From Phyllobacterium myrsinacearum (lineage in GTDB: Bacteria > Pseudomonadota > Alphaproteobacteria > Rhizobiales > Rhizobiaceae), in contig NZ_JACGXN010000014.1 in assembly GCF_014138285.1 (NCBI RefSeq), forward strand, positions 1-64,000: a DNA stretch of 64,000 nucleotides, read 5' to 3'. Under the pieces are notes generated by a model. That model did no database searches, had not been told where the DNA came from, and saw only the letters and a program-made list of their open reading frames with translations. Position 1 is the stretch's first letter; each line of letters opens with the position of its first letter. Both the position numbers and the translations under genes were made by a program. This document shows, piece after piece, positions 1 through 64,000 of this stretch.

Positions 1-107
1 CAGCAGAAGTCTTCCGGCAAAAACTGCTCGCACAGAGACGGCGTGCGGGTTAGCTTCAAAAGCGCGCAAGTCGCGCTTCAGCGTGAACTCACACCACAAA
101 GTTAAAG
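1..107. other. Possible upstream piece of the disrupted LysR gene
   Basis: Read forward in frame 1, the first ~70 bases give a short stretch including DGVRVSFKSA, which resembles the part of LysR effector domains lying just before the NNGTALV-type segment. That segment appears at 612. The piece ends where the insertion-sequence remnant seems to begin (about 108). The match is short and the left edge is cut by the window, so this is only a suggestion that both LysR pieces once formed one gene. Confidence 0.25.
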
Positions 108-197
108 TGTCCTGTTTCTGCAAAGTAGAAACGTCGCTGTGTCACCTTCTCGTTGATTGCAACGAGATTTGGGATGCGGATTTTGGGACTGATTTTG

Positions 198-611
198 ATG
201 AGCGAGCGCGAACTGCATCGTATTGAGGTTTTGTCAGAGGTTGTTGAAGGTGGCCGCACGCTGGCTTCGGCGGCCATTGTGCTGTCGTTGAGCGTGCGTC
301 AGGTGCAGCGGATCCTGCGGACCTTCTGTTTTGAAGGCGCTGCGGCGCTGCGTCATCGCGGCCGCGGCCGACGATCGAACAACCGCATCAATGATGGCGT
401 GCGTGACTTGGCGCTGCAACTGGTGCGGGAACGTTACGCGGACTTTGGGCCGACGCTGGCTGCCGAGAAGCTTTCTGAGCAAGGATTTTCCGTATCGCGC
501 GAGACGCTGCGCAAGTGGATGGCAAAGGACGGTTTATGGCTATCACGCAAACAGCGCCGGACGTTTCGCCAGCCACGGCTGCGACGGGAATGTGATGGCG
601 AGTTGATTCAG
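198..611 (+). pseudogene. N-terminal remnant of an ISNCY/IS1202-like transposase
   Basis: The reading frame from the ATG at 198 encodes about 138 residues. It starts with a helix-turn-helix (residues ~15-45, VRQVQRILR), followed by a basic linker rich in Arg (RHRGRGRRSNN) and a second DNA-binding region (VSRETLRKWM). This order is typical of the N-terminal part of ISNCY-type transposases of the IS1202 group. The frame then runs into GELIQ, where an intact enzyme would continue into the acidic catalytic domain. Instead it switches directly into LysR-like sequence. No catalytic domain and no right end of the element were found, so the protein cannot be an active transposase. The family name rests on motif resemblance only. 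Confidence 0.6.
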
Positions 612-868
612 GCAGACAACGGCACAGCTCTCGTCGCCGCCGCGGCGGCAGGACTCGGAATCGCTTACCTGCCCGATTGCCTCACCCACGAATATGTGGC
701 CTCCGGTGCGCTCGTACCGATCATGACTCGTTATCCGCCGCCCCCGCAGGTGCATATGTCATCCGCCCGCCAGGTCAGCATCCCGCACGGAAAATACGGG
801 TCCTCACCGAACTCCTGATCGAGTTTTTCGACCAGTCTCCACACTTTGCGAGAACTGTCCCTATCTGA
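612..868 (+). pseudogene. C-terminal remnant of a LysR-family regulator, frameshifted
   Basis: Directly after the transposase remnant, the same frame reads NGTALVAAAAAGLGIAYLPD and then EYVASGALVPI, the usual C-terminal half of a LysR effector-binding domain. At the C-rich run near 745-750 the homology moves to another frame. It continues there as GAYVIRPPGQHPARKIRVLT, then ELLIEFFDQSP, to a stop at 866-868. The remnant therefore carries both a missing front and a frameshift and is not functional. The join with the transposase at about 611/612 is most simply an old insertion followed by a deletion. Confidence 0.65.
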
Positions 869-1084
869 GTGGTCCGTCGGCTATGATGGTCTGGATCACG
901 AAAGGGACGACGATAGCCGAGCGATATGTATAAGCCTGACGAAAGCTTACGGGTCTGCCTCGTATTGTCAGAATCTTTAATCCAAGCCTGATTGCTGTTG
1001 GAGGAACCCTGGCAAGAAGTGGCGAATGATACCCCTCGTAAACTTGGGTATCTTAACCACCGAGGGGCATCATGAACAGGATAA
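869..1084. other. Non-coding junction with an imperfect inverted repeat
   Basis: No credible gene is seen. Positions 1029-1038 and 1061-1070 form a 10-bp inverted repeat (nine Watson-Crick pairs and one G-T) around a 22-nt loop. It lies just past the stop of the minus-strand oxidoreductase, and a perfect 12-bp palindrome (GGATAATTATCC, 1079-1090) overlaps that stop. The inverted repeat could end the minus-strand operon, but no T-run follows it. It could also be another mobile-element scar. Confidence 0.3.
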
Positions 1085-2254
1085 TTATCCGAACCGCCCC
1101 GGACGGAAGGTTTCCAGAAGTGGATTCAATTGCCCGCTGGCAATTTCGCCAGCCAGCAATTCTCCTGCAATCAGGCCGAGGGTTGCACCACTGTGGCTGA
1201 ACGCAATGTAGTATCGTGCGATGTCATTGAGCTGCCCAAAAACCGGTTCCCCGTCTCCAGGAATTGGTTTCGGTCCAACGAAATAGGTGTCGAGTTCCAA
1301 CTTTGGGTTGCCGTCGAGCACTTTCGAAGCTTCTTCGAGGAGCCTTGCCACCGTCGAATCTTTTACTTTGTAGATACCGCCCGGCCGCACGATGACCTCT
1401 TCCTCCGACCATGCAGAATCGAGTACGAGTGCGCCGGTCGGCGTCGGTCTGATCGCCACACGAGGGGTATTCAATACAGCCCGAAGAGGCAATTGTGTCG
1501 GCTTCGTCCGGACAAGTAACGCAATCGGTGTGCCATCGGGAATAAAATGCCCCGTCTCGGCCGCTGTGCCCGGAACATTGGCTCCGGTAGCCAATAGGAC
1601 CGCATCGGCTTCGAAGGTGATACCACTTGCCAAAGTAACCCCAGTTGCGCGGCCATTCTCAACCATAACCATGGCCAAGCCTGCATCGGTCACCAGCGTG
1701 CCACCGCGTTCCAAAAACTCCTGACTCAAGATGTCTATTAGACTGGGCAGATCAACCCAACCCTCGCCGGGATTGAAGACAGCCCCTTGCGGTGTGACAG
1801 AGCGCTTATCAACGCCAGGCGTAACGGCTGCGATCTCATCCGCAGAAAGGAGCTGAGCATCGTATCCGATGTCGCGTTCATACCTAAAAACCGCTGCAAT
1901 CTCATTCGCATCATCGTCTGCGTCCCACGTTAGCCCTCCATCGAAACGCAGCCACGCGACATCGGGATACTTTGCTGCCAGGGTGCGATAACGATCTATG
2001 CCGGCCATCCGCAAACGGTGGTATTCATCCGAGCGTTTCCGCGAAGAATTCAGCCAGGCTAATGAGCGCCCCGATGCACCGCTTGCCAAAGGACCGTCGT
2101 TGACGAGGATCGTTTGAACACCCAAGCGAGTAAGATGGACAGCGGACGAGACACCAAAAATACCGCCGCCAACGACAATGACTTTCGACACCAAGGAAGA
2201 TGAATTCATGATAGAGACTTTCATTAGTATGATGGATTCAGATTGAACTTGCAT
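1085..2254 (-). CDS. FAD-dependent amine/D-amino acid oxidoreductase (DadA-like)
   Basis: The product is a soluble flavoprotein of the glycine oxidase/D-amino acid dehydrogenase (DAO) family. These enzymes oxidise an amino or imino acid and pass electrons to FAD. The Rossmann dinucleotide motif VVGGGIFGVSS lies near the N-terminus. A C-terminal FAD-closing segment (YYIAFSHSGATLGLIAGELL) is also present, and the length of ~370-390 residues fits the family. Three in-frame ATGs (2254, 2224, 2209) precede the motif and none has a clear Shine-Dalgarno; 2209 would put the motif at the usual distance from the start. The gene lies 11 bases downstream of an amino-acid ABC transporter on the same strand, so its substrate is probably imported by that system. 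The exact substrate cannot be read from the sequence. Confidence 0.8.
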   Translation of the reverse strand: MQVQSESIILMKVSIMNSSSLVSKVIVVGGGIFGVSSAVHLTRLGVQTILVNDGPLASGASGRSLAWLNSSRKRSDEYHRLRMAGIDRYRTLAAKYPDVAWLRFDGGLTWDADDDANEIAAVFRYERDIGYDAQLLSADEIAAVTPGVDKRSVTPQGAVFNPGEGWVDLPSLIDILSQEFLERGGTLVTDAGLAMVMVENGRATGVTLASGITFEADAVLLATGANVPGTAAETGHFIPDGTPIALLVRTKPTQLPLRAVLNTPRVAIRPTPTGALVLDSAWSEEEVIVRPGGIYKVKDSTVARLLEEASKVLDGNPKLELDTYFVGPKPIPGDGEPVFGQLNDIARYYIAFSHSGATLGLIAGELLAGEIASGQLNPLLETFRPGRFG

Positions 2255-2265
2255 TCAATAGACGG

Positions 2266-3819
2266 TTACAGAACCTCGGCCAGAAAACGTTTCAGCCGGG
2301 AGCTTTGGGGATGGTCAAAAATGGAGCTTGGTGTGCCCACCTCAACAACACGGCCCTCGTCCATGAAGACAACCTGATCGGCCACCTTACGAGCGAAACC
2401 CATCTCGTGCGTGACGACAACCATGGTCATGCCACGTTGCCCCAAATCAGCCAAAAGGTTGAGAACCCCTTTCACCAGTTCCGGATCAAGCGCACTCGTG
2501 ACCTCATCGAAGAGGATGACCTCCGGATCCATAGCCAGTGCACGGGCTATCGCCACCCGTTGCTGTTGTCCCCCGGAAAGACGGCTGGGGCGATGATGAC
2601 TGCGGGCTTCCAGCCCAACATCGGTAAGCCGTGCATGTGCAATACGCTCCGCTTCCGCCTTGGGCAGGCCCTTTATCTTGGTCAACGCAAGCATGACGTT
2701 CTCAAGCGCCGTATGATCCGGAAATAGGTTGAAATGCTGGAAAACCATCCCGACGCGTCTGCGCAGCTTCTCGGGTTTCATCGCTAGAATACTCTCACCA
2801 TCGATGCGCACATCGCCGCCCTTCGGTTCGACAAGCCGATTGATGCAACGCAGCAACGTTGATTTTCCCGAACCGGATGGCCCGATAATACATGTGACAG
2901 TGCCCGGTTTTATCGCCAAGGTTACCTGCTTGAGCACGTCGAGATCGCCGTATGACATATCCAGATTGCTGACCCCGAGACTTCCGCCCTTGAAACGCGG
3001 CTTGCTGGCTTCACTCCGGGCAGTCGTCGACTGCCTGTCGCGGGCACCGTTGTCATTGTGAATACCCTCCAGTTCGCTGACCTCGGCAAGTCCACTCGTA
3101 ACAGAACCGCTCTTATGCTTGCCAAGCCGCAGGCCGTTATCAATGTAATTCACCACGTGGGTCAGTGGGACCGTAATAAGGAGATAGAAGATTCCGGCGA
3201 GCAGAAGGGGTGACAGGTTTCCGGTAACAACGGCCTGATCCTGACCAACGCGGAATATCTCGCGTTCTGAAGCCAGCAAACCAAGAAAATATACGAGACT
3301 TGAGTCTTTGACGTTTCCAATGAATTGATTAACGAGTGCCGGCAATACACGCCTGATTCCTTGCGGGATCACAATCAGGCGCATCCCCTGCCCGTAACTC
3401 ATACTGAGGGCCCGACAGGCTTCCATCTGCCCGCGCTCAACGCTCTGAATACCGGATCGAATAATTTCTCCGATATAGGCACCTGCAATCAGGCTGAGTG
3501 CGAGAATCCCAAGAGGGTAAGGCGAAGGACCGAAAATCTCCCGGCCTATACGGGCAAATCCCTGTCCAATGAGAAGAATGGTCACGATTGCGGGCAGTCC
3601 GCGGAAGACATCAGTGTAAATACGCGCGGGAAGCCTCAACCATCTTGAGCGGGATATGCCCATGACTGCCAGCAATAGACCAATAAGAAGTCCAAGCACG
3701 GTCGAGGCCGCAGCAAGGATCAAGGTGTTTTTCACTCCGACGGTGATCATGGCGGGCAAAACCGCCGCCATTGCGTCCCAATCCAGAAAACTTCGACGCA
3801 GATTTTCAAGCCAATTCAT
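2266..3819 (-). CDS. Amino-acid ABC transporter, fused permease and ATPase
   Basis: One polypeptide of 517 residues joins a HisM/GlnP-type membrane permease (residues ~1-235, with the EAA loop around 130-153) to a GlnQ-type ATPase (from ~280). The ATPase shows Walker A GPSGSGKS (313-320), signature LSGGQ (414-418) and Walker B ILFDE (about 435-439). The two are linked by a poorly conserved stretch of ~45 residues. It would import a polar amino acid or opine-like compound together with the binding protein encoded just upstream. The start at 3819 is chosen because AGGGG lies just upstream of it; an ATG seven codons earlier lacks a good site. Val follows the Walker B Glu where most relatives have Pro. 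Separate permease and ATPase genes are the usual arrangement. Confidence 0.88.
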
Positions 3820-3901
3820 CCCATTCCCCTTTTGTTGCATTGACCATAAAGATCAAGCCGCAAGGCCGCCGCCTTCAGGCGTCAAAGCAGCGGCCATACG
3901 G

Positions 3902-4744
3902 TCATTTCTTGGGAAGGTACGCGTCGGGCATAGGTGAGCCTGGAAACCACTTTTCATAAAGCGTCTTCCAGGTCCCATCCTGCATTGCCGCATGGAGGGC
4001 CGTGTCTAATGCCGTTCGGAACGCATCGTTGCCTTTGCGAATAACGAAACCTGCTGGGGCATCGAAGGAGGGGATATTCACCGCGATCTTGAGTTCCGGA
4101 TAACGTTCACCATATTGCTTTGCGGCCTCATAATCGAGGAAATGGGCATCGATCGTTCCGTTGTTGAGGCCCGAAACTGCCGAATTGTTGTCGGGAAATC
4201 TGACAAGGTCCGTGCCAGCGAAATTTTTGGCAGCATAGATTTCCTGAAGAGTCCCCTGCACCACACCCAACCGTTTGCCTTTCAATCCATCAGCGGATGT
4301 AATTGCCTTATCGGCTGTGAGAACGGAGAGATACCCGGCAAGATAACCGTCGGAAAAGTCTACAGTCTTCTTGCGTGCTTCCGTCGTTCCAATGGCGGCG
4401 ACAGCCACATCAAAACGTTCATTGGCAACGGACGGCATGAGTGCCGAGAACTCCTGCCCCGTGAAAACCACCTGATCTTTTCCAAAACCAAGTCTGCTTG
4501 CAACATTCAGAAAAAGCTCGATGTCGAAACCAGTGAATTGGCCATCCGCGGTTGTAAACGTGTAGGGCTTTGCGTCACCCATCGTGCCAACGCTTATGAC
4601 TTTCTCGTCAATCAAACCATAAGGGTTGTCTTTGGCCGCCGCCATGCTGGAAACGGCCCCAAAACCGGCAAGCGCGAATGACAAGGTCATCATCCCAACC
4701 CGGGCAGACTTCATCATCCTGCTGAAGAGTATTAATTTGCTCAT
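3902..4744 (-). CDS. Amino-acid ABC transporter substrate-binding protein
   Basis: This is a 280-residue periplasmic binding protein of the SBP_bac_3 (polar amino acid) family. An N-terminal signal peptide has a basic start, a hydrophobic core ([14 protein letters not shown]) and a likely cleavage after SSMAAA. The mature part opens with the typical [15 protein letters not shown] and [17 protein letters not shown] segments, and the C-terminal lobe ends in [14 protein letters not shown], also typical. A GGAG Shine-Dalgarno lies 8 bases before the ATG. It is the first gene of the operon with the fused permease-ATPase (82 bases downstream) and the FAD oxidoreductase. It faces away from the LacI-type regulator, with two palindromic operators in between. 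Confidence 0.9.
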
Positions 4745-4868
4745 GTCTTGTTCTCCACTCTGAAAGTTATTTTTCTAATTTGGCATGCACTTGAAACTGG
4801 CGGGCTGACCCTTCATTGCTATCGGCTCTTAGATTGCCCGGATCGCTGAGAAACAAAAATTGCCATAT

Positions 4869-4903
4869 GAGACCGGTCTCTTATTGATTGAGACCGGTCT
4901 CAA
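4869..4903. promoter_or_regulatory. Tandem LacI-type operators
   Basis: Two copies of the palindrome GAGACCGGTCTC lie at 4869-4880 and 4890-4901. The second is embedded in a perfect 16-bp palindrome (4888-4903). Their spacing is 21 bp, two helical turns, so two dimers would sit on the same face of the DNA. They lie between the divergent binding-protein gene and the LacI-type regulator gene, and the central CG fits LacI-family operators. Binding by the neighbouring regulator is inferred. Confidence 0.8.
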
Positions 4904-4960
4904 TGCTAATTGATATATTCACATTGACCTTCCGTCAACAACCCTTGTAGTGCTTGAAAT

Positions 4961-6046
4961 ATGGAAACTGCTGCTCAAAAATCTCGATCCGTTACCGTCA
5001 GCGATGTGGCGCGAGAGGCCAACGTCTCGAAAGCAACTGCCGCACGCGTTCTGGGCGGATATGGCGTTGTCAGCGAAAAAGTCCGCGCAGATGTACTAGC
5101 AGCTGCCAAGGCACTGGATTATCGGCCCAATGAGCTGGCCCGAAGCATGACGACCGGAAAATCCGGAATTATCGGTGTGGTCGTCGGCGACATAGAGAAC
5201 TCATTCTTCAGCTTTGCTGTCCGCGGCATTAGCGATGTAGCGAGAGCCGCGGGATTCAACGTTATCCTGGCAAACTCCAGTGAACAAATCGAGGTCGAGA
5301 AAGCTGCCGTGCGTGTCTTGATCGGCAAACGCGTGGACGGGCTGATCGTCACCCCCTCAGAATCCCGTGACGTGTCGCATTTGCGGGAAATCCACCGTTC
5401 TGGCAGGCCGTTGGCCCTCCTCGATCGCGCTTTATCTGATTTCGACGTTGATACGGTTACCGTCGATGACCGGGATGCTGCGATGCGGGCAACGAAGATT
5501 TTGACGGAGGCTGGGCATCGCAATATTGCTTATGTCACGGCAGTTGATTTCGCTGGACGCGAATATCGAGAGCTTAAGCAAATCTACACATCCTCAGTTC
5601 GCGAGCGTATCGAGGGTTTTCTCGCTGCGTGTCGGGCGAGCGGCGTAGAAAAACCTGAGAGATTTGTGCAACTCGGCGCAACGAATTCGCAAGAGACACG
5701 GACAATCACTGAGAACCTTCTTTCGAAACATGATCGACCAACGGCGATCCTTGCATCCGATAGCCTGATCGCTCTCGAAGTATTCAAAGTCATTCGCGAA
5801 CGCGGACTGCGTATTCCCGAGGATATATCATTAATTACCTTCCATGACGCAGATTGGACAAGCGTGACGAGTCCGCCCATTACAGTCATTGATCAGCCAG
5901 CCTACACACTGGGTAAAACCATTGCGGAACTTCTCATTCGGCGATTAAAAGGGGAAACCCACACACCCAAAAGAGTTGTTATAGACACATCACTCATCGA
6001 ACGCGGTTCGGTTGGACCACCCCCTGGTATTAAAGGCGGTCAGTAG
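4961..6046 (+). CDS. LacI-family transcriptional regulator
   Basis: The 361-residue protein has an N-terminal LacI helix-turn-helix and hinge (residues ~10-60: VTVSDVAREANVSKATAARV, then LDYRPNELARSM). A periplasmic-binding-protein-like effector domain follows (GIIGVVVGDIENSFFS; VDGLIVTPS; ILASDSLIALEVFKVI; PPITVIDQPAYTLG). Such proteins repress transcription until a small ligand binds. The two palindromes at 4869-4903 lie 58 bases upstream and are shared with the divergent amino-acid transporter operon, so it probably controls that operon and itself. LacI regulators mostly sense sugars, so the pairing with an amino-acid-type transporter and a DadA-like oxidase suggests an amino sugar, opine or similar ligand. 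That last point is inference. Confidence 0.88.
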   Translation: METAAQKSRSVTVSDVAREANVSKATAARVLGGYGVVSEKVRADVLAAAKALDYRPNELARSMTTGKSGIIGVVVGDIENSFFSFAVRGISDVARAAGFNVILANSSEQIEVEKAAVRVLIGKRVDGLIVTPSESRDVSHLREIHRSGRPLALLDRALSDFDVDTVTVDDRDAAMRATKILTEAGHRNIAYVTAVDFAGREYRELKQIYTSSVRERIEGFLAACRASGVEKPERFVQLGATNSQETRTITENLLSKHDRPTAILASDSLIALEVFKVIRERGLRIPEDISLITFHDADWTSVTSPPITVIDQPAYTLGKTIAELLIRRLKGETHTPKRVVIDTSLIERGSVGPPPGIKGGQ

Positions 6047-6157
6047 CGTGCGCGGTCTCGTTGCCCCTAGAGCAACGATCAGTCGCTATCTCAATCAGAT
6101 CGGCTGTATCAATACCTCCGTGCTGTTGCCTCCCTCTTACCTACCTCGCTGGCTGCG

Positions 6158-6177
6158 TGGCATGGCATGGCATGGCA
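6158..6177. repeat. Four tandem copies of TGGCA
   Basis: The 5-mer TGGCA occurs four times head to tail between the 3' ends of the LacI and LysR genes. It lies outside both coding regions. It looks like a slippage-prone simple repeat; no function is evident. Confidence 0.9.
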
Positions 6178-6192
6178 ATCTGCGCTCGGTCG

Positions 6193-7116
6193 TCAAGATG
6201 GCTCAATGGTTTTATTGTCGGCGCGCAACAGCCGTAAGTGATTGATCAATGCCCTGAACGCTGGAGATGTTCTGGTCCGATCCGGATAGTAAAGGCTAAA
6301 ACCCGGCAAATCCGGAAGCCAGTCGGACAAGACAGAGACGAGTCGCCCAGACTTGATATCCCCGCGAACCTGAACCTCGAAAAGGTAGGCGAGCCCCAAG
6401 CCGTCGAGAGCCGCGGAGCGTATCGCCTCTCCATCGTTGAATACCAGATGGCCGCCTGTTTTGAACTCGACAGTCTTGCCCTTTTTCGACAACGGCCAGC
6501 GGTAGAGCCTCGTCGAGCTGACGAAACGATATCCGATGCAGATATGCGCCGAGAGGTCGTTGGGATGCGTGGGAACCGGACCGTGTTTTTGAAGATACTC
6601 CGGGGAGCCCACGATCATAACAGGTGCGGATCGCGTAAGAGGTACAGCGACCATATCCCTATCGACCAGGTTACCGAACCGGATACCTCCGTCGAATCCT
6701 TGGGCTACGACATCGCTAAATCCCTCGTCGATCGACACCTCAATTGACACATTCGGATATTTCTCGCGAAACGACGTAAGTGACGGACGAAGAATGGTCT
6801 CGTAGGCGACAGGAACCATCGTCAACCGAACGGCACCTGAAACAATAGAACGCATCTCCTGCAGGTTGGCCAGTTCGTCGCCGATATCCCGAAGGGCTGG
6901 TACGAGCGTCCCGAGAAGTTGCCTTCCCGCCTCGGTCGGCGCGACGGTGCGTGTCGTCCTGGCAAGCAAAGCTACGCCGACACGTTGCTCAAGCTGCCTT
7001 ACCGCATAGCTGAGCGACGATTGCGAAATTCCAAGCTCGGCTGCGGCAGCCGTAAAACTCTGGTGTCTTGCTACGGTCTCGAAGACGGCAAGGTCACGAA
7101 GTACGAGGCGATCCAT
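6193..7116 (-). CDS. LysR-family transcriptional regulator
   Basis: This 307-residue protein has the LysR layout: an N-terminal winged helix (residues ~5-64, LAVFETVARHQSFTAAAAEL and LGISQSSLSYAVRQLEQRVG) and a C-terminal effector domain of the CrgA/PA2206-like type (RFVSSTRLYRWPLSKKGK; NDGEAIRSAALDGLGLAYL). LysR proteins usually activate a divergent neighbour in response to a metabolite. Here the neighbour is a secreted alpha/beta hydrolase starting 103 bases away. A perfect 11-bp palindrome (7154-7164) between them is a candidate binding site. The effector cannot be predicted. Confidence 0.88.
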   Translation of the reverse strand: MDRLVLRDLAVFETVARHQSFTAAAAELGISQSSLSYAVRQLEQRVGVALLARTTRTVAPTEAGRQLLGTLVPALRDIGDELANLQEMRSIVSGAVRLTMVPVAYETILRPSLTSFREKYPNVSIEVSIDEGFSDVVAQGFDGGIRFGNLVDRDMVAVPLTRSAPVMIVGSPEYLQKHGPVPTHPNDLSAHICIGYRFVSSTRLYRWPLSKKGKTVEFKTGGHLVFNDGEAIRSAALDGLGLAYLFEVQVRGDIKSGRLVSVLSDWLPDLPGFSLYYPDRTRTSPAFRALINHLRLLRADNKTIEPS

Positions 7117-7153
7117 TTATCTAACTCATCGATAGGGACATGCGAATTACATG

Positions 7154-7164
7154 ATCTAATAGAT
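7154..7164. promoter_or_regulatory. Candidate LysR binding palindrome
   Basis: ATCTAATAGAT is a perfect palindrome around a central base, in the 103-bp gap between a LysR gene and the divergent hydrolase gene. LysR proteins favour short dyads of this kind in such gaps. Only one clear dyad is seen. Confidence 0.4.
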
Positions 7165-7219
7165 AGGCGGTCCGTTCGCTATATTCGAGACATGAAATTG
7201 AGTTAAGAGGTGTGAGACA

Positions 7220-7954
7220 ATGAAGAAACTTATGCTGGCAGCCCTTATTGGAATCTCCATGGCTGTCCCCGCCTTTGCGGATGCCACAAATATTGTGCTG
7301 GTTCACGGTGCGACGATGGACGCATCAGGGTGGCGGCCAGTTTACGACATTCTGAGAGCGAAGGGTCTGAAAGTTAGCGTCGTCCAACTGCCGCACACCA
7401 GTTTGGCGGACGACATCGCCGCCACCCGGCTCATCCTCAAGCAGCAGAAGGGTCCTACAGTACTCGTTGGTCATAGTTACGGCGGAGCGGTGATCACGGA
7501 GGCAGGAACCGACGACGTGGTAAAGGTGCTGGTGTACGTGGCCGCCCTGCAGCCCGACAAAGGCGAGAACTTGACCGAACTCTCCCAGCGGTACCCGATG
7601 AAAATCGATATGGAGATGCTCGACGCTCACACTTTTGTTCCTAGCCCGATGACGTATCATGACACGATCGCCGCAGACCTTCCCAAAGATGTAACCGACT
7701 TCATGTCCGCATCCTCGAAGCCGATGACTTTGGAAACCTATCAGGTAAGGTTCCACCAAGCGGCATGGCATGGGAAACCGACATTCGGCATCGTAACGAC
7801 CGAGGACCGGGTTATTCCTCCAGAGTTGCTGCGTTGGATGTACAAGCGGGCAGGAACCAAAACCACGGACATCAAGTCGAGCCATATGGTCTACATGTCT
7901 CATCCGAAAGAAACCGCAGACGTCATCCTCAAAGCCGTAAAGTCGGTAAACTAA
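7220..7954 (+). CDS. Exported alpha/beta hydrolase
   Basis: The product (244 residues) starts with a signal peptide (MKKLMLAALIGISMAVPAFA) that predicts export to the periplasm. The mature protein is an alpha/beta hydrolase. It has an oxyanion-loop segment LVHGATMDASGW, the nucleophile elbow GHSYGG (Ser about residue 91) and a C-terminal His in SSHMVYMSHP. The acid residue is probably in the TTEDRVIPP segment. It resembles the small salicylate-esterase-like group of hydrolases. AGAGGTG precedes the ATG. The divergent LysR gene probably controls it. The substrate is unknown. Confidence 0.82.
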   Translation: MKKLMLAALIGISMAVPAFADATNIVLVHGATMDASGWRPVYDILRAKGLKVSVVQLPHTSLADDIAATRLILKQQKGPTVLVGHSYGGAVITEAGTDDVVKVLVYVAALQPDKGENLTELSQRYPMKIDMEMLDAHTFVPSPMTYHDTIAADLPKDVTDFMSASSKPMTLETYQVRFHQAAWHGKPTFGIVTTEDRVIPPELLRWMYKRAGTKTTDIKSSHMVYMSHPKETADVILKAVKSVN

Positions 7955-8236
7955 CTGTCCCTGCCTCGGACACCGGATGGATTATCTCGATAGCGCGAGC
8001 GGTTTTTCCTTGAATATGGAGGTCGTCCGGTTTTGCCCTCGAGGGCAGTTGTTCGCTAGGAAACCTTCGTATTGTTTTCAGGGTTGCAAGTAGTCTTCCT
8101 CGTCCAAATCGAGGCGTGAACAATGCTATGATGGTACTAAGCGGCACTTCTTACAGCAAGAACTCTGCTTGTCATGGCAACAAGTACGACCCGCCCCGGT
8201 TGTGCCAAAGCGGGACCGATGACAGTCGGGCACCTT
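7955..8236. other. Non-coding gap between convergent genes
   Basis: No gene is supported here. A perfect 14-bp palindrome (TGCCCTCGAGGGCA, 8034-8047) is present. It has no spacer to form a normal hairpin loop and is not followed by a T-run, so its role is unclear. Confidence 0.5.
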
Positions 8237-9067
8237 TTATCCTTTGACACCCGACGAGATCATGACTGCCTCGGTGACTTTCTTTTGAAAAATCAGATAT
8301 GCTACCGCGACAGGCATCGCCCCAAGTAGCGCAACCGACATCAACCGTGCATAGAACACGCCAAACGCGTCCTTGACCTGTGTAATACCAACAGGGATCG
8401 TCATCATGTCCTCTGTAGTGACTGCAAGGAAGGGCCAAAAAAACTGGTTCCAGGCCATGATGAAGGTGATGATGGCCAGCGCTGTAGTGATGCCCCAGTT
8501 TAATGGCAAGTAGATCTTAAACAGGAGTGTGTAATCGCCACCTCCGTCGAGCACCACAGCCTCGCGCATCTCCTTCGGCACGGCATCGAAAAACTGCTTG
8601 TAGACGATGATCACAACCGGAACGATAAGCTGCGGCAAAATTATGCCAGCCCAGGTATTGATGAGACCCATGTCGTTGATCAGGATGAATTGGGTTACAA
8701 TCAGAGCCTGTGAAGGTACCATGAAGCTTGCCAGCACCACCCCATAGAGAATACGCCTCCCGGGAAACCGCATCTGGGAAATGGCATAAGCACACATCAT
8801 GCCGGACAGGATCACCGTTATCGTAATGATGATAGCGGTACCGATCGAGTTTATGTACCAATTGATGAGATTGGTGTTCCAGAGGATGTCAACATACGAG
8901 GTTAGATTGATTTCGTCCGGGAGAATACCCGCCCCATCCGAAACCACGCGTTCCTCTGAGCGAATCGAGGTTATAAAGGCCCAATAGAGCGGAAAAATCC
9001 ACAATGCCGCAGCGAGAAAAGTGCCGGCCGTCAATACCCAGTTTTCGATTTTTTTGACCGATTTCAT
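8237..9067 (-). CDS. Sugar ABC transporter permease (MalG-type)
   Basis: This 276-residue inner-membrane protein has about six hydrophobic helices and the EAA signature of MalG-type permeases (VPKEMREAVVLDGGGDYTLL, residues ~165-185). The second permease (MalF-type) lies upstream with a 4-base ATGA overlap, a sign of translational coupling. With the binding protein and ATPase it forms a CUT1-class sugar importer. The upstream arabinofuranosidase suggests an arabinose-containing oligosaccharide or its product as cargo. That substrate is inferred from context. Confidence 0.9.
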   Translation of the reverse strand: MKSVKKIENWVLTAGTFLAAALWIFPLYWAFITSIRSEERVVSDGAGILPDEINLTSYVDILWNTNLINWYINSIGTAIIITITVILSGMMCAYAISQMRFPGRRILYGVVLASFMVPSQALIVTQFILINDMGLINTWAGIILPQLIVPVVIIVYKQFFDAVPKEMREAVVLDGGGDYTLLFKIYLPLNWGITTALAIITFIMAWNQFFWPFLAVTTEDMMTIPVGITQVKDAFGVFYARLMSVALLGAMPVAVAYLIFQKKVTEAVMISSGVKG

Positions 9068-9948
9068 CGACGTCCTCCTGCACGAAGGAGCTGGAACTGC
9101 AGAACCGAGAGCATTGCGATAATAATGAACAGCACAAGCGCAATCGTTGAGGCATAGCCGCCGTGGTTTAACTGAAAGGCCTCACGGTAAACCATCAAGA
9201 GCAGCACGTAAGACGAGTTGAACGGTCCACCACTGCTAAGCAAATAGACCTGATCGAAGATTTTCAACTGCAATATCAGCTGAAGGGTCAACACCAAGGC
9301 AGTGACCGGCCAAAGGAGCGGCCAGGTTACCTTTGTGAACAACTGTCGTCGCGTGGCGCCGTCGAGTTGTGCGGCTTCGTAGTAGTCCTTTGAAATATTG
9401 CGCAGACCGGCGATGAAAAGCAGGACATTGAATCCGTTCGTCCACCAGATCGTTACGGCAGCAACCGTCGGCATGACCCAATAGGGATTCTTGAAAACAG
9501 AAACGGGCTTTCCAGTGAAAAACTCTATCACCGGCTGCAATACGCCGAACTGAAAGTCCAACATCCATGTCCATATCTGCGTAACGACAGACACAGGCAA
9601 TATGTATGGCAGGAAGAAAATCGCCAGCGCCAACGCCTGCAAAGCGCCACGCAGGCGCCTGATCATCAATGCGAAGCCTAGCGCCACAGCAGTTGTCGGA
9701 ACGACCGTCAAGAGCACGAAATATCCGTTGTTCTTCAACGACGTCAGAAATAGCCTGTCAGATAAAAGCCGTATGAAATTGTCAAATCCTACCCATTCCC
9801 CTGAACCGATGAGGGGCGCATTGGTGAAGCTCAATTGCACGAGCCGGATTGTCGGGTAAAGAAATACCACCACGAACGTCAGCACGAATGGTGCAACGAG
9901 CGAAGCGGCAACGGCCATCTCCTTGCGCCGGTTTGTCAACATAGGCAC
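9064..9948 (-). CDS. Sugar ABC transporter permease (MalF-type)
   Basis: The 294-residue membrane protein has an N-terminal segment MAVAASLVAPFVLTFVVVFL followed by further hydrophobic helices. An EAA-loop motif is present (ISKDYYEAAQLDGATRRQLF, residues ~190-210). This is the MalF-like half of a CUT1 sugar importer. A GTG start at 9948 has GGAGG at the proper spacing; an ATG two codons later is possible. It overlaps the MalG-type gene by four bases and follows the binding-protein gene by about 60 bases. Confidence 0.9.
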   Translation of the reverse strand: MPMLTNRRKEMAVAASLVAPFVLTFVVVFLYPTIRLVQLSFTNAPLIGSGEWVGFDNFIRLLSDRLFLTSLKNNGYFVLLTVVPTTAVALGFALMIRRLRGALQALALAIFFLPYILPVSVVTQIWTWMLDFQFGVLQPVIEFFTGKPVSVFKNPYWVMPTVAAVTIWWTNGFNVLLFIAGLRNISKDYYEAAQLDGATRRQLFTKVTWPLLWPVTALVLTLQLILQLKIFDQVYLLSSGGPFNSSYVLLLMVYREAFQLNHGGYASTIALVLFIIIAMLSVLQFQLLRAGGRR

Positions 9949-10009
9949 GTCAGGAACCTCCCCAGAATTATTGGTGGCCGTGCCCTAACGCGCGACCACC
10001 GGCACGTCA

Positions 10010-11278
10010 TCATTTCAACTTCTCCTGGAGGTCCTGTTTGATCTGTTCCGCAGCCTGCATTGGCTCAGCATAGCCATGAATGGCCGGGGAGATCACATTG
10101 ATGGCTGCATCGTAGGCTGGCGATGCTACACCAGCGATTGGCGAACGCGGGTCATAAGAGGCAGTGTTTGCGAGCGCCGCATAGGTGGCATTCGGCTCCA
10201 TCTTCCTGAACGCCTCGCCTTCGGCCACTTCCTTGTAAGCCGGGATGTGTCCGGCCTCTGCCCAAGCGAGTGAGTTTTTCTCCATCCAACCGATCACTGT
10301 CATGACGGCCTTGCGTTTTTCAGGTGACATCTTGTTGTTGGCCGGGATCGCAAAGGAATGGGAATCTGCCCACGTCGTCTGTGTTCCCATTAGATTGGGC
10401 ACCTGAACCGCTCCCCATTTATAGCCAAGCGTTCCTTTCTTCTCCAGATCGATCATCGTGGGAACTTCCCATACGCCGTTCAACGAAAATGCAGACTTTC
10501 CGGAGGTAAACAGCGCAACTGATGCTTCATACTCCGCCTGTTCAGGCTGCCAGCCATTGGTAGCCCAATTGGTCATGATCTCAATTGCTTTGGCGGCCTT
10601 TTCGAGGTTGTCTCCGGCAAGCACTTCTTTGCCCGTGATCAACTCGCCTCCCTGCTGACGCAACAATGTATAAAAGACGCGGAAAGTACCTCCGTCATCA
10701 CCGGTTGCATAAGATACCGGTGCTTCTGCGCCTTTTTCTTTCGCCAGAGCCAGAGCCTCTTCAAAATCCTTGAGGTTATTAATGCCTGTCAGCTTGCCAT
10801 CGGCGTCGAGAAATTTCGAGCCTTCCAAATATGACTTGTTATAGTAGAGAACGATAGAATGGATATCGAACGGCACCGCATGAAGCTTGCCGTCATCGGA
10901 ACTCGCAGCCTTTATCGATGCAGGAAAAAAGCTGTCCTTCGTAACGCCAGCATTCTTGAGATCTTCATCCGTAATTTCATCGAGCACGCCCTCTTCCAGA
11001 CCAAGCGGCATACGTGAAAGGTGATACGTCATGACGTCCGGCCCCTGCCCCACAGCCACAGCGGTGCGGACCTTGGTATAGAATGGAATACCCCATTCAA
11101 GGGTCGTACCGGTGATCTTAATGTCGGGGTGTTCGTCATTGAAGCGGGCGATCAATGCCTTCATGCGAACACCATCGCCGCCACTCAAAAAATCCCACCA
11201 GGTGACGTTCTCTTGAGCCAGAGCCGGTATCGCCGTAAGGGCCATTGCCGTTGCAGCAAGCAAAGCTTTATATCGCAT
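10010..11278 (-). CDS. Sugar ABC transporter substrate-binding protein
   Basis: This is a 422-residue periplasmic binding protein (SBP_bac_1, MalE-like). A signal peptide MRYKALLAATAMALTAIPAL is followed by Ala-Gln and by the mature opening ENVTWWDFLSGGDGVRMKAL. The family motif FTSGKSAFSLNGVWEV is present in the C-terminal half. The start at 11278 is fixed by GGAGGA just upstream and by the signal peptide. The frame stays open further upstream, but an earlier start would run into the ATPase gene. It captures the sugar for the two permeases downstream. Confidence 0.92.
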   Translation of the reverse strand: MRYKALLAATAMALTAIPALAQENVTWWDFLSGGDGVRMKALIARFNDEHPDIKITGTTLEWGIPFYTKVRTAVAVGQGPDVMTYHLSRMPLGLEEGVLDEITDEDLKNAGVTKDSFFPASIKAASSDDGKLHAVPFDIHSIVLYYNKSYLEGSKFLDADGKLTGINNLKDFEEALALAKEKGAEAPVSYATGDDGGTFRVFYTLLRQQGGELITGKEVLAGDNLEKAAKAIEIMTNWATNGWQPEQAEYEASVALFTSGKSAFSLNGVWEVPTMIDLEKKGTLGYKWGAVQVPNLMGTQTTWADSHSFAIPANNKMSPEKRKAVMTVIGWMEKNSLAWAEAGHIPAYKEVAEGEAFRKMEPNATYAALANTASYDPRSPIAGVASPAYDAAINVISPAIHGYAEPMQAAEQIKQDLQEKLK

Positions 11279-11348
11279 AAGAATTCCTCCCTCATCAAAT
11301 GCCACCCTTCTCCCGTTGGTGGCGATTGAACCTATTTCATGAAGGCGT

Positions 11349-12419
11349 TCAGCGTAGCCGACGCCCGTCTTCCGCAAAAACAAGAATGTCTTCAGCCGAC
11401 GCTCCGAGGGATATTGTTTGCCCATCGAGGCTTTTGCGACGTTCGCGGGTCTCAACAACGATGGCCTGCCCTCCGATTAAACGCGCATGCAAATAGGAAA
11501 CGCCTCCAAGGTCTTCCTCCAGTTCGACCGTCGCCGGAATGCCGTTATCGACTGCTTGCAAATGTTCGGGCCGAAGCCCGATCCTGACGCTGGTGCCTTC
11601 GCCGATCTCGGCCCTTACTTTCGCCAGTAATTCCTTCCCGGTTCCGTCCAAACCAATCCGTAGCAACCCGTGCTGCCGCCCGAGAACCCGACCCGGCAAA
11701 AAGTTCATGGCGGGCGAACCGATGAAACCGCCGACAAACTGGTTGTCAGGATTATCGTAAAGCTCCAATGGCTTACCCGCCTGCTGGATCACACCACTTT
11801 TCAACACGAAGATGTGGTCGGCCAGCGTCATCGCTTCAACCTGATCGTGTGTGACGTAAATCATCGTGGCACCAATCTGCTTATGCAATTTGGCCAGTTC
11901 GAGTCGCATCTGCACGCGCAGTTCAGCATCGAGATTGGATAGCGGCTCATCGAAAAGAAATACTTTCGGTTGCCGGACAATGGCACGGCCAATGGCCACG
12001 CGCTGGCGCTGACCGCCTGACAGTTCGGAGGGCCGTTTTTGTAAATGGTCCTCGAGATGGAGAATGCGGGCTGCCTCATGCACCATTTCGTTGGTGCGCG
12101 ATTTTGCGGTCTTCTTCAGCCTCAGCGAGAAGGCCATGTTTTCAAAGACCGTCAGATGCGGATAGAGCGCATAGGACTGGAACACCATCGCAACCTCACG
12201 CTTGGCCGGCTCGACATCCGTGACATCGCGCCCCTCGATGGAGATCGTGCCGCCGGTCGTATTTTCCAGTCCGGCGATCATCCGCAAAAGCGTTGACTTG
12301 CCGCATCCCGAAGGTCCGACGAAAACCGCAAAGTCTCCCGTAGGAATTTCCATGCTTACATCGTGAATGACGCCGACGGGCCCAAAACTCTTTCTCACAT
12401 TATGCAAACTGATCCCCAT
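11349..12419 (-). CDS. Sugar ABC transporter ATPase (UgpC/MsmX-type)
   Basis: The 356-residue ATPase powers the CUT1 sugar importer of this operon. Walker A is GPSGCGKS (residues 35-42), the Q-loop region is VFQSYALYPHLTV, the signature is LSGGQRQR and Walker B is VFLFDEPLSNLD. A C-terminal TOBE/MalK-like domain of ~110 residues follows (RIGLRPEHLQAV). These ATPases are often shared among several sugar importers. The gene starts 9 bases after the stop of the arabinofuranosidase gene. Confidence 0.93.
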   Translation of the reverse strand: MGISLHNVRKSFGPVGVIHDVSMEIPTGDFAVFVGPSGCGKSTLLRMIAGLENTTGGTISIEGRDVTDVEPAKREVAMVFQSYALYPHLTVFENMAFSLRLKKTAKSRTNEMVHEAARILHLEDHLQKRPSELSGGQRQRVAIGRAIVRQPKVFLFDEPLSNLDAELRVQMRLELAKLHKQIGATMIYVTHDQVEAMTLADHIFVLKSGVIQQAGKPLELYDNPDNQFVGGFIGSPAMNFLPGRVLGRQHGLLRIGLDGTGKELLAKVRAEIGEGTSVRIGLRPEHLQAVDNGIPATVELEEDLGGVSYLHARLIGGQAIVVETRERRKSLDGQTISLGASAEDILVFAEDGRRLR

Positions 12420-12428
12420 CTCGATGCC

Positions 12429-13940
12429 TCAATTCGTCTTGAGGCGAAAGACATGATAGGAAAGCGGTGCAATAGACCCCTTCAATTTGCCGTCCTCAAT
12501 CCCCACGCCCGCGCCCTGTTTCGGAGCGACATGATCCGGGCGATCCGGACCATTCGTTTCGTTGAGCCCGTAACCTTCCATTGCATGATGCTCAAAGAGC
12601 GCGGGCTTGGCGAAACCGGTGAGACTGACGTCGAGTTCGGCTTTGTCAGTCAGGTGCCTGTTCACGACGAACAAGGTCAGAACGCTCTCTTTGCGGTCGT
12701 AAACTGCGGCAACATCGAGATAGGAAACATCATCGGCGACATGGCAATTATACATCGGCGCGTCCACCGCCACATTGAGCGCTTCACCACGCCCGTAAAT
12801 CGACGCAAAACGGTATGGGTGATAGATCGTCTGCCGCCAGGCGGGCCCGTTCTTCTCCGCGCGGATTGGTGCGATGACATTAACCAACTGTGCAATACAG
12901 GCAATGCGCACGCGATCAGAGCGGCGTATGAACTCGTTCAGAAGGCCCGCAACGAACAATGCGTCTTCAAAGTTGTAGGTTTCTTCGAGCAACGCCGGTG
13001 CTTCTGGCCAATCCCAGGTTCTCCAGCGATGGCTGTCTTCGTCACGGATGTGGTACCATACATTCCATTCATCAAAGCAGATGTGCACATCGTTCTTGGC
13101 GCGTTTTTTTGATTTCACATAATCGATCGTTCCAGCAATGGTTTGGATATATCGTCCGGTTTCCTCGATCTTGCCAAAATAGTTGAGCGTGTCCTTGCTT
13201 TTGTTGCCGAAGTATTTGTGCAGCGAAATATAGTCGACGTTCTCGTAACACTCCTCCAGTACCTCCCTTTCCCATTCGGGATAGGTCGCCATGCCGTCAT
13301 TGGAACTGCCGCAGACAATCGCCTCAATGTCACGGTCAAAGGCCTTGAAGGCCTTGGCCGTTTCATTGGCAAGGCGACCATAATCCGTCGCGACCTTGTG
13401 CCCGATCTGCCAGGGGCCATCCATCTCGTTGCCAAGGCACCACATTTTGACCTTGTACGGATCGTCCTTGCCATGCGAGCGCCGCAGATCGCTCCAGGAC
13501 GTGCCCGATGGGAAGTTGACATATTCGAGAAAGTTGCGCGCCTCCTCAAGTCCACGTGAGCCAAGATTGACTGCCAGCATCATTTCAATGCCCGCCAGGC
13601 TCGCCCAATCGGCGAACTCGTTGACGCCGACCTGATTGGTTTCCTTCGAGCGCCAGGCCAGATCCAGCCGAACGGGACGCTGGTCTTTTGGCCCGATACC
13701 GTCTTCCCACCGATAGGCTGAGACGAAATTGCCGCCCGGGTAGCGGATAGCCGGAATCTTCAGATCCTGAACAAACTTGAGTACATCCTTGCGGAAACCC
13801 TGTGCATCCGCCTGCGGATGACCCGGCTCATAGATACCGCCATAGATCGCACGACCCATGTGCTCAATGAAGGCGGAGTAGAGGCGCTCATCAATGTCAC
13901 TGATCTTAAAATCCCTATGGACGGCTACCCGTGCTTTCAT
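12429..13940 (-). CDS. abfA: Alpha-L-arabinofuranosidase, GH51
   Basis: The 503-residue enzyme removes alpha-L-arabinofuranosyl groups from oligosaccharides. It is a GH51 (beta/alpha)8 barrel with a C-terminal beta domain. The family motif RYPGGNFVSAYRWEDGIGP lies at ~66-84. The acid/base Glu is in CLGNEMDG (E172) and the nucleophile Glu in ICFDEWNVWY (E291). The length is normal and there is no signal peptide, so it acts in the cytoplasm on imported oligosaccharides. It leads the run of sugar-transport genes on the minus strand. A palindromic site at 13961-13992 directly upstream and the adjacent ArsR-type gene suggest local control. Confidence 0.93.
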   Translation of the reverse strand: MKARVAVHRDFKISDIDERLYSAFIEHMGRAIYGGIYEPGHPQADAQGFRKDVLKFVQDLKIPAIRYPGGNFVSAYRWEDGIGPKDQRPVRLDLAWRSKETNQVGVNEFADWASLAGIEMMLAVNLGSRGLEEARNFLEYVNFPSGTSWSDLRRSHGKDDPYKVKMWCLGNEMDGPWQIGHKVATDYGRLANETAKAFKAFDRDIEAIVCGSSNDGMATYPEWEREVLEECYENVDYISLHKYFGNKSKDTLNYFGKIEETGRYIQTIAGTIDYVKSKKRAKNDVHICFDEWNVWYHIRDEDSHRWRTWDWPEAPALLEETYNFEDALFVAGLLNEFIRRSDRVRIACIAQLVNVIAPIRAEKNGPAWRQTIYHPYRFASIYGRGEALNVAVDAPMYNCHVADDVSYLDVAAVYDRKESVLTLFVVNRHLTDKAELDVSLTGFAKPALFEHHAMEGYGLNETNGPDRPDHVAPKQGAGVGIEDGKLKGSIAPLSYHVFRLKTN

Positions 13941-13960
13941 TCTATGTCGCTCCCTTAAAA

Positions 13961-13992
13961 TCCAATAAAACGATATTAATCGTATTTTTGGA
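13961..13992. promoter_or_regulatory. Candidate operator upstream of abfA
   Basis: A 32-bp imperfect dyad (12 of 16 pairs complementary) is centred on ACGAT-ATTA-ATCGT. It lies 20 bases upstream of the abfA start. A similar CGA...TCG dyad precedes the ArsR-type regulator gene (15045-15059), which suggests one regulator binds both. Confidence 0.55.
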
Positions 13993-14082
13993 TATAGTCA
14001 GAGCAGTGCGCCGCGCTTGTCAATGCCCAGAATGTGCTGCAGCGCACAAGACGAGATGGAATTCTCTATGAGAAATCAACCA

Positions 14083-15009
14083 TTACTTTGTTTTCAAACG
14101 CAAAATAATATCTTGATCATAATTGCCGAAACCCCGTCCGAAGATGTTGATCCCGCCCGGGTGCCGGCCTTCGGCTTTCACCTCCACCCGCAACCGTATG
14201 GATCGGTGGGCATCCAAAGCCAGGTCGTCCGTATTTACATCCGAAATCTTGTGGCCGTCGACAAAAGTGCCCGCTGGCCCCACAGACCAAGTCTTCAACA
14301 TACCGTATTGGGATCCTTTCAGTTTCCACCAGTCCGGTGTGTAAGTGCCACGGCGGTCGCCATAATCTCCCGGCGAAGTCCAAACGCCGATTTCCGTGCC
14401 ATTGATGGACAAGACGATATCCGACGGCCAGTTAGCCAGGGTGCCCGGGACCTCCGAGCTTACTTCCATAACAATTTCAATGGCTTCTATACTGCTTCCA
14501 CGGAGTTTGGCGTTGTTGGGAAACTGGTACTCGACAAAGCCGCTGGTAAACCACAGCAGGCTCGTCTTCATCCGCTCCGGATCTATGAACGTCTCCGGCA
14601 CATCCAGAAGACCAATAATTCCATGGACAGAGCAGATTCCGCAGGGACCCGTCACCGCATTATTCGTATAGAGCCCGAGCGGCATCGAGACCTCGATAAG
14701 ATTTGAAGACAGGGCGGGCCTGGTCGGATTAAATGTTACGACGAGTTCGTCATACACCGCAAAACAGATTTTCTGATTTCCCTTGCGGGCCTTTTGCATC
14801 TCGGTTCGGACCAATCCCGCCTTTTCAAGCACTTGAAGATGCGCCGATACCGAGGACTGTGGTAACCCAGACATCTTCGCGAGGTCGTTCACGTTCATGC
14901 CGGATTGCTTTGACAACTCTTTCAACAGCTTGATCCGGGGCAACGAGGACACTGCCTTGATTGCCACCAAGTCTTTTTCTGGATCTATGACAAGGAAGTT
15001 CGAATTCAT
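14083..15009 (-). CDS. ArsR-type regulator with a large C-terminal sensor domain
   Basis: The 308-residue protein has an N-terminal ArsR/helix-turn-helix domain (residues ~20-90: LPRIKLLKELSKQSGMNVND, then MSGLPQSSVSAHLQVLEKAG). A C-terminal domain of ~200 residues follows that is not part of ordinary ArsR repressors; it is rich in Trp and Gly (WTSPGDYGDRRGTYTPDWW). No ArsR-type metal-binding Cys motif is seen in the DNA-binding part. Its position upstream of abfA and the sugar importer suggests that the extra domain senses a sugar. The ATG at 15009 is preferred over a TTG at 15030; neither has a strong Shine-Dalgarno. Confidence 0.75.
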   Translation of the reverse strand: MNSNFLVIDPEKDLVAIKAVSSLPRIKLLKELSKQSGMNVNDLAKMSGLPQSSVSAHLQVLEKAGLVRTEMQKARKGNQKICFAVYDELVVTFNPTRPALSSNLIEVSMPLGLYTNNAVTGPCGICSVHGIIGLLDVPETFIDPERMKTSLLWFTSGFVEYQFPNNAKLRGSSIEAIEIVMEVSSEVPGTLANWPSDIVLSINGTEIGVWTSPGDYGDRRGTYTPDWWKLKGSQYGMLKTWSVGPAGTFVDGHKISDVNTDDLALDAHRSIRLRVEVKAEGRHPGGINIFGRGFGNYDQDIILRLKTK

Positions 15010-15044
15010 TTTGCATACCGAATGATCCAAGATTCTGGTTTCAT

Positions 15045-15059
15045 ATCGAAATTATCGAT
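15045..15059. promoter_or_regulatory. Candidate autoregulatory dyad of the ArsR-type gene
   Basis: ATCGAAATTATCGAT is a near-perfect 15-bp dyad (6 of 7 pairs) 36 bases upstream of the regulator start. It resembles the core of the dyad before abfA. Confidence 0.45.
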
Positions 15060-15267
15060 TTAAATAAATCACATTGTGAAAATTTCTTGTGCTTTGCTGG
15101 CAGTGGTCAATTACGTTTCGAACTCGGGTCTCCAATTTTGCAGCGACTGAGGCAATTGTGCTGCTCGGGCACAAATTACAAAGCTGGGCTCGGCGTGGAA
15201 ACGCTTTACGGCGGGCCTGCATCAATGCAGAAATGCATGGCGGTTGCGACAATATCCCCGCAAAATT

Positions 15268-15915
15268 CTAGCCTGCCCTTCGGGTATTCTTACCCAACTG
15301 TTGCAGATAAGCGCAGAACATGTCTGCCATCGCGTCTGCATGGGCTTCAATCTCCTCTTCAGAGCGAGGTGCTTCAGAAAACTCCTTCCCCACGGTACTC
15401 ATGGTCGTCATAACAAGGCCTCCGGCACGGCGCCTGACCGTGTCCGAAGTTTCTGGAAGAACCTCCAGCATAAACCGCTCGATGATCGGTTTGTCAGCCT
15501 GTCGTGCCTCATGGGCTTCCGGTGCATCCCGATAGAGCGGAGCAGCGTCGCTTAACGCCACGCGCACGGCGGCTTCCTCACATTCGGAGCGGATAAAGGC
15601 ATGGACCAGGGATCGTAGCCGTTCGAATGGATGCTGCGACTGATCCGTTAAAATGTCGCCCAGCAAATTCGAGGTTTCCCGCCACTCATCGCTCTGAAGC
15701 CTGAACAAAATCGCTGCCTTGTTTGGGAAGTACTGATAGAGAGACCCGATGCTGACACCTGCTTTTTCGGCCACCCGAGCGGTGGTAAACCGCTGCGCTC
15801 CCTCCTGTGCCAAAACCTGAATAGCCGCCTGAAGAACGGCTGTAACCAGATCATTTGAGCGAGCTTGCTTCGGCTTCTTTCTTGAGGAAATCCCGGCATT
15901 TGCTCGATTGGCCAT
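15268..15915 (-). CDS. TetR-family transcriptional regulator
   Basis: A 215-residue TetR-type repressor. The helix-turn-helix lies at ~45-75 (FTTARVAEKAGVSIGSLYQY, then FPNKAAI), preceded by a basic N-terminal arm. The rest is an all-helical ligand domain without an obvious ligand signature. The start at 15915 is preferred because AAGGA lies at the right spacing; earlier in-frame starts would cover the divergent promoter. It faces a SAM-dependent methyltransferase gene, with two palindromes in the ~86-bp gap, and probably represses itself and that gene. Confidence 0.85.
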   Translation of the reverse strand: MANRANAGISSRKKPKQARSNDLVTAVLQAAIQVLAQEGAQRFTTARVAEKAGVSIGSLYQYFPNKAAILFRLQSDEWRETSNLLGDILTDQSQHPFERLRSLVHAFIRSECEEAAVRVALSDAAPLYRDAPEAHEARQADKPIIERFMLEVLPETSDTVRRRAGGLVMTTMSTVGKEFSEAPRSEEEIEAHADAMADMFCAYLQQLGKNTRRAG

Positions 15916-15945
15916 CCTGGTGATCCTTAATGCGATTATTAAAAG

Positions 15946-15986
15946 CGACGAATTAGTCGTATTTTTCTCTCGGCGCAATATTGCGC
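15946..15986. promoter_or_regulatory. Two palindromes between the TetR and methyltransferase genes
   Basis: CGAC-GAATTA-GTCG (15946-15959; 6 of 7 pairs) and the perfect 14-bp palindrome GCGCAATATTGCGC (15973-15986) lie in the divergent gap. Their centres are 27 bp apart. Either or both may be TetR-type operators. Confidence 0.6.
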
Positions 15987-16001
15987 AGTGAAGGATTTAA
16001 A

Positions 16002-16658
16002 GTGAATACTCTGACGACGAAACCATTTGCACCCCTCCTTGACCGGTTGTTCGATGAAGCTGAGGCAGCCACGAGCCCGGTCATGGCAGAGCTCACCCGC
16101 GACGAACGGGAGCGTCTCATGCACAGCAAGACTGAGTATCTTGACTTCTACGGACGCCTCAAGGACCTCTGGCTCCCGGTATCTCGGCAGACTGGCGAGC
16201 TGCTCTACATGTTAGCGCGAAGCAGCAGGGCGAAAACCATCGTGGAGTTCGGAACCTCCTTTGGTATTTCGACCCTCTATCTTGCTGCTGCCCTCCGGGA
16301 CAATGGCGGCGGACGTCTGATCACCAGTGAGTTCGAAACCTCGAAGGTTGCCCGCGCTCGCCAGAATCTCACGGATGGTGACCTCATCGGCCTCGTCGAA
16401 ATCCGTGAAGGTGATGCGGTCAAGACGCTGAGCGCCGATCTTCCGGAGAGGATCGATCTGGTGCTCCTGGATGGTGCGAAGTCACTCTATACGGAGGTTC
16501 TGGCGCTGATTGAGAGCCGTCTCCAGCCCGGTGCGCTCGTGATCGCCGACAATGCGGACTATTGTCCAGAATATCTCCTACATGTTCGCTCGTCTGTCGG
16601 TGGCTATATGTCGACTTCTTTCCCCGACAATATCGAACTGTCGATGCGCACCGCCTGA
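16002..16658 (+). CDS. SAM-dependent O-methyltransferase-like protein
   Basis: A 218-residue class I methyltransferase. Motif I is VEFGTSFGIS (residues ~76-85), followed by an acidic residue in the ITSEFETSK strand. DLVLLDGAKSLYTEVL and the LQPGALVIADNADYC loop are typical of catechol O-methyltransferase-like enzymes. The GTG at 16002 is preferred because GAAGGA precedes it; a TTG at 15981 overlaps the palindrome. The divergent TetR gene probably controls it. An NAD(P)-dependent epimerase-like gene follows 86 bases downstream. The methyl acceptor is unknown. Confidence 0.8.
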   Translation: MNTLTTKPFAPLLDRLFDEAEAATSPVMAELTRDERERLMHSKTEYLDFYGRLKDLWLPVSRQTGELLYMLARSSRAKTIVEFGTSFGISTLYLAAALRDNGGGRLITSEFETSKVARARQNLTDGDLIGLVEIREGDAVKTLSADLPERIDLVLLDGAKSLYTEVLALIESRLQPGALVIADNADYCPEYLLHVRSSVGGYMSTSFPDNIELSMRTA

Positions 16659-16744
16659 CGCCAAGTCAGACGTAAAACGCCTGCCAATCAACAACACCCA
16701 ATGAATGGCCGTCAGTCTGACGTTGCCAATAATGGAGATTTGTA

Positions 16745-17611
16745 ATGCGTGTATTCATAACAGGCGCAACAGGCTGGGTTGGATCTGCCGTCGCCGAGGA
16801 CTTGATGCGTGCCGGTCATCAGGTTACCGGGCTTGCCCGATCGGCCGACAAAGCGGCTGCCCTGGCGGCCATCGGCTCGAAGGTTGTCGAAGGCTCGCTC
16901 GATGACCTCGAGATCCTACGCGATGCTGCTTCGGCAGCTGACGCGGTGATCCACACTGCCTTTGATCACGACTTCTCAAAATTCTTAGAGAACGCGGCGC
17001 AGGACGAGCGCGTGATCGAAGTATTGGGAAGCGCACTCGCTGGATCAAAGCGACCGCTGATCGTCACTTCGGGCCTATCGGGTCTGCCACGCGGCGCGAC
17101 TGAGGTCGACCTGCCGCATCCAGCATCGCCAAGAAAATCGGAAGCAGCCGCGAGGATGCTTGCAGAACGAGGCATTCGTGCAGGAACTGTTCGACTTGCT
17201 CCCTCTGTACATGGCATCGGCGACCACGGGTTTATTCCGATCGTCATCCGCCTTGCACGCGAGAAGGGAGTGTCTGCCTATCCGGAAGATGGCCTGAACT
17301 GCTGGTCGGGTGTTCATCGTCTGGACGCAGGGCGTGTCTATCGCATGGCGCTTGAAAGCGGACTTACGGAGAATGTCTATCATGCCGTAGCCGACGAGGC
17401 TGTTCCATTCAAGAAGATCGCCGAGGTGATTGGACACCGGCTCGGTTTACCGGTTGAATCCCGGCCGCGCGAGCACTTCGGCTGGTTTGCCAACTGGGCT
17501 GCCGGCAATATGGCAGCATCCAGCGTCCGTACTCGCTCGTTACTTGGCTGGATACCGGCCGGTCCAAGCCTCATCGACGATCTCGATCAACCCCGATATT
17601 ACGAACACTGA
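16745..17611 (+). CDS. NAD(P)-dependent epimerase/reductase, extended SDR type
   Basis: A 288-residue Rossmann-fold protein with the N-terminal nucleotide motif TGATGWVGSA (residues 6-15). It continues in the atypical SDR/NmrA-like pattern (VIHTAFDHDFSKF; VTSGLSGLPRG; RLAPSVHGIGDHGFIPIVI). The usual YxxxK catalytic pair of extended SDRs is not evident. Such proteins act as reductases, epimerases or redox sensors, and the substrate is not predictable here. It follows the methyltransferase on the same strand and may share its transcript. Confidence 0.8.
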   Translation: MRVFITGATGWVGSAVAEDLMRAGHQVTGLARSADKAAALAAIGSKVVEGSLDDLEILRDAASAADAVIHTAFDHDFSKFLENAAQDERVIEVLGSALAGSKRPLIVTSGLSGLPRGATEVDLPHPASPRKSEAAARMLAERGIRAGTVRLAPSVHGIGDHGFIPIVIRLAREKGVSAYPEDGLNCWSGVHRLDAGRVYRMALESGLTENVYHAVADEAVPFKKIAEVIGHRLGLPVESRPREHFGWFANWAAGNMAASSVRTRSLLGWIPAGPSLIDDLDQPRYYEH

Positions 17612-17651
17612 AAGCGGCCTTCGGGTTGCTTCAGACGAGGTTGCGCATTCT

Positions 17652-17760
17652 TCAGGTCAGCCAATCGCGAACCTTCATCACTGCGTCGGCGAAAGCCTGG
17701 GGCCGCTGCTGCGGCAAATGGCGAAACACAGGGCCAGCTTGCCGTAGAGAGAATTGGGAT
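17652..17760 (-). pseudogene. C-terminal remnant of an alpha/beta hydrolase
   Basis: On the minus strand the last ~35 codons of a hydrolase-like gene remain, ending in AFADAVMKVRDWLT and a stop at 17652. No catalytic part exists upstream. At about 17760 the sequence changes to the tail of a LysR gene on the opposite strand, so this is a decayed end left by a rearrangement. Confidence 0.45.
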
Positions 17761-17761
17761 C

Positions 17762-17962
17762 GTGCGCGTCTGCGCTGAGACAGTGGCGGAAGCAATTAAA
17801 GCGGGCAAGCTTGTGCCAATCCTCGAAGAGTTCAACCCGGGCGACGGCGAGGAAGTTCATGCGGTGTTCGTCGGCGGAGTACACACTCCGGCAAGGGTCC
17901 GCTGCTTTGTCGATTACCTTGTAGACCGATTATACGGATCAGACCGGCCGCCGCGTAGATAG
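17762..17962 (+). pseudogene. C-terminal remnant of a LysR-family regulator
   Basis: The 66-codon frame reads VAEAIKAGKLVPILEEFNPG and then PARVRCFVDYLVDRL to a stop at 17962, the standard C-terminus of a LysR effector domain. The DNA-binding half and most of the sensor are missing. It abuts a hydrolase tail pointing the other way. Such LysR/hydrolase neighbours are common when intact, so a deletion probably removed the middle. Confidence 0.6.
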
Positions 17963-18259
17963 GCCGTGCAGCTTGTGGCAATTCACCTGCGCGTCGATCG
18001 GCTTCCACAGGGGTTGATTCAACCATCGACGCCCTAACTACATTCACAAGACAACTTATCGCGTGAAGCGGAGGTCGGGATCGGCACGCGCTAGCGGGTC
18101 AGCGCTGAATGGCAAAGCGGGTCAATTTCTTGTGGAAAACAGCAGCAGGTTCGCCGAACCGGCGTATTATGCCTTCGCGCTGAAGGTCGCTGGAAAGGCA
18201 GTTGTATAGAATAACGGCCTCCCCTTGCCTTCCGGACGCTCGGCATATATATTTACCCG
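17963..18259. other. Non-coding stretch before the AraC-type gene
   Basis: No full gene is supported. A short open frame ending at a TAG near 18209 (FAEPAYYAFALKVAGKAVV) could be another decayed gene end, in keeping with the remnants just upstream. An AT-rich TATATATTT at about 18246-18254 may be part of the AraC-type gene's promoter. Confidence 0.35.
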
Positions 18260-19249
18260 ATGCTTGACCATTCGTCCCGACCGTCTTCACCGCCGCATAT
18301 CCCAATGGATGCGCTAAGCGAAGTCCTCCAAGACTTTCGCTTGAGCGGTGTCAACTATGGCCGTTGCGAGCTGCGACATCCATGGAGCATCGCCTTTCCG
18401 CAACAGCAGCTGCTTCGTTTTCACTTTGTCAGCCAAGGTCCATGCTGGATCCATACCGAAGCGCAAGGCTGGCAGGAATTGCGCGAAGGCGATCTTGTGC
18501 TGCTGCCGCAAGGTATCGCCCACCGGCTGGCCAGTGCGCCGGACGTTGTGGGCGACTCGCTCGAGGGTTGCCAGGTGACCAAGTTGGGAAGCAACGTCTG
18601 CGAAGTGGTGCGGGAAGGCACGGGTGAGGCCAGTACCCTTTTCTGCGGCTCCATGGCTTTGGGCGCCTGTGCGCTTAACCCCTTGATCACTTTGATGCCG
18701 CCAATCATCAAAGGCTGTGATGTGGCCGGCAATGACCCGATCGTTGGTCCTTTGCTAGCGGCTATGACGGTGGAGGCCGCACAACCGCAGATGGGCAGCG
18801 CCACCATCTTATCACGCATGGCGGACTTGCTGACAGCCCGGCTTATCCGCTGCTGGGTCAATTGCACCGGAGCCTCGACCACCGGTTGGCTCGCGGCCAT
18901 CCGCGATCCTCATATCGGCCGCGTCCTGGCAGCCATGCACCGAGACCCCGGCCATAACTGGACCCTGGAAAGCCTCGCTGCTCTGGCAGGTCAATCGCGT
19001 TCGATTTTCGCCGAGCGCTTCAGTGCTGTTTTAGGCGAAGGCGCGGCACGCTATCTCGCTCGTCTTCGTATGCAGCTTGCCCGCGAGTTGTTGGGACAAA
19101 GCGGCATGTCCGTTGCCGAGGTCGCTACCCGTTTGGGCTACGAATCCGAGGCATCTTTCGCGCGCGCGTTCAAGCGGATCACCAGCGTCTCACCGGGTGT
19201 TGTGCGGCGCACAATTTCCGGACGAACAGACATGCAATTCGGATTTTAA
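18260..19249 (+). CDS. AraC-family transcriptional regulator, cupin type
   Basis: A 329-residue regulator. The N-terminal half is a cupin-like sensor (LREGDLVLLPQGIAHRL) of the kind found in the AraC cupin_6 group. The C-terminal ~100 residues hold the two AraC helix-turn-helix units (NWTLESLAALAGQSRSIFAE and MSVAEVATRLGYESEASFAR, then FKRITSVSPG). An internal ATG at 18305 is also possible. It lies 59 bases upstream of an MFS transporter on the same strand, a common pairing in which the regulator activates the transporter. The ligand is unknown. Confidence 0.87.
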   Translation: MLDHSSRPSSPPHIPMDALSEVLQDFRLSGVNYGRCELRHPWSIAFPQQQLLRFHFVSQGPCWIHTEAQGWQELREGDLVLLPQGIAHRLASAPDVVGDSLEGCQVTKLGSNVCEVVREGTGEASTLFCGSMALGACALNPLITLMPPIIKGCDVAGNDPIVGPLLAAMTVEAAQPQMGSATILSRMADLLTARLIRCWVNCTGASTTGWLAAIRDPHIGRVLAAMHRDPGHNWTLESLAALAGQSRSIFAERFSAVLGEGAARYLARLRMQLARELLGQSGMSVAEVATRLGYESEASFARAFKRITSVSPGVVRRTISGRTDMQFGF

Positions 19250-19308
19250 GATACATATCATCCGTAAAGACTCGTTTATGAAGGTCTCCAAACCTTGGAG
19301 ATACTTCA

Positions 19309-20517
19309 ATGACGGATACAACATTACAACTTGAAGGCACGGCGATAGACGTTGATGCCCCTGCGCCAGTCGCATGGAGCGCGGCCACCTGGTTTGCGGT
19401 CCTTTCAATGGCGGCCACCAGCTTTGCTCTGGTGTCGGCCGAATTCCTGCCCGCAGGCCTGTTGACGCCAATGGCGCGCGATCTCGGCATCAGTGAAGGA
19501 ACGGCTGGGCAGGTTGTCACGGCTACGGCTTCGGTTGGCGCTGTGACGGCCATGTTGAGCAATGTTCTCATCGGCCGGTTGAACCGCAAGACGGTGCTGG
19601 TTGGTCTCAGCGCATTGGCGATCGGTTCCAATGTTCTTGCGGCATTGGCGACCGATTTCTGGCTGTTATTGTTAGGTCGGGCCGGGCTAGGCATCGCCCT
19701 CAGCGCTTTCTGGGCGCTCTCAGTTGCGGTCGTAGCAAGGCTGGTGGGTGCCAATGCGACAGGTCGAGGCATGGCTATCGTCACCCTCGGCGTCTCGCTC
19801 GCCACCATAGCCGCACCGTCGATGGGTGCATTGATCAGCGACTGGTTGGGCTGGCGCACGGCCATGGCCATGACAGCGGGGCTGGCCGCGTTTGCCATGC
19901 TGCTGCAGTTTCTCAGCCTGCCGACCTTGCCTGCAACCGCAAGCAACAGTCTTGCCGATGTCCTTCGGCTGACGCGGCGGCGTGGCATTCAACTCGGCAT
20001 GCTTGCCATCCTTTTGCTGATGACGGGACATTTTGCTGGCTCGGTCTATGTGCGCCCCTTCCTCGAACATGTCACGCTCCTCACAACCGGACCAATTGCA
20101 TTGGCGCTGCTCGGGTTTGGTATCGCCGCTGTGATCGGTAATATTGCTGGTGGCCGCATGGCTGACACCAACATCCACATGGCCCTCGCGGTTACCGCCA
20201 CGTTGATGGCGTTGGCGGCACTCGCTTTGGTGCTTTGGGGTGCACACATTGGCGTTGCCTTCGGCTTCGTTACTCTGTGGGGCCTCGCCTTTGGCATGGC
20301 GCCGGTGGTGCTGCCAACCAATATGTCCCGCGCGGCGCCCGATGCGCTGGAAGCAGCGGGCAGCCTGATGGTTACCTCTTTCCAGGTCGCTATCACTATC
20401 GGAGCGGTTGCTGGTGGTTATGTCGTGGACACCTACGGCGCAACGGGCCCCCTGACCCTCACCGTCATCCTTGCCGCATCGACAGCTGTTCTGGCACTGC
20501 TACAGCCCCGCAACTAA
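19309..20517 (+). CDS. MFS transporter, DHA1-type efflux pump
   Basis: A 402-residue inner-membrane protein with about 12 hydrophobic helices. The helix 2-3 loop motif A is LIGRLNRKTVLVG (residues ~86-98), and the second half repeats the fold (GFGIAAVIGNIAGGRMADTN). The pattern ALVSAEFLPAGLLTPMARDL matches proton-driven DHA1 exporters of the AraJ/PbuE/sugar-efflux group. GGAG precedes the ATG. The AraC-type gene upstream probably controls it. A strong hairpin follows 60 bases past the stop. Confidence 0.88.
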   Translation: MTDTTLQLEGTAIDVDAPAPVAWSAATWFAVLSMAATSFALVSAEFLPAGLLTPMARDLGISEGTAGQVVTATASVGAVTAMLSNVLIGRLNRKTVLVGLSALAIGSNVLAALATDFWLLLLGRAGLGIALSAFWALSVAVVARLVGANATGRGMAIVTLGVSLATIAAPSMGALISDWLGWRTAMAMTAGLAAFAMLLQFLSLPTLPATASNSLADVLRLTRRRGIQLGMLAILLLMTGHFAGSVYVRPFLEHVTLLTTGPIALALLGFGIAAVIGNIAGGRMADTNIHMALAVTATLMALAALALVLWGAHIGVAFGFVTLWGLAFGMAPVVLPTNMSRAAPDALEAAGSLMVTSFQVAITIGAVAGGYVVDTYGATGPLTLTVILAASTAVLALLQPRN

Positions 20518-20576
20518 ACCTTGCTCCTGCTGCGTGGCAGGTGGAGCAACCAGACGCAGTCACCAAGTTGCATGAG

Positions 20577-20610
20577 TTGAAGATGCGGCGAGACCTCGCC
20601 GCATCTTCAA
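20577..20610. terminator. Bidirectional terminator hairpin
   Basis: A perfect 15-bp stem (TTGAAGATGCGGCGA and its complement) closes a 4-nt loop between the convergent MFS and hydrolase genes. It ends 4 bases short of the minus-strand stop codon. The stem begins TTGAA and ends TTCAA, so a short A/T stretch is available in either direction. Confidence 0.8.
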
Positions 20611-20614
20611 GGCG

Positions 20615-21505
20615 TCAGGTAGCACATGCGTTTTCCGCAATGGCGTCAATGACGACGTTGTACAATTCTGGTGGAAGATCATGACCCATCCCCTCCATCA
20701 TCATGAGTTCAGCTCCCTCTATGTTCGCTGCAATATCCCTGCCGGCTTCTGGCGGCACCAATTTATCGGCGGCTCCATGCACAACAAGTGTCGAAGCCGT
20801 GATGGTGTGCAGTCGATTTCGAATATCGCCGGCGGCGATGAGAGCAGCAATCTGTCTGCCGAATCCAGCAGCATTATAGGCCCGTTTGGTTTCCGCGAGA
20901 GCCTGCGCACGCTGAGCAACCTCATCGAACGGATAAGCCGGGCTGGCGATGACACGAGATGCGGCAACGACGTGGTCAAGGAAACCAGCTTCATCCTCCA
21001 ACGGGTTGGGCGCGGGGCGGAGCAACGCGGCCATCGCCTCTGGAGCAGAAGGCGGTAATTCGGGGTTGCCTGTCCCCGACATGATCACAGTCAGTGAAGG
21101 CACGCGATGCGGATGACAACTTGCAACCAGTTGAGCAATCATTCCGCCCATCGATCTTCCGACAAGGTGCGCCTGTTCTATTTCAAGTGCATCAAGAAGC
21201 CCGGTAACGTCACTCGCCATATCATGGAGCGTATATGGAATCTTCGGGCACACACCATTGGCCACAGCCTTGGCTACAGAAGCCAGATCAGGCACCGGCG
21301 CATCATTGAAGTGGGTCGAAAGGCCAGCATCTCTGTTGTCGAAACGAATGACACGGTAACCCTTTGCAGCCAGCGCCTCGCAAAACGGCACAGCCCAGCG
21401 GATCATCTGAACACCTAGTCCAGAAATCAGCACTATGGATTTGGTCCTCTCCGATCCAAAGACATCATACTCAAGTGTAATTCCGTTTGCCAAAATTTGC
21501 GGCAT
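20615..21505 (-). CDS. Alpha/beta hydrolase
   Basis: A 296-residue cytoplasmic alpha/beta hydrolase. It has the cap-entry segment VLISGLGVQMIRW, the RFDNRDAGLSTHF strand typical of the haloalkane/peroxidase-like group, the nucleophile elbow GRSMGG, the acid in VVHGAADKLVPPEAGRDI and the His in MEGMGHDLP. The start at 21505 is chosen from GAAGGAAGC just upstream; the frame extends further but without a Shine-Dalgarno. An inverted repeat 36 bases upstream (21541-21571) may regulate it. The substrate is unknown. Confidence 0.85.
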   Translation of the reverse strand: MPQILANGITLEYDVFGSERTKSIVLISGLGVQMIRWAVPFCEALAAKGYRVIRFDNRDAGLSTHFNDAPVPDLASVAKAVANGVCPKIPYTLHDMASDVTGLLDALEIEQAHLVGRSMGGMIAQLVASCHPHRVPSLTVIMSGTGNPELPPSAPEAMAALLRPAPNPLEDEAGFLDHVVAASRVIASPAYPFDEVAQRAQALAETKRAYNAAGFGRQIAALIAAGDIRNRLHTITASTLVVHGAADKLVPPEAGRDIAANIEGAELMMMEGMGHDLPPELYNVVIDAIAENACAT

Positions 21506-21540
21506 AGGTGCAGCTTCCTTCGTTGAAAGCTCATTATATC

Positions 21541-21571
21541 CGGGTAATTTAATATATATCAATATTACCCG
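21541..21571. promoter_or_regulatory. Inverted repeat upstream of the hydrolase gene
   Basis: CGGGTAAT (21541-21548) and ATTACCCG (21564-21571) are perfect inverted half-sites separated by 15 AT-rich bases. Their centres are 23 bp apart. The position just before the hydrolase start suggests a repressor or activator site; the cognate regulator is not identified. Confidence 0.5.
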
Positions 21572-21832
21572 TATAATATTATTTGACCCGCCGGATGAAC
21601 CGCTCAAATGGCAAGTCGGTGGCAGAACCGCTCATTCTCCGTCGCCATGTCCGATAGGTTCTGGCACAGCCAACCAAGGAGGATGTCATTGTCATCGTGA
21701 GAGATAGCGCCATTGCGCTAAAAGCGGACAGAAACTCCCTGCGTCTGGACGTAGAAAGTGTGCTGAATCGAATTGCGCAGTATCCACTTTGGCAAAGCCA
21801 TCGGTGAGTGCACGCTCTTTATCAATCAACCG

Positions 21833-23212
21833 TCACCTCGACAGAGATAAAGCCTTCTCGAGAACCGGATCGCGTCCGGCAGCATAATCGTCGAATGTCA
21901 CATCGATTTTCTCCTCCGGTGTCAGGGAGATATTTTTTGGCCCGAAGGCAACAACTGCCCAGAAGCACGTTGCAGGATCAGTGCAGCCATTTTCATAATC
22001 TTCAAACTGGTTGCTGTATTCGACACCTATTTTGGAATTGGGAAGTGGAATGGTCTCGCCTTCGGACCAGAACTGACCGCTATCGCCCATCGTCTCGCCC
22101 ACGAGCGTTACGTTGCCCTGCGATGCGCCCTTCAGCATGGCTGCGGTTGAAATGCCCGCAGAAAAAGTCGCCCGGCTTACAAGAACCAGAACGCGCCCAT
22201 TTGCAGAAACAAGTTTTGGAAGCGCTTGCGAAAAGAGGATTGTGTTGAAGAAGTCTCCACCACTGTTCAGGCGAAGGTCAATCACGATGAATTTCGGGAT
22301 CGAGGGGAGGAGCGATTTACGGAAGATACCGGCAAATTTCTGGTCCAGCGGCGTATCATCAATACTCGAGACGGTGTCGAGCCGGATGTAAAATACCTGT
22401 TTTCCGTTCAGCCAGGACGTCGTCACATCCGTACGTTTTGTATAAAGCGGTGAGCGTTCCTTGATCGGGTCGAGCACGTGTTTCCACCGCCCTTCAAGGC
22501 TGCCGTCATCTGGCACCAGCACCGTGTAGCCCTTATTAATGTTCTTGCCCTTGTCGCCAGGATCGGGCGCTGAAGCAGGACTCAATTTGACGGCCCTGAT
22601 GGTCCCGTCCGCGAGCCGCAATGTCAGGGAAATCTCTGGTCCGGATGCTGCGCCTATATGTTCAAGAACATCCGGGCTGGTCAAAAGATTGGCACTCAAA
22701 AAGCGGATGCGCTGGTCAGTACCGGAGATAAAGGGTGCAAGTTTGTGTAGTGCATCTCCGGATGTGAGCGATCCCAGCTTATCGATGCGTGCGCCAAGCA
22801 GATCGGCAAATTCCGGTTGGGCTTTTATGATATACAAGCCGTCTGCGAACCACCACGCCTTTATGGGCAGGCTATTCATCATATTTGCAGCTCTGGCTAC
22901 CGTATGTCCATTCCGGGAAACTGCCACCGCCCGCATGACCTCCAATGCGAAGCCCTTTGAGGACAATTTGTCTGTAAGGGAGATCGCGCTGTCGACAATC
23001 TGATTGAACTCACGTTGCTCCTCGCCGGTGAAGCTCTTGTCCTGCGGGGCCCATTCTTTCTTCAGAAAAGTCAGATCCTCCCGCATCTGAGCGGGTGTCA
23101 AATCGGGAAGAATACTCGTTGGAGGGGTTTGTGCGACTGTCGGAGTGGATAGGATCAGGAAACCGGCCAATGCCAAGGCGCCAGATTTCCACTGCACCAG
23201 AGTCATGCTCAT
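21833..23212 (-). CDS. Exported S41-like (tail-specific) serine protease
   Basis: A 459-residue protein with a signal peptide (LALAGFLILSTPTVAQ) that sends it to the periplasm. The C-terminal half has the S41 core: FIVIDLRLNSGGDFFNT (residues ~315-330) followed by VLVSRATFSAGISTAAMLKG, where the Ser of TFSAG is the likely nucleophile. GGGAGAG lies upstream of the ATG. A PDZ domain is not obvious. The N-terminal ~200 residues are specific to a poorly known subgroup. The usual Ser-Lys pairing of S41 enzymes is not clearly visible, so activity is uncertain. The physiological target is unknown. Confidence 0.75.
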   Translation of the reverse strand: MSMTLVQWKSGALALAGFLILSTPTVAQTPPTSILPDLTPAQMREDLTFLKKEWAPQDKSFTGEEQREFNQIVDSAISLTDKLSSKGFALEVMRAVAVSRNGHTVARAANMMNSLPIKAWWFADGLYIIKAQPEFADLLGARIDKLGSLTSGDALHKLAPFISGTDQRIRFLSANLLTSPDVLEHIGAASGPEISLTLRLADGTIRAVKLSPASAPDPGDKGKNINKGYTVLVPDDGSLEGRWKHVLDPIKERSPLYTKRTDVTTSWLNGKQVFYIRLDTVSSIDDTPLDQKFAGIFRKSLLPSIPKFIVIDLRLNSGGDFFNTILFSQALPKLVSANGRVLVLVSRATFSAGISTAAMLKGASQGNVTLVGETMGDSGQFWSEGETIPLPNSKIGVEYSNQFEDYENGCTDPATCFWAVVAFGPKNISLTPEEKIDVTFDDYAAGRDPVLEKALSLSR

Positions 23213-23551
23213 TTAAGTCTCTCCCGTTGCAATCTCAGCGCAGATCAAGCGCCAGCACGTTTTGGTGCCCGTTTTATATAGAATTGTGGCTCTGGTTCTC
23301 CACTTCTATTTGATCTTCGCGCGGGGAACTGTTCCTCAATACCGGCGTTTGGCGATGATTTCCGTAGTCGAAACAGCCTGCCTGCCTGCAACTTCGTGCC
23401 GTCTTTCCTGAACGATTCCCAGTAGCCTGCAAGCAGAAGAGATCATATTGGCGATGTCAATTGTAAAGATACTCTCTTACTGGAGACCTGAGCTGCATAC
23501 ATTCTGTTATTGAAGCAGCATGCAATGACATATGGTTGAAGGAGCAACGAA
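23213..23551. other. Non-coding gap, no feature recognised
   Basis: This stretch between the divergent protease and cation-transporter genes holds no gene I can support and no clear hairpin or palindrome. It presumably contains the two promoters. Confidence 0.5.
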
Positions 23552-23674
23552 TTGCTTTGCCGGAGGTTTGACCAGTTTCCAGATCTTCTTGACGTCGTGA
23601 TACCTGATTACCGAAACTCTATCGACCGTTTTGTGATGGTGATACGATTCATCGGGACATTATTCCCACTCTGA
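23552..23674 (+). CDS. Possible 40-residue leader or small protein
   Basis: A TTG start follows GAAGGAG at good spacing and opens a 40-codon frame. It ends 12 bases before the cation-transporter start. The product is mixed hydrophobic (IDRFVMVIRFIGTLFPL at the end). Nothing similar is recognised. It may be a chance frame or a leader coupled to the transporter gene. Confidence 0.25.
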   Translation: MLCRRFDQFPDLLDVVIPDYRNSIDRFVMVIRFIGTLFPL

Positions 23675-23686
23675 TGGAGATCACTG

Positions 23687-24604
23687 TTGAACAGCGAACA
23701 AGGCATTCTGCGCATATCCATAGCGGTCACAATCTTTATTGCAGGCTTTGGAGTGATCTTCGGCTTGCTTGCAGGGTCCTTCTCCATCGTATTTGACGGC
23801 GTGTACATGCTGGCCGATGCCGCTATGAGCGGCTTGGCGCTCGGTGTAGCGAAACTGATCGCATTATCCACTGTTCCCACCGGAAAACTCCGGGAACGTT
23901 TTACAATGGGCTTTTGGCATCTTGAACCCATGGTTCTTGGCCTCAACGGTATCATGCTGTCGGGGGTCGCGATTTATGCGTTGATCAATGCGATCGGCAG
24001 CCTGATGAACGGCGGTCGCCATCTCGAGTTCAGCTTTGCGATTTTCTATGCTGGAGTTGCTCTGATTGCCTGCACGGTCATGGCAGTCGTTGAAATGAGA
24101 ATCAATAAACGCCTGCATTCCGACTTCGTCGCTTTGGACGCCAAGGCCTGGATCATGTCAGGGGGCATTACTGCTGCATTATTCGTGGCGTTTTCTATTG
24201 GATATGCAATAGAGGGAACGCAATTGAACTGGATCACGCCCTATATTGATCCGGCAGTTCTTGCGCTCGTCTGCGTCGTTATCATTCCACTTCCCATCGG
24301 CACGATCAGACAGGCCCTTGCTGATATCTTTCTGGTAACGCCCTCAGCGCTGAAATTGCATGTCGATACCGTCGCGCAGCATTTTGTCGAGCGTTATGAC
24401 TTCATTTCCTACCGTGCCTATGTGGCAAAGGTCGGACGCGGAAAGCAGATTGAGTTGTACTTCATTGTCCCTATGGGCTGGCCACCAAGGCGTCTTGAGG
24501 AATGGGACGCTATTCGGGATGAGATTGGTGATGCCATCGGTGACGAAAGCGCAGACCGGTGGTTGACAATCGCATTCACCACGGACCTTGAATGGGCGGT
24601 CTGA
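23687..24604 (+). CDS. Cation diffusion facilitator-type transporter
   Basis: A 305-residue inner-membrane protein of the CDF (Cation_efflux) fold: six hydrophobic helices (from IFIAGFGVIFGLLAGSFSIV to LALVCVVIIPLPIGTI) and a cytoplasmic C-terminal domain. Typical members export divalent metals. The usual metal ligands are altered: helix 2 reads FDGVYMLAD, with Tyr where His or Asp is normally found, and helix 5 reads DAKAWIMSGG, with Trp and Gly at the usual His and Asp places. Its metal is therefore unclear, or transport has changed. The start is a TTG preceded by GGAG. It sits at the edge of the C1 module, convergent with fhcC. Confidence 0.78.
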   Translation: MNSEQGILRISIAVTIFIAGFGVIFGLLAGSFSIVFDGVYMLADAAMSGLALGVAKLIALSTVPTGKLRERFTMGFWHLEPMVLGLNGIMLSGVAIYALINAIGSLMNGGRHLEFSFAIFYAGVALIACTVMAVVEMRINKRLHSDFVALDAKAWIMSGGITAALFVAFSIGYAIEGTQLNWITPYIDPAVLALVCVVIIPLPIGTIRQALADIFLVTPSALKLHVDTVAQHFVERYDFISYRAYVAKVGRGKQIELYFIVPMGWPPRRLEEWDAIRDEIGDAIGDESADRWLTIAFTTDLEWAV

Positions 24605-24654
24605 CGGGAGGTTGGAGGTCATGCCCTATCTTGCAAACGTACCTAAAGATTCGA

Positions 24655-25473
24655 TCAACGGTCGCGTTTGCGAAAAAGAATTTCACCCTTCCCGGATACT
24701 GCATTGTCGCCACCATATTTTCCCGGCTTGGAACCAAGCAAAGCTCTGTCCATGATTTTCTCGTCTATGAGAAAGCGATCAAACAGAGTGGAGAAGGCAA
24801 TCTCCGGCTCTCCACAGGGTAGAAAAGTCGGCGACAGATTTTCCGGCCGTCGATCAAACAGTAGCGAACCGCGTTTCATCAGATAGCCCGGTATCGCGCC
24901 TGTGCGGCCACAGACGACGATCGTTCCGGCAATCATGCGATAACCAGCATAATCGCCACAACCTTTCAGGATAGCAATGGTACCGCGACGCAAACGATCA
25001 CCTGCGTAATCTCCGGCCTTCCCGCGAACAATGAGGATTCCGCCTTCCGTGCCGATTTGTTCACCGGCAAGCGGCCCGCCCAGATAGTCTCCGGCATTGC
25101 CTTTTATTTCCATCCGTCCATTGATTATGCATGAACCTGCATGGTCTCCGGCGCTTCCTTCGATACACAGAGAGCCCCCGGACATTCTTCTGCCCGCCTG
25201 GCATCCAACATCCCCTGTCACGCGCATAGACCCAGCGCTTAGTCCTGCTCCGATTTTGTCGAAGCGCGCACTACCACCCTCAAACACGATATTACTCACG
25301 TCTTTGCCCGTGATCTTGAACACATCCCCGACGGCAACTGGACTGCGGCGTGTGCCGATACGCAGTCTGGCAACCTGAATGTCAGATAATCCAGCCAGGG
25401 CGGCGGGCGTCAAGCCTGACAGATCCAAACGTTCTTTCGGTTGAGAAATCAGGGTGAAGGTCAGCGCTTTCAT
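24655..25473 (-). CDS. fhcC: Formyltransferase/hydrolase complex subunit C
   Basis: A 272-residue subunit of the Fhc complex, which turns formyl-H4MPT into formate and H4MPT via methylofuran. It is related to subunit C of archaeal formylmethanofuran dehydrogenase (FwdC/FmdC). It has the hallmark right-handed beta-helix made of repeated G-x-x-A/M-G units (for example GLSAGSMRVTGDVGCQAG, then MSGGSLCIEGSAGDHAG and IINGRMEIKGNAGDYLG). It is the last gene of fhcBADC and starts inside the fhcD stop (ATGA overlap). It lies convergent to the cation-transporter gene. Confidence 0.95.
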   Translation of the reverse strand: MKALTFTLISQPKERLDLSGLTPAALAGLSDIQVARLRIGTRRSPVAVGDVFKITGKDVSNIVFEGGSARFDKIGAGLSAGSMRVTGDVGCQAGRRMSGGSLCIEGSAGDHAGSCIINGRMEIKGNAGDYLGGPLAGEQIGTEGGILIVRGKAGDYAGDRLRRGTIAILKGCGDYAGYRMIAGTIVVCGRTGAIPGYLMKRGSLLFDRRPENLSPTFLPCGEPEIAFSTLFDRFLIDEKIMDRALLGSKPGKYGGDNAVSGKGEILFRKRDR

Positions 25474-26378
25474 GAGAGCAAATCCTTCAGATGATAATGA
25501 AATTTGCCGAGCTTTCCGCCATAATTGCCCGCGCTTATTCGTAATGCACCCTTCTTCGGACCAAAATCAATAACAGCCTTCAACCCTGCTCTCATGGCAG
25601 CCGCAACGGCGTCACTGGTTTCGCCATCGATGACGATTTCGAGGACCGCGTTGATGTCAGGTGTCAAGGAGGTGTCAACGACACCGCGCAACGTGGGCGC
25701 AAATGCATCATTCGTCGAGGCCATCATCCCCTTATACTTTCCGCCAACTTTCGAACCTGAGCGGACGATGCCACCCGGAAATGGCATAATTGCCCCGGGT
25801 ACTTTTTCGATGGCCGTGACAGCCCGCTCGGCTGCGTTCAAGGCTTTGGTGTTATCGGCGGCGAGAAACAGAAGATTACCGCCACCGACGGCAAGTTTGG
25901 TCAGTCCCGTTGTTGCCTCGCACAGGAATTCCCCATCCATGACAGGTACGCGCCAATAGTGCTTTCCACCAAATTTCTTTGATATCTGCCAGCCATCGCC
26001 GAAGTACCGCAGTGAATTGCCCAGATCGAGCGATGCTGTTCCATCAAGACCGGCAAAACAAGCACTTCCTGGAGACGTCAGCACGCATTGGCCGAGCCGG
26101 CTCTTCAATTGCTTTTGGAGTTCGTCCGTGCCCATGGCAAAAATCATAACGCGGCACCCGGGACGTCCATCCGGTGTTTTGGACGCTGGCAAATCAACAT
26201 CGATGGCCGCTTCGCAGCCGCAGCCAATGACAGATGTCGCATAGCCGGTCATGGTGATGGCCGCCTGACGAGCCCATCTAAGCGTCGGCGCCGTGATGAT
26301 GATCGCCGTTGCGCGCATACCGAAAGCTTCGGCAAAAGTGTCATCCACGAGGATACCGTTGCGGCTTAGCTGTTGCAT
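25470..26378 (-). CDS. fhcD: Formylmethanofuran:H4MPT formyltransferase
   Basis: A 302-residue enzyme (Ftr family) that moves the formyl group from formyl-H4MPT to methylofuran in the cytoplasmic Fhc complex. The opening ILVDDTFAEAFGMRATAIII is diagnostic of Ftr. It is followed by VIGCGCEAAID, PDGRPGCRVMIFAM and the C-terminal ISAGNYGGKLGKFHYHLKDL. The length equals that of archaeal and methylotroph homologues. It overlaps fhcA by 13 bases and fhcC by 4, so the four subunits are probably translated together. Confidence 0.97.
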   Translation of the reverse strand: MQQLSRNGILVDDTFAEAFGMRATAIIITAPTLRWARQAAITMTGYATSVIGCGCEAAIDVDLPASKTPDGRPGCRVMIFAMGTDELQKQLKSRLGQCVLTSPGSACFAGLDGTASLDLGNSLRYFGDGWQISKKFGGKHYWRVPVMDGEFLCEATTGLTKLAVGGGNLLFLAADNTKALNAAERAVTAIEKVPGAIMPFPGGIVRSGSKVGGKYKGMMASTNDAFAPTLRGVVDTSLTPDINAVLEIVIDGETSDAVAAAMRAGLKAVIDFGPKKGALRISAGNYGGKLGKFHYHLKDLLS

Positions 26379-28000
26379 GACACCTCCGCAAACGGATCGT
26401 CGCGCTGGATCGCGGAGTCGGGAAAGGTGAACCAGTCGAGCGACAAGCCGTAGCGCTCTTCGTGATAGGCCTTCATCCGCTTGACCATCGCCTTATCAGG
26501 CGGTGGATTGAGCCGGAGCGTTTTGCCCCATCGATAGTGCGTCACCTTGCCGTTCTTAACGACCAGCTCGCCATTCTTGAAAACCAGTGCCGCCTCGCGG
26601 AACATCTTCGCAATATCCTTGCCCTTGCGGTACACCGCAATATCCGCGATCGCCCCTGCCCCCAGATGACCACGATCCTTAAGTCCGAGCAGTCTTGCCG
26701 GTGCAGCGCGGGTCATAATCGCAATCTCTTCCAGATTGTATTCGCGACGAACGGAAGCGAGGGTCGTGAGTTCGAGCGCTGCCACATTAAGTTCGCTTGA
26801 TCTCGCATCGCGAGCGGCGCTGCTCATCAGCAGCTCGAACAATTCAGGATAAGCTGTAAATGGCGCACCATTGGGATGATCTGTTGTAAAGAACACCCGC
26901 CACGGATCGGTGATGAGCAGGAAGAGCTCAAGTCCGACGGCCCATTGCAACGAGCCGTAATAGTCCTGTTTATAGCGGTAGGGTACGATTCCCCCGCCGC
27001 CATTACCATCGCCGTCAAAAATTACGGTCTTTTTCGGACTGGCGTTACGGATGGCAGAAAACTGCCGCATTACATCCGAGGAAATTGTTACGGTCTGGCC
27101 GAACATGATCTGACCAATATCGATTGTAACATCGGGATTGGCATTGACAGCTTCAGCCAATCGCGCTGCCTCGGATGAGAACTTGCGCTTGCCTTCAGTG
27201 CCATAACCATAGAACTGCAGATGGGCCAGATGCAGCGGCACACCTTCCGTCGCCGCAATAGTTGCAGCTGCCGTATCGGCGCTGCCGGCAATGCCGAGAT
27301 TGTTGGCGTGAACATGCAGCGGATGCGGGACGCCAAGCCTGGTCACTGAGGCCTGAAGTGATTTGACGATCTTGCGCGAGCTGACGCCATATTCGGGAAC
27401 CACATCATCCAGCGAAAAAGCACGGACATTCTCTTTGAAAGCAGCAGCGGCGCCTGCGTTAATGACTTTGACACCAAGTGCGCGCGTTGAACCTACAACC
27501 CAAGCTACGTAGTCATCGATCATTGCGGAAGATTTGTCGTCACGCAGCAAGGATAGCGTAAAATCATCATTACCGAGTATCGCCAATGTTGCCTTGTCGA
27601 TGATCGGAATATCAGCCAGTTCCAGATGCGTGTGGAGAGAGGAATAAGGCGCCATCGCAGGTTCAACCACCGTCGTAAAACCCATTTGCGCATAGAGGCA
27701 GCCAGTTTGAAACGTAGACCATCCGGCATTTGACAACGGCGTATTGGCGGGTCTGGGCAGGTGTGCTGCATGGTGTTCCGGCAGGAGCAGGCGCGCGGTG
27801 TTCACATTGCCGCCACCGATATGAGAATGAATATCGATGGCGCCCGCCATGACGATACAGCCCGAAACGTCATGGATATGATCGGCCATTTCATTCTTGG
27901 GTGCATCAACCAGCACATCATCTCTGATCCAAACGTCACGTTGGCTTGTTTTGCCGTTGACGGGATCGACGACTTCACCACCTGACAATCGGATCAACAT
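26366..28000 (-). CDS. fhcA: Formyltransferase/hydrolase complex subunit A (amidohydrolase)
   Basis: A 544-residue metal-dependent amidohydrolase related to FwdA/FmdA. In methylotrophs it hydrolyses formylmethylofuran to formate. The N-terminal metal site is DIHSHIGGGNVNTARLLLPE (His pair at about residues 58 and 60). Further segments typical of the family are PLHVHANNLG, PLHLAHLQFYGYG and FFTTDHPNGAPFTAYPELF. It overlaps fhcB by 7 bases and fhcD by 13. In the related archaeal enzyme the adjacent subunit B carries molybdenum or tungsten, but in methylotrophs the hydrolysis needs only subunit A. Confidence 0.97.
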   Translation of the reverse strand: MLIRLSGGEVVDPVNGKTSQRDVWIRDDVLVDAPKNEMADHIHDVSGCIVMAGAIDIHSHIGGGNVNTARLLLPEHHAAHLPRPANTPLSNAGWSTFQTGCLYAQMGFTTVVEPAMAPYSSLHTHLELADIPIIDKATLAILGNDDFTLSLLRDDKSSAMIDDYVAWVVGSTRALGVKVINAGAAAAFKENVRAFSLDDVVPEYGVSSRKIVKSLQASVTRLGVPHPLHVHANNLGIAGSADTAAATIAATEGVPLHLAHLQFYGYGTEGKRKFSSEAARLAEAVNANPDVTIDIGQIMFGQTVTISSDVMRQFSAIRNASPKKTVIFDGDGNGGGGIVPYRYKQDYYGSLQWAVGLELFLLITDPWRVFFTTDHPNGAPFTAYPELFELLMSSAARDARSSELNVAALELTTLASVRREYNLEEIAIMTRAAPARLLGLKDRGHLGAGAIADIAVYRKGKDIAKMFREAALVFKNGELVVKNGKVTHYRWGKTLRLNPPPDKAMVKRMKAYHEERYGLSLDWFTFPDSAIQRDDPFAEVSCNS

Positions 28001-29091
28001 GCGAGAATCCTTTTCCCGGGCAAGGCTTCAGCCAGTTGGCTTATGACCTTTGAAGCACTGGGCAGATGCGAAGCTGCGGTAGCTTGCAACGTTCTGAACG
28101 TGCCGATCCTGCTCGAATAGGTAACGCCATCGTGGTCCATCCCGGCTTGGCCAACGGCAATGGTTACCGCAGCCCCCCCGGTTGGCACCTCGGTCCGGTT
28201 CAATGAAATCAGAGCAGCCTGCCCCCCCTTGGGGGGAATTTGACCGCCACGCGTGGACACCCAGACATGAAGATCAGCTTCTTTTTCATTGATCATACGC
28301 TGGACGTCCCATAGCACCGGGTCATAGCTTGGGAGGCTATTGGTAAAACCTGTTCGAGGTGGAAATCCGGTCATCCACAGTGAGGTAAGAGCAGAGCCCC
28401 ATGCATCATCATCAGCAGGCAGAAACACACTGCTGGCACGCCCTCTTATGTTCAGATCGACAATCAATTCCTGCAACATGACAAGACCTGCGGTTGCAAC
28501 TGAACTGCCGGAAAATACAAAGACCGGAAACTGTGCTGCGGCCAAAGCTTTCTTGAGCTGAGCAATATTGCTCAACGAGACGAGTGCCTGACGGCCCTGC
28601 AATTGGGCACGCAGAACCGCCAGCTCTGCATTCAGTGAAAGGCCCTCGCTGCGTAATGAAATGGCCTTCAATTGCCGCAGAAGTTTGCCGTTTGATGGGT
28701 CTGTTTCGGCACCTCCCACGTGAAACCAGCTGCGGCTGCGCTTGTCTCCAAGATCAGGTTTCGACGATGCCCATGCCTGTAAAAGGTCGTGGTGTAATGT
28801 TGGGATTTCGCCAACCAGAATGATCAAACTGGAGCGGCGACGGGCTTCGCCCGGCGTCGTGAACATGCCGCCGTGATTTGTGAACAATGCAACTTCATTT
28901 GCAAGCACCTGACCGCTAGCGTGATCGTATGCACCACCTAACATCGTTGCCAGCGCTATGGTACTGCGGGTACCATGCACATCCGCGTCAAAGGTGAAAA
29001 CTGGACAGCGGCTTGATGCCAGAAGCTTCGCAGCATTCTGAATCGCATCCGTCAAAGATACCGGCTGGCTGCCAATCCATGCAACCGACAT
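27994..29091 (-). CDS. fhcB: Formyltransferase/hydrolase complex subunit B
   Basis: A 365-residue protein related to subunit B of formylmethanofuran dehydrogenase. The archaeal FwdB is a molybdopterin oxidoreductase with an iron-sulfur cluster; in methylotrophs FhcB keeps only part of that fold and is thought to be structural. Consistent with this, I see no CxxCxxxC cluster motif at the N-terminus, while segments such as SRCPVFTFDADVHGTRSTIA and LIILVGEIPTLH remain. The ATG at 29091 is preferred over a TTG three codons earlier. It is the first gene of fhcBADC, 73 bases after the pterin dehydratase-like gene on the same strand. Confidence 0.92.
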   Translation of the reverse strand: MSVAWIGSQPVSLTDAIQNAAKLLASSRCPVFTFDADVHGTRSTIALATMLGGAYDHASGQVLANEVALFTNHGGMFTTPGEARRRSSLIILVGEIPTLHHDLLQAWASSKPDLGDKRSRSWFHVGGAETDPSNGKLLRQLKAISLRSEGLSLNAELAVLRAQLQGRQALVSLSNIAQLKKALAAAQFPVFVFSGSSVATAGLVMLQELIVDLNIRGRASSVFLPADDDAWGSALTSLWMTGFPPRTGFTNSLPSYDPVLWDVQRMINEKEADLHVWVSTRGGQIPPKGGQAALISLNRTEVPTGGAAVTIAVGQAGMDHDGVTYSSRIGTFRTLQATAASHLPSASKVISQLAEALPGKRILAC

Positions 29092-29173
29092 ATTCCGCAA
29101 CTTTCTGGTGCCAACTTGAGCTTAACTATTTTTTCCTGAATGTGAACCCTGCCGGGCCGTAAAATTTGCAGGT

Positions 29174-29572
29174 TCAATTCTCGTACTTGATATAGGCGAA
29201 GCGCTGGTCAGTTTGCGGCGTTCCTTCAAGCGATCCCGTCTCTTGGCCAGGCTGCCACTGAACAACACTTTCGATCTTTGCTGCAAGTTCGAAGTCCTTG
29301 TCCGTGATGCCCTTCGCCGCATGGTTCATCAGCAAAACTTCGACCCACGCATAGGAAGCTTTAAGATCAGGATGATGCCAGGCCGCCTCTGCAAGATGCC
29401 CAATTGTATTGATGACCATCAAAGTAGCTTTCCAGCTATGTGTCTTGTATTTCCGGCGGATCCAGCCGTTCTCGTAGCGCCAATGCGGCAGGTCTTTCTC
29501 GAGTTTTGCGACAATTTCAGCATCGGAGTAAACCTTTTCCGCGGCCTTCGTCTCCTTTGATTCCTCAGCCAT
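29174..29572 (-). CDS. Pterin-4a-carbinolamine dehydratase-like protein
   Basis: A 132-residue protein with the PCD/DCoH signature EAAWHHPDLKASYAWVEVLL, then MNHAAKGITDKDFELAAKI (the HH pair near residue 67 and the later His and Asp are family active-site positions). PCD enzymes dehydrate 4a-hydroxytetrahydropterins, but no pterin-dependent hydroxylase is seen here. It is placed directly upstream of fhcB on the same strand and divergent from beta-RFAP synthase, so a role in handling or protecting H4MPT, or as an assembly factor, is more likely. An N-terminal extension of ~15 charged residues precedes the domain. Confidence 0.82.
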   Translation of the reverse strand: MAEESKETKAAEKVYSDAEIVAKLEKDLPHWRYENGWIRRKYKTHSWKATLMVINTIGHLAEAAWHHPDLKASYAWVEVLLMNHAAKGITDKDFELAAKIESVVQWQPGQETGSLEGTPQTDQRFAYIKYEN

Positions 29573-29673
29573 TTTACCAATCCTCCACTTCTTTGCTCAT
29601 GGCGCTTGCGCCTCGCTCGAAAGACGATATCATACTGCAGGGCCCGATTTTCGAGATTGTGTAAATTAAACAA

Positions 29674-30690
29674 ATGTCGGAATCCGTCACGATTGAAGTC
29701 CCGGCCCGTATTCACCTCGGCTTCCTTGATATACCGCGCAACGTACCCGAGTCCGGCCAAGACCGGTTTGGTAGTATTGGTCTGCCCATTCAGGACATCG
29801 CAACCGTCCTGACGATTTCCCGCGCTGCCAAAGCCCAGGTCGAAGGAGATGAGCAAAAACTTGTTGCACAACATGTTACAACATTTTCCCGCTATCTCGG
29901 TATCACGGCACAACACAAGGTTGTTGTTCACCGAACCATTCCCCGACATATCGGGCTCGGCTCCGGTACACAGATCGCCCTCGCCGTTGCGGCAGCGTTG
30001 CGCTCGTTGCACGCCTTGCCGCTGGATATCGTCAATGATGCCTCCATGCTTGGACGCGGGACGCGCTCCGGCATAGGCATAGCTGCGTTCGAAGACGGTG
30101 GCGTCATCGTCGATGCGGGCAAAGGCCCCAACAGTGCAGCCCCCACAATTGTATCGCGGATTCCTTTTCCCGAGGAATGGCGCATCATCCTTGTCTTCGA
30201 CACGTCCACACAAGGCATTCATGGTGACGCCGAGATCAAGGCTTTCAAAGCGCTGCCCCCGTTCCCGTTGACGACATCGGCAGCGATCAGCCGCCATGTC
30301 TTGATGGGTGTCATGCCAGGCCTTATCGAAAAGAACGTGGACCTGTTTGGCCGCGCCATCACCGCCATCCAGACCGAGATCGGTAATTATTTTGCGCCGG
30401 CGCAGGGTGGCATCTTCACCAGCAAACACGTCGAGGCCACCATCCGGCAACTTGCCCGGGCTGGCGCCGTCGGCATCGGCCAGAGTTCCTGGGGACCAAC
30501 AGGATTTGCTTTCGCGCCGTCACAGACCGAAGCCGAGCGGATCGTCAACGTGATTGACAAAAATATTTATGGCAGTGCCATTCAAATCGTCGCGGGTAGG
30601 AATACCGGGGCAGACATCACACACACCGCTTTGAATCTTGCCAGAGCTTTTACCATGGGCGCCGTCATCAAAAAGGAGCGGATACCGTGA
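29674..30690 (+). CDS. mptG: Beta-ribofuranosylaminobenzene 5'-phosphate synthase
   Basis: The 338-residue enzyme condenses PRPP with 4-hydroxybenzoate or 4-aminobenzoate to give the arylamine ribotide of methanopterin, the first committed step of H4MPT synthesis. It belongs to the GHMP-kinase superfamily: an N-terminal RIHLGFLDI segment, then the glycine-rich loop PRHIGLGSGTQIALAVAAAL (residues ~90-109) and RGTRSGIGIAAFEDGG. Its stop overlaps the GTG start of mtdB, which begins the long plus-strand C1 run. The start has only a weak Shine-Dalgarno. The preferred arylamine donor cannot be told from the sequence. Confidence 0.93.
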   Translation: MSESVTIEVPARIHLGFLDIPRNVPESGQDRFGSIGLPIQDIATVLTISRAAKAQVEGDEQKLVAQHVTTFSRYLGITAQHKVVVHRTIPRHIGLGSGTQIALAVAAALRSLHALPLDIVNDASMLGRGTRSGIGIAAFEDGGVIVDAGKGPNSAAPTIVSRIPFPEEWRIILVFDTSTQGIHGDAEIKAFKALPPFPLTTSAAISRHVLMGVMPGLIEKNVDLFGRAITAIQTEIGNYFAPAQGGIFTSKHVEATIRQLARAGAVGIGQSSWGPTGFAFAPSQTEAERIVNVIDKNIYGSAIQIVAGRNTGADITHTALNLARAFTMGAVIKKERIP

Positions 30691-31583
30691 GCCGCAAAAC
30701 AATCCTGCACATGCTAACACCCCTTAGGCAGATGAGCCCATTTGACGTCAATATGGCGCTCGATGCGGGTTATGACGCTGTTGTTCCCTACACCGATGTC
30801 ACTCTTCCTGATATTGTAAACCTTATTCAAGATGCCATATTTTCACGGCCACCGGATGCCGGCGTGGCGACAGGCATTTTCCTTGCAGGAAAGGATGCCC
30901 CAATCGCTCTCGATATGCTTGATGCGGCGAAGAGTGCGATGGTTCCGCCCTTCAAAATATCGGTATTTGCCGACCCTGCCGGCTCTTTCACAACTGCTGC
31001 TGCTATGGTTGCCAGAGTCGAAAAGGCATTGGCCAAACATCATGGCCGGAAGCTGGAAGGCACCAGTGTAGCGATCTTCGGCGCAACGGGTGTCGTCGGC
31101 TATTGCACGGCGGTTATCACTGCTCAACAGGGGGCGGACGTTACGATTATCGGTCACGACGGTATTGAACGGGTGACAAGTGTTGCCGCATCGATCAAGC
31201 AAAGATTCAATTTGACGGTCGAGCCAGCCGACGGTTCAACCGAGGCAAAAAAGATGACCATCCTTCAAAACGTCGAGGTGGTGCTGGCGGCTGCAAAAGC
31301 GGGCGTGCAGGTGATATCGACGGCGCAACTTGGCAAGGCAAGTCAGCTTCTGGTCGCTGCCGATGTCAACGCGGTTCCGCCAGCAGGCATCGAAGGATTG
31401 AAAGTCAATGCCAATGGCGAGCCGCTCGATGCGACAAAGGCTGTCGGCATTGGCCCCCTTTCCATCGGCAATGTCAAATACAAGACTCAAGCCGGATTGT
31501 TTGAACAGATGATCAAGGCGAAGAAGCCGGTGATCTTTGATTTTCGGGACGCATTTGCCCTTGCTCGCGAACTCGCCAAATAA
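30687..31583 (+). CDS. mtdB: Methylene-H4MPT dehydrogenase
   Basis: A 298-residue cytoplasmic enzyme that oxidises methylene-H4MPT to methenyl-H4MPT with NAD+ or NADP+. The opening ILHMLTPLRQMSPFDVNMAL is characteristic of MtdA/MtdB, and the nucleotide-binding motif is VAIFGATGVVGYCTAV (residues ~126-141). The gene clusters with mch and fae, which fits MtdB rather than the folate-linked MtdA. It starts with GTG overlapping the stop of mptG. Its 3' end overlaps the following ATP-grasp gene. Confidence 0.95.
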   Translation: MSRKTILHMLTPLRQMSPFDVNMALDAGYDAVVPYTDVTLPDIVNLIQDAIFSRPPDAGVATGIFLAGKDAPIALDMLDAAKSAMVPPFKISVFADPAGSFTTAAAMVARVEKALAKHHGRKLEGTSVAIFGATGVVGYCTAVITAQQGADVTIIGHDGIERVTSVAASIKQRFNLTVEPADGSTEAKKMTILQNVEVVLAAAKAGVQVISTAQLGKASQLLVAADVNAVPPAGIEGLKVNANGEPLDATKAVGIGPLSIGNVKYKTQAGLFEQMIKAKKPVIFDFRDAFALARELAK

Positions 31584-32685
31584 TGCGGTTTTAATTGCCG
31601 CTGTCTCGGGACGCTCGCTTGCCGCCGCAGCGCGCCGGGCGGGGTTGCGGCCCTTGGTTGCGGATCTGTTCAATGATGCAGATACGCTGGCATTGGCAGA
31701 GCGCGCCATCAAACTTTCAGGGAGCCTGCAAGACGGCATCGATGGAAGACATCTCGTGGAAGCGCTGAAAAAACTAGCCGGTGAGGATAACCCGGTTGCT
31801 GTTGTTTACGGCTCCGGTTTCGAGCGCAACCCCGAAATGATAGAAGCAATTTCGCAAAGCTTTCCAGTTGCTGGAAACAGCACCAAGACGGTTCGTCTCA
31901 TCAAAGATCCCGCCGGTCTGGCAGAGCTATGCGACGAGTCCGGCATACCGCATCCAGATATACGTTTTGACATCCCGGATTACCCCCAGGATTGGCTGAG
32001 CAAATTGGCAGGAGGCGCAGGCGGTTCACACGTGAAGCCCGTGAACGACGGAATTGCGGACCAGCAGCGCTATTTTCAGCGCTTCATCACAGGCAGAAAT
32101 CTATCAGCGCTCTTTCTTGCTAACCGGGAAAAGGCACACATAGTCGGATTCAGCCAACAGTGGTCGTCACCGTCGAAGACCAGCCCTTTCCGCTATGGCG
32201 GCGCGGTGCGGCTGCGCCGATACGACAAGAAAAATGCCCGGCAAATAGAGGATTGGCTTACGGCATTGACTTACCGTACCGATCTGGCCGGATTATGCAG
32301 TGCCGATTTTATCGTTGGCGATGCCGGTCTGCATCTGATTGAAATCAATCCGCGGCCCGGTGCGACACTTGATATTTTCGATACCGAGGACACACCTCTT
32401 CTCCGCCAACATTTACGGGCGGTTGCGGGATTCGATTTCACGACACCCAGCTATAAAAACTCAGCCGCATCCGCAATCGCCTATACCGCCGAAGCCATCT
32501 CTGCTTTTCCCGAAGTTGTCTGGCCGGCGCTGACCGCGGATCACCAGATGGCAGGCACCACGCTTCAAGCGGGTGACCCTGTCTGTACTGTTTTCGCCAC
32601 GGCTCTCTCCGCTTCAGCAGCGATGAAAGCCGTGAAGAGCCGCGTCAAAATGCTCGCGGTTAACTGGAGGGAGGAGTTTTCATGA
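31537..32685 (+). CDS. ATP-grasp ligase of the H4MPT/methylofuran gene set (OrfY/MfnD-like)
   Basis: A 382-residue predicted carbon-nitrogen ligase. ATP-grasp landmarks are GGAGGSHVKPV, FQRFITGRNLSALFLAN and the metal-binding LHLIEINPRPGATLDIF (residues ~267-283). It resembles the COG2232-type proteins that include archaeal tyramine-glutamate ligase MfnD and the methylotroph OrfY. A role in building the gamma-glutamyl-tyramine part of methylofuran is therefore plausible. It lies between mtdB and mch. The start is uncertain: the TTG at 31537 gives an overlap with mtdB, and TTG codons at 31555 and 31561 are alternatives without a strong Shine-Dalgarno. It ends in a 4-base overlap with mch. Confidence 0.8.
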   Translation: MIFGTHLPLLANSPNNAVLIAAVSGRSLAAAARRAGLRPLVADLFNDADTLALAERAIKLSGSLQDGIDGRHLVEALKKLAGEDNPVAVVYGSGFERNPEMIEAISQSFPVAGNSTKTVRLIKDPAGLAELCDESGIPHPDIRFDIPDYPQDWLSKLAGGAGGSHVKPVNDGIADQQRYFQRFITGRNLSALFLANREKAHIVGFSQQWSSPSKTSPFRYGGAVRLRRYDKKNARQIEDWLTALTYRTDLAGLCSADFIVGDAGLHLIEINPRPGATLDIFDTEDTPLLRQHLRAVAGFDFTTPSYKNSAASAIAYTAEAISAFPEVVWPALTADHQMAGTTLQAGDPVCTVFATALSASAAMKAVKSRVKMLAVNWREEFS

Positions 32686-33635
32686 GGGACGGCCACGCTT
32701 ATCTCAACCGAAATGCTCAACACCTTGCCAACAGGATGATTGAGGATTCAGATCGGCTTGGTATCAACTATAGCCGCGGCAGCACCGGCGAACATATGAT
32801 CGACGCGGGTGCCAGTTGTCAGGGGAGTGTCGATGCCGGGCTTCGTATTGTCGAGATTTGCATGGGCGGGCTTGGCACGGTTTCAGCTACGCTTGGCGCA
32901 GGCAAATGGCCCTACGTCGTGAATGTGCGTTCCTCGCAGCCGGTCCTGGCCTGTCTTGCCAGCCAATATGCTGGCTGGAATCTCTCACACGAGAAATACT
33001 TCGCCATGGGATCGGGGCCAGCACGCTCACTGGCACGGGTCGAGCCGCTGTTTGACCAGATACTCTATCGCGAACCCGATGCGGAATCTGCAGTCGTCGT
33101 TCTTGAAACCGCGACACCGCCTCCCGCGGCTATTGTTGAAAAAGTATCCAAGGCAACGGGATTTACACCCGAGAAACTGACTTTTATCTTTGCACCGACA
33201 CAAAGTCTGACGGGGGCAGTGCAGATAGTCGGGCGCGTTCTGGAGGTGGCAATGCACAAGGCGCACGATCTGAAATTTCCCTTGGGCGACATCGTGGACG
33301 GAGCGGGGCGTGCGCCAATCCCGGCGCCACACCCGGATTTTCTCAAAGCCATGGGCAGAACCAACGATGCGATCATCTATGGAGGTACCGTTCAACTTTT
33401 CGTACGTGGCAGTTCGGCCGCCGCTCGCAGGCTGGCAGAACAGCTTCCCAGCCATACATCACGCGATCATGGCCAGCCTTTCGCCGACATATTCAAGAAA
33501 TTCAAAGGGGATTTCTATGCGATCGATCCGCATCTGTTCAGCCCGGCAGAGGTGATTGTTACGGCAATCGAAACCGGTGATACTTTCCGCAATGGTGCGA
33601 TCCATGACGCAATGCTCGAACAATCCCTGGGCTGA
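32682..33635 (+). CDS. mch: Methenyl-H4MPT cyclohydrolase
   Basis: A 317-residue enzyme that hydrolyses methenyl-H4MPT to formyl-H4MPT, between MtdB and the Fhc complex. Family segments include LGINYSRGSTGEHMIDAGA, EICMGGLGTVSATLG, VNVRSSQPVLACLASQYAGW and GSGPARSLA. The length matches Mch of archaea and methylotrophs. The ATG overlaps the stop of the upstream ligase gene and follows a strong GGAGGGAGGAG site, so expression should be high. Confidence 0.97.
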   Translation: MRDGHAYLNRNAQHLANRMIEDSDRLGINYSRGSTGEHMIDAGASCQGSVDAGLRIVEICMGGLGTVSATLGAGKWPYVVNVRSSQPVLACLASQYAGWNLSHEKYFAMGSGPARSLARVEPLFDQILYREPDAESAVVVLETATPPPAAIVEKVSKATGFTPEKLTFIFAPTQSLTGAVQIVGRVLEVAMHKAHDLKFPLGDIVDGAGRAPIPAPHPDFLKAMGRTNDAIIYGGTVQLFVRGSSAAARRLAEQLPSHTSRDHGQPFADIFKKFKGDFYAIDPHLFSPAEVIVTAIETGDTFRNGAIHDAMLEQSLG

Positions 33636-33643
33636 ACGATAAA

Positions 33644-34558
33644 ATGGCAGAAACAATACTAATCCTTTCCGACCGGCCCGATCGCCAAGTGAAACAGTTG
33701 CGTACTGCGCTGCGATCACATGGTTTCAATGTTCAGGCTTTGCCATTGGCAGATATTGGTTTCGACACACGTTATATGTCTGGCATCGCCATCCCGCGCA
33801 TGAATGGCGTCCTGCCCGCTGCCGTTATCGTGCGGTCGATTTCTTCGGGGACATTCGAGGCGATTACGCGTCGTCTTGGAATTCTGCACGCCTTTGCCCA
33901 TCTTGGCATCCCCGTATGGAATTCCGCCAAGGCCATTGAGCGCTGCGTCGATAAATCCACAACGACGTTCTTCCTTGCGCAGGCAGGGTTGCCGACACCG
34001 GAAACTTTTGCCGTTGAAAGTTTTGCAAATGCCAAAGTCGTCGCGGAACGGGAACTCATGCACGGGCCACTGGTGCTCAAACCGCTTTTCGGGTCGCAAG
34101 GCCGAGGTATCAGGCTGATCCGCAGCATCGACGATTTGCCCGAGCCGGAAGAAATGGATGACGTTTATTATCTGCAGCGTTTTGTAGCGCGGCCAGGACC
34201 GCCATATTGCGATTACCGGGTGTTCACCTGCGCGGGCGAGGTTCTGGGCATGATGGCGCGTCGCGCCGAGGGGTGGATCACCAATATTGCCAAGGGCGCA
34301 AAAGCGGAGCCCGTTATTGGCCCTTTGCGAAACAAACTGGAAGAGCTTGGACTCGCAGCTTCTGCGGCTATCGGCACTGATTTTGCCGGAATCGATATCA
34401 TCCCTGCAGCCGACGGAAAACTCCTTGTTCTCGAGGTCAACAGCATGCCTGCCTGGTCGGGATTGCAATCGGTTGTTCCGGTCCGGATTGCTGACTGCAT
34501 TGCCGGTGCTCTCGTCGCGCGAATTGAAATCGAACTGGACGAAAGACCTGCAGCGTGA
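33644..34558 (+). CDS. RimK-like ATP-grasp ligase (Orf5-type)
   Basis: A 304-residue ATP-grasp ligase of the RimK family (glutamate ligases). It has the central GPLVLKPLFGSQGRGIRLI loop (residues ~143-161) and the metal site GIDIIPAADGKLLVLEVNSM with PAW (~248-270). Homologues lie next to mch and fae in many methylotrophs. Archaeal relatives (MptN, CofF) add glutamate to methanopterin or F420. Methylofuran is known to carry a polyglutamate chain, so adding glutamates to a C1 cofactor is the likely role. The stop overlaps the next gene's GTG start. Confidence 0.83.
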   Translation: MAETILILSDRPDRQVKQLRTALRSHGFNVQALPLADIGFDTRYMSGIAIPRMNGVLPAAVIVRSISSGTFEAITRRLGILHAFAHLGIPVWNSAKAIERCVDKSTTTFFLAQAGLPTPETFAVESFANAKVVAERELMHGPLVLKPLFGSQGRGIRLIRSIDDLPEPEEMDDVYYLQRFVARPGPPYCDYRVFTCAGEVLGMMARRAEGWITNIAKGAKAEPVIGPLRNKLEELGLAASAAIGTDFAGIDIIPAADGKLLVLEVNSMPAWSGLQSVVPVRIADCIAGALVARIEIELDERPAA

Positions 34559-35418
34559 CTTTGACGCGCGAACAGATCCGCCGCGCCTATATCGATGCCT
34601 GTTATCAGGAGATCGAGGCGCTGAAACCAGGCAATGTACATATATTTGCAGACGGGCATCGCATGAATGCGCAGCAGTTTTTCGACAGCGCACAGGTTTC
34701 ATCCGGCCCAGTGAGTGATCCTGCCCTTTCCGTCGGTCAACGCATTCTTGCTGCTGTTGCCGCAACCCGATCAAGAGTTAAGACCAATACCAATCTCGGT
34801 ATACTTCTTCTCTGTGTTCCGCTTGCCCAGGCAGCAGCCGAGGGTACTTCCGACATGCAATCCGATCTCGCCAAAACACTTGAGATGCTCGATATGGGCG
34901 ATACGCGGGATGTATTTACGGCAATCACATTGGCACAGCCGGGTGGCCTTGGAACGACATCGGAACATGATGTGGCCAATGAACCGGAGGTGTCGCTTCT
35001 GGAGGCTATGCGTGCGGCATCAGACCGCGACATGATCGCCCGGCAATATGTGACGAATTTTTCCGATATTTTCGCAGGCGGGCTATCAATCTATGGTTCA
35101 GCAATTAAACGCAACGAACATGCGATGTGGCCAAGCGTATTCGTCTATCTGTATTTCCTTTCAAATTTTCCGGATAGTCACATCGTACGCAAGCATGGCG
35201 CTGTTACTGCCGAAGAAACCCGGCAGGCCGCAGAGAAAATCCTGGCCCGGATTATCGGGATACAAGACGGTAGGGAACGTGAAAAACTCCTCCTTGCTTT
35301 CGATGCTCAACTTAAAGCCAAAGGTATCAATCCCGGCACGTCTGCTGATCTTACAGTTGCAAGCCTTTTTGCATCCAAACTCATCTGGCTCTTGCATAAT
35401 GGCGAGGTAAATGCTTGA
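34555..35418 (+). CDS. CitG-like protein (Orf7-type)
   Basis: A 287-residue protein of the triphosphoribosyl-dephospho-CoA synthase (CitG) superfamily. CitG makes an alpha-ribosyl link from ATP, releasing adenine. Conserved segments are ALKPGNVHIFADGHRM, RVKTNTNLGILLLCVPLAQA, QPGGLGTTSEHDV and GINPGTSADLTVASLF. No citrate lyase or malonate decarboxylase genes are nearby, so the classical role is excluded. It sits between the RimK-like gene and fae, as in other methylotrophs, so a part in H4MPT or methylofuran assembly is likely. The start is a GTG overlapping the upstream stop. Confidence 0.82.
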   Translation: MTLTREQIRRAYIDACYQEIEALKPGNVHIFADGHRMNAQQFFDSAQVSSGPVSDPALSVGQRILAAVAATRSRVKTNTNLGILLLCVPLAQAAAEGTSDMQSDLAKTLEMLDMGDTRDVFTAITLAQPGGLGTTSEHDVANEPEVSLLEAMRAASDRDMIARQYVTNFSDIFAGGLSIYGSAIKRNEHAMWPSVFVYLYFLSNFPDSHIVRKHGAVTAEETRQAAEKILARIIGIQDGREREKLLLAFDAQLKAKGINPGTSADLTVASLFASKLIWLLHNGEVNA

Positions 35419-35425
35419 ATTTCTC

Positions 35426-35516
35426 CAGCGGATTTCGTCCGCTGCTATCTGGCCAACCGACCCCGGACTGAGGGTGCTGTGAACAAGGATAGCTGTCCAT
35501 CGAGAGTCGTGTCTCG
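35426..35516 (+). promoter_or_regulatory. Two hairpins upstream of fae
   Basis: A perfect 7-bp stem (35426-35444, loop TTTCG) follows the CitG-like gene. A second 6-bp stem (TCGAGA/TCTCGA, about 35500-35517) lies 57 bases before fae. The first may be a weak terminator and the second a leader structure. The 155-bp gap suggests fae has its own promoter. Confidence 0.35.
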
Positions 35517-35573
35517 AGAGGTACGGCGTCTTTGGACAAACCACTTGGAAACAGTTTAGGGAGGAATTTGGCC

Positions 35574-36080
35574 GTGGTTAAAATCAATAAGGTAATGGTT
35601 GGCGAGTCGCTGGTTGGCGATGGTAACGAAGTTGCGCATATCGATCTGTTGATCGGACCGCGCGGCAGTGCAGTTGAAACAGCATTCTGCAATGCTTTGA
35701 CGAATAACAAGGATGGATTCACTTCCCTTCTTGCGGTTATCGCACCGAATTTGGCCTGTAAACCAAACACCATTCTGTTCAACAAGGTCACCATCAAGGG
35801 AGCGAAACAGGCTGTCCAGATGTTTGGCCCGGCACAGCATGCGGTGGCAAAGGCAGTTCAAGACAGTGTTGCAGATGGCACTATTCCGGCGGATGAGGCT
35901 GATGATTTGTTTATTTGTGTCGGTGTTTTCATCCATTGGGAGGCCGAGGACGATGCGAAGATTCAGGACTTTAATTATCGTGCAACCAAGGAAGCTCTCG
36001 AGCGCGCAGTAACGGGCAAGCCGACTGCTGCCGAAGCAACCGCTCAGCGCGATTCTGTAAAACATCCGTTCAGCGCTTAG
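35574..36080 (+). CDS. fae: Formaldehyde-activating enzyme
   Basis: A 168-residue cytoplasmic enzyme that condenses formaldehyde with H4MPT to methylene-H4MPT, the entry point of the pathway. It contains [17 protein letters not shown], where the His of the AHID motif is the catalytic residue in Fae. [18 protein letters not shown] and [16 protein letters not shown] also match the family closely. The GTG at 35574 is chosen because GGAGG lies 9 bases upstream; a TTG two codons earlier would be too close to that site. Fae is usually among the most abundant proteins during growth on methanol. A hairpin terminator follows (36169-36199). Confidence 0.97.
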
Positions 36081-36168
36081 ACACGAGACAACCCCGCACA
36101 GAGTACACCCTCTGTTGCACCGGATGGCCTGTTGCGCCGGTTGGCAAAAAGTTTGGGCTTCTAGACTT

Positions 36169-36199
36169 GAGCAAGGGGCGAGCAATCGATCCCTTGCTC
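36169..36199. terminator. Hairpin between convergent fae and HisA-like genes
   Basis: GAGCAAGGG (36169-36177) and CCCTTGCTC (36191-36199) form a perfect 9-bp stem with a 13-nt loop, 13 bases before the minus-strand stop. It can serve both directions. Confidence 0.6.
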
Positions 36200-36212
36200 T
36201 GCTATTTCCGGT

Positions 36213-36914
36213 TTACTTGTTTTTCATCAGCGACGAGATCGTCTCTGGTGTCAGAGTTCCATTGTGCAGAGAGGTCGCGACAAGTGCCGCCGGAATACCC
36301 ATTTCTTCCAACTGTTGAAGATCATGGGTATGGCGAATGCCTCCGGCAGCAATAACAGTGCGATTACCGGCTCGACGCTTGATCTCAGTCAGCCGTTCAA
36401 AATCGGGACCAGAATTGGCACCGACACGGCCAAGCGTCATAACTATAATCCGGGACGGCCAATTGTCAGCCTTATCGAGAATGGAAGGAGGGCCCATAAA
36501 CTCATCCCCACGAAAATCCAGTGACAAAATAAGTCGCGGACTTTCCCTCAGTTTCTCGAGTACGCAAGCATCGGATTGAGACTCTGAACCCAACACGGGC
36601 GATACGCTATCCATGGTCAATATTTGTTCTAGTTGGCTAAAGTCCGAGAAACCAGCGTCCAGCCAGACATCTGCTGTGGCGAATAACGGCTTCAACCGCT
36701 TCAGCGTGTCGTCAGCAAGGCCGCACTGTATCGCGTCGAGTTCAGCGACATAAAAAACTGGGAAGGGATAGAGTTTGCGCAGACCTTCCGCCACGTCGAG
36801 CACGTTGGCAGTCAGGCTGAGTGGCGTTTCAATAGGCCGATAAGCGTCGCGATTGCCCATGTAAGCGCGAACGACAAGACCATCTTTTATGTCGAGTACC
36901 GGAATGATATGCAC
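36213..36914 (-). CDS. HisA-like TIM-barrel protein (Orf17-type)
   Basis: A 233-residue (beta/alpha)8-barrel protein related to the histidine enzyme HisA. It begins HIIPVLDIKDGLVVRAYMGN, carries ELDAI and LDAGFSD strands and ends with a phosphate-binding pair (IAAGGIRHTHDLQQLEEMGI, then AALVATSLHNG). The barrel is complete but lies within C1 cofactor genes, matching the COG1411-type proteins of methylotrophs and methanogens rather than histidine synthesis. The GTG at 36914 is chosen because longer frames would overlap the divergent MfnF-like gene. The reaction is unknown; a phosphosugar isomerisation is likely by analogy. Confidence 0.8.
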   Translation of the reverse strand: MHIIPVLDIKDGLVVRAYMGNRDAYRPIETPLSLTANVLDVAEGLRKLYPFPVFYVAELDAIQCGLADDTLKRLKPLFATADVWLDAGFSDFSQLEQILTMDSVSPVLGSESQSDACVLEKLRESPRLILSLDFRGDEFMGPPSILDKADNWPSRIIVMTLGRVGANSGPDFERLTEIKRRAGNRTVIAAGGIRHTHDLQQLEEMGIPAALVATSLHNGTLTPETISSLMKNK

Positions 36915-36941
36915 TGGTAGAATCCAAGGAATGATGCACTC

Positions 36942-38006
36942 ATGAAATCCCGATTTGCCAACGAAGGAAAGCCCCTGATTACAGGTTGGGATATAGGCGG
37001 GGCTCATCTCAAGATGGCGCAGTGCCGAGATGGCGAAATCGTCTCGGCTAAAATCTTCAAAACTCCGCTTTGGCTGGGGCTTGATCAGGTACGCGATGCT
37101 CTCAGTAACATCGGGCCGTTGCAGGCAGAAGGCAATCTCAACGTCTTCACCATGACTGGAGAACTTTCGGATACATTCACGTCACGCGACGCTGGAATTG
37201 CCGGGCTGCTCAATTTCATCGGAGAACAATTCGGCGATGAGAACACGCTCGTCTATGCGGGCCGCGCAGGTTTTTGCGATATTGATGCGGCGCACAATCT
37301 GGGTGGGGACATCGCTTCCGCAAACTGGCACGCCACAGCTTCGTTGGGTGCAAAGCTGGCGGATGCAGGTCTGTTTATCGATATGGGATCGACGACAACA
37401 GATATACTTGCTTTCAAGAACGGTGAATTGGTTCATGACGGCTATTCCGATGCGGAACGGCTATTGACGGGTGAACTGGTTTATACCGGGTTTACCCGCT
37501 CGGCGCTGATTGGTGTCGCGGCCCTTGTTCCCGTACGGGGACAGATGACACCGCTTATGAACGAGTATTTCGCCAATACCGCAGATCTTGGTCGCATTCT
37601 CGGCACGCTGGATGAAGTTGACGACAAATATCCGTCAGCCGACCGTCAACCGAAAACCGTCGCAGGATCCATTCAAAGATTGGCGAGGATGGTGGGGCGT
37701 GATGGTGGTGACCTTGAAGAGACGGAATGGACTGATATTGCACGATGGTTCAGTGAACACCAATTGCGCATGATCCACGACGGAGCATTCCGGGTAGCAC
37801 GCAAGCTGATGCCCGATTATACCGCCCCCATTGTTGGTGCGGGCATTGGCAGACCACAGATCAAGCAACTGGCCAAACGCATGGACCGGCCCTACATTGA
37901 TTTTGGCACGTTGATACCTGCAACAGCAGATGCTCAAGATGATGCCAGCAAAGCTGCGCCTGCTGCAGCTGTTGCACTACTCGCTTCAATGTTCTTACGA
38001 GAATAA
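36942..38006 (+). CDS. MfnF-like protein of the H4MPT/methylofuran set (hydantoinase-like fold)
   Basis: A 354-residue protein with an actin/hydantoinase-type fold (COG1548, one-carbon cluster family TIGR03123). It has the N-terminal phosphate loop GWDIGGAHLKMAQC and the second loop FIDMGSTTTDILAFKNGEL. It also contains a ERLLTGELVYTGFTRSAL segment specific to this family. In Methanocaldococcus the family member MfnF joins the furan diphosphate to gamma-glutamyltyramine, giving the methanofuran core, so the same step for methylofuran is the best guess here. AAGGA precedes the ATG. It meets the DUF447 gene tail to tail with one base between the stops. Confidence 0.82.
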   Translation: MKSRFANEGKPLITGWDIGGAHLKMAQCRDGEIVSAKIFKTPLWLGLDQVRDALSNIGPLQAEGNLNVFTMTGELSDTFTSRDAGIAGLLNFIGEQFGDENTLVYAGRAGFCDIDAAHNLGGDIASANWHATASLGAKLADAGLFIDMGSTTTDILAFKNGELVHDGYSDAERLLTGELVYTGFTRSALIGVAALVPVRGQMTPLMNEYFANTADLGRILGTLDEVDDKYPSADRQPKTVAGSIQRLARMVGRDGGDLEETEWTDIARWFSEHQLRMIHDGAFRVARKLMPDYTAPIVGAGIGRPQIKQLAKRMDRPYIDFGTLIPATADAQDDASKAAPAAAVALLASMFLRE

Positions 38007-38007
38007 T

Positions 38008-38613
38008 TCAGGCGGTATCGGGGTGATGATTTGCAGCCTTGCCTTTGGAATCGCCCATTTCCTGATAGTCCCTCACCCGCTGCATCAGCCATGACCAGGC
38101 CTGCAACTCATCCGGCCCTGCAGTCTTCTCTATTGCGATCATAAGATAGGCAATTTCCGCCTCGACCTTTTCTCGCGGCAACATGTGCAGGCGGCTGACA
38201 AGAATAGCCAGTTCAAGCACCGCAGCCTTGGCTCGATTGAGACCTGTAAAAGGCGCATGTGTTGCTTCCGAAACCACTTTGCAGAAGTGGCGAGGACGCA
38301 ACCCGTCATCCTCGACAGATACTACTTCAAGCACCGAATGACTTAACGCCGATTGCAAACGCGGCACTGGATAGCCCTTGACAGCGACAGTTGACCATTC
38401 CTTGCGTCCGGTGAGACAGCCGGCAAAGACCAGCATATCATCCGTATAATTGGCGATAGCGAAGGGGACAACTGCAAGATTTTCCAGTGTCTTCGAAGGG
38501 CGGAATGGAGCAATAACCCACCCGTCATCCTGCTGGATAATCCCAAGCGGGGCGATATGGGCAATACCGGCCGCATCAACCGTGGTGACAATGGTTTCCC
38601 TGATATAGGTCAA
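38008..38613 (-). CDS. DUF447-family protein
   Basis: A 201-residue protein of the DUF447 family, a flavin-reductase-like split barrel followed by a helical tail. It starts IRETIVTTVDAAGIAHIAPL and contains APFRPSKTLENLAVVPFAIA. Homologues occur in archaea and in H4MPT-using methylotrophs. The helical C-terminal part (from ~residue 130) has the AKAAVLELAILVSRLHMLPR segment. It may bind FMN and take part in H4MPT assembly or reduction, but no reaction is established. Its start overlaps the DHPS-like gene by 4 bases, the first link of a tight six-gene minus-strand operon. Confidence 0.78.
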   Translation of the reverse strand: MTYIRETIVTTVDAAGIAHIAPLGIIQQDDGWVIAPFRPSKTLENLAVVPFAIANYTDDMLVFAGCLTGRKEWSTVAVKGYPVPRLQSALSHSVLEVVSVEDDGLRPRHFCKVVSEATHAPFTGLNRAKAAVLELAILVSRLHMLPREKVEAEIAYLMIAIEKTAGPDELQAWSWLMQRVRDYQEMGDSKGKAANHHPDTA

Positions 38614-40010
38614 GTCGCCCTATCCTTCTTCGCCCGCAACGTATGGCCCGCTTCTTTTAATCTCAGACGATCCGCTTGTCCGTCCGGGGAGGCGGCGCCC
38701 CAGGCAAGCGGTTCATCCTGTGTGTAACGTTTGCCGAGCTTCCAGGCTATTTCGGCCTTGGTCAGCTCTGCGCCAAGATAAAAAGCATGGGCGCCATCAG
38801 ACTCAACGTCGAGCTTCGGAAAAAACTCAAATGCATCCTGTGCAATCGTATGGCCTTTAGCATTGAAAATATGGATGCCATCAGGCGCAGTCATAATGCG
38901 GAAATTGGCATCGCGCACATCCTTGGCAAGCACGGCAATATCCTCAACACTGTTCGGATATGGCTTACGATCATGAGCCTGCAACAGGCCGGCATCATAA
39001 CCGCGTGGCAGAGCATGATCCTGTTTGGCCGCAAACATGATGCGGCGGGCGCGATCATGCTCCTCGACAGTGCGAACGGTGTGGGGGCTGACATGAACGA
39101 CGAGGACATTGTCGATCGAAAGCTCCGAGCAGATGCCCGAAAGAAGCGCAGTAACACCCGAAGAATCCGCATCCGTGAGCTCCGTCAGGTTACCAGTTCC
39201 CATCATCATGGATATATCCGGCCAGCGGCGGCGTGCTTCCAGAAACCGTCCGAGCGAGGCGGCAAAACCGAAATGAATTGGGTCAAGCACTGGATCGGCA
39301 ATGAAGGAGATATTTGCTGTCTGGGCGGCCTCAATCGCGCGTCCAAGTGAATCGAGATCTCCTGCGATCGAAGGAATAAGGATAGGCGTTGTGTTATATT
39401 TCACCGCCAGATCTACGGTTTCCTCAGTCAGACTAAGCAGATAATCCGCACCGGCGGCAGCGCCGGTTTCGAGTTCTTCGATGTTGGCCGAATCCACGCT
39501 AACAGAGAGACCTTGGGCCTTGAGATGGCGAATGGCATCAGCAAGATGCGGAAACGGCGTATCCGGCAGGCAGCCAAGATCAATGACATCGGCGCCAGCA
39601 GCAGCAAGCTTCAACGCGCGCTGTACCAATGTTTCCAGGGACAACGCTGATGCGTCAACGATTTCTGCAAAGATGCGCATATTGTGCCGGGAGAGATCAA
39701 TCGGCTTGCCCACCCGCCCGAGAAACACAGGCAGATCAGCAACCTCGTCGGGGCCCCTCAGGAAGGGAATACCGAAGCGTGCGCTCAAACGGTCAAGATC
39801 ACCGCGATAGCGGCCAGGCAAAATGATGCGATCTGCCACAACAGGAGGCTTCAATCGTCGCGCTATAATTTCCTCGCTCATAAGTGCAGCGACCTTCACA
39901 CCAATATCGACGACCTCATACGTAAAGGTCGTGTCTTTGAGATCGGAAAGTATCCGCTCCAGCCGTGAGCGGGCCAAATGCCCGGTCAGAAACAGGAGGC
40001 GCTCAGCCAT
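38610..40010 (-). CDS. Dihydropteroate synthase-related protein (DUF6513)
   Basis: A 466-residue protein. The N-terminal ~140 residues form the DUF6513 region (LLFLTGHLARSRLERILSDL). The centre is a dihydropteroate synthase-like TIM barrel (AGADVIDLGCLPDTPFP; ISFIADPVLDPIHFG; MMMGTGNLTELTDADSSG). A C-terminal region of ~150 residues follows. It is the best candidate in this window for coupling the pterin diphosphate to the ribosylated arylamine in H4MPT synthesis, since DHPS does the matching step in folate synthesis. That assignment is inferred. The ATG at 40010 overlaps the upstream stop (TGATATG). Confidence 0.82.
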   Translation of the reverse strand: MAERLLFLTGHLARSRLERILSDLKDTTFTYEVVDIGVKVAALMSEEIIARRLKPPVVADRIILPGRYRGDLDRLSARFGIPFLRGPDEVADLPVFLGRVGKPIDLSRHNMRIFAEIVDASALSLETLVQRALKLAAAGADVIDLGCLPDTPFPHLADAIRHLKAQGLSVSVDSANIEELETGAAAGADYLLSLTEETVDLAVKYNTTPILIPSIAGDLDSLGRAIEAAQTANISFIADPVLDPIHFGFAASLGRFLEARRRWPDISMMMGTGNLTELTDADSSGVTALLSGICSELSIDNVLVVHVSPHTVRTVEEHDRARRIMFAAKQDHALPRGYDAGLLQAHDRKPYPNSVEDIAVLAKDVRDANFRIMTAPDGIHIFNAKGHTIAQDAFEFFPKLDVESDGAHAFYLGAELTKAEIAWKLGKRYTQDEPLAWGAASPDGQADRLRLKEAGHTLRAKKDRAT

Positions 40011-40011
40011 A

Positions 40012-40554
40012 TCAGGCAACCTCTTTCGAGCGGCGCACAATCGCCACCCTCAATTCTGCCAGTGTTTCAACAACTTCGGTCCGTTCATACGTCTTTAGCC
40101 GTGCCGTATTATCGAGATCGATCGGCCGGGGATAGACCTTGACCATGCCGCCGGGCGCCATTGTTTCAAGCTCAGGCGCCGTATCACAGGCAAAAACAAT
40201 GGACGGAACGAGGCATTTTCCCGCCTGCGCATACACATTGGTGGGAAGCGAATCCGAAATGCCGGCAACGCATTTTGCCACGGTGTTCGACGTCGCAGGG
40301 GCGATAATCGCCGTATGATACACGCCATTGTAGAAGCCGCCCACAGGCACAGAACTTGCGGTCTTGTCATGCAAGACCCGCGTCGTCTCGGGAAAATCAA
40401 GCTTCAGCTTATACATACGCAGCACTTCATTGGCAGCTTTTGAAACGAACACATCGCAATGTTCGAGCGTCCTTATCAAGTCGAAACTTTCCACGAAGAA
40501 ATGACCGGAGCCGGTCAATGCCCAAGCCCATCGTGGCGTATGCAGTCGTGTCAT
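40012..40554 (-). CDS. Flavoprotein, AfpA/DmrB-like dihydromethanopterin reductase candidate
   Basis: A 180-residue flavoprotein of the Lot6/Dfp-like fold. WALTGSGHFFVESFDLIRTL is the first nucleotide segment. The FMN loop IIAPATSNTVAKCVAGISDS is near residue 85-105, with LPTNVYAQAGK after it. It resembles archaeal flavoprotein AfpA and DmrB of methanogens. DmrB reduces dihydromethanopterin to H4MPT, so it may perform the last step of cofactor synthesis here; no DHFR-like dmrA is seen in the window. It overlaps the kinase-like gene upstream by 4 bases. Confidence 0.8.
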   Translation of the reverse strand: MTRLHTPRWAWALTGSGHFFVESFDLIRTLEHCDVFVSKAANEVLRMYKLKLDFPETTRVLHDKTASSVPVGGFYNGVYHTAIIAPATSNTVAKCVAGISDSLPTNVYAQAGKCLVPSIVFACDTAPELETMAPGGMVKVYPRPIDLDNTARLKTYERTEVVETLAELRVAIVRRSKEVA

Positions 40555-41186
40555 TGCTCACCCGTTACTTCAAAATGCCTGTTGCGCATCATCGCGCGTC
40601 CCGGAACAGCTGCCAAGGGCAAATCCAACTGATCCAGCATCGCCGGACCCGCAACATGAAGGCTGGTGGCATCCGCCAGCACATCGGGCAGCACAGCGTC
40701 AACAATACCCGCAGCAGCAAGATCAGCAACTGACGAATAGTACTGGTGCTCGTCCGTCTGTTTGATCAGCAGCAGTGCATCGGCTTTTAGTTGTCCGGCC
40801 AGCCACGCACTTAAACTATCCGATGTAACATCCCATGACATGGGAATATCCGGCGCACCGATGGTCATCAACGACGGCAACCAAACCGGGACGGAACCTG
40901 CTTCAAGCATGATACTGGTTTCCGCAACCGATCGCGCAGGACGCAGGCGTTCATGGCATTCAGCAACGGCAATACCAAACTGATCCATAGCGAGGATTGC
41001 CATCGCATGCGCCGCCTCGTTCGAATAGCCAAGACGCTTCTGTGAGACCCGAACCTGATCAGCAAAGGGACCGCCGCCGGGTACGATGATCAGGGGAAAG
41101 GTTGCATTCACCAGCACATCAATCCAGCGACGCATTTCCTCGTGGCCCGCCGTGCTTCCTCCGAGCTTGACGACGAGCGGTTTCAT
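40551..41186 (-). CDS. Amino-acid-kinase-fold protein, MfnE-like
   Basis: A 211-residue protein of the aspartokinase/uridylate-kinase fold: VVKLGGSTAG at the N-terminus, IIVPGGGPFADQVR at ~33-46 and DALLLIKQTD near 135-144. Its family (COG2054) is found with methanofuran-type genes. In methanogens MfnE phosphorylates the aminomethylfuran phosphate to the diphosphate. A matching role with the MfnB-like and MfnF-like proteins is likely. It overlaps both neighbours by 4 bases. Confidence 0.78.
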   Translation of the reverse strand: MKPLVVKLGGSTAGHEEMRRWIDVLVNATFPLIIVPGGGPFADQVRVSQKRLGYSNEAAHAMAILAMDQFGIAVAECHERLRPARSVAETSIMLEAGSVPVWLPSLMTIGAPDIPMSWDVTSDSLSAWLAGQLKADALLLIKQTDEHQYYSSVADLAAAGIVDAVLPDVLADATSLHVAGPAMLDQLDLPLAAVPGRAMMRNRHFEVTGEQ

Positions 41187-42352
41187 GAAAACTTCCGACC
41201 GCCATGCACTTGCGTGAAGCGGAGCTTGGCCGAACTTTTGACATCGCGTGTACGTTCGATCTCAACTCCGACGCCGCCCGGACCGATCTCGAGTTTCTCG
41301 GCGCGAACGAAAACGCGGATCACCCGCGGATTTTTCAGCACGAATGCGGCCACTTGTTCAGCCAATGTCTCGGCAAGCTCGACATGCCCCTCGGCAACGA
41401 TGGCACGAATGCCGTCCATTATGAGATCGTAAGAAACCACATGCCGCATGTCTTCAGGATTGCGTGTCACCCGCAAGACCTCGGCGGTTACATCGAAACG
41501 CACCTTCTGGGTTTTGCCATGTTCGAAACTATATGCACCGATATGTACAGGCAGAACAAAATCGCGGACAAAAATCTTGTCGGCGCCCAGCCCAGCTTCT
41601 TCCGGTTCCGGAAAATAGCCACGCGCCGCAAGCAATTTGTAATCAACGCTTGCCGGTATCCCCTCCTCCAGCACTTCGGGTATCAAACCACGTATCTTTG
41701 CAGTTGCCGTCGCATCAATTGATGCCCTGCGGTCAAGATCAACACAAAGTGCTCCACGAAAGCCCATGAAATCCGGATCATAGGTCAATAGCCGCGAAAT
41801 ATCCGGCGCTTCGAGTGATCCGGCAACGCCGATCATTAATCCTTTTGACTGGCCATTCTTGATGAATTTGCCGATCTGGTCAGGAGACAGATGATTGAGC
41901 AAGCGGCCTCTGGATTTGTCGGCGGTATCGATCATCAAACCGTGAAACCTGCAAATGGCCAACTTTTCAAACAGGTCTTCATCATAATTGTTCCAGTTGT
42001 CGGCAAAGACAACGGCAATCAATTTATTGTGTGAAGCAAGTGGCTGCAGCGCGTTCACGCAAGCTTCAAGTTGGGCGGAAGGAAACAAGCCGATCTTGAT
42101 ATAATCCAGACCAGCAGCCGCAAACTCCTCTACCTTTTGAAGGATCATTTCCGGATGCATCGGAAGATCGCCGCAAGCTGCGCTGATGGGTCGCCGACCC
42201 GATATAAAATCCTTGACTTCCAAGGTCTTGGCCAGATCGACGGCGCCTAGCGCTCCGTTGGCTGGATTTTTCATATCAATGATATCCGCACCATTTTGAA
42301 AGACGATTTCGGCTTCCTCACGGTTCTGGACACTTGCCAACATCTTCGTCAT
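41183..42352 (-). CDS. Fusion of MfnB-like furan synthase and FolB-like aldolase
   Basis: A 389-residue fusion. Residues ~1-235 match (5-formylfuran-3-yl)methyl phosphate synthase (MfnB, DUF556), which makes the furan ring from two glyceraldehyde-3-phosphates. Lys28 (DIIDMKNP) and Lys86 (DYIKIGLF) fit its Schiff-base and active-site lysines. Residues ~257-368 match dihydroneopterin aldolase (FolB): VLPVHIGAYSFEHGK, ELAETLAEQVAAFVL with its Glu, and Lys353 in VRAEKLEIGPGG. FolB cleaves dihydroneopterin to hydroxymethyldihydropterin, used for pterins. One protein thus appears to serve both C1 cofactors. The ATG at 42352 has GGGGG upstream; the frame continues 15 codons further without a better site. 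It is the first gene of the minus-strand operon. Confidence 0.87.
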   Translation of the reverse strand: MTKMLASVQNREEAEIVFQNGADIIDMKNPANGALGAVDLAKTLEVKDFISGRRPISAACGDLPMHPEMILQKVEEFAAAGLDYIKIGLFPSAQLEACVNALQPLASHNKLIAVVFADNWNNYDEDLFEKLAICRFHGLMIDTADKSRGRLLNHLSPDQIGKFIKNGQSKGLMIGVAGSLEAPDISRLLTYDPDFMGFRGALCVDLDRRASIDATATAKIRGLIPEVLEEGIPASVDYKLLAARGYFPEPEEAGLGADKIFVRDFVLPVHIGAYSFEHGKTQKVRFDVTAEVLRVTRNPEDMRHVVSYDLIMDGIRAIVAEGHVELAETLAEQVAAFVLKNPRVIRVFVRAEKLEIGPGGVGVEIERTRDVKSSAKLRFTQVHGGRKFS

Positions 42353-42424
42353 TGGCGCACCCCCGTATAAAAAACAGAAACCTTGCCTCGTGTGCAAGAA
42401 AAGCTGACCCGGAGGGTTGAGATT

Positions 42425-42583
42425 ATGGTGGGTTTGTTTAAAAACACTATGGGCACCTCTGTTCTTAATCCACCGCCATTACTTGAATGGCGGCAGTATG
42501 AATGGTTTGGTCATGAAGAGTACGGTGCCAAATACTCTCACGTTTTTATTCGGCTTTTTTTTGCTGTTCGTCAACGTGTCTGA
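42425..42583 (+). CDS. Possible 52-residue leader peptide
   Basis: A strong GGAGGG lies 9 bases before an ATG that opens a 52-codon frame. This overlaps the start of the next gene in another frame. The peptide has an aromatic middle (LLEWRQYEWFGHEEYG) and a basic end. Nothing similar is recognised. It contains the hairpin at 42473-42493, so its translation could open the start region of the binding-protein gene. It may also be a chance frame. Confidence 0.3.
   Translation: MVGLFKNTMGTSVLNPPPLLEWRQYEWFGHEEYGAKYSHVFIRLFFAVRQRV
42473..42493 (+). promoter_or_regulatory. Hairpin over the start region of the PQQ-associated binding protein
   Basis: CCGCCATT and AATGGCGG form a perfect 8-bp stem with loop ACTTG. 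It ends 4 bases before a possible ATG (42498) and 19 before a second (42513). It may control translation. Confidence 0.5.
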
Positions 42584-43745
42584 ATTATCGGCACAGCAAT
42601 CACCGGCAAATCAAACTGCAAAACCGGTAGTCGATATACGTATCGGCTACCTCCGTGCCTATGAGCCGCAACTGGCGCTTTCCGTCCTGGATATCCCTCC
42701 CCGCGATGAAGGCCTTGCCGGTGCAAATGTTGCAATTAATGATAACAATACGACCGGCAAATTTCTTGGCCAGAAATTTACACTCGATGTCGAGGAAACG
42801 AAATTCAACGCAGACGTGGTTCCGGCTTTCAAGGAAATGATTGCGCGCGGCAACCACTTTGTCCTGACGGATATTTCCGCCAAGCAATTGCTTGCTATAG
42901 CGGATTTGGCCAAGGACGCTGGAGTGCTGCTTTTCAACGTCGGCGCCACTGACGATATTCTGCGTGAGAAGGAGTGCCGGTCGAACGTCTTTCACACGGC
43001 ACCCACACGCAGCATGCTCGCCGACGGGTTGGCACAATACCTCGTTTGGAAACAGTGGCGCAAATGGGTGCTGCTTTACGGCTCTCACGATGATGACAAG
43101 CTTTATGCTGATGCTATCCGCCGTGCCGCTACCCGCTTTGGTGCTACAATCGTCGAAGAGCGATTGTATGAAGACAAGGGAACGGCGCGAAGAACTGATA
43201 GCGGTGTTGTTCTCGTCCAGCAGCAGATGCCTGTCTTTACCCAGAACCTGCCCGAGCATGATGTTGTCATTGTCGCCGACGAAAGCGAAGTCTTTGGCAG
43301 CTACGTTCCCTATAGGACATGGACTCCGCGCCCGGTGGCGGGAACGGCAGGTCTGGTAGCCTCCAGCTGGCATCCGGCAAGTGAACAGTGGGGCGGCGTA
43401 CAGATTCAAAATCGCTTTGCCAAAACGACCGGACGTCGGATGTTGTCGAAAGACATGCAGGCATGGACGGCTGTGCGCATTCTCGGAGAAGCGGTTACCC
43501 GGGCGAAAAGCGCGGAGACGAAACAGGTCGAGGACTATATCAAATCCGATGAATTCTCCATTGCCGCCTTCAAAGGTCAAAAACTCAGTTTCCGCAATTG
43601 GAACTGGCAATTGCGGCAGCCGATCCTGATTGGTGACGGTCACAGCGTTGTTTCGACTTCACCTCAGGCAGGCTTCCTGCACCAGTTCTCGGAACTTGAT
43701 ACGCTGGGCGTCGACAGGCCAGAGACCGAATGTAAGCTGAAATAA
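42513..43745 (+). CDS. Quinoprotein-associated ABC transporter binding protein
   Basis: A ~410-residue periplasmic protein of the branched-chain amino-acid-binding fold. It belongs to the group linked to PQQ enzymes (TIGR03863-like, PQQ_ABC_bind). The signal peptide has the hydrophobic core TLTFLFGFFLLFVNVSELSAQ. Mature segments include IRIGYLRAYEPQLALSVLDI and WVLLYGSHDDDKLYADAIRR. The ligand is unknown; a lanthanide, a PQQ derivative or an alcohol have all been thought possible for such sets. ATGs at 42498 and 42513 are both possible; the latter gives the more usual signal peptide. It starts the plus-strand transporter operon. Confidence 0.82.
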   Translation: MKSTVPNTLTFLFGFFLLFVNVSELSAQQSPANQTAKPVVDIRIGYLRAYEPQLALSVLDIPPRDEGLAGANVAINDNNTTGKFLGQKFTLDVEETKFNADVVPAFKEMIARGNHFVLTDISAKQLLAIADLAKDAGVLLFNVGATDDILREKECRSNVFHTAPTRSMLADGLAQYLVWKQWRKWVLLYGSHDDDKLYADAIRRAATRFGATIVEERLYEDKGTARRTDSGVVLVQQQMPVFTQNLPEHDVVIVADESEVFGSYVPYRTWTPRPVAGTAGLVASSWHPASEQWGGVQIQNRFAKTTGRRMLSKDMQAWTAVRILGEAVTRAKSAETKQVEDYIKSDEFSIAAFKGQKLSFRNWNWQLRQPILIGDGHSVVSTSPQAGFLHQFSELDTLGVDRPETECKLK

Positions 43746-43771
43746 AAATATAAACGTATGGGAGGAATAAG

Positions 43772-44746
43772 ATGCGACACCACATGTGCCTGCTTGCTGC
43801 GACCGTAGCGCTGCCGTTTCTTGCGCAACCCAGCTGGGCAAACATGGTCTATGTTTCCAATGAGAAAGGCAATTCGGTAACGGTTGTTGACTCGAAAACC
43901 ATGGAGGTGGTGAAAACTATTGATGTCGGGCAAAGACCGCGCGGCATCACCATCTCCCCTGATGGAAAGATAGTTTACGTTTGCGCCAGCGACGATGATA
44001 CCGTGCAGATGATTGATACCGCCACGGGCGAAATCATCGGATCGCTGCCCTCAGGTCCGGACCCCGAACTCTTCACCCTGTCTCCCGATGGAAAGACCCT
44101 CTACATCGCTAATGAGGACGATAATCTGGTTACCGTCATTGACGTGGAATCCAAGGGGGTTATTGCCGAAATCCCTGTTGGTGTCGAACCGGAGGGCATG
44201 GGCGTGAGTCCCGATGGCAAGACCATCGTTAACACGTCAGAAACGACAAACATGGCGCATTTCATCGATACGTCTACACATGAGATTACCGATAACGTTC
44301 TAGTCGATTCACGCCCGCGTTATGCGCAGTTCAAACCAGATGGTTCGGAGGTATGGGTATCCGCAGAGATTGGCGGCACCGTCTCCGTCATCGACAACGC
44401 GACCCGGACAGTGACCCACAAGATCACCTTCGAAATTCAAGGTTTGCGTTCCGAGCAAATCCAGCCGGTGGGTATACGCATCAGTTCCGACGGCAAGAAG
44501 GCCTATGTTGCGCTTGGACCAGCCAACCGTGTCGCCGTCGTCAATGCGGAAACCTACCAAGTAGAAAAGTATGTCCTGGTGGGACAGCGGGTCTGGCAGC
44601 TTGCCTTCATGCCGGATGGCAAAAGTATTATCAGCACCAATGGCCTTTCCAACGACATAACATTCATCGACACAGAGACCGATGAACCCATCAAATCGGT
44701 GACCGTTGGCCAATTGCCATGGGGTGTAGCGGTCGCGCCGAACTAA
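43772..44746 (+). CDS. Periplasmic YVTN beta-propeller protein, PQQ-associated
   Basis: A 324-residue exported protein (signal peptide with LLAATVALPFLAQPSWA). It is built of about seven repeats of ~42 residues following the YVTN pattern, for example DVGQRPRGITISPDGKIVYV, SGPDPELFTLSPDGKTLYIA and VGQLPWGVAVAPN at the end. It matches the PQQ-dependent catabolism-associated beta-propeller group (TIGR03866-like). Propellers of this type bind proteins or cofactors rather than catalyse. GGAGG precedes the ATG. It lies between the binding protein and a small exported acidic protein, suggesting a periplasmic partner of the transporter. Confidence 0.85.
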   Translation: MRHHMCLLAATVALPFLAQPSWANMVYVSNEKGNSVTVVDSKTMEVVKTIDVGQRPRGITISPDGKIVYVCASDDDTVQMIDTATGEIIGSLPSGPDPELFTLSPDGKTLYIANEDDNLVTVIDVESKGVIAEIPVGVEPEGMGVSPDGKTIVNTSETTNMAHFIDTSTHEITDNVLVDSRPRYAQFKPDGSEVWVSAEIGGTVSVIDNATRTVTHKITFEIQGLRSEQIQPVGIRISSDGKKAYVALGPANRVAVVNAETYQVEKYVLVGQRVWQLAFMPDGKSIISTNGLSNDITFIDTETDEPIKSVTVGQLPWGVAVAPN

Positions 44747-44775
44747 CAGGAATAATCGACAAAAGGGAGGAACAT

Positions 44776-45270
44776 ATGTCGACTTTCAGAATGTTTGCAC
44801 TGGCCAGCTTTCTCAGCCTGGCACTTATCCCATCCTTCGCCATGGCTCAGGCGGATGACGACGATGACAAGGCAGCGCCAGAACCAAAGGCAACAGCCGG
44901 GGCCAAGACACCTGCGGTCACGCGCGCCAGCAAGAATGTACCGGAACTGATCCTTGGCTCCAAAGACGATGAATTCACTGTAAACCAGAAGGATTTCGAG
45001 CTGGTTGCCGGTCAGGGATATCGCTGGAAGATTACCTCAGCAGCAGGCCTCGAATACAAATTCGTTACGGACCTTTTCCGCAATGTCTGGATGAATCAAA
45101 TCGTCATCAATGACCTTGAAGTCCACATGAACGGAGCTCCCGCATGGCTGGAGTTTGACTCTCCGGGTACAATCAACGTCCAGTTCACGGCAGTACGGCC
45201 GGGCAAATATACCTGGTCTGTACCTGATCTTGCCGACAAGGGTATGAAGGGGACAATTACGATCAAATAA
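44776..45270 (+). CDS. Small exported protein with an acidic N-terminus
   Basis: A 164-residue exported protein that I do not recognise by name. After the signal peptide (FLSLALIPSFAMA) comes a short QADDDDDK acidic cluster and an Ala/Pro/Lys-rich linker. A ~115-residue domain of mostly beta structure follows (NVPELILGSKDDEFTVNQKD; WLEFDSPGTINVQFTAVRPG; KYTWSVPD). It looks cupredoxin-like in layout but lacks the Cys/His/Met copper ligands. GGGAGGAA precedes the ATG at 44776. Its position between the propeller and the ABC ATPase points to a periplasmic part of the same system. Metal binding by the acidic cluster is a guess. Confidence 0.7.
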   Translation: MSTFRMFALASFLSLALIPSFAMAQADDDDDKAAPEPKATAGAKTPAVTRASKNVPELILGSKDDEFTVNQKDFELVAGQGYRWKITSAAGLEYKFVTDLFRNVWMNQIVINDLEVHMNGAPAWLEFDSPGTINVQFTAVRPGKYTWSVPDLADKGMKGTITIK

Positions 45271-45323
45271 GCATCAGTATTTGCTGGAATGGGAACTGCA
45301 TAGGGTACCGAGGGTGGAGCTTG

Positions 45324-46130
45324 ATGGGTCCAAATAATGAATTGAAGACTATTCATGCCAAAGCATTGCCAGACACCAATGTACCGGCACTGGAACTTAC
45401 CTCGGTGAGCTATTTCTACGGCAAGCGACAGGCGCTGGACGACATCTCGTTCTCAATAGCGTCTGGTCGCTTTGCGGTGCTTTTGGGCTTGAACGGCGCC
45501 GGCAAGACAACGCTGTTTTCCCTGATCAGCCATCTCTTCGCGACCCGCTATGGTCGTATCCACGTATTCGGCAACGATGTCGATCGCAGATCAGGAGACG
45601 CGCTGCGACATCTTGGAATTGTCTTCCAGGCTCGCACGCTTGATCTTGACCTGACGATACACCAAAATCTGTCTTACCACGCATCACTGCATGGGATTGG
45701 ATCGCGTGAGGCTAACCGGCGAATTCATGATCTCATGCTGTCGATCGATATGAGCGACCGCCTTTATGAGAAAGCCCGCAGCCTCTCGGGTGGCCAGATC
45801 AGGCGCGTCGAAATTGTTCGTGCCCTGTTGCACAAGCCTTCGCTGTTATTGCTGGACGAGGCGACCGTCGGCCTCGACATAAAGTCCCGTGCAACGATCC
45901 TCAGGGATATTCGTAAACTGGTCGAGGAAAAGGGCATAAGCGTATTGTGGGCAACGCATCTGATCGATGAAGTCAACCACGCCGATCAGGTCATTGTCCT
46001 CAATCAGGGTAAGCTGGTGGCCAATGGCACCATGCACGACGTCGTCAAAGATGCCGGGAGTGACACTATCAACGAAGCTTTCTCCCGCCTCACGGGCATC
46101 GTTTCCTTGAATGTGGGAGGCCGTCCATGA
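45324..46130 (+). CDS. Quinoprotein-associated ABC transporter ATPase
   Basis: A 268-residue ATPase. Walker A is LNGAGKTT, the signature is LSGGQIRRVEI (residues ~150-160), Walker B is LLLLDEATVGLD and the H-loop is WATHLIDEV. The type is that of ABC-2 exporters, and it belongs to the PQQ-associated set (TIGR03864-like, the PedB group). It overlaps the permease gene by 4 bases. Relatives of this transporter in pseudomonads (ped genes) have been tied to lanthanide-dependent growth. GGTGGAG precedes the ATG at 45324. Confidence 0.88.
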   Translation: MGPNNELKTIHAKALPDTNVPALELTSVSYFYGKRQALDDISFSIASGRFAVLLGLNGAGKTTLFSLISHLFATRYGRIHVFGNDVDRRSGDALRHLGIVFQARTLDLDLTIHQNLSYHASLHGIGSREANRRIHDLMLSIDMSDRLYEKARSLSGGQIRRVEIVRALLHKPSLLLLDEATVGLDIKSRATILRDIRKLVEEKGISVLWATHLIDEVNHADQVIVLNQGKLVANGTMHDVVKDAGSDTINEAFSRLTGIVSLNVGGRP

Positions 46131-46990
46131 CCGACATTCCCGGCAACGCTTCCCTCCAGAACGCCGGATACCAACGTTTTGGCGTGATGCAACATCTGGT
46201 GTGTCTGAAGGGTATTCTTATTCGCGAGGGGCTTCGCTATCTTCATCAACGCGAGCGCTTTATCTCATCCCTCGTAAGACCGCTGCTATGGCTCTTCATC
46301 TTCGCAGCGGGTTTTCGTCAGGTTCTCGGTGTCTCGATCATCCCGCCTTATCAGACCTATGTACTTTATGAGGTTTACATCACTCCCGGGCTGTGCGGGA
46401 TGATCCTGTTGTTCAGCGGCATGCAATCCTCGCTCTCCATGGTCTATGACCGGGAAATGGGTAATATGCGCACGTTGCTGGTCAGCCCCTTCCCACGCTG
46501 GTTCCTGCTCGTATCCAAGCTGCTCGCGGGTGTCGCCGTTTCTATTGTCCAGGTCTACGCATTCTTGTTCATCGCCTGGTTCTGGGGGGTGAAAGCGGCA
46601 CCAGCTGGATACTTCTTGACGATGCCTGCACTATTCCTTGCGGGCATGATGCTGGGAGCACTCGGCATGTTGCTTTCCTCCATGATCAAACAGCTGGAAA
46701 ACTTTGCGGGAATCATGAATTTCGTGATTTTTCCGATGTATTTTGCGTCCTCCGCGCTCTACCCGCTCTGGCGCGTGCAAGAAGCAAGTCCCCTGCTCTA
46801 CAAAATATGTCTGCTTAATCCCTTTACCTATGCCGTTGAACTGGTGCGGTTCGCTTTTTACGGGAAAATCGAGTGGACATCCCTCGCTGTTGTCTGTGGC
46901 TTTACGCTTGTGTTCATCGCCGGTGCCATCATCGCCTATGATCCATCGAGGGGCCTCGTAATCAAGAAACAAGAGGGAGGGAACAATTGA
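46127..46990 (+). CDS. Quinoprotein-associated ABC-2 permease
   Basis: A 287-residue inner-membrane protein of the ABC-2 type with about six hydrophobic helices (for example PLLWLFIFAAGFRQVLG and LAVVCGFTLVFIAGAIIAYD). The YDREMGNMRTLLVSPFPRWF segment is the usual coupling and entry motif of this class. It matches the PedC group found with PQQ alcohol dehydrogenases. Together with the ATPase it forms a half-transporter pair. ABC-2 proteins usually export, although a periplasmic binding protein is encoded in the same operon, so the direction is open. It starts within the ATPase stop. Confidence 0.87.
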   Translation: MTDIPGNASLQNAGYQRFGVMQHLVCLKGILIREGLRYLHQRERFISSLVRPLLWLFIFAAGFRQVLGVSIIPPYQTYVLYEVYITPGLCGMILLFSGMQSSLSMVYDREMGNMRTLLVSPFPRWFLLVSKLLAGVAVSIVQVYAFLFIAWFWGVKAAPAGYFLTMPALFLAGMMLGALGMLLSSMIKQLENFAGIMNFVIFPMYFASSALYPLWRVQEASPLLYKICLLNPFTYAVELVRFAFYGKIEWTSLAVVCGFTLVFIAGAIIAYDPSRGLVIKKQEGGNN

Positions 46991-47613
46991 GACAGTCCCG
47001 GATTATCACTGCCAGTCTTCTCCTCTGTATAGCCTCGGTCGGCGCGTCTTTCAGTGCAGTACAGAATGATCCCACCTGGCCTTGCGTGCAACGCAAAGTG
47101 CCCGAATTGTCTGTTGGACAGGTTTGGAACGGTCCGGATATTCCTGAAACCGCGAAAAGTTGGGACGACGACGCAACAATACATGCTCTGGTCGATGAAG
47201 TGGCAGCGCGGCGCAATCCGCTGGATGTTGCGCAAAGGAAGATCGTCGAGTTTGCTGCTAACCTCCCCAGCGATCAGGTAAATGACAAGATGTTATTGTT
47301 GTTCCAAGGTCTATTCGACACGCTGAACCGCGAACGAGTACAAGTTATATCCGGCATCTCACGCTATGCCGGAAAGCAGCGTGAAATGGCGGAGGATCTG
47401 CGCAAGGAAGCGTCCAGGGTCGATGCTATGCGTGGTAAGGCCGATACGGACCCAGACGACCTCGACCGCGCCAACGAGAGGTTGACATGGGAAACAAGGG
47501 TTTTCGAAGAACGCGTGCAATCCCTGACCTATGTTTGTGAAGTACCAACCATTATCGAACAAAGGCTTTACGGTCTGTCGAAGACTATCGGCCAATCAAT
47601 GCTCAAGAACTAG
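46987..47613 (+). CDS. Exported helical protein of unknown function
   Basis: A 208-residue protein with a signal peptide (IITASLLLCIASVGASFSA). Its mature part is largely alpha-helical and charged (YAGKQREMAEDLRKEASRVD; LTWETRVFEERVQSLTYV), with a PTWPCVQRKVPELSVGQVW start and Cys at about residues 36 and 181. I do not recognise the family, but similar proteins end PQQ-linked ABC operons. The start is TTG overlapping the permease stop and preceded by a strong GAGGGAGGG. It meets pqqE tail to tail with three bases between the stops. A coiled-coil-like part acting with the transporter is possible. Confidence 0.7.
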   Translation: MRQSRIITASLLLCIASVGASFSAVQNDPTWPCVQRKVPELSVGQVWNGPDIPETAKSWDDDATIHALVDEVAARRNPLDVAQRKIVEFAANLPSDQVNDKMLLLFQGLFDTLNRERVQVISGISRYAGKQREMAEDLRKEASRVDAMRGKADTDPDDLDRANERLTWETRVFEERVQSLTYVCEVPTIIEQRLYGLSKTIGQSMLKN

Positions 47614-47616
47614 CGT

Positions 47617-48741
47617 TCAGGTAATAGGCTCGGCAGCCTTACCAATACGGCGATAAGTGAAGGCGTCTGGCTTTGCATCGGAGACAGCGGTTTCCATCGC
47701 TTCATTGATCAGTGTGCCCATGCGCGCGTGTAAAGGCGATTTGATACAGGCTGGATCAGTCGCTGCAGCATTGCCCGTAATCGCCATGGCCTGACAGCGG
47801 CAGCCGCCCCAATCAATTTCCTGCCGTTCGCAACTGCGACAGGGTTCCAGCATCCAGTCAGTCCCGCGGAACGCGTTGAATGCGGAAGATTTATGCCAGA
47901 TGCGAGCAAGATCCCAGTCGCCGAAACGCTCGAAATGCAGCGATTTAATCGTTGCTGCTGCATGGCATGGCAAAACCGCTCCATCAGGAGCAACCATGAA
48001 GGCATCCCGTGCCCACCCTCCCATACAGGGTTTGGGATAAATGGCGAAATAATCTGGTGTGACGAAATCGATCGTCATGATGCCGCGCAGCCGCTCCTGT
48101 GCCTCCTCGACGATCTGCACCTGACGTTCAACCGCCTCGCGCTCCGGCATGAGAGCCTTGCGATTGAGGAGTGCCCAACCAGCATATTGCACATTGGCGA
48201 TCTCGAGCCGCTCCGCTCCGAGGGAAAGCGCCAACTCAATGAACTGGGGTACTTCTTCCATATTATGGCGGTGGATCGGTGCATTGATAGTCAGTGGCAG
48301 ACCCGTGGCGCGAACGCGTCTGGCTGTTTCAAGCTTCTTTTCATGGGCCCCTTGTGCATTGCCGATTTTCTCGGTGGTCGCGGCGAAGGCGCCCTGAAAA
48401 CTCAATTGGATATGATCAAGCCCCGCATCAGCTAGCGCTTCGATACGCCCTTCGGCAATACCGACACCGGCGGTAATGAGATTGGTATAGACACCACGCC
48501 TGGCAAGACCGGCTACAAGCTTGGTCAAATCCGTACGCAGCGTCGGTTCACCTCCTGACAAATGAACCTGAAGAACACCGAGGTCCGCTGCCTGCTCGAA
48601 CAACGAGAGCCAGCCTGCAGTGTCCATCTCGCGATTGGCCTTCAAAAGCTCGACCGGGTTAGAGCAATAGGCGCATTGCAGCGGACAACGGTGTGTCAGT
48701 TCTGCCAGCATACCGATCGGAGGAAGCACAGGGTCTGTCAT
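47617..48741 (-). CDS. pqqE: PQQ synthesis radical SAM enzyme
   Basis: A 374-residue radical SAM enzyme that forms the carbon-carbon bond between Glu and Tyr of PqqA. The SAM-cluster motif CPLQCAYC gives Cys19, Cys23 and Cys26. SGGEPTLR is the next family motif. The C-terminal SPASM region has CMGGW, PCHAAATI and CRSCERQ plus CRCQAM for auxiliary clusters. The ATG at 48741 overlaps the pqqD stop (ATGA). It is the last gene of pqqABCDE. Confidence 0.97.
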   Translation of the reverse strand: MTDPVLPPIGMLAELTHRCPLQCAYCSNPVELLKANREMDTAGWLSLFEQAADLGVLQVHLSGGEPTLRTDLTKLVAGLARRGVYTNLITAGVGIAEGRIEALADAGLDHIQLSFQGAFAATTEKIGNAQGAHEKKLETARRVRATGLPLTINAPIHRHNMEEVPQFIELALSLGAERLEIANVQYAGWALLNRKALMPEREAVERQVQIVEEAQERLRGIMTIDFVTPDYFAIYPKPCMGGWARDAFMVAPDGAVLPCHAAATIKSLHFERFGDWDLARIWHKSSAFNAFRGTDWMLEPCRSCERQEIDWGGCRCQAMAITGNAAATDPACIKSPLHARMGTLINEAMETAVSDAKPDAFTYRRIGKAAEPIT

Positions 48742-49037
48742 AGCGTCACCAGAAACTTGTCGGACCACTCCTGCAGGAAGGCGCTGATATCCGGAGCTAT
48801 TTCTTCCTGCTCCGCAGCATATTGATCCGCGAGAATTGCAATCATCTGCGTCACGCTGTGGCGACCATCACAGAGTCGCAAAATGTCGAGGCTGACTTCA
48901 TTCGGCCAAAACACTTTCTCCGGTGATAGCAATGCCCACGCCTCGCGCACCCCATCATATTGCAATCGCACATGACGCCGTAAAATCGGCAGTGATTGCA
49001 TCGACACGACGGCACGGGAGCGGGATGTTTCAATCAT
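48738..49037 (-). CDS. pqqD: PQQ synthesis peptide chaperone
   Basis: A 99-residue protein of the RRE (peptide recognition) fold that delivers PqqA to PqqE. It has the opening VSMQSLPILRRHVRLQYDGV, WALLSPEKVFWPNEVSLDIL and the closing AFLQEWSDKFLV, all typical. It overlaps pqqC by 4 bases and pqqE by 4, keeping the three in step. Confidence 0.95.
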   Translation of the reverse strand: MIETSRSRAVVSMQSLPILRRHVRLQYDGVREAWALLSPEKVFWPNEVSLDILRLCDGRHSVTQMIAILADQYAAEQEEIAPDISAFLQEWSDKFLVTL

Positions 49038-49789
49038 GCTGGCTCCGGCACAAAGGCACCGGGCGGAATATTGCCCTTTTCGCCGTAAGCATGGGCCAAC
49101 GCATCAAGCATCGCCCAGAGCACATCACATTTGAAGACAAGTGAATCGATTGCCGCCTGCTGCTTTTCAGGATTGTTGGCATGTTTCATCACATAGGCGA
49201 GCGCGAAATCGGAATCGCGAGAGGCAAGCGCCGGGCGCTTGTCAAAATAGGCTAGAATATCTTTGGTGATATAATCATATTTTGCCAGCATCGCCGGAAC
49301 ACGCTCGCTGATAATGATCGGCGAGAACAGTTCGGTCAGCGACGATGCTACCGCTTCGAGCAATGTGCGGTTGGTGCAATAGGTAAGATACGCGCCCACG
49401 GCAAACCGCGTAGCTGGCAATACAAGTTTTTCGCTTTTGACCACATTGGCATCAAGGCCCAGACCAGTGGCCAGTTTGAGCCAGCGCGCGATGCCGCCGT
49501 TCCAGCCATCATCACCATCATGGTCATCGATCCGCTTGCGCCATTCGGCGCGAAACTCCGGATCCTCCGAGCGCATAATGATAGCGGCATCCTTGCGCGG
49601 AATGACCGACTGGTAGGCATAGCGATTAAGCGCCCAGGCCTGCATCTGTCCCTTGGTCAGGGCCCCACTGGTCATCTGATTATGAAACGGATGACGATTA
49701 TGATAGCGCGCAGCACCCACGGCATGCAGGACCTCTTCAAGCTGCGCCGGGGATAATCCATTGCGTGCCGCATCACCAAATTCACTCAA
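49034..49789 (-). CDS. pqqC: PQQ synthase (final oxidation)
   Basis: A 251-residue cofactor-free oxidase that carries out ring closure and eight-electron oxidation to PQQ. Conserved segments are YHNRHPFHNQMTSGALTKGQ, NRYAYQSVIPRKDAAIIMRS and AYVMKHANNPEKQQAAIDSL. The length is standard. Overlaps with pqqB and pqqD of 4 bases each indicate one transcript. Confidence 0.97.
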   Translation of the reverse strand: MSEFGDAARNGLSPAQLEEVLHAVGAARYHNRHPFHNQMTSGALTKGQMQAWALNRYAYQSVIPRKDAAIIMRSEDPEFRAEWRKRIDDHDGDDGWNGGIARWLKLATGLGLDANVVKSEKLVLPATRFAVGAYLTYCTNRTLLEAVASSLTELFSPIIISERVPAMLAKYDYITKDILAYFDKRPALASRDSDFALAYVMKHANNPEKQQAAIDSLVFKCDVLWAMLDALAHAYGEKGNIPPGAFVPEPA

Positions 49790-50724
49790 AGTCTGATCTC
49801 CATGCCATCAAATGCTATTTTCCAGCCGGCGCCGACAACCGCCGCATGTTCGACGGATGAGTCGTCGAGAACAGGATTGGTGTTATTAATATGAACATAA
49901 ATCCTGTCGCCAATTCCAAGCGTTGCCAAAGCAGCCAGTGAACCTTCTTCACCTGAAATAGATACATGCCCCATCCGCGCGCCGGTCTTAGAGCCGACAC
50001 CCGCCGTAATCATTTCATCGTCTGTATAAAGAGTGCCATCGAAGAGCAGGCAATCCGCCCGCTCCAGCCTTGATTTGAGCATCGCGTCGATACGCGCGCA
50101 GCCGGGAATATAAAATACAGAGTGCTCATTGCCTTTTGAGGAAATCCGGAGCCCGATCGTATCGCCCTCTTGAGTACCAAAACCTTCTGCCGCTTTGGCC
50201 TGATCTTCAAGGAATAGCGCGACCTTGCCGGGAACGGTAAAAGTTTCGACAACGATGCCTGTCGATTTTCCCGTCGCATCCAGAACGTCCGTTTGCGTGC
50301 CAATCTTCAGTTCGCGGCGGTGAACGATTGCCCGGTCAAGGACATTGAAAATGGAATTGGCCTCGAGCACCTCAAGAACGCGCGCTGTCGCATACAGAGC
50401 AAATGGCTCACGTTCGCGCAGAGCAAGCAGCCCGGCAATATGGTCCACATCCGCATTGGTCAGGATCACCGCTCTTATTGGTGTCGCGCGCAAAGGCCCA
50501 TTTTCATGTGGTTGAAGCTCCGGTGTCGCTGCGATCTGCTGACGTATATCGGGTGAGGCATTGAAAAGCACCCAATCGGCTCCCTTTGCACTGACGGCAA
50601 GACTGGATTGGGTTCGGGGACGAAAGTTTGCTCCGCCGTTCCAGGCTCCGCGACTTAATCGATAATTGCAATTCCATTGAGGAAACCCGCCTCCGGCCGC
50701 TGAACCGATTATTTTCAATCGCAT
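49786..50724 (-). CDS. pqqB: PQQ synthesis metallohydrolase-fold protein
   Basis: A 312-residue protein of the metallo-beta-lactamase fold, thought to hydroxylate the tyrosine of the Glu-Tyr intermediate. The start IIGSAAGGGFPQWNCNYRLS and the metal-loop TNADVDHIAGLLALRE are diagnostic. The short HVHINNTNP-like segment near the C-terminus (IYVHINNTNPVL) is also typical. GGAG lies 12 bases upstream. It is separated from pqqA by a strong hairpin (50787-50814). Confidence 0.96.
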   Translation of the reverse strand: MRLKIIGSAAGGGFPQWNCNYRLSRGAWNGGANFRPRTQSSLAVSAKGADWVLFNASPDIRQQIAATPELQPHENGPLRATPIRAVILTNADVDHIAGLLALREREPFALYATARVLEVLEANSIFNVLDRAIVHRRELKIGTQTDVLDATGKSTGIVVETFTVPGKVALFLEDQAKAAEGFGTQEGDTIGLRISSKGNEHSVFYIPGCARIDAMLKSRLERADCLLFDGTLYTDDEMITAGVGSKTGARMGHVSISGEEGSLAALATLGIGDRIYVHINNTNPVLDDSSVEHAAVVGAGWKIAFDGMEIRL

Positions 50725-50786
50725 TGCGGGTAAATCTCCAAAAAGCCGGAAATTGCTTTCCAGAATATTGCATCAAATCCCGAACT

Positions 50787-50814
50787 CGCCCCGCGTGAAC
50801 GATCACGCAGGGCG
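50787..50814 (-). terminator. Hairpin between pqqA and pqqB
   Basis: A 12-bp stem (one G-U pair) with a 4-nt loop lies 11 bases after the pqqA stop on the minus strand. It is not followed by a T-run, so it probably works as a partial terminator or RNA stabiliser that keeps pqqA levels above those of pqqBCDE. Such an arrangement is common in PQQ operons. Confidence 0.7.
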
Positions 50815-50825
50815 AAGACTGGAGA

Positions 50826-50921
50826 TTACTTCTTGGTCTTCAGTTCTGCGGGCATGTAACGTGTAAGTTCCATACCGGCAGCAACCTGACACATGATTGG
50901 CTTTGTCCAGGTTTTCTTCAT
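50826..50921 (-). CDS. pqqA: PQQ precursor peptide
   Basis: A 31-residue peptide that is the substrate for PQQ. The Glu and Tyr joined by PqqE are in AGMELTRYMPAE (Glu18 and Tyr22), with the required E-x-x-x-Y spacing. It begins MKKTWTKPIM, the basic part bound by PqqD. GAAGGAGG precedes the ATG. It lies between two hairpins and just before pqqB. It is short enough to be missed by simple gene calling. Confidence 0.96.
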   Translation of the reverse strand: MKKTWTKPIMCQVAAGMELTRYMPAELKTKK

Positions 50922-50940
50922 GCTATGCCTCCTTCTATTC

Positions 50941-50962
50941 GAAGATCACCAAGGTGATCTTC
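50941..50962. promoter_or_regulatory. 22-bp palindrome upstream of pqqA
   Basis: GAAGATCACC-AA-GGTGATCTTC is a perfect inverted repeat with a 2-base centre, between the rhodanese-like gene and pqqA and 19 bases before the pqqA start. It may be a protein-binding site or an RNA stem marking the 5' end of a stable pqqA transcript. Confidence 0.6.
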
Positions 50963-50980
50963 CCTCACCATCGTACGCCA

Positions 50981-51580
50981 TCATGGCGCAAGATTGAAAT
51001 TAATGGGTTCATTTTTTTGTGTAGCCCGCCCCGCCGCGATCCAGCCATCAGTGCCAAGCGGATACCAGAACACGGAGCGGTATCCCCATTCGATTGCCCT
51101 TTTGGCGGCATTCCACGACATCCAGCAATTCTCCATACAATAAAAAAGCACCCTTCGATTCTTGTCGGATCCGAGACGCGATTCCAGCCCTTTGCGGAAA
51201 TAGGCTTCTGTCTCCTTGTTCAAAATTCCGTAGCCTACATTTGCAAGCCAGATGCTCCCCGGAATATCTTCCCGCACCTTGTCTCGCCATACAGTTCCTG
51301 CTGGAAGGTTCGCCGGTTTAGGATCATGTGGGAGCACATCAACAAAGACCGTCGACTTGTCCTCCCATAGAGCAATCACCTCATCCGTCGTTACAACTTT
51401 TGCCCCCTTCAAGGTCGCAGGAACGGGAGCCCGGTATGTGTTTGTTCTGTATTCCTCTGGTTCGGGCACATTGTCCTTTTCACCAGCCAGATTGACACCT
51501 GTACTCATCAAAAAGACCACGGCTGCCAAATAGATCGGCGCTGCGTTGCCCGATCGGCTATTGCGTGATCGGCTTGTCAT
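50981..51580 (-). CDS. Rhodanese-like PQQ-associated C-x3-C-W protein
   Basis: A 199-residue exported or anchored protein (hydrophobic segment IYLAAVVFLMSTGVNLAG) with a rhodanese-like domain. The active loop reads YCMENCWMSWNAAKRAIEWG, giving Cys148, Cys152 and Trp153. It matches the PQQ-dependent catabolism-associated family TIGR03865. Such proteins are found beside PQQ alcohol dehydrogenases and may handle sulfur or disulfides, for example the Cys-Cys ring of XoxF; that role is inferred. It overlaps the end of xoxJ by 23 bases. Confidence 0.85.
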   Translation of the reverse strand: MTSRSRNSRSGNAAPIYLAAVVFLMSTGVNLAGEKDNVPEPEEYRTNTYRAPVPATLKGAKVVTTDEVIALWEDKSTVFVDVLPHDPKPANLPAGTVWRDKVREDIPGSIWLANVGYGILNKETEAYFRKGLESRLGSDKNRRVLFYCMENCWMSWNAAKRAIEWGYRSVFWYPLGTDGWIAAGRATQKNEPINFNLAP

Positions 51581-52418
51581 TTTCGTCCATCAGCGGAACA
51601 TAATATTCAAGCAAGATCCGATTGATCTCCGGCTGGTTCTCCTTGATGATCTTGTTCAGTGTTCGCTTCCACTCCTGATCCGACGGGCGTACGCCCATTG
51701 TAATCCGGTAAGCCATGTGTCCGGACTTTTCCTTTGCCAACGAGACGACCGTCAAGTCCGGATTGATCTCATGTGCATAATAACCCGCCATCGGGCCCCA
51801 AAGGATCGCCACATCTATAGTCCCCTTCATAAGATCCTTGATCATGACATCCGCCATGGAGGGTGCCAATCGCGTATCAACCATCAATGGATAGGGAAGA
51901 ACGTTGCGCATATAGCCAACCTTGGCGAGATTGGCTGCAGGAGGAGTTCCCGCAACAACACCGATCTTCTTGTCCGCCAGCTTCTTGTCCTCGATCGATA
52001 CCACATCATCCAGACCGGTGCCCTTCTTGAAGACCATGACATATGTAGAGCGGTAGTAGGCATTGGTGTTCTGCACAAGTTCGTCACCCTGGGCATAACC
52101 CATGATGATATCGCAGTGGTTGGACCGCAGGGTATTGCGTACAAAGCCGGTAGCCATGGGATACCAGGTATAAGCCACTGACTTCCGTCCGGTTTTGGAC
52201 GCTACCAGTTCCGCCAGCTTGTTTTCAAATCCTTTGCCGCTTTGATCGGAAAACGGCATGTTCGATGGGTCGGCACAAACACGCAGTATATCAGGATCAA
52301 CGAGTTCACCGGCAGCTCCCAAGCCGGCCCCCTGCGCACGGACACTCGAAGGCGCCACGGCAATAGCCGCGAACAACAAGGCAGCAAACCAGTACAGGAA
52401 AGATTTTGAGCTCTGCAT
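51558..52418 (-). CDS. xoxJ: XoxJ-type periplasmic binding protein
   Basis: A 286-residue exported protein (signal peptide with FLYWFAALLFAAIAVAPSSV, then RAQ) of the SBP_bac_3-like fold. It begins ILRVCADPSNMPFSDQSGKG, standard for quinoprotein dehydrogenase-associated binding proteins (TIGR03871-like), followed by VGVVAGTPP-like (IGVVAGTPPAANLAKVGYM) and DLMKGTIDVAILWGPMAGYY. XoxJ is thought to help activate or mature XoxF rather than import a ligand. The ATG at 52418 lies 4 bases after the xoxG stop. Confidence 0.92.
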   Translation of the reverse strand: MQSSKSFLYWFAALLFAAIAVAPSSVRAQGAGLGAAGELVDPDILRVCADPSNMPFSDQSGKGFENKLAELVASKTGRKSVAYTWYPMATGFVRNTLRSNHCDIIMGYAQGDELVQNTNAYYRSTYVMVFKKGTGLDDVVSIEDKKLADKKIGVVAGTPPAANLAKVGYMRNVLPYPLMVDTRLAPSMADVMIKDLMKGTIDVAILWGPMAGYYAHEINPDLTVVSLAKEKSGHMAYRITMGVRPSDQEWKRTLNKIIKENQPEINRILLEYYVPLMDENDKPITQ

Positions 52419-52422
52419 TGTC

Positions 52423-52947
52423 TCATCCACCCATACAGGAATCTTCCGCCTGTTTGGCGGCCGCAGGCTTGTCTTCATGCTTTGCCGGCCGTCCTCGCGG
52501 AAGGTCACCGACAGCGCGTGAGCGCAGATAGACGTAGAGATCATCCATGTAGCAATAGACATTCTTGTTGTCGCCGAAAGCCGGCATCACTTTGTCATTG
52601 CCATTGCTCAGGTTTTTACGACCGCCGGCAACGATTGCCATAAAATCGGCATAGGACATCGTCTTGAGTGAATTGGCCAGAACCGGCGCGAAGGACGACC
52701 CGGCCCCATCAGCTCCGTGGCAAACATTGCATTCAGAATTGAAGCGGCGATAACCACTGTAGGTATACCAATCGACCGTTCCATCCGGTTGTATCTTGAA
52801 TGTCGGATTTCCGTCTTTGTCGGCATATTTACCGTTGTCCTCAGAAGCGACTGCGGCTGCAGCCTTGTCATCAGCATAGCTGCTGCCTTGCCCCGCAAGG
52901 AGAGCAAAAGCGGCTGCGACCGCCAGAAGTGTTGTTCGAATCGGCAT
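52423..52947 (-). CDS. xoxG: Cytochrome c, XoxF electron acceptor
   Basis: A 174-residue periplasmic c-type cytochrome with signal peptide TLLAVAAAFALLAGQGSSYA. The haem motif is CNVCH, and an axial Met is likely in KVMPAFGDNKNVYCYMDDLY. A C-terminal tail of ~35 charged residues (GRPAKHEDKPAAAKQAEDSC) follows the cytochrome domain. It is the expected electron acceptor of XoxF from its position directly downstream of xoxF. GAGG precedes the ATG at 52947. Confidence 0.93.
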   Translation of the reverse strand: MPIRTTLLAVAAAFALLAGQGSSYADDKAAAAVASEDNGKYADKDGNPTFKIQPDGTVDWYTYSGYRRFNSECNVCHGADGAGSSFAPVLANSLKTMSYADFMAIVAGGRKNLSNGNDKVMPAFGDNKNVYCYMDDLYVYLRSRAVGDLPRGRPAKHEDKPAAAKQAEDSCMGG

Positions 52948-53093
52948 CCGGTAACCTCGCATTCACCCGTCGGGCAGCACCTCTCAGCGCCGGCTCAACG
53001 GTTATGATTGATCATCAATTGTCGGTCAGGTGACACGAGGGGCCCGGCCTGGTTGAAACCGGGCACCCTGTTTATGTGTCCATCCGCCCCTGT

Positions 53094-54920
53094 TTATTCG
53101 GGGACGGCGAAAACGGTCAGCTGACCGCCCAAAGCCGTATAGTCGGACAGACCGGCATAACCACCGACTGCACCCAGACCATCCGTGCCTTTTGTAAGAC
53201 CGGCAGCAAGACCGATGCCTGCCCAGCCACCCACACCAGACAGAACGGCAACATATTGTTTGCCCTTGTGTTCATAGGTGGTGACGTTACCGATAATGCC
53301 GGAAGGAGTCTTGAACTTGTAAAGCTCCTTGCCGTTTTTATCGACTGCCTTCAGATAACCTTCAAGCGTACCGTAGAATACCACGTCGCCATCGGTTGCA
53401 AGAGCACCGGACCAGACCGAGAACTGCTCCGGCTTGGACCAGACTATTTCGCCCTTTGCTGCGTCCCAGGCAATGAAGTTGCCCATGCCGCCATGGCTGT
53501 TCGGAGCCGGATACATGGAAAGCGTTGCACCGATGTAAGGCTGACCGGCGGTATAGCTGACCTTGTAGGGCTCGTAATCCATGCAGACATGGTTTGTCGG
53601 GACATAGAAGAGTTTCGTCTTCGGTGAATAGCTGGCGGGTTGCTGGTCCTTGGTACCAAGAGCGGCAGGGCAAATACCCGTCGTATTGACGTCTTCACCC
53701 TGTTTTGCCGTCGAATATTTGTCGACGACGATAGGACGCCCATAGTCCTTGCTGTTCTTGTCCATCACGACTTCTGTCGCCCAGTTGACAGCCGGATCGT
53801 ATTTCTTTGCTACCAGAAGTTCGCCGGTTGCACGGTCCAGAGTGTAGGCAAAGCCGTTGCGGTCAAAATGCACCAGAACATTGCGATCCTTGCCATCTAT
53901 TTTTATACCGTCTGCAAGGATCATCTCGTTAACACCGTCATAATCCCACTCGTCATGCGGGGTCATCTGGTACAGCCATTTCGCCATACCGGTATCGGCA
54001 TCACGGGCCATGATTGTCATGGACCACTTGTTGTCGCCAGGACGCTGACTGGGATTCCATGTGGAGGGATTACCCGTGCCATAATAAATGAGGTTCAATT
54101 TGGGATCATAAGAATACCAACCCCAGGTTGTTCCACCACCGATCTTCCACTGATCACCTTCCCATGTCTTGGTGCTGGAATCAGCGCCGACCGGTTTACC
54201 GAGCTGGGTCGTCTTTTCCGGATCAATCAATGTGTCCTTGTCGGAACCGATCGACCATGCCCGCCACGCTTGCTTGCCGTCTTTGATATTATAGGCAGTC
54301 AAAGCACCGCGCACACCAAACTCACCACCGGAAATACCGACGATGACTTTGTCCTTCACGACCATCGGAGCAGAAGTGCCGGACTCGCCTTTGCTACCAT
54401 CGGCAGCTTCACCATTCTTCACTGACCATTCGGGCTTGCCTGTTTTTGCATCGAGAGCCACGAGGGTTGTATCAGCCTGGTAAAGGAAGATTTTTCCGTC
54501 ACCATAGGCTACGCCGCGATTAACGGTGTCGCAGCACATGATGGGAATAACATTTGGATCCTGTTTGGGTTCATACTTCCACAGGATCTTGCCGTCATTG
54601 TTCAGGTCAAGCGCATAGACTGTATTCGGATAGGGCGCATGGACATACATGACATCCCCGATGATGAGCGGACCACCTTCGTGGCCGCGCAGCACGCCTG
54701 TCGAAAACGTCCAGGCGACCTGAAGGTTCTTGACGTTATCCTTATTGATCTTGTTGAGTTTTGAATATCGGGTATTGGCATAATCGCCGGTCTGGATCGC
54801 CCAGTCCTTGGAATTGGAAATCAAAGCCTGCAGATCGTCATTGGCCAAAGCTCCTCCCGCCAATGAAAATGACAAAGTAAAAGTAGCCAACGCTCGCATT
54901 AAATTCTTGTGTACACGCAT
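53094..54920 (-). CDS. xoxF: Lanthanide-dependent methanol dehydrogenase
   Basis: A 608-residue periplasmic quinoprotein oxidising methanol with PQQ. It has a signal peptide ([16 protein letters not shown]), a beta-propeller fold and the adjacent Cys129-Cys130 ring over PQQ. Metal ligands Glu200 (SGGEFG) and Asn284 (GTGNPSTWN) and the catalytic Asp326 are present. Asp328 in the WDYDG motif is the extra Asp that marks lanthanide (XoxF) rather than calcium (MxaF) enzymes. GGGAGGA precedes the ATG. It begins the operon xoxF-xoxG-xoxJ-rhodanese-pqqABCDE. The clade cannot be proven without a tree, though XoxF5 is usual in alphaproteobacteria. Confidence 0.98.
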
Positions 54921-55372
54921 TATGAGTCCTCCCTAAGTTCACATTTATGAACCATCGGGCGAAACCGTTAATAGCAACGGCCCGCTCCATTAGCTCACGC
55001 AAATGGGGAAGTATTTCCGGCAGCGTGTCACGACCTAAGCCAGGCGCGCAGAGGGCACCGTTACTGCCCACCCCGCTTGGCCTACGAAGACTGTCACCAC
55101 TCCCTTGACGGTAACGTCCTTGAAGCCGGAAACAAGATGACGATAGGAGAAAGATTTGCATTAGGCAAGCATGTTTATCAATTTATATTTTCTGCACCGC
55201 AATATACACTTTTTGCATTGCAGCATATTTTGCATTTTCCTATTTTATTCTGCAATCTATAGGAACATCATAATTTGATACTTTAATACTAGACAATTCT
55301 TTCCAATCAATATTATTATTTGTTATCCATTTGAAAAATGTGACACTTCATCAGCGCAAAGGCAACGGCCCG
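54921..55372. promoter_or_regulatory. Divergent control region of xoxF with repeated TTTGCATT
   Basis: This 450-base gap holds no supported gene. Its right half (55140-55330) is strikingly AT-rich. Three exact copies of TTTGCATT occur at 55155-55162, 55212-55219 and 55229-55236, with further TCTGCA variants near 55191 and 55249. The 8-mers lie about 235-315 bases upstream of xoxF and look like sites for a regulator of methanol genes. The left half near xoxF is GC-rich with no clear dyad. Confidence 0.55.
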
Positions 55373-55723
55373 ATGTCAATATCAAAAGCCCTGCAATTAA
55401 GCCTGTTCGCAATCGCAACAATTGCATATTCTTTGCCGGCAAAATCAGCCACGAATTATCCCACGCCAGCCCTTGCCGAATACGTTTACGGCTGCATGAA
55501 GGCCAACGGAGAGAACCGGGATTCGCTGCAACGCTGTTCCTGTTCGATCGATGTCATTGCGTCGGTCATTTCCTATGATCACTATGTGGCCGCTGAAACA
55601 TACAAATCAATGGGAATGGTTCCCGGCGAAAATGGCGCCCTCTTTCGCGAAAGCGCTCCGGCGAAAACTTCGATCACGGAACTGAAACGCGCCCAGGCCG
55701 AAGCCGACATACGCTGTTTTTAA
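55373..55723 (+). CDS. Small exported cysteine-containing protein
   Basis: A 116-residue protein with a signal peptide (LQLSLFAIATIAYSLPAKSA). Its mature part of ~93 residues has four Cys: in YVYGCMKANG, RCSCSIDVIASVISY and the C-terminal RCF. I do not recognise a named family. It faces away from xoxF across the AT-rich control region and lies convergent with the SoxYZ-like gene. Its place suggests a periplasmic accessory role, perhaps disulfide-stabilised. A TTG at 55331 could also start it, but the ATG at 55373 begins a normal signal peptide. Confidence 0.7.
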   Translation: MSISKALQLSLFAIATIAYSLPAKSATNYPTPALAEYVYGCMKANGENRDSLQRCSCSIDVIASVISYDHYVAAETYKSMGMVPGENGALFRESAPAKTSITELKRAQAEADIRCF

Positions 55724-55740
55724 AGCCTTGATTCATCTCG

Positions 55741-56592
55741 TTACAAGCTTGATGATGCAAGCGGCCACTCGTCCTGAAATTTCTTTCCTTCGGTGTCGGA
55801 CGCCTCTACCTTAACGTCCTCTCCTGGCTTCGCATCAAATTCAAAGCGAAAATTCGGATCTTCCGAAATCGAAATTCCACCCTCCATCGACATGATCAGC
55901 CGGTTGCCCTGGGACACGATCAGTCCCTGAATGAAGTGCGCCGGTATGTAGTACCGGGTTACCTGGTCCATCTGCAGTCCGGAATTGTTCGGATGGCGGA
56001 TCATGAGCTGCATTTCAGTCGCACGGGTCATCGGCTCCATCCCGGATGATTTGGATGAAAACACACGCAATTTCATTTTGCCAAGGTTGGCGAGCGCCTC
56101 GTCGGAATTTTTCATGGCTGGCGCAGAGCAGCCGCCCGATGCCTTGACGAAGGTTTCTGTCATGCGGAGTTTACCATCTTCGGTCTCCGCGATGGCCCTT
56201 ACATAGGAATAAGCATTCACACGCAATCGCGTTGCCAGGTGAGTCACGCCCGCATCGACACCAAACCTGAATACAGCAGCAACCGGTGATGGATTCTCGT
56301 CGACGATCAAGGTCACTGTCTTGATGCGGCCGGATGCGGCATCCGTTTTGAAATGCAGGTCAATCGGAACGATCGCAGCATCTTCCGCTCGCTTAGGCGC
56401 CTCGATACTGACAATACCGTTCGCGGGCTCAATGAACTTCTGCCCGAAGACATCACCCTTCAAGCTGCTCCAGGTTGTACTTTCAGGAGAATCTGCATTT
56501 TGAGCCCAGGCAGAGGAAGATATCGCCGAACCAAAAAACGCAAAAAGAACAACGGCAACCAAAGGATTGCGCAGTTGAATCGTTGCAAACAT
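55741..56592 (-). CDS. Quinoprotein-associated SoxYZ-like carrier
   Basis: A 283-residue exported protein (LVAVVLFAFFGSAISSSAWA) that joins a SoxY-like domain (to ~residue 160) to a SoxZ-like domain (from ~175). The carrier Cys is Cys155 in SGGCSAPAMK, matching the GGC swinging arm of SoxY. SoxZ-like segments include MQLMIRHPNNSG and YIPAHFIQGLIVSQGNRL. In Sox systems the arm carries sulfur intermediates; here the companion genes and lack of other sox genes point to a quinoprotein relay instead (TIGR04557-like). It is last in the minus-strand operon of the metallohydrolase and ABC genes. Confidence 0.87.
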   Translation of the reverse strand: MFATIQLRNPLVAVVLFAFFGSAISSSAWAQNADSPESTTWSSLKGDVFGQKFIEPANGIVSIEAPKRAEDAAIVPIDLHFKTDAASGRIKTVTLIVDENPSPVAAVFRFGVDAGVTHLATRLRVNAYSYVRAIAETEDGKLRMTETFVKASGGCSAPAMKNSDEALANLGKMKLRVFSSKSSGMEPMTRATEMQLMIRHPNNSGLQMDQVTRYYIPAHFIQGLIVSQGNRLIMSMEGGISISEDPNFRFEFDAKPGEDVKVEASDTEGKKFQDEWPLASSSL

Positions 56593-56690
56593 AGTGTTCT
56601 GCCTCCACCAAGGATAAGTTTGGCGGTGCCCGGCTTCTCATGAACTATACCATCCAACCGAACGGTCTGGCAAATGCCGACATTGCCAAA

Positions 56691-57650
56691 TCATTCCCAC
56701 TCAAGTTCAGCGAAAGCCGCGATCGCGTTACGTTGATTGTATTCGTCGAAAAGTTTCCAGTTTGCGCGTTCGCGCTGTGCAGCCGACTTGACGGCATTTG
56801 TCATCGGCACACCGTCAGCAATGGCTCTACGTATGTCGCTCGCAAGCACGTCAAAATACCGACGCTCTGCTTCCAATGCCTGTGGCCATGGTGAGGGCAC
56901 CGCTCCATGTCCCGGTACCGCAAATTTCGCCTTGATCCCATTCAGGATATCCAATTGCGCAATCCATCCGAGCAGCGAACCGTCTATCGTTGGCAGATGG
57001 TCGATAAAGCATAGATCTCCCGTAAAAAGGACACCGGTTTTGTGATCAAAAACCGAAAGATCATTATCGGTGTGTGCTGCCTTCCATGCTCTCAAGGTAA
57101 GCTTGCGATTACCAATATCGAGGTCTTCCTCATCGGTTATGAGCTTGGTTGGCGGAACGATCCTGATATCCGCCATCAAATCATCGCCCATGGCCTCTCT
57201 GTAACTTTGCAGGTAATATGTGCCACGGCTTTCCAATGCGCGCGGCAAATTATGATGGCCAACAACGGTGGCGCCGCTAGACTTGAAAGCAGCATTGCCG
57301 AACAGGTGATCCGGGTGCATATGGGTGTTGATCAGATAGCGGACAGGTCTGTCGGTTTTGGCCCGAATGGCCCCGATTAAAGCCTTGCCTTCAACCACGC
57401 TTCCTCCACTGTCGATGACGGCAACCGAGTCATCGCCAATAATGAAACCGACATTGCAAATCTCGCCTTCATTCTGACGGGTCATCATCGCTGGTGCGCC
57501 GGCAAAGGCAAATACACCGTCAGCGACCTGTTTCACCGGTAACGGATCAGCGGACATCGACCAGGCCAGCGCCGCACGCGTATGTGGCACGCCGCAACAG
57601 GCAAAAAATATGCCTGTTTTAAGGATATTGCGCCGGGTCGCGTGACTCAT
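56691..57650 (-). CDS. Quinoprotein relay zinc metallohydrolase (type 2-like)
   Basis: A 319-residue exported metallo-beta-lactamase-fold hydrolase related to SoxH. Zinc-binding THMHPDHLFG is at ~109-118. Further ligands are likely in VVGHHNLPRAL, AAHTDNDLSVFDH and LFTGDLCFIDHLP. A twin-Arg RRNILKTGIFFACCG start could be a Tat-type signal. The family (TIGR04559-like) is found with SoxYZ-like carriers beside PQQ dehydrogenases, so it may hydrolyse a group carried on Cys155 of the neighbour. The ATG at 57650 lies 2 bases after the ABC ATPase stop; the frame extends upstream into that gene. Confidence 0.85.
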   Translation of the reverse strand: MSHATRRNILKTGIFFACCGVPHTRAALAWSMSADPLPVKQVADGVFAFAGAPAMMTRQNEGEICNVGFIIGDDSVAVIDSGGSVVEGKALIGAIRAKTDRPVRYLINTHMHPDHLFGNAAFKSSGATVVGHHNLPRALESRGTYYLQSYREAMGDDLMADIRIVPPTKLITDEEDLDIGNRKLTLRAWKAAHTDNDLSVFDHKTGVLFTGDLCFIDHLPTIDGSLLGWIAQLDILNGIKAKFAVPGHGAVPSPWPQALEAERRYFDVLASDIRRAIADGVPMTNAVKSAAQRERANWKLFDEYNQRNAIAAFAELEWE

Positions 57651-57652
57651 GG

Positions 57653-58423
57653 TCAGATACCCCTGCCCGCGAACTTTGCATTGAACGAACGCAGCAGATC
57701 CGCTTTGACCTGCGCATTGCGGCTCTGTCGTGGAACCCTGATATCGAAGGTTCCAATGACGCGCGCCGGCCGATCCGAGAATACAATAATCCGGTCCGAC
57801 AGCATGATTGCCTCCTGCAGATTGTGAGTCACCATAAGTGCTGTCGTCGGGTGCTCTGACCAAACGGACATGAGCAGATGGCGAAGCTGTTGTGCTGTTG
57901 CCTCGTCCAGCGAAACGAAGGGCTCGTCAAGCAGCAGAATGTCCGGTTCGATTGCCAGCGCTCGCGCAATCGCCACCCGCCGCGCAAGACCAAGAGACAG
58001 TTCGCCAGGATAGAATGCCCGCATCCTGGCTAATCCCAGAATGCTGAACAAACCGTCGAGGTTCGTGTTTTTTAAATGCTTCGGCAGTGCCAGCCGCACG
58101 TTTTGTTCTACCGAACGCCAGGGCAGCAGCGTAGGCTCCTGAAACACCGCACCGATGCGAGGTTCTACCGATCCAGGCAACTGAACCGTCCCCCGATAAT
58201 TACTCTCAAGCCCAAGTAAAATGCGCAATGTAGTCGTCTTGCCGCATCCAGAGGGGCCCAGAATGCAGGCAAACTGGTTCTGTTCTACGTCGAAATGCAA
58301 ATCACACAGCACATCAATCGCTTCGCCGTTCGATGAACGAAACGATTTTTCCTGGATATCAACTTCAAGCCGGTCGACGACGCCAACGCGTTGATGTGTG
58401 TTCAAGAGGCTGTACCACCACAA
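57653..58423 (-). CDS. ABC transporter ATPase, nitrate/sulfonate type
   Basis: A ~250-residue ATPase of the SsuB/TauB type. Walker A is GPSGCGKTT (residues ~55-63), Q-loop AVFQEPTLLPWRSVEQNV, signature LSLGLARRVAI and Walker B LLLDEPFVSLDEA. The signature has LSLGL where LSGGM or LSGGQ is normal. The start is uncertain: the first ATG (58423) gives a 59-base overlap with the permease gene, and a TTG at 58405 is possible. It serves the permease and binding protein upstream. Confidence 0.82.
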   Translation of the reverse strand: MWWYSLLNTHQRVGVVDRLEVDIQEKSFRSSNGEAIDVLCDLHFDVEQNQFACILGPSGCGKTTTLRILLGLESNYRGTVQLPGSVEPRIGAVFQEPTLLPWRSVEQNVRLALPKHLKNTNLDGLFSILGLARMRAFYPGELSLGLARRVAIARALAIEPDILLLDEPFVSLDEATAQQLRHLLMSVWSEHPTTALMVTHNLQEAIMLSDRIIVFSDRPARVIGTFDIRVPRQSRNAQVKADLLRSFNAKFAGRGI

Positions 58424-59180
58424 GTTCGATGAAAAGCATTACCGCAACGAACGCCAGCGTATAGGCGAGAATTGCGGCAACATCGAAGAGTTGAAAAAAC
58501 AGATTAATCTGGAATCCGATACCATTGGATCGCCCCATGAGCTCGACAACAAGAACAATCTTCCAAATCAGTGAAATGCCAGAACGCGCAGTTGCTGCGA
58601 TATAAGGTTGCAACTGCGGTAACAGGACATGCCGCAAACGATGGAGTGCGCTGAAACGGTAAACATGCGCCATCTCGGCATAGCGCGGGTCGAGCGCACG
58701 CGTTCCTTCTCGCATCGTCACGACTACATTGGGAATTTTGTTCAAGGCAACAGCACCAATCGCCGCCGCCTCGTTCAGGCCAAACCAGATATAGGCCAGG
58801 ACGATGATGACGAGCGCCGGGACATTCAGGAAAAGAATGAGCCAAGGGTTGAAAAACTGATCAGCACGTCGATGACTGCCCAGAAAAACACCGATCACTG
58901 ATCCGATAACCATCGCAAGGAAGAACGAGGCCACGACGCGACACAGGGTGATCGCCAAATGATAGGGTAAATCGCCGTTCGCGGTTTCGCTTACAAATTT
59001 TTGCAGGACAAGCAGCGGGGCAGGAAAGGATCGACTTGGCCATATCGCAGCGCCAATATGCCAGACGAATATGAGTGCCGCGAAAGACAGCAATACCACG
59101 ATAGGCGAGGTCCACCGTCGCGATTGCGGTAAAAGCATCGTCTTTACTGTGCCCTGCTGCTCAGTGGAAACGGCTGCCAT
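58365..59180 (-). CDS. ABC transporter permease, nitrate/sulfonate type
   Basis: A 271-residue inner-membrane protein of the SsuC/TauC type with about six helices. The EAA-like loop is ALDPRYAEMAHVYRFSALHR with LRHVLLPQLQPYI next to it (residues ~160-195). The first ~20 residues are a cytoplasmic lead. Its start directly abuts the stop of the binding-protein gene (59181). The substrate is unknown; its relatives move sulfonates, nitrate or thiamine precursors. Confidence 0.86.
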   Translation of the reverse strand: MAAVSTEQQGTVKTMLLPQSRRWTSPIVVLLSFAALIFVWHIGAAIWPSRSFPAPLLVLQKFVSETANGDLPYHLAITLCRVVASFFLAMVIGSVIGVFLGSHRRADQFFNPWLILFLNVPALVIIVLAYIWFGLNEAAAIGAVALNKIPNVVVTMREGTRALDPRYAEMAHVYRFSALHRLRHVLLPQLQPYIAATARSGISLIWKIVLVVELMGRSNGIGFQINLFFQLFDVAAILAYTLAFVAVMLFIELVVVQPLEHTSTRWRRRPA

Positions 59181-60161
59181 CTATCTCGCCCTCCAGAACG
59201 TACCGGAAGCCAGTGTTGCTGCCGGCCCAACAAGTCGTGGGCCGCCGAGTTCCGCAAGAACCGCATAGAGCTTTTCCGCGTCCGCTTGCTCGTCATTGAT
59301 GGGTCGTGAAGGGATACCTTCGCGATACCGTTCACGCAAAATCGCGAGTTCACGGCCTTCCGCTTTTATCACTGGCGCAAGCCTTAGCCATTCCGCATCG
59401 GAACCGCCGAGAAGCACTTTCGCATCACCACTAGCCTTTATGAATCCGGCAATAGCCTTGGGATGGGCATTTGCCCAGCTATCATGGAATATGTAGCCCA
59501 GAGCCGACACGGTGCCGGTAGCGCCAAGAGCCTTTGCGGCATCGCTCGTACTGATCACCCGATGAAAGCCGTCAGCTTCCAATCTCGCGCAGAAATTCCA
59601 GAAATTCAGAACAGCATCAAGCTCGTTCTGCTGCGCTTTTTCGGCCAGCAATGGCGGGGCACCATAGACAATTTCGTTCTGCTCAGCCAGATCGAGCGAC
59701 TGACGTTTGGCAAGCCCCTGAAGGAGTAGCCAGCTCTTGTCGAGAGGCCCGCCTGCAACGCCGATTTTCTTGCCCTTCAGATCGGCAAGACTTTTGACTG
59801 GTGACCCGTCGCGAACCATGAGCGCACCCACCGAGGTGGAATATGGCGCGAAAGCCAAGTCTTCACCTGACGTCCGCTGACGCGATACCCAAAGCCAATC
59901 CGAGACGATTATATCCACATCCCCCGCCATCATCGCGACATTGGTCGCGTCCTCACTGGCGAAGAAATGAACGTCCACATTCACATCATATTTCTCATCG
60001 AGCTTGTGGTGTTTGATCGTGTCGAGCTCCCAGTTCACCGTACCGAATTTGAGGACACCGACACGCACGGTTTCCGCAGCCTGGCTTTCTTGTGCGTTGC
60101 CGGCAAGCAGTGCGAGCAACAAGCAGAAGATGCGCAGAAAATATTGAAGCTTATCTGTCAC
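59181..60161 (-). CDS. ABC transporter binding protein, quinoprotein-linked
   Basis: A 326-residue exported binding protein (signal region FLRIFCLLLALLAGNAQESQ, then AAE) of the SsuA/TauA/NMT1 type. It begins VRVGVLKFGTVNWELDTIKH, followed by VAMMAGDVDIIVSDWLWVSR and LKGKKIGVAGGPLDKSWLLL. The Trp-rich DWLWV and ELDAVLNFWNFCARL segments differ from sulfonate binders. It starts with GTG overlapping the stop of a 69-residue gene. Association with the SoxYZ-like and metallohydrolase genes suggests it delivers a cofactor or substrate for the relay. The ligand is unknown. Confidence 0.84.
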   Translation of the reverse strand: MTDKLQYFLRIFCLLLALLAGNAQESQAAETVRVGVLKFGTVNWELDTIKHHKLDEKYDVNVDVHFFASEDATNVAMMAGDVDIIVSDWLWVSRQRTSGEDLAFAPYSTSVGALMVRDGSPVKSLADLKGKKIGVAGGPLDKSWLLLQGLAKRQSLDLAEQNEIVYGAPPLLAEKAQQNELDAVLNFWNFCARLEADGFHRVISTSDAAKALGATGTVSALGYIFHDSWANAHPKAIAGFIKASGDAKVLLGGSDAEWLRLAPVIKAEGRELAILRERYREGIPSRPINDEQADAEKLYAVLAELGGPRLVGPAATLASGTFWRAR

Positions 60162-60367
60162 AACGTCAGCTCATTTGTGGGATAGGTGCATTTCCAGCGA
60201 GCGACGCGATGTTTCGGATGCTCTTCCGTCCATTTGGCAATTTCGGCCGGTGCCAGGAACATGCAATTGAGAAGATTTCCCTTGTTCTCAAAATGCAGAC
60301 GTTCCTCCCGGCAATTTGACGGGTTGGACACAAGACAGACTGTTAAGATGAGTTCGACAACATCCAT
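60158..60367 (-). CDS. Conserved-looking 69-residue protein
   Basis: A 69-residue protein beginning MDVVELILTVCLVSNPSNCR, with four Cys in all (residues ~11, 19, 35 and about 60, the last in RWKCTYP). The C-terminal part, EIAKWTEEHPKHRVARWKC, is well structured. AGAGGTG precedes the ATG at 60367. It overlaps the binding-protein gene by 4 bases and heads the operon, which argues that it is real. The pattern resembles small uncharacterised proteins with a hydrophobic start and paired cysteines. Function unknown. Confidence 0.7.
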   Translation of the reverse strand: MDVVELILTVCLVSNPSNCREERLHFENKGNLLNCMFLAPAEIAKWTEEHPKHRVARWKCTYPTNELTL

Positions 60368-60723
60368 TCGGCACCTCTCATCCCACTCCCATCCCGCAAT
60401 TCCCCCGATCATGCGAGGCGAATTGACGGAACCAGAAGGCGTTCGTCGGATTTCCCAAGGTGCCCGATGAGAAATATCCTTGGCAAATTACGGCTCCCGC
60501 CCGCCGCCGTCAATCATGCCCTCAAAGGAAAACGCAATCGTGATACTGCGGCGTTATTTCTGCTGCATGGCGATTGACTTATGCAATGTCACGGGTAACG
60601 TTTCGGAATGCTATGATCAGCCATTCGTTGAACAAAAAGATCAGGCTAAAATGGTGGTGCCAATGCATGGAAATTGGCACCAGTCTTCGTCTAGGGCACC
60701 CTTGGCGAAAATGAGGAAATGCC
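60368..60723. promoter_or_regulatory. Divergent gap with a 10-bp inverted repeat before the cytochrome gene
   Basis: No gene is supported in this gap. TGGTGCCAAT (60655-60664) and ATTGGCACCA (60673-60682) form a perfect inverted repeat with 8 bases between, 41 bases before the cytochrome ATG. It may be an operator or a 5' RNA hairpin. The rest is probably divergent promoter DNA. Confidence 0.55.
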
Positions 60724-61113
60724 ATGCGATATTCTGTACTGCTGATGGGTATGTCAGTTGCAGTTCTGTCAGTTATTGGAGCCCGTGCTCAGGATGCGGG
60801 TGATGTCACGGCGGGAGCGACAGTTTTCAAGAAATGTATGGTCTGCCATGTGGCAGACACGGACAAGAACAAGGTCGGACCATCTCTTAATGGTCTACTT
60901 GGGAGAACTGCCGGCACACACCCGGGATTCAGCTACTCACCGGCGATGAAGGCCGCAGGCGCAGGCGGTCTGATATGGGACACTGCCACATTACGTGATT
61001 ATCTGCACGATCCAAAGGCCAAGGTGCCAGGCACGAAGATGGCCTTTCCCGGCCTGAAAGATGACACGGATATTTCCAACCTTGAGGCCTATCTCAAACA
61101 ATACTCGAAATAA
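60724..61113 (+). CDS. Class I cytochrome c
   Basis: A 129-residue periplasmic cytochrome of the c2/c550 type. The signal peptide is LLMGMSVAVLSVIGARA. The haem site is CMVCH (residues ~38-42), KVGPSLNGLLGRTAGT is the typical following loop, and the axial Met is in GTKMAFPGL. It probably carries electrons from XoxG to a terminal oxidase. GAGGAAA precedes the ATG. A hairpin terminator follows. Confidence 0.93.
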   Translation: MRYSVLLMGMSVAVLSVIGARAQDAGDVTAGATVFKKCMVCHVADTDKNKVGPSLNGLLGRTAGTHPGFSYSPAMKAAGAGGLIWDTATLRDYLHDPKAKVPGTKMAFPGLKDDTDISNLEAYLKQYSK

Positions 61114-61119
61114 CAGTTT

Positions 61120-61145
61120 TGCCGCCAGTCTGACAGCTGGCGGCA
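61120..61145. terminator. Bidirectional terminator
   Basis: TGCCGCCAG (61120-61128) and CTGGCGGCA (61137-61145) form a perfect 9-bp stem with an 8-nt loop between the convergent cytochrome and thioredoxin-like genes. A TTTT precedes the stem, giving A-richness on the minus transcript side. Confidence 0.75.
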
Positions 61146-61153
61146 TTGCTCCT

Positions 61154-61711
61154 TCAGGCGTTCTCGCGCCATTTTATCGAGCAACCAACCGAAGCGACCT
61201 GTTCGCGTGGTCCTTGTCCTGAAAGTGCAACCTGCCGCATCGCCTCGAACAGATCCCGTCGCAGATCAGTTATCCCTTCCTGCTTGCGCGATCCATCCAG
61301 CCGTCCACGATATTGCAATTCGGAATTTGCGTTGAATCCGAAAAAGTCAGGTGTGCAAACTGCACCATATTCTCGTGCAACTGTCTGGTCTGTGTCATGC
61401 AAATAGTGAAAGGGGAAAGCATTTTCCTGCGAGAAAATCTGCATGTTCCCATAGGAATCGGCGGGATATGACGCTGCATCATTGGCATTGATAGCAACGA
61501 AGCCAACGCCCAGCTCTTTGAGATCCTTTGCATCACGCATGATGCGCTGAATGACTGCTTTTACATAGGGACAATGATTGCAGATGAAGGCGATGACAAG
61601 TCCGCGGGCTCCCGCCTGAGCCAAAATGGAATGTTGTTGGCCATCCGTGCCCATCACGCTTGCATCTACAGCTCTCCAGCCGAAATCACACAGAGGTGGT
61701 ATCGCTGCCAT
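61154..61711 (-). CDS. Thioredoxin-fold peroxiredoxin-like protein
   Basis: A 185-residue cytoplasmic protein of the AhpC/TSA thioredoxin fold. The active site is IAFICNHCPYVKAV (CxxC-like CNHC), followed by GVGFVAINANDAASYPADSY and AREYGAVCTPDFFGFN. There is no signal peptide. It is 15 bases downstream of rpe with AGGAGAGG before the ATG, so it belongs to the Calvin-cycle operon. A role in redox control of CO2-fixing enzymes or in peroxide defence is likely but unproven. Confidence 0.88.
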   Translation of the reverse strand: MAAIPPLCDFGWRAVDASVMGTDGQQHSILAQAGARGLVIAFICNHCPYVKAVIQRIMRDAKDLKELGVGFVAINANDAASYPADSYGNMQIFSQENAFPFHYLHDTDQTVAREYGAVCTPDFFGFNANSELQYRGRLDGSRKQEGITDLRRDLFEAMRQVALSGQGPREQVASVGCSIKWRENA

Positions 61712-61726
61712 CTTCGTCCTCTCCTG

Positions 61727-62416
61727 TCACGCCGCCTTCCGGTGCCGGGCATTGTCGGCAGCGCTGCGGATGGCAGCAATATTATCAGCATAGGCCGCCT
61801 TGCTGTTTCCCTTGAAAATAGCAGAACCAGCGACAAGAATGTCAGCTCCGGCAGCCGCCACCAGCGGGGCCGTTTCCGGCGTTACACCTCCGTCGATTTC
61901 GATATGAATCGGACGGCTACCGATCAGAGCCTTCAAACGCCGTGTTTTCTCAACAACCGACGGAATGAATGCCTGACCGCCAAATCCTGGATTGACAGTC
62001 ATCAAAAGCACAAGATCGAGCCGATCCAGCACGTACTCGATTACAGTTTCCGGCGTAGACGGGTTAAGCGATACGCCCGCTTTCTTGCCGAGATTACGAA
62101 TGGTTTGCAGCGAACGGTCCAGATGTGGTCCTGCTTCCGCATGAACTGTTATGAAATCACATCCGGCATCGGCAAAAGCGCCCAGATAGGCATCCGCCGG
62201 TGCGATCATAAGATGGCAATCGAACACCGCTCCGGTTCGGCCACGGATCGCTTTTATGACTTGAGGACCGAAGGTAATATTGGGAACAAAATGCCCATCC
62301 ATCACGTCAAGATGTATCCAGTCAGCTCCAGCCTCAATGACATCTTCCACCTCTTCACCCAGTCTGGAAAAATCCGCAGAAAGAACGGACGGCGCTATGA
62401 GTGTCTTCTGGTTCAT
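61727..62416 (-). CDS. rpe: Ribulose-phosphate 3-epimerase
   Basis: A 229-residue TIM-barrel enzyme that converts xylulose 5-phosphate to ribulose 5-phosphate, feeding RuBP regeneration. Motifs are [39 protein letters not shown]-like ([15 protein letters not shown]) and [15 protein letters not shown]. The ATGA overlap with cbbX marks it as the cbb-operon copy (cbbE). The length is normal. Confidence 0.97.
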
Positions 62417-63351
62417 GGCTTTTGATCCTCCATACCAGACATTGCAAATACACGGCTGTTCCTGATATCGGCGGCCGTAATCGTTGACAGAGTTACGGCA
62501 TCGGTTGGTCCGTTGGATGCTTCAAACAGCCGGTTTGCCTGCCGCAAGCGCGCCCGGTCCAGTGCATTGCGGATGGAACGGGCATTGGCGAAATGCGGCT
62601 GTTGACGACGCCGCTCGATATAATCAGCCATGATGGTGCGGCCCTCCGTGTCGAAGCTGTAGTTCTGTTTCGTCAGCATGGTTTCGGCAATACTGAGCAA
62701 CTCGCCGGAGCTGTAATCCGGAAAATCGATATGGTGCGCAATGCGTGAGCGGAAACCGGGATTGCTCTCGAAAAACTTGTCCATGCGGTCGGCATAACCT
62801 GCCAGGATCACCACGAGATCGTCGCGCTGGTTTTCCATAACCTGAAGCAATATCTCGATGGCTTCCTGGCCGTAATCGCGCTCGTTCTCCTGCCGGTGCA
62901 GATAATAGGCTTCGTCGATGAACAACACGCCGCCCATGGCTTTCTTCAATATTTCTTTCGTCTTTGGTGCCGTGTGACCAATATATTGACCGACCAGATC
63001 GTCACGTGTGACCGAGACGAGATGACCTTTGCGGATATAGCCAAGACGGTGCAGGAGATCCGCCATGCGCAAAGCCACGGTGGTTTTTCCGGTCCCCGGA
63101 TTACCACTGAAGCTCATATGCAGGGTCGGCGTCTCGTGGGCCAAACCCATTCGCCGCCGCGCCCGCTCCACCAAAAGCAAGGCGGCTGTCTCCTTGATCC
63201 GCAGTTTGACCGGCTTCAGGCCGATCAGATCTCGATCAAGTTCGTCCAGCACGTCCTTGACGCCGGATTCGACATATTCGGCGCGCAGGTCGATGGCAGC
63301 GGGAATGTTCTCGCCGCCATTCTCCAGCTGCATGATGCTGGCGTCAGCCAT
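62413..63351 (-). CDS. cbbX: Red-type RuBisCO activase
   Basis: A 312-residue AAA+ ATPase that removes inhibitory sugar phosphates from red-type (form IC/ID) RuBisCO. Walker A is SGNPGTGKT (residues 82-90), Walker [12 protein letters not shown] (~141-151), a pore-loop segment [15 protein letters not shown] and the sensor region [15 protein letters not shown]. The start at 63351 overlaps the end of cbbS by 8 bases; the frame is open further upstream only within cbbS. Confidence 0.97.
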
Positions 63352-63763
63352 AACGCTGCCCCGCGGGCTTGTCGGTTGCATAGGATCTTGTCGTATAGCG
63401 GACGACGCGACCTTCACCTTCCTGACGCGCGAGATGGAAGCCCGGTTCCTCTGCAGGTCTGTTGACGAGGAACGAGAGTTTGACCGATTCCCAGCCGTGG
63501 GAATTGTCAAAGGCGACCATTCGAATGTAGCTGTCGCCATAAACCTTGCGACATTCCTTCAATTCCATGATCAATGCCGCCGCATCCGGATTGTCGAACA
63601 TGGGATGTCCCCACATGTCCCAGTATGTATTGCGGGGATGCGGGTCATCGGTGAATTCGAGACTGACCGCCCAGCCATTGTCGATGCAATATTGCGCTTG
63701 CTTGGCGATCTGCCCGTCGGTGAGGTCGGGCAGAAACGAGAATGCCCCCTGGGTAATACGCAT
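63344..63763 (-). CDS. cbbS: RuBisCO small subunit
   Basis: A 139-residue small subunit of form I RuBisCO. It has [40 protein letters not shown] and the [13 protein letters not shown] segment. A C-terminal extension ([20 protein letters not shown], and more) is typical of red-type enzymes. AGGAGAAG precedes the ATG at 63763. It follows cbbL by 14 bases. Confidence 0.98.
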
Positions 63764-63776
63764 ATCTCTTCTCCTA

Positions 63777-64000
<224 letters not shown>

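Follow-up and report, generated by a model that had tools for sequence, protein, structure and literature searches.

The locus described here raises the question of what an ABC importer does in a single run of genes with a SoxYZ-like carrier and a zinc hydrolase, beside the gene of a lanthanide methanol dehydrogenase. Within the window, the whole stretch of 64,000 nucleotides that was analysed, the first-pass annotation had described six co-directional genes with overlaps, and all six do lie on the minus strand: orf69 (60158..60367), encoding a 69-residue protein; the gene for a substrate-binding protein (SBP, 326 residues, 59181..60161), the binding component of the importer; an ABC permease (271 residues, 58365..59180; BPD_transp_1, Pfam PF00528); an ABC ATPase (256 residues, 57653..58423; Pfam PF00005); a zinc metallohydrolase (319 residues, 56691..57650); and a fused SoxYZ-like carrier (283 residues, 55741..56592). 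The overlap between orf69 and the SBP gene is 4 nt, the permease ATG directly abuts the SBP stop codon, the overlap of the permease and ATPase genes depends on use of a TTG start, and the hydrolase ATG lies 2 nt past the ATPase stop, with a 98-nt gap separating the hydrolase and carrier genes.

Downstream on the same strand are the genes for the XoxF5 lanthanide methanol dehydrogenase (53094..54920; 761 bits to TIGR03075 and 98.7% identity to an annotated XoxF5), a XoxG-type cytochrome c (52423..52962; TIGR03874), a XoxJ/MoxJ-like periplasmic protein (51558..52562 as the longest ORF; TIGR03871), a CXXCW rhodanese-like protein (50981..51580; TIGR03865) and pqqB, pqqC, pqqD and pqqE (47617..50724), the products of which exceed the cut-offs of the NCBIfam equivalogs. 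Upstream, comparison with an annotated plasmid and tblastn placed genes for a cytochrome c and a thioredoxin-like protein, rpe, cbbX and cbbS. Another ABC set in the window (42417-46990, plus strand; TIGR03863, TIGR03866 and TIGR03864) is of the PedA1A2BC type and is followed by the gene of a 208-residue protein without a family match (46987-47613).

The six-gene arrangement is not due to chance, as the same order recurs at three Phyllobacterium loci and one Ciceribacter locus, and a plasmid of Phyllobacterium sp. T1293 bears the same gene set and a XoxF 98.7% identical to that of the window. Among named loci, those of Phyllobacterium are the nearest. The order SBP-permease-ATPase-hydrolase-xoxF was found in three additional genomes (G065, G190, and G197). 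When genome contigs were scanned with the SBP as query, 80 loci of at least 121 relatives were kept. Twelve of these are set apart by identities of 42-82% across most of the protein; among the other 68, the match with the lowest E-value reaches 32% over a shorter stretch. PQQ-linked genes surround the SBP gene in all 12 close loci, and homologues of both the permease and the ATPase adjoin it in 11. In the other 68 loci, some of which are on short contigs, there were no matches at E 1e-5 to any of seven markers (SoxYZ, hydrolase, XoxF, XoxG, XoxJ, CXXCW and PQQ_ABC_bind). At L006 and L010, which are among the 12 close loci, neither the carrier nor the hydrolase had a match in the stretch searched.

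The probable ligand of the importer is indicated by the relatives of its SBP. A profile of 13 SBP sequences searched against the PDB matched PqqT of Methylorubrum extorquens AM1 (9b1u; also 9b1v and 9ooz) at 322 bits, nearly 300 bits more than SsuA, and the top Foldseek/VIA matches of the predicted SBP model (pLDDT 92.5) were PqqT with PQQ bound, far ahead of the next structure. Among solved structures, PqqT is the closest to the window SBP in both sequence and fold. The two proteins are 43% identical over 290 residues and share a fold, a family and Lys142, which is invariant in 13 of 13 aligned rows and is, according to a review, a residue that has been varied in published work on PqqT; W91 of the window SBP, however, is a phenylalanine in PqqT. 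PqqT was nested within the clade of the window SBP in a tree of 48 rows in which the outgroup branches are very long, the PqqT branch is long and bootstrap values are unsettled. A Kd of 50 nM for PQQ has been reported for PqqT, which reportedly also helps to keep free PQQ from being lost. The window SBP is, on these comparisons, a PqqT homologue that would bind PQQ, the most likely cofactor. The suggestion in the first-pass annotation that the genes move a cofactor in support of XoxF thereby holds for the importer. The comparison with PqqT concerned the protein; in the window, the SBP gene is in one run with those of the carrier and hydrolase.

The ATPase has Walker A, Walker B and H-loop motifs and, at residues 142-146, the signature LSLGL. 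Although this signature had been considered altered, LSLG[LQM] is usual for the ATPase and its homologues (44 of 49 rows). The signature of SsuB, by comparison, is LSGGQ. The SBP, permease and ATPase all scored below cut-off for every NCBIfam model listed. A homologue of the permease is also encoded behind the PqqT-like SBP at L171, L172, L173, and L175. In four genomes (G394, G158, G178, and G106), the genes for SBPs that are closer relatives of PqqT (76, 76, 72, and 72% identity, respectively) are each followed by homologues of both the window permease and ATPase. We infer that transport is inward and that the SBP and ABC proteins are cognate partners. In the portions of the literature searched, which lay outside the original PqqT paper, no description of an inner-membrane partner for PqqT was found. 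A different association was observed in three loci (L112, L113, and L114) of genomes without PqqC, where the genes for a PqqT-type SBP and for a short ATPase of the LSLG type adjoin that of a glucose/sorbosone dehydrogenase-like protein (PF07995).

Co-occurrence with PQQ enzymes was surveyed in 199 genomes of the order, the kinship of which means that p-values overstate their independence. The SBP was identified in 71, as one gene in each (in split pieces in G174 and G192). A PQQ-dependent alcohol dehydrogenase (PQQ-ADH, E 1e-60) was identified in 65 of these 71 vs. 16 of the 128 genomes without the SBP, XoxF (at least 63% identity) in 54 vs. 4, the fused carrier in 62 vs. 6 and PqqC in 62 vs. 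17. This association is in favor of the proposed connection to PQQ enzymes and is also seen in a sample of 392 genomes of the phylum, partly overlapping the 199, in which a TIGR03075 enzyme accompanies the SBP in all 46 genomes that have it, including 19 of 19 from outside the order. The SBP is not required by PQQ enzymes, because 68 of the 346 phylum genomes without it have a PQQ-ADH. The SBP occurs without PqqC in 9 of 71 genomes, which fits, without proving, the use of external PQQ, and PqqC occurs without the SBP in 17 of 79. The exceptions to the link with PQQ-ADHs among the 71 are five genomes of one family, considered below, and a sixth (G162) that has the SBP and ABC genes and in which no PQQ enzyme was found among eight ORFs (by Pfam) or by blastp with the window proteins. 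The importer and carrier are also separable, as the fused carrier is missing from 9 of the 71 SBP genomes and the SBP from 6 of the 68 genomes with the carrier; a single obligate unit is not supported.

We consider it likely, based on homology and gene neighborhood, that the SBP, permease and ATPase are a PqqT-type PQQ importer, encoded beside a quinoprotein-associated carrier/hydrolase pair that handles a thiol-bound group. The observations on which the importer is based are the PqqT homology, the single SBP copy per genome of the order, the co-occurrence with PQQ dehydrogenases and the conserved gene order. The PqqT-type SBP would pick up free PQQ, whether leaked from XoxF5 and other quinoproteins or not yet inserted into them, and the permease and LSLG-type ATPase would move it inward for reuse or sensing. 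Such recapture of PQQ is the simplest account of the importer, although import into the cytoplasm lacks an obvious purpose in a PQQ producer because PQQ works in the periplasm.

The SBP could alternatively be a periplasmic PQQ buffer or chaperone in the manner of MxaJ/XoxJ, with the ABC genes dispensable or otherwise used. XoxJ itself is described as an SBP-like accessory, and in five genomes of one family (L120-L122, L124, and L125) the SBP gene is alone in the 17 kb read, having neither PQQ genes nor ABC partners; at another locus (L007), it is also without permease and ATPase genes. Since there are no nearby ABC genes at these loci, the SBP may have a function beyond transport, and the solitary SBPs leave room for a buffering role. 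We nevertheless judge buffering unlikely to be the principal role, given the permease and ATPase homologues at 11 of the 12 close loci and the nucleotide-binding motifs of the ATPase.

Another possibility, and an improbable one, is that the importer takes up lanthanide as a PQQ chelate, with PqqT binding the Ln-PQQ complex and the ABC proteins delivering lanthanide to the cytoplasm, where it would be sensed or stored. The structure-search matches included PqqT together with PQQ and Gd3+, La3+ binding constants for PQQ-PqqT are given in the review, and in at least 25 of the 71 genomes no more than 10 kb separate the SBP gene from a listed gene for XoxF or another PQQ-ADH. However, a XoxF of at least 63% identity is lacking in 17 of the 71 SBP genomes of the order, a separate ABC importer for lanthanides (Lut) has been published, and the window holds the second, PedABC-like system.

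The carrier and hydrolase are members of known NCBIfam families that have "quinoprotein" in their names. Over its full length, the carrier scored 282.2 bits against TIGR04557 (cut-off 140), the family of P. putida PP_2677, and is the one match to this model in the genome; the hydrolase scored 400.8 bits against TIGR04559 (cut-off 280), a relative of PP_2678, again over its full length. No difference from either family was found, and the carrier is in the same type of neighborhood. The swinging-arm cysteine noted in the first-pass annotation, Cys155, is the sole cysteine of the carrier; it lies within a GGC arm and is aligned across 11 of 11 rows. The hydrolase has the metal motifs HxHxDH and PGHG (10 of 10 rows) and, by eye, a Tat-like RR signal. 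The carrier has its domains and arm cysteine in common with the Sox thiosulfate oxidation proteins (SoxY, SoxZ, SoxB, and SoxH), and NCBIfam names the hydrolase after SoxH, but the carrier is fused and its arm is GGCSAP rather than the GGCGG in the name of the SoxY model. A true Sox system was rejected, with all scores below cut-off: the carrier, which was the only protein tested against these two models, scored 67.5 bits for SoxY (cut-off 125) and 63 for SoxZ (cut-off 76), and the best SoxB match in the whole genome was 145.4 bits (cut-off 550). The earlier statement that there are no other sox genes was checked for SoxB.

The idea of a relay is already held in the name of TIGR04559 (quinoprotein relay system zinc metallohydrolase 2). 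According to a 2026 review of the ped cluster, the P. putida counterparts of the carrier and hydrolase adjoin PedH, are absent in P. aeruginosa, are linked to PQQ-ADHs with adjacent cysteines and have minimal transposon phenotypes without rare earths; roles in disulfide formation or in shielding PQQ from sulfur nucleophiles have been proposed. The window XoxF has a cysteine pair of this type, the vicinal Cys129-Cys130. Cys155 of the carrier probably holds a thiol-bound group that the hydrolase, probably exported by Tat, would release, and the most likely target of the pair would be thiol or sulfur chemistry, either at the vicinal disulfide of XoxF or in adducts of PQQ.

The locus also encodes two small cysteine proteins. 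The product of orf69 has four cysteines, as had been noted, all invariant in 6 rows, and had no Pfam or NCBIfam match at E 0.01. It was identified in 53 of the 199 order genomes, all 53 of which have a PQQ-ADH. A counterpart with 86% identity (L139, 14889-15095) is unlisted in the incomplete gene table of its plasmid, and a homologue encoded at L160 is annotated as hypothetical. The second gene, orf130 (55331..55723, plus strand), is outside the coordinates of the six-gene set and was missed by the first-pass annotation, yet belongs to the neighborhood. Its product is predicted to be helical (model pLDDT 72.7), has four cysteines invariant in 7 rows and had no match to Pfam at E 0.01 or NCBIfam at E 1e-5.

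Among the 199 genomes, orf130 was found in 58 of 58 with a XoxF of at least 63% identity and in none of the other 141, in which the best XoxF match is at most 54%, so that the threshold sits in a gap. Among the rows listed, the positive genomes represent at least 19 families, at least 13 of which also have genomes without both genes. Of 20 further genomes outside the order, seven have orf130; in six the XoxF is at 67-75%, and in G551, the remaining one, two of the three dehydrogenases were compared, the better of them at 46%. For nine of the 13 negatives (G406, G532, G422, G353, G503, G212, G459, G521, and G284), the one or two dehydrogenases compared in each are at 39% or less, with some having further dehydrogenases outside the comparison; the comparison did not cover the other four (G306, G402, G497, and G219).

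At four loci of two families, none of them AM1 (L161, L162, L164, and L170), an orf130 homologue follows pqqE and a gene of ~230 codons, which matches the reported AM1 order of pqqE, orf7 and orf6 (orf6 and orf7 being META1p1746 and META1p1747, respectively). By this likeness of gene order, orf130 is probably orf6, the loss of which in AM1 reduced growth on methanol with La from 0.16 to 0.03 per hour; in the window, orf130 is instead beside the carrier gene and xoxF. The ~230-residue product at the orf7 position (L161, 7705-8394; L164, 8981-9694) had no Pfam match and no NCBIfam match near cut-off, and an orf7-like gene was not found in the window.

These parts could be joined into a cycle of PQQ salvage and repair for XoxF, in which Cys155 would take up PQQ or its sulfur adduct once released from XoxF, the hydrolase would free it and PqqT with the ABC proteins would return it to the cytoplasm, with orf130 encoding an obligate factor (AM1 orf6) for the maturation or assembly of XoxF5; we think it doubtful that so complete a scheme is correct. 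Import of a sulfonate or taurine that feeds sulfur to the carrier is very improbable: the importer has the general SBP fold and ABC class of SsuABC/TauABC, the carrier and rhodanese point to sulfur chemistry and a review reports that thiosulfate inhibits growth of Hyphomicrobium on methanol, but the SBP scored only 40.8 bits against TIGR01728 (cut-off 163.5) and 46.1 against TIGR01729 (cut-off 304.25), is far closer to PqqT than to SsuA and co-occurs with PQQ enzymes, the signature is LSLG, the neighborhood is one of PQQ genes and no SoxB exceeds the cut-off.

Because the larger proteins belong to known families, the locus is not a new kind of system, and the earlier view of an undescribed system as a whole is not supported, with the carrier and hydrolase named in NCBIfam and included in the 2026 review and PqqT published. 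The importer, in turn, gains a concrete ligand hypothesis. The locus supplies a candidate permease and ATPase for PqqT, making PQQ recapture testable by deletion, and it connects the unexplained pair of SoxYZ-like and SoxH-like proteins with the handling of PQQ. It also includes a small cysteine protein, orf130, that tracks XoxF exactly across 199 genomes. XoxF enzymes reportedly abound in soils and seas worldwide, and hence their helper proteins matter for rare-earth biology.
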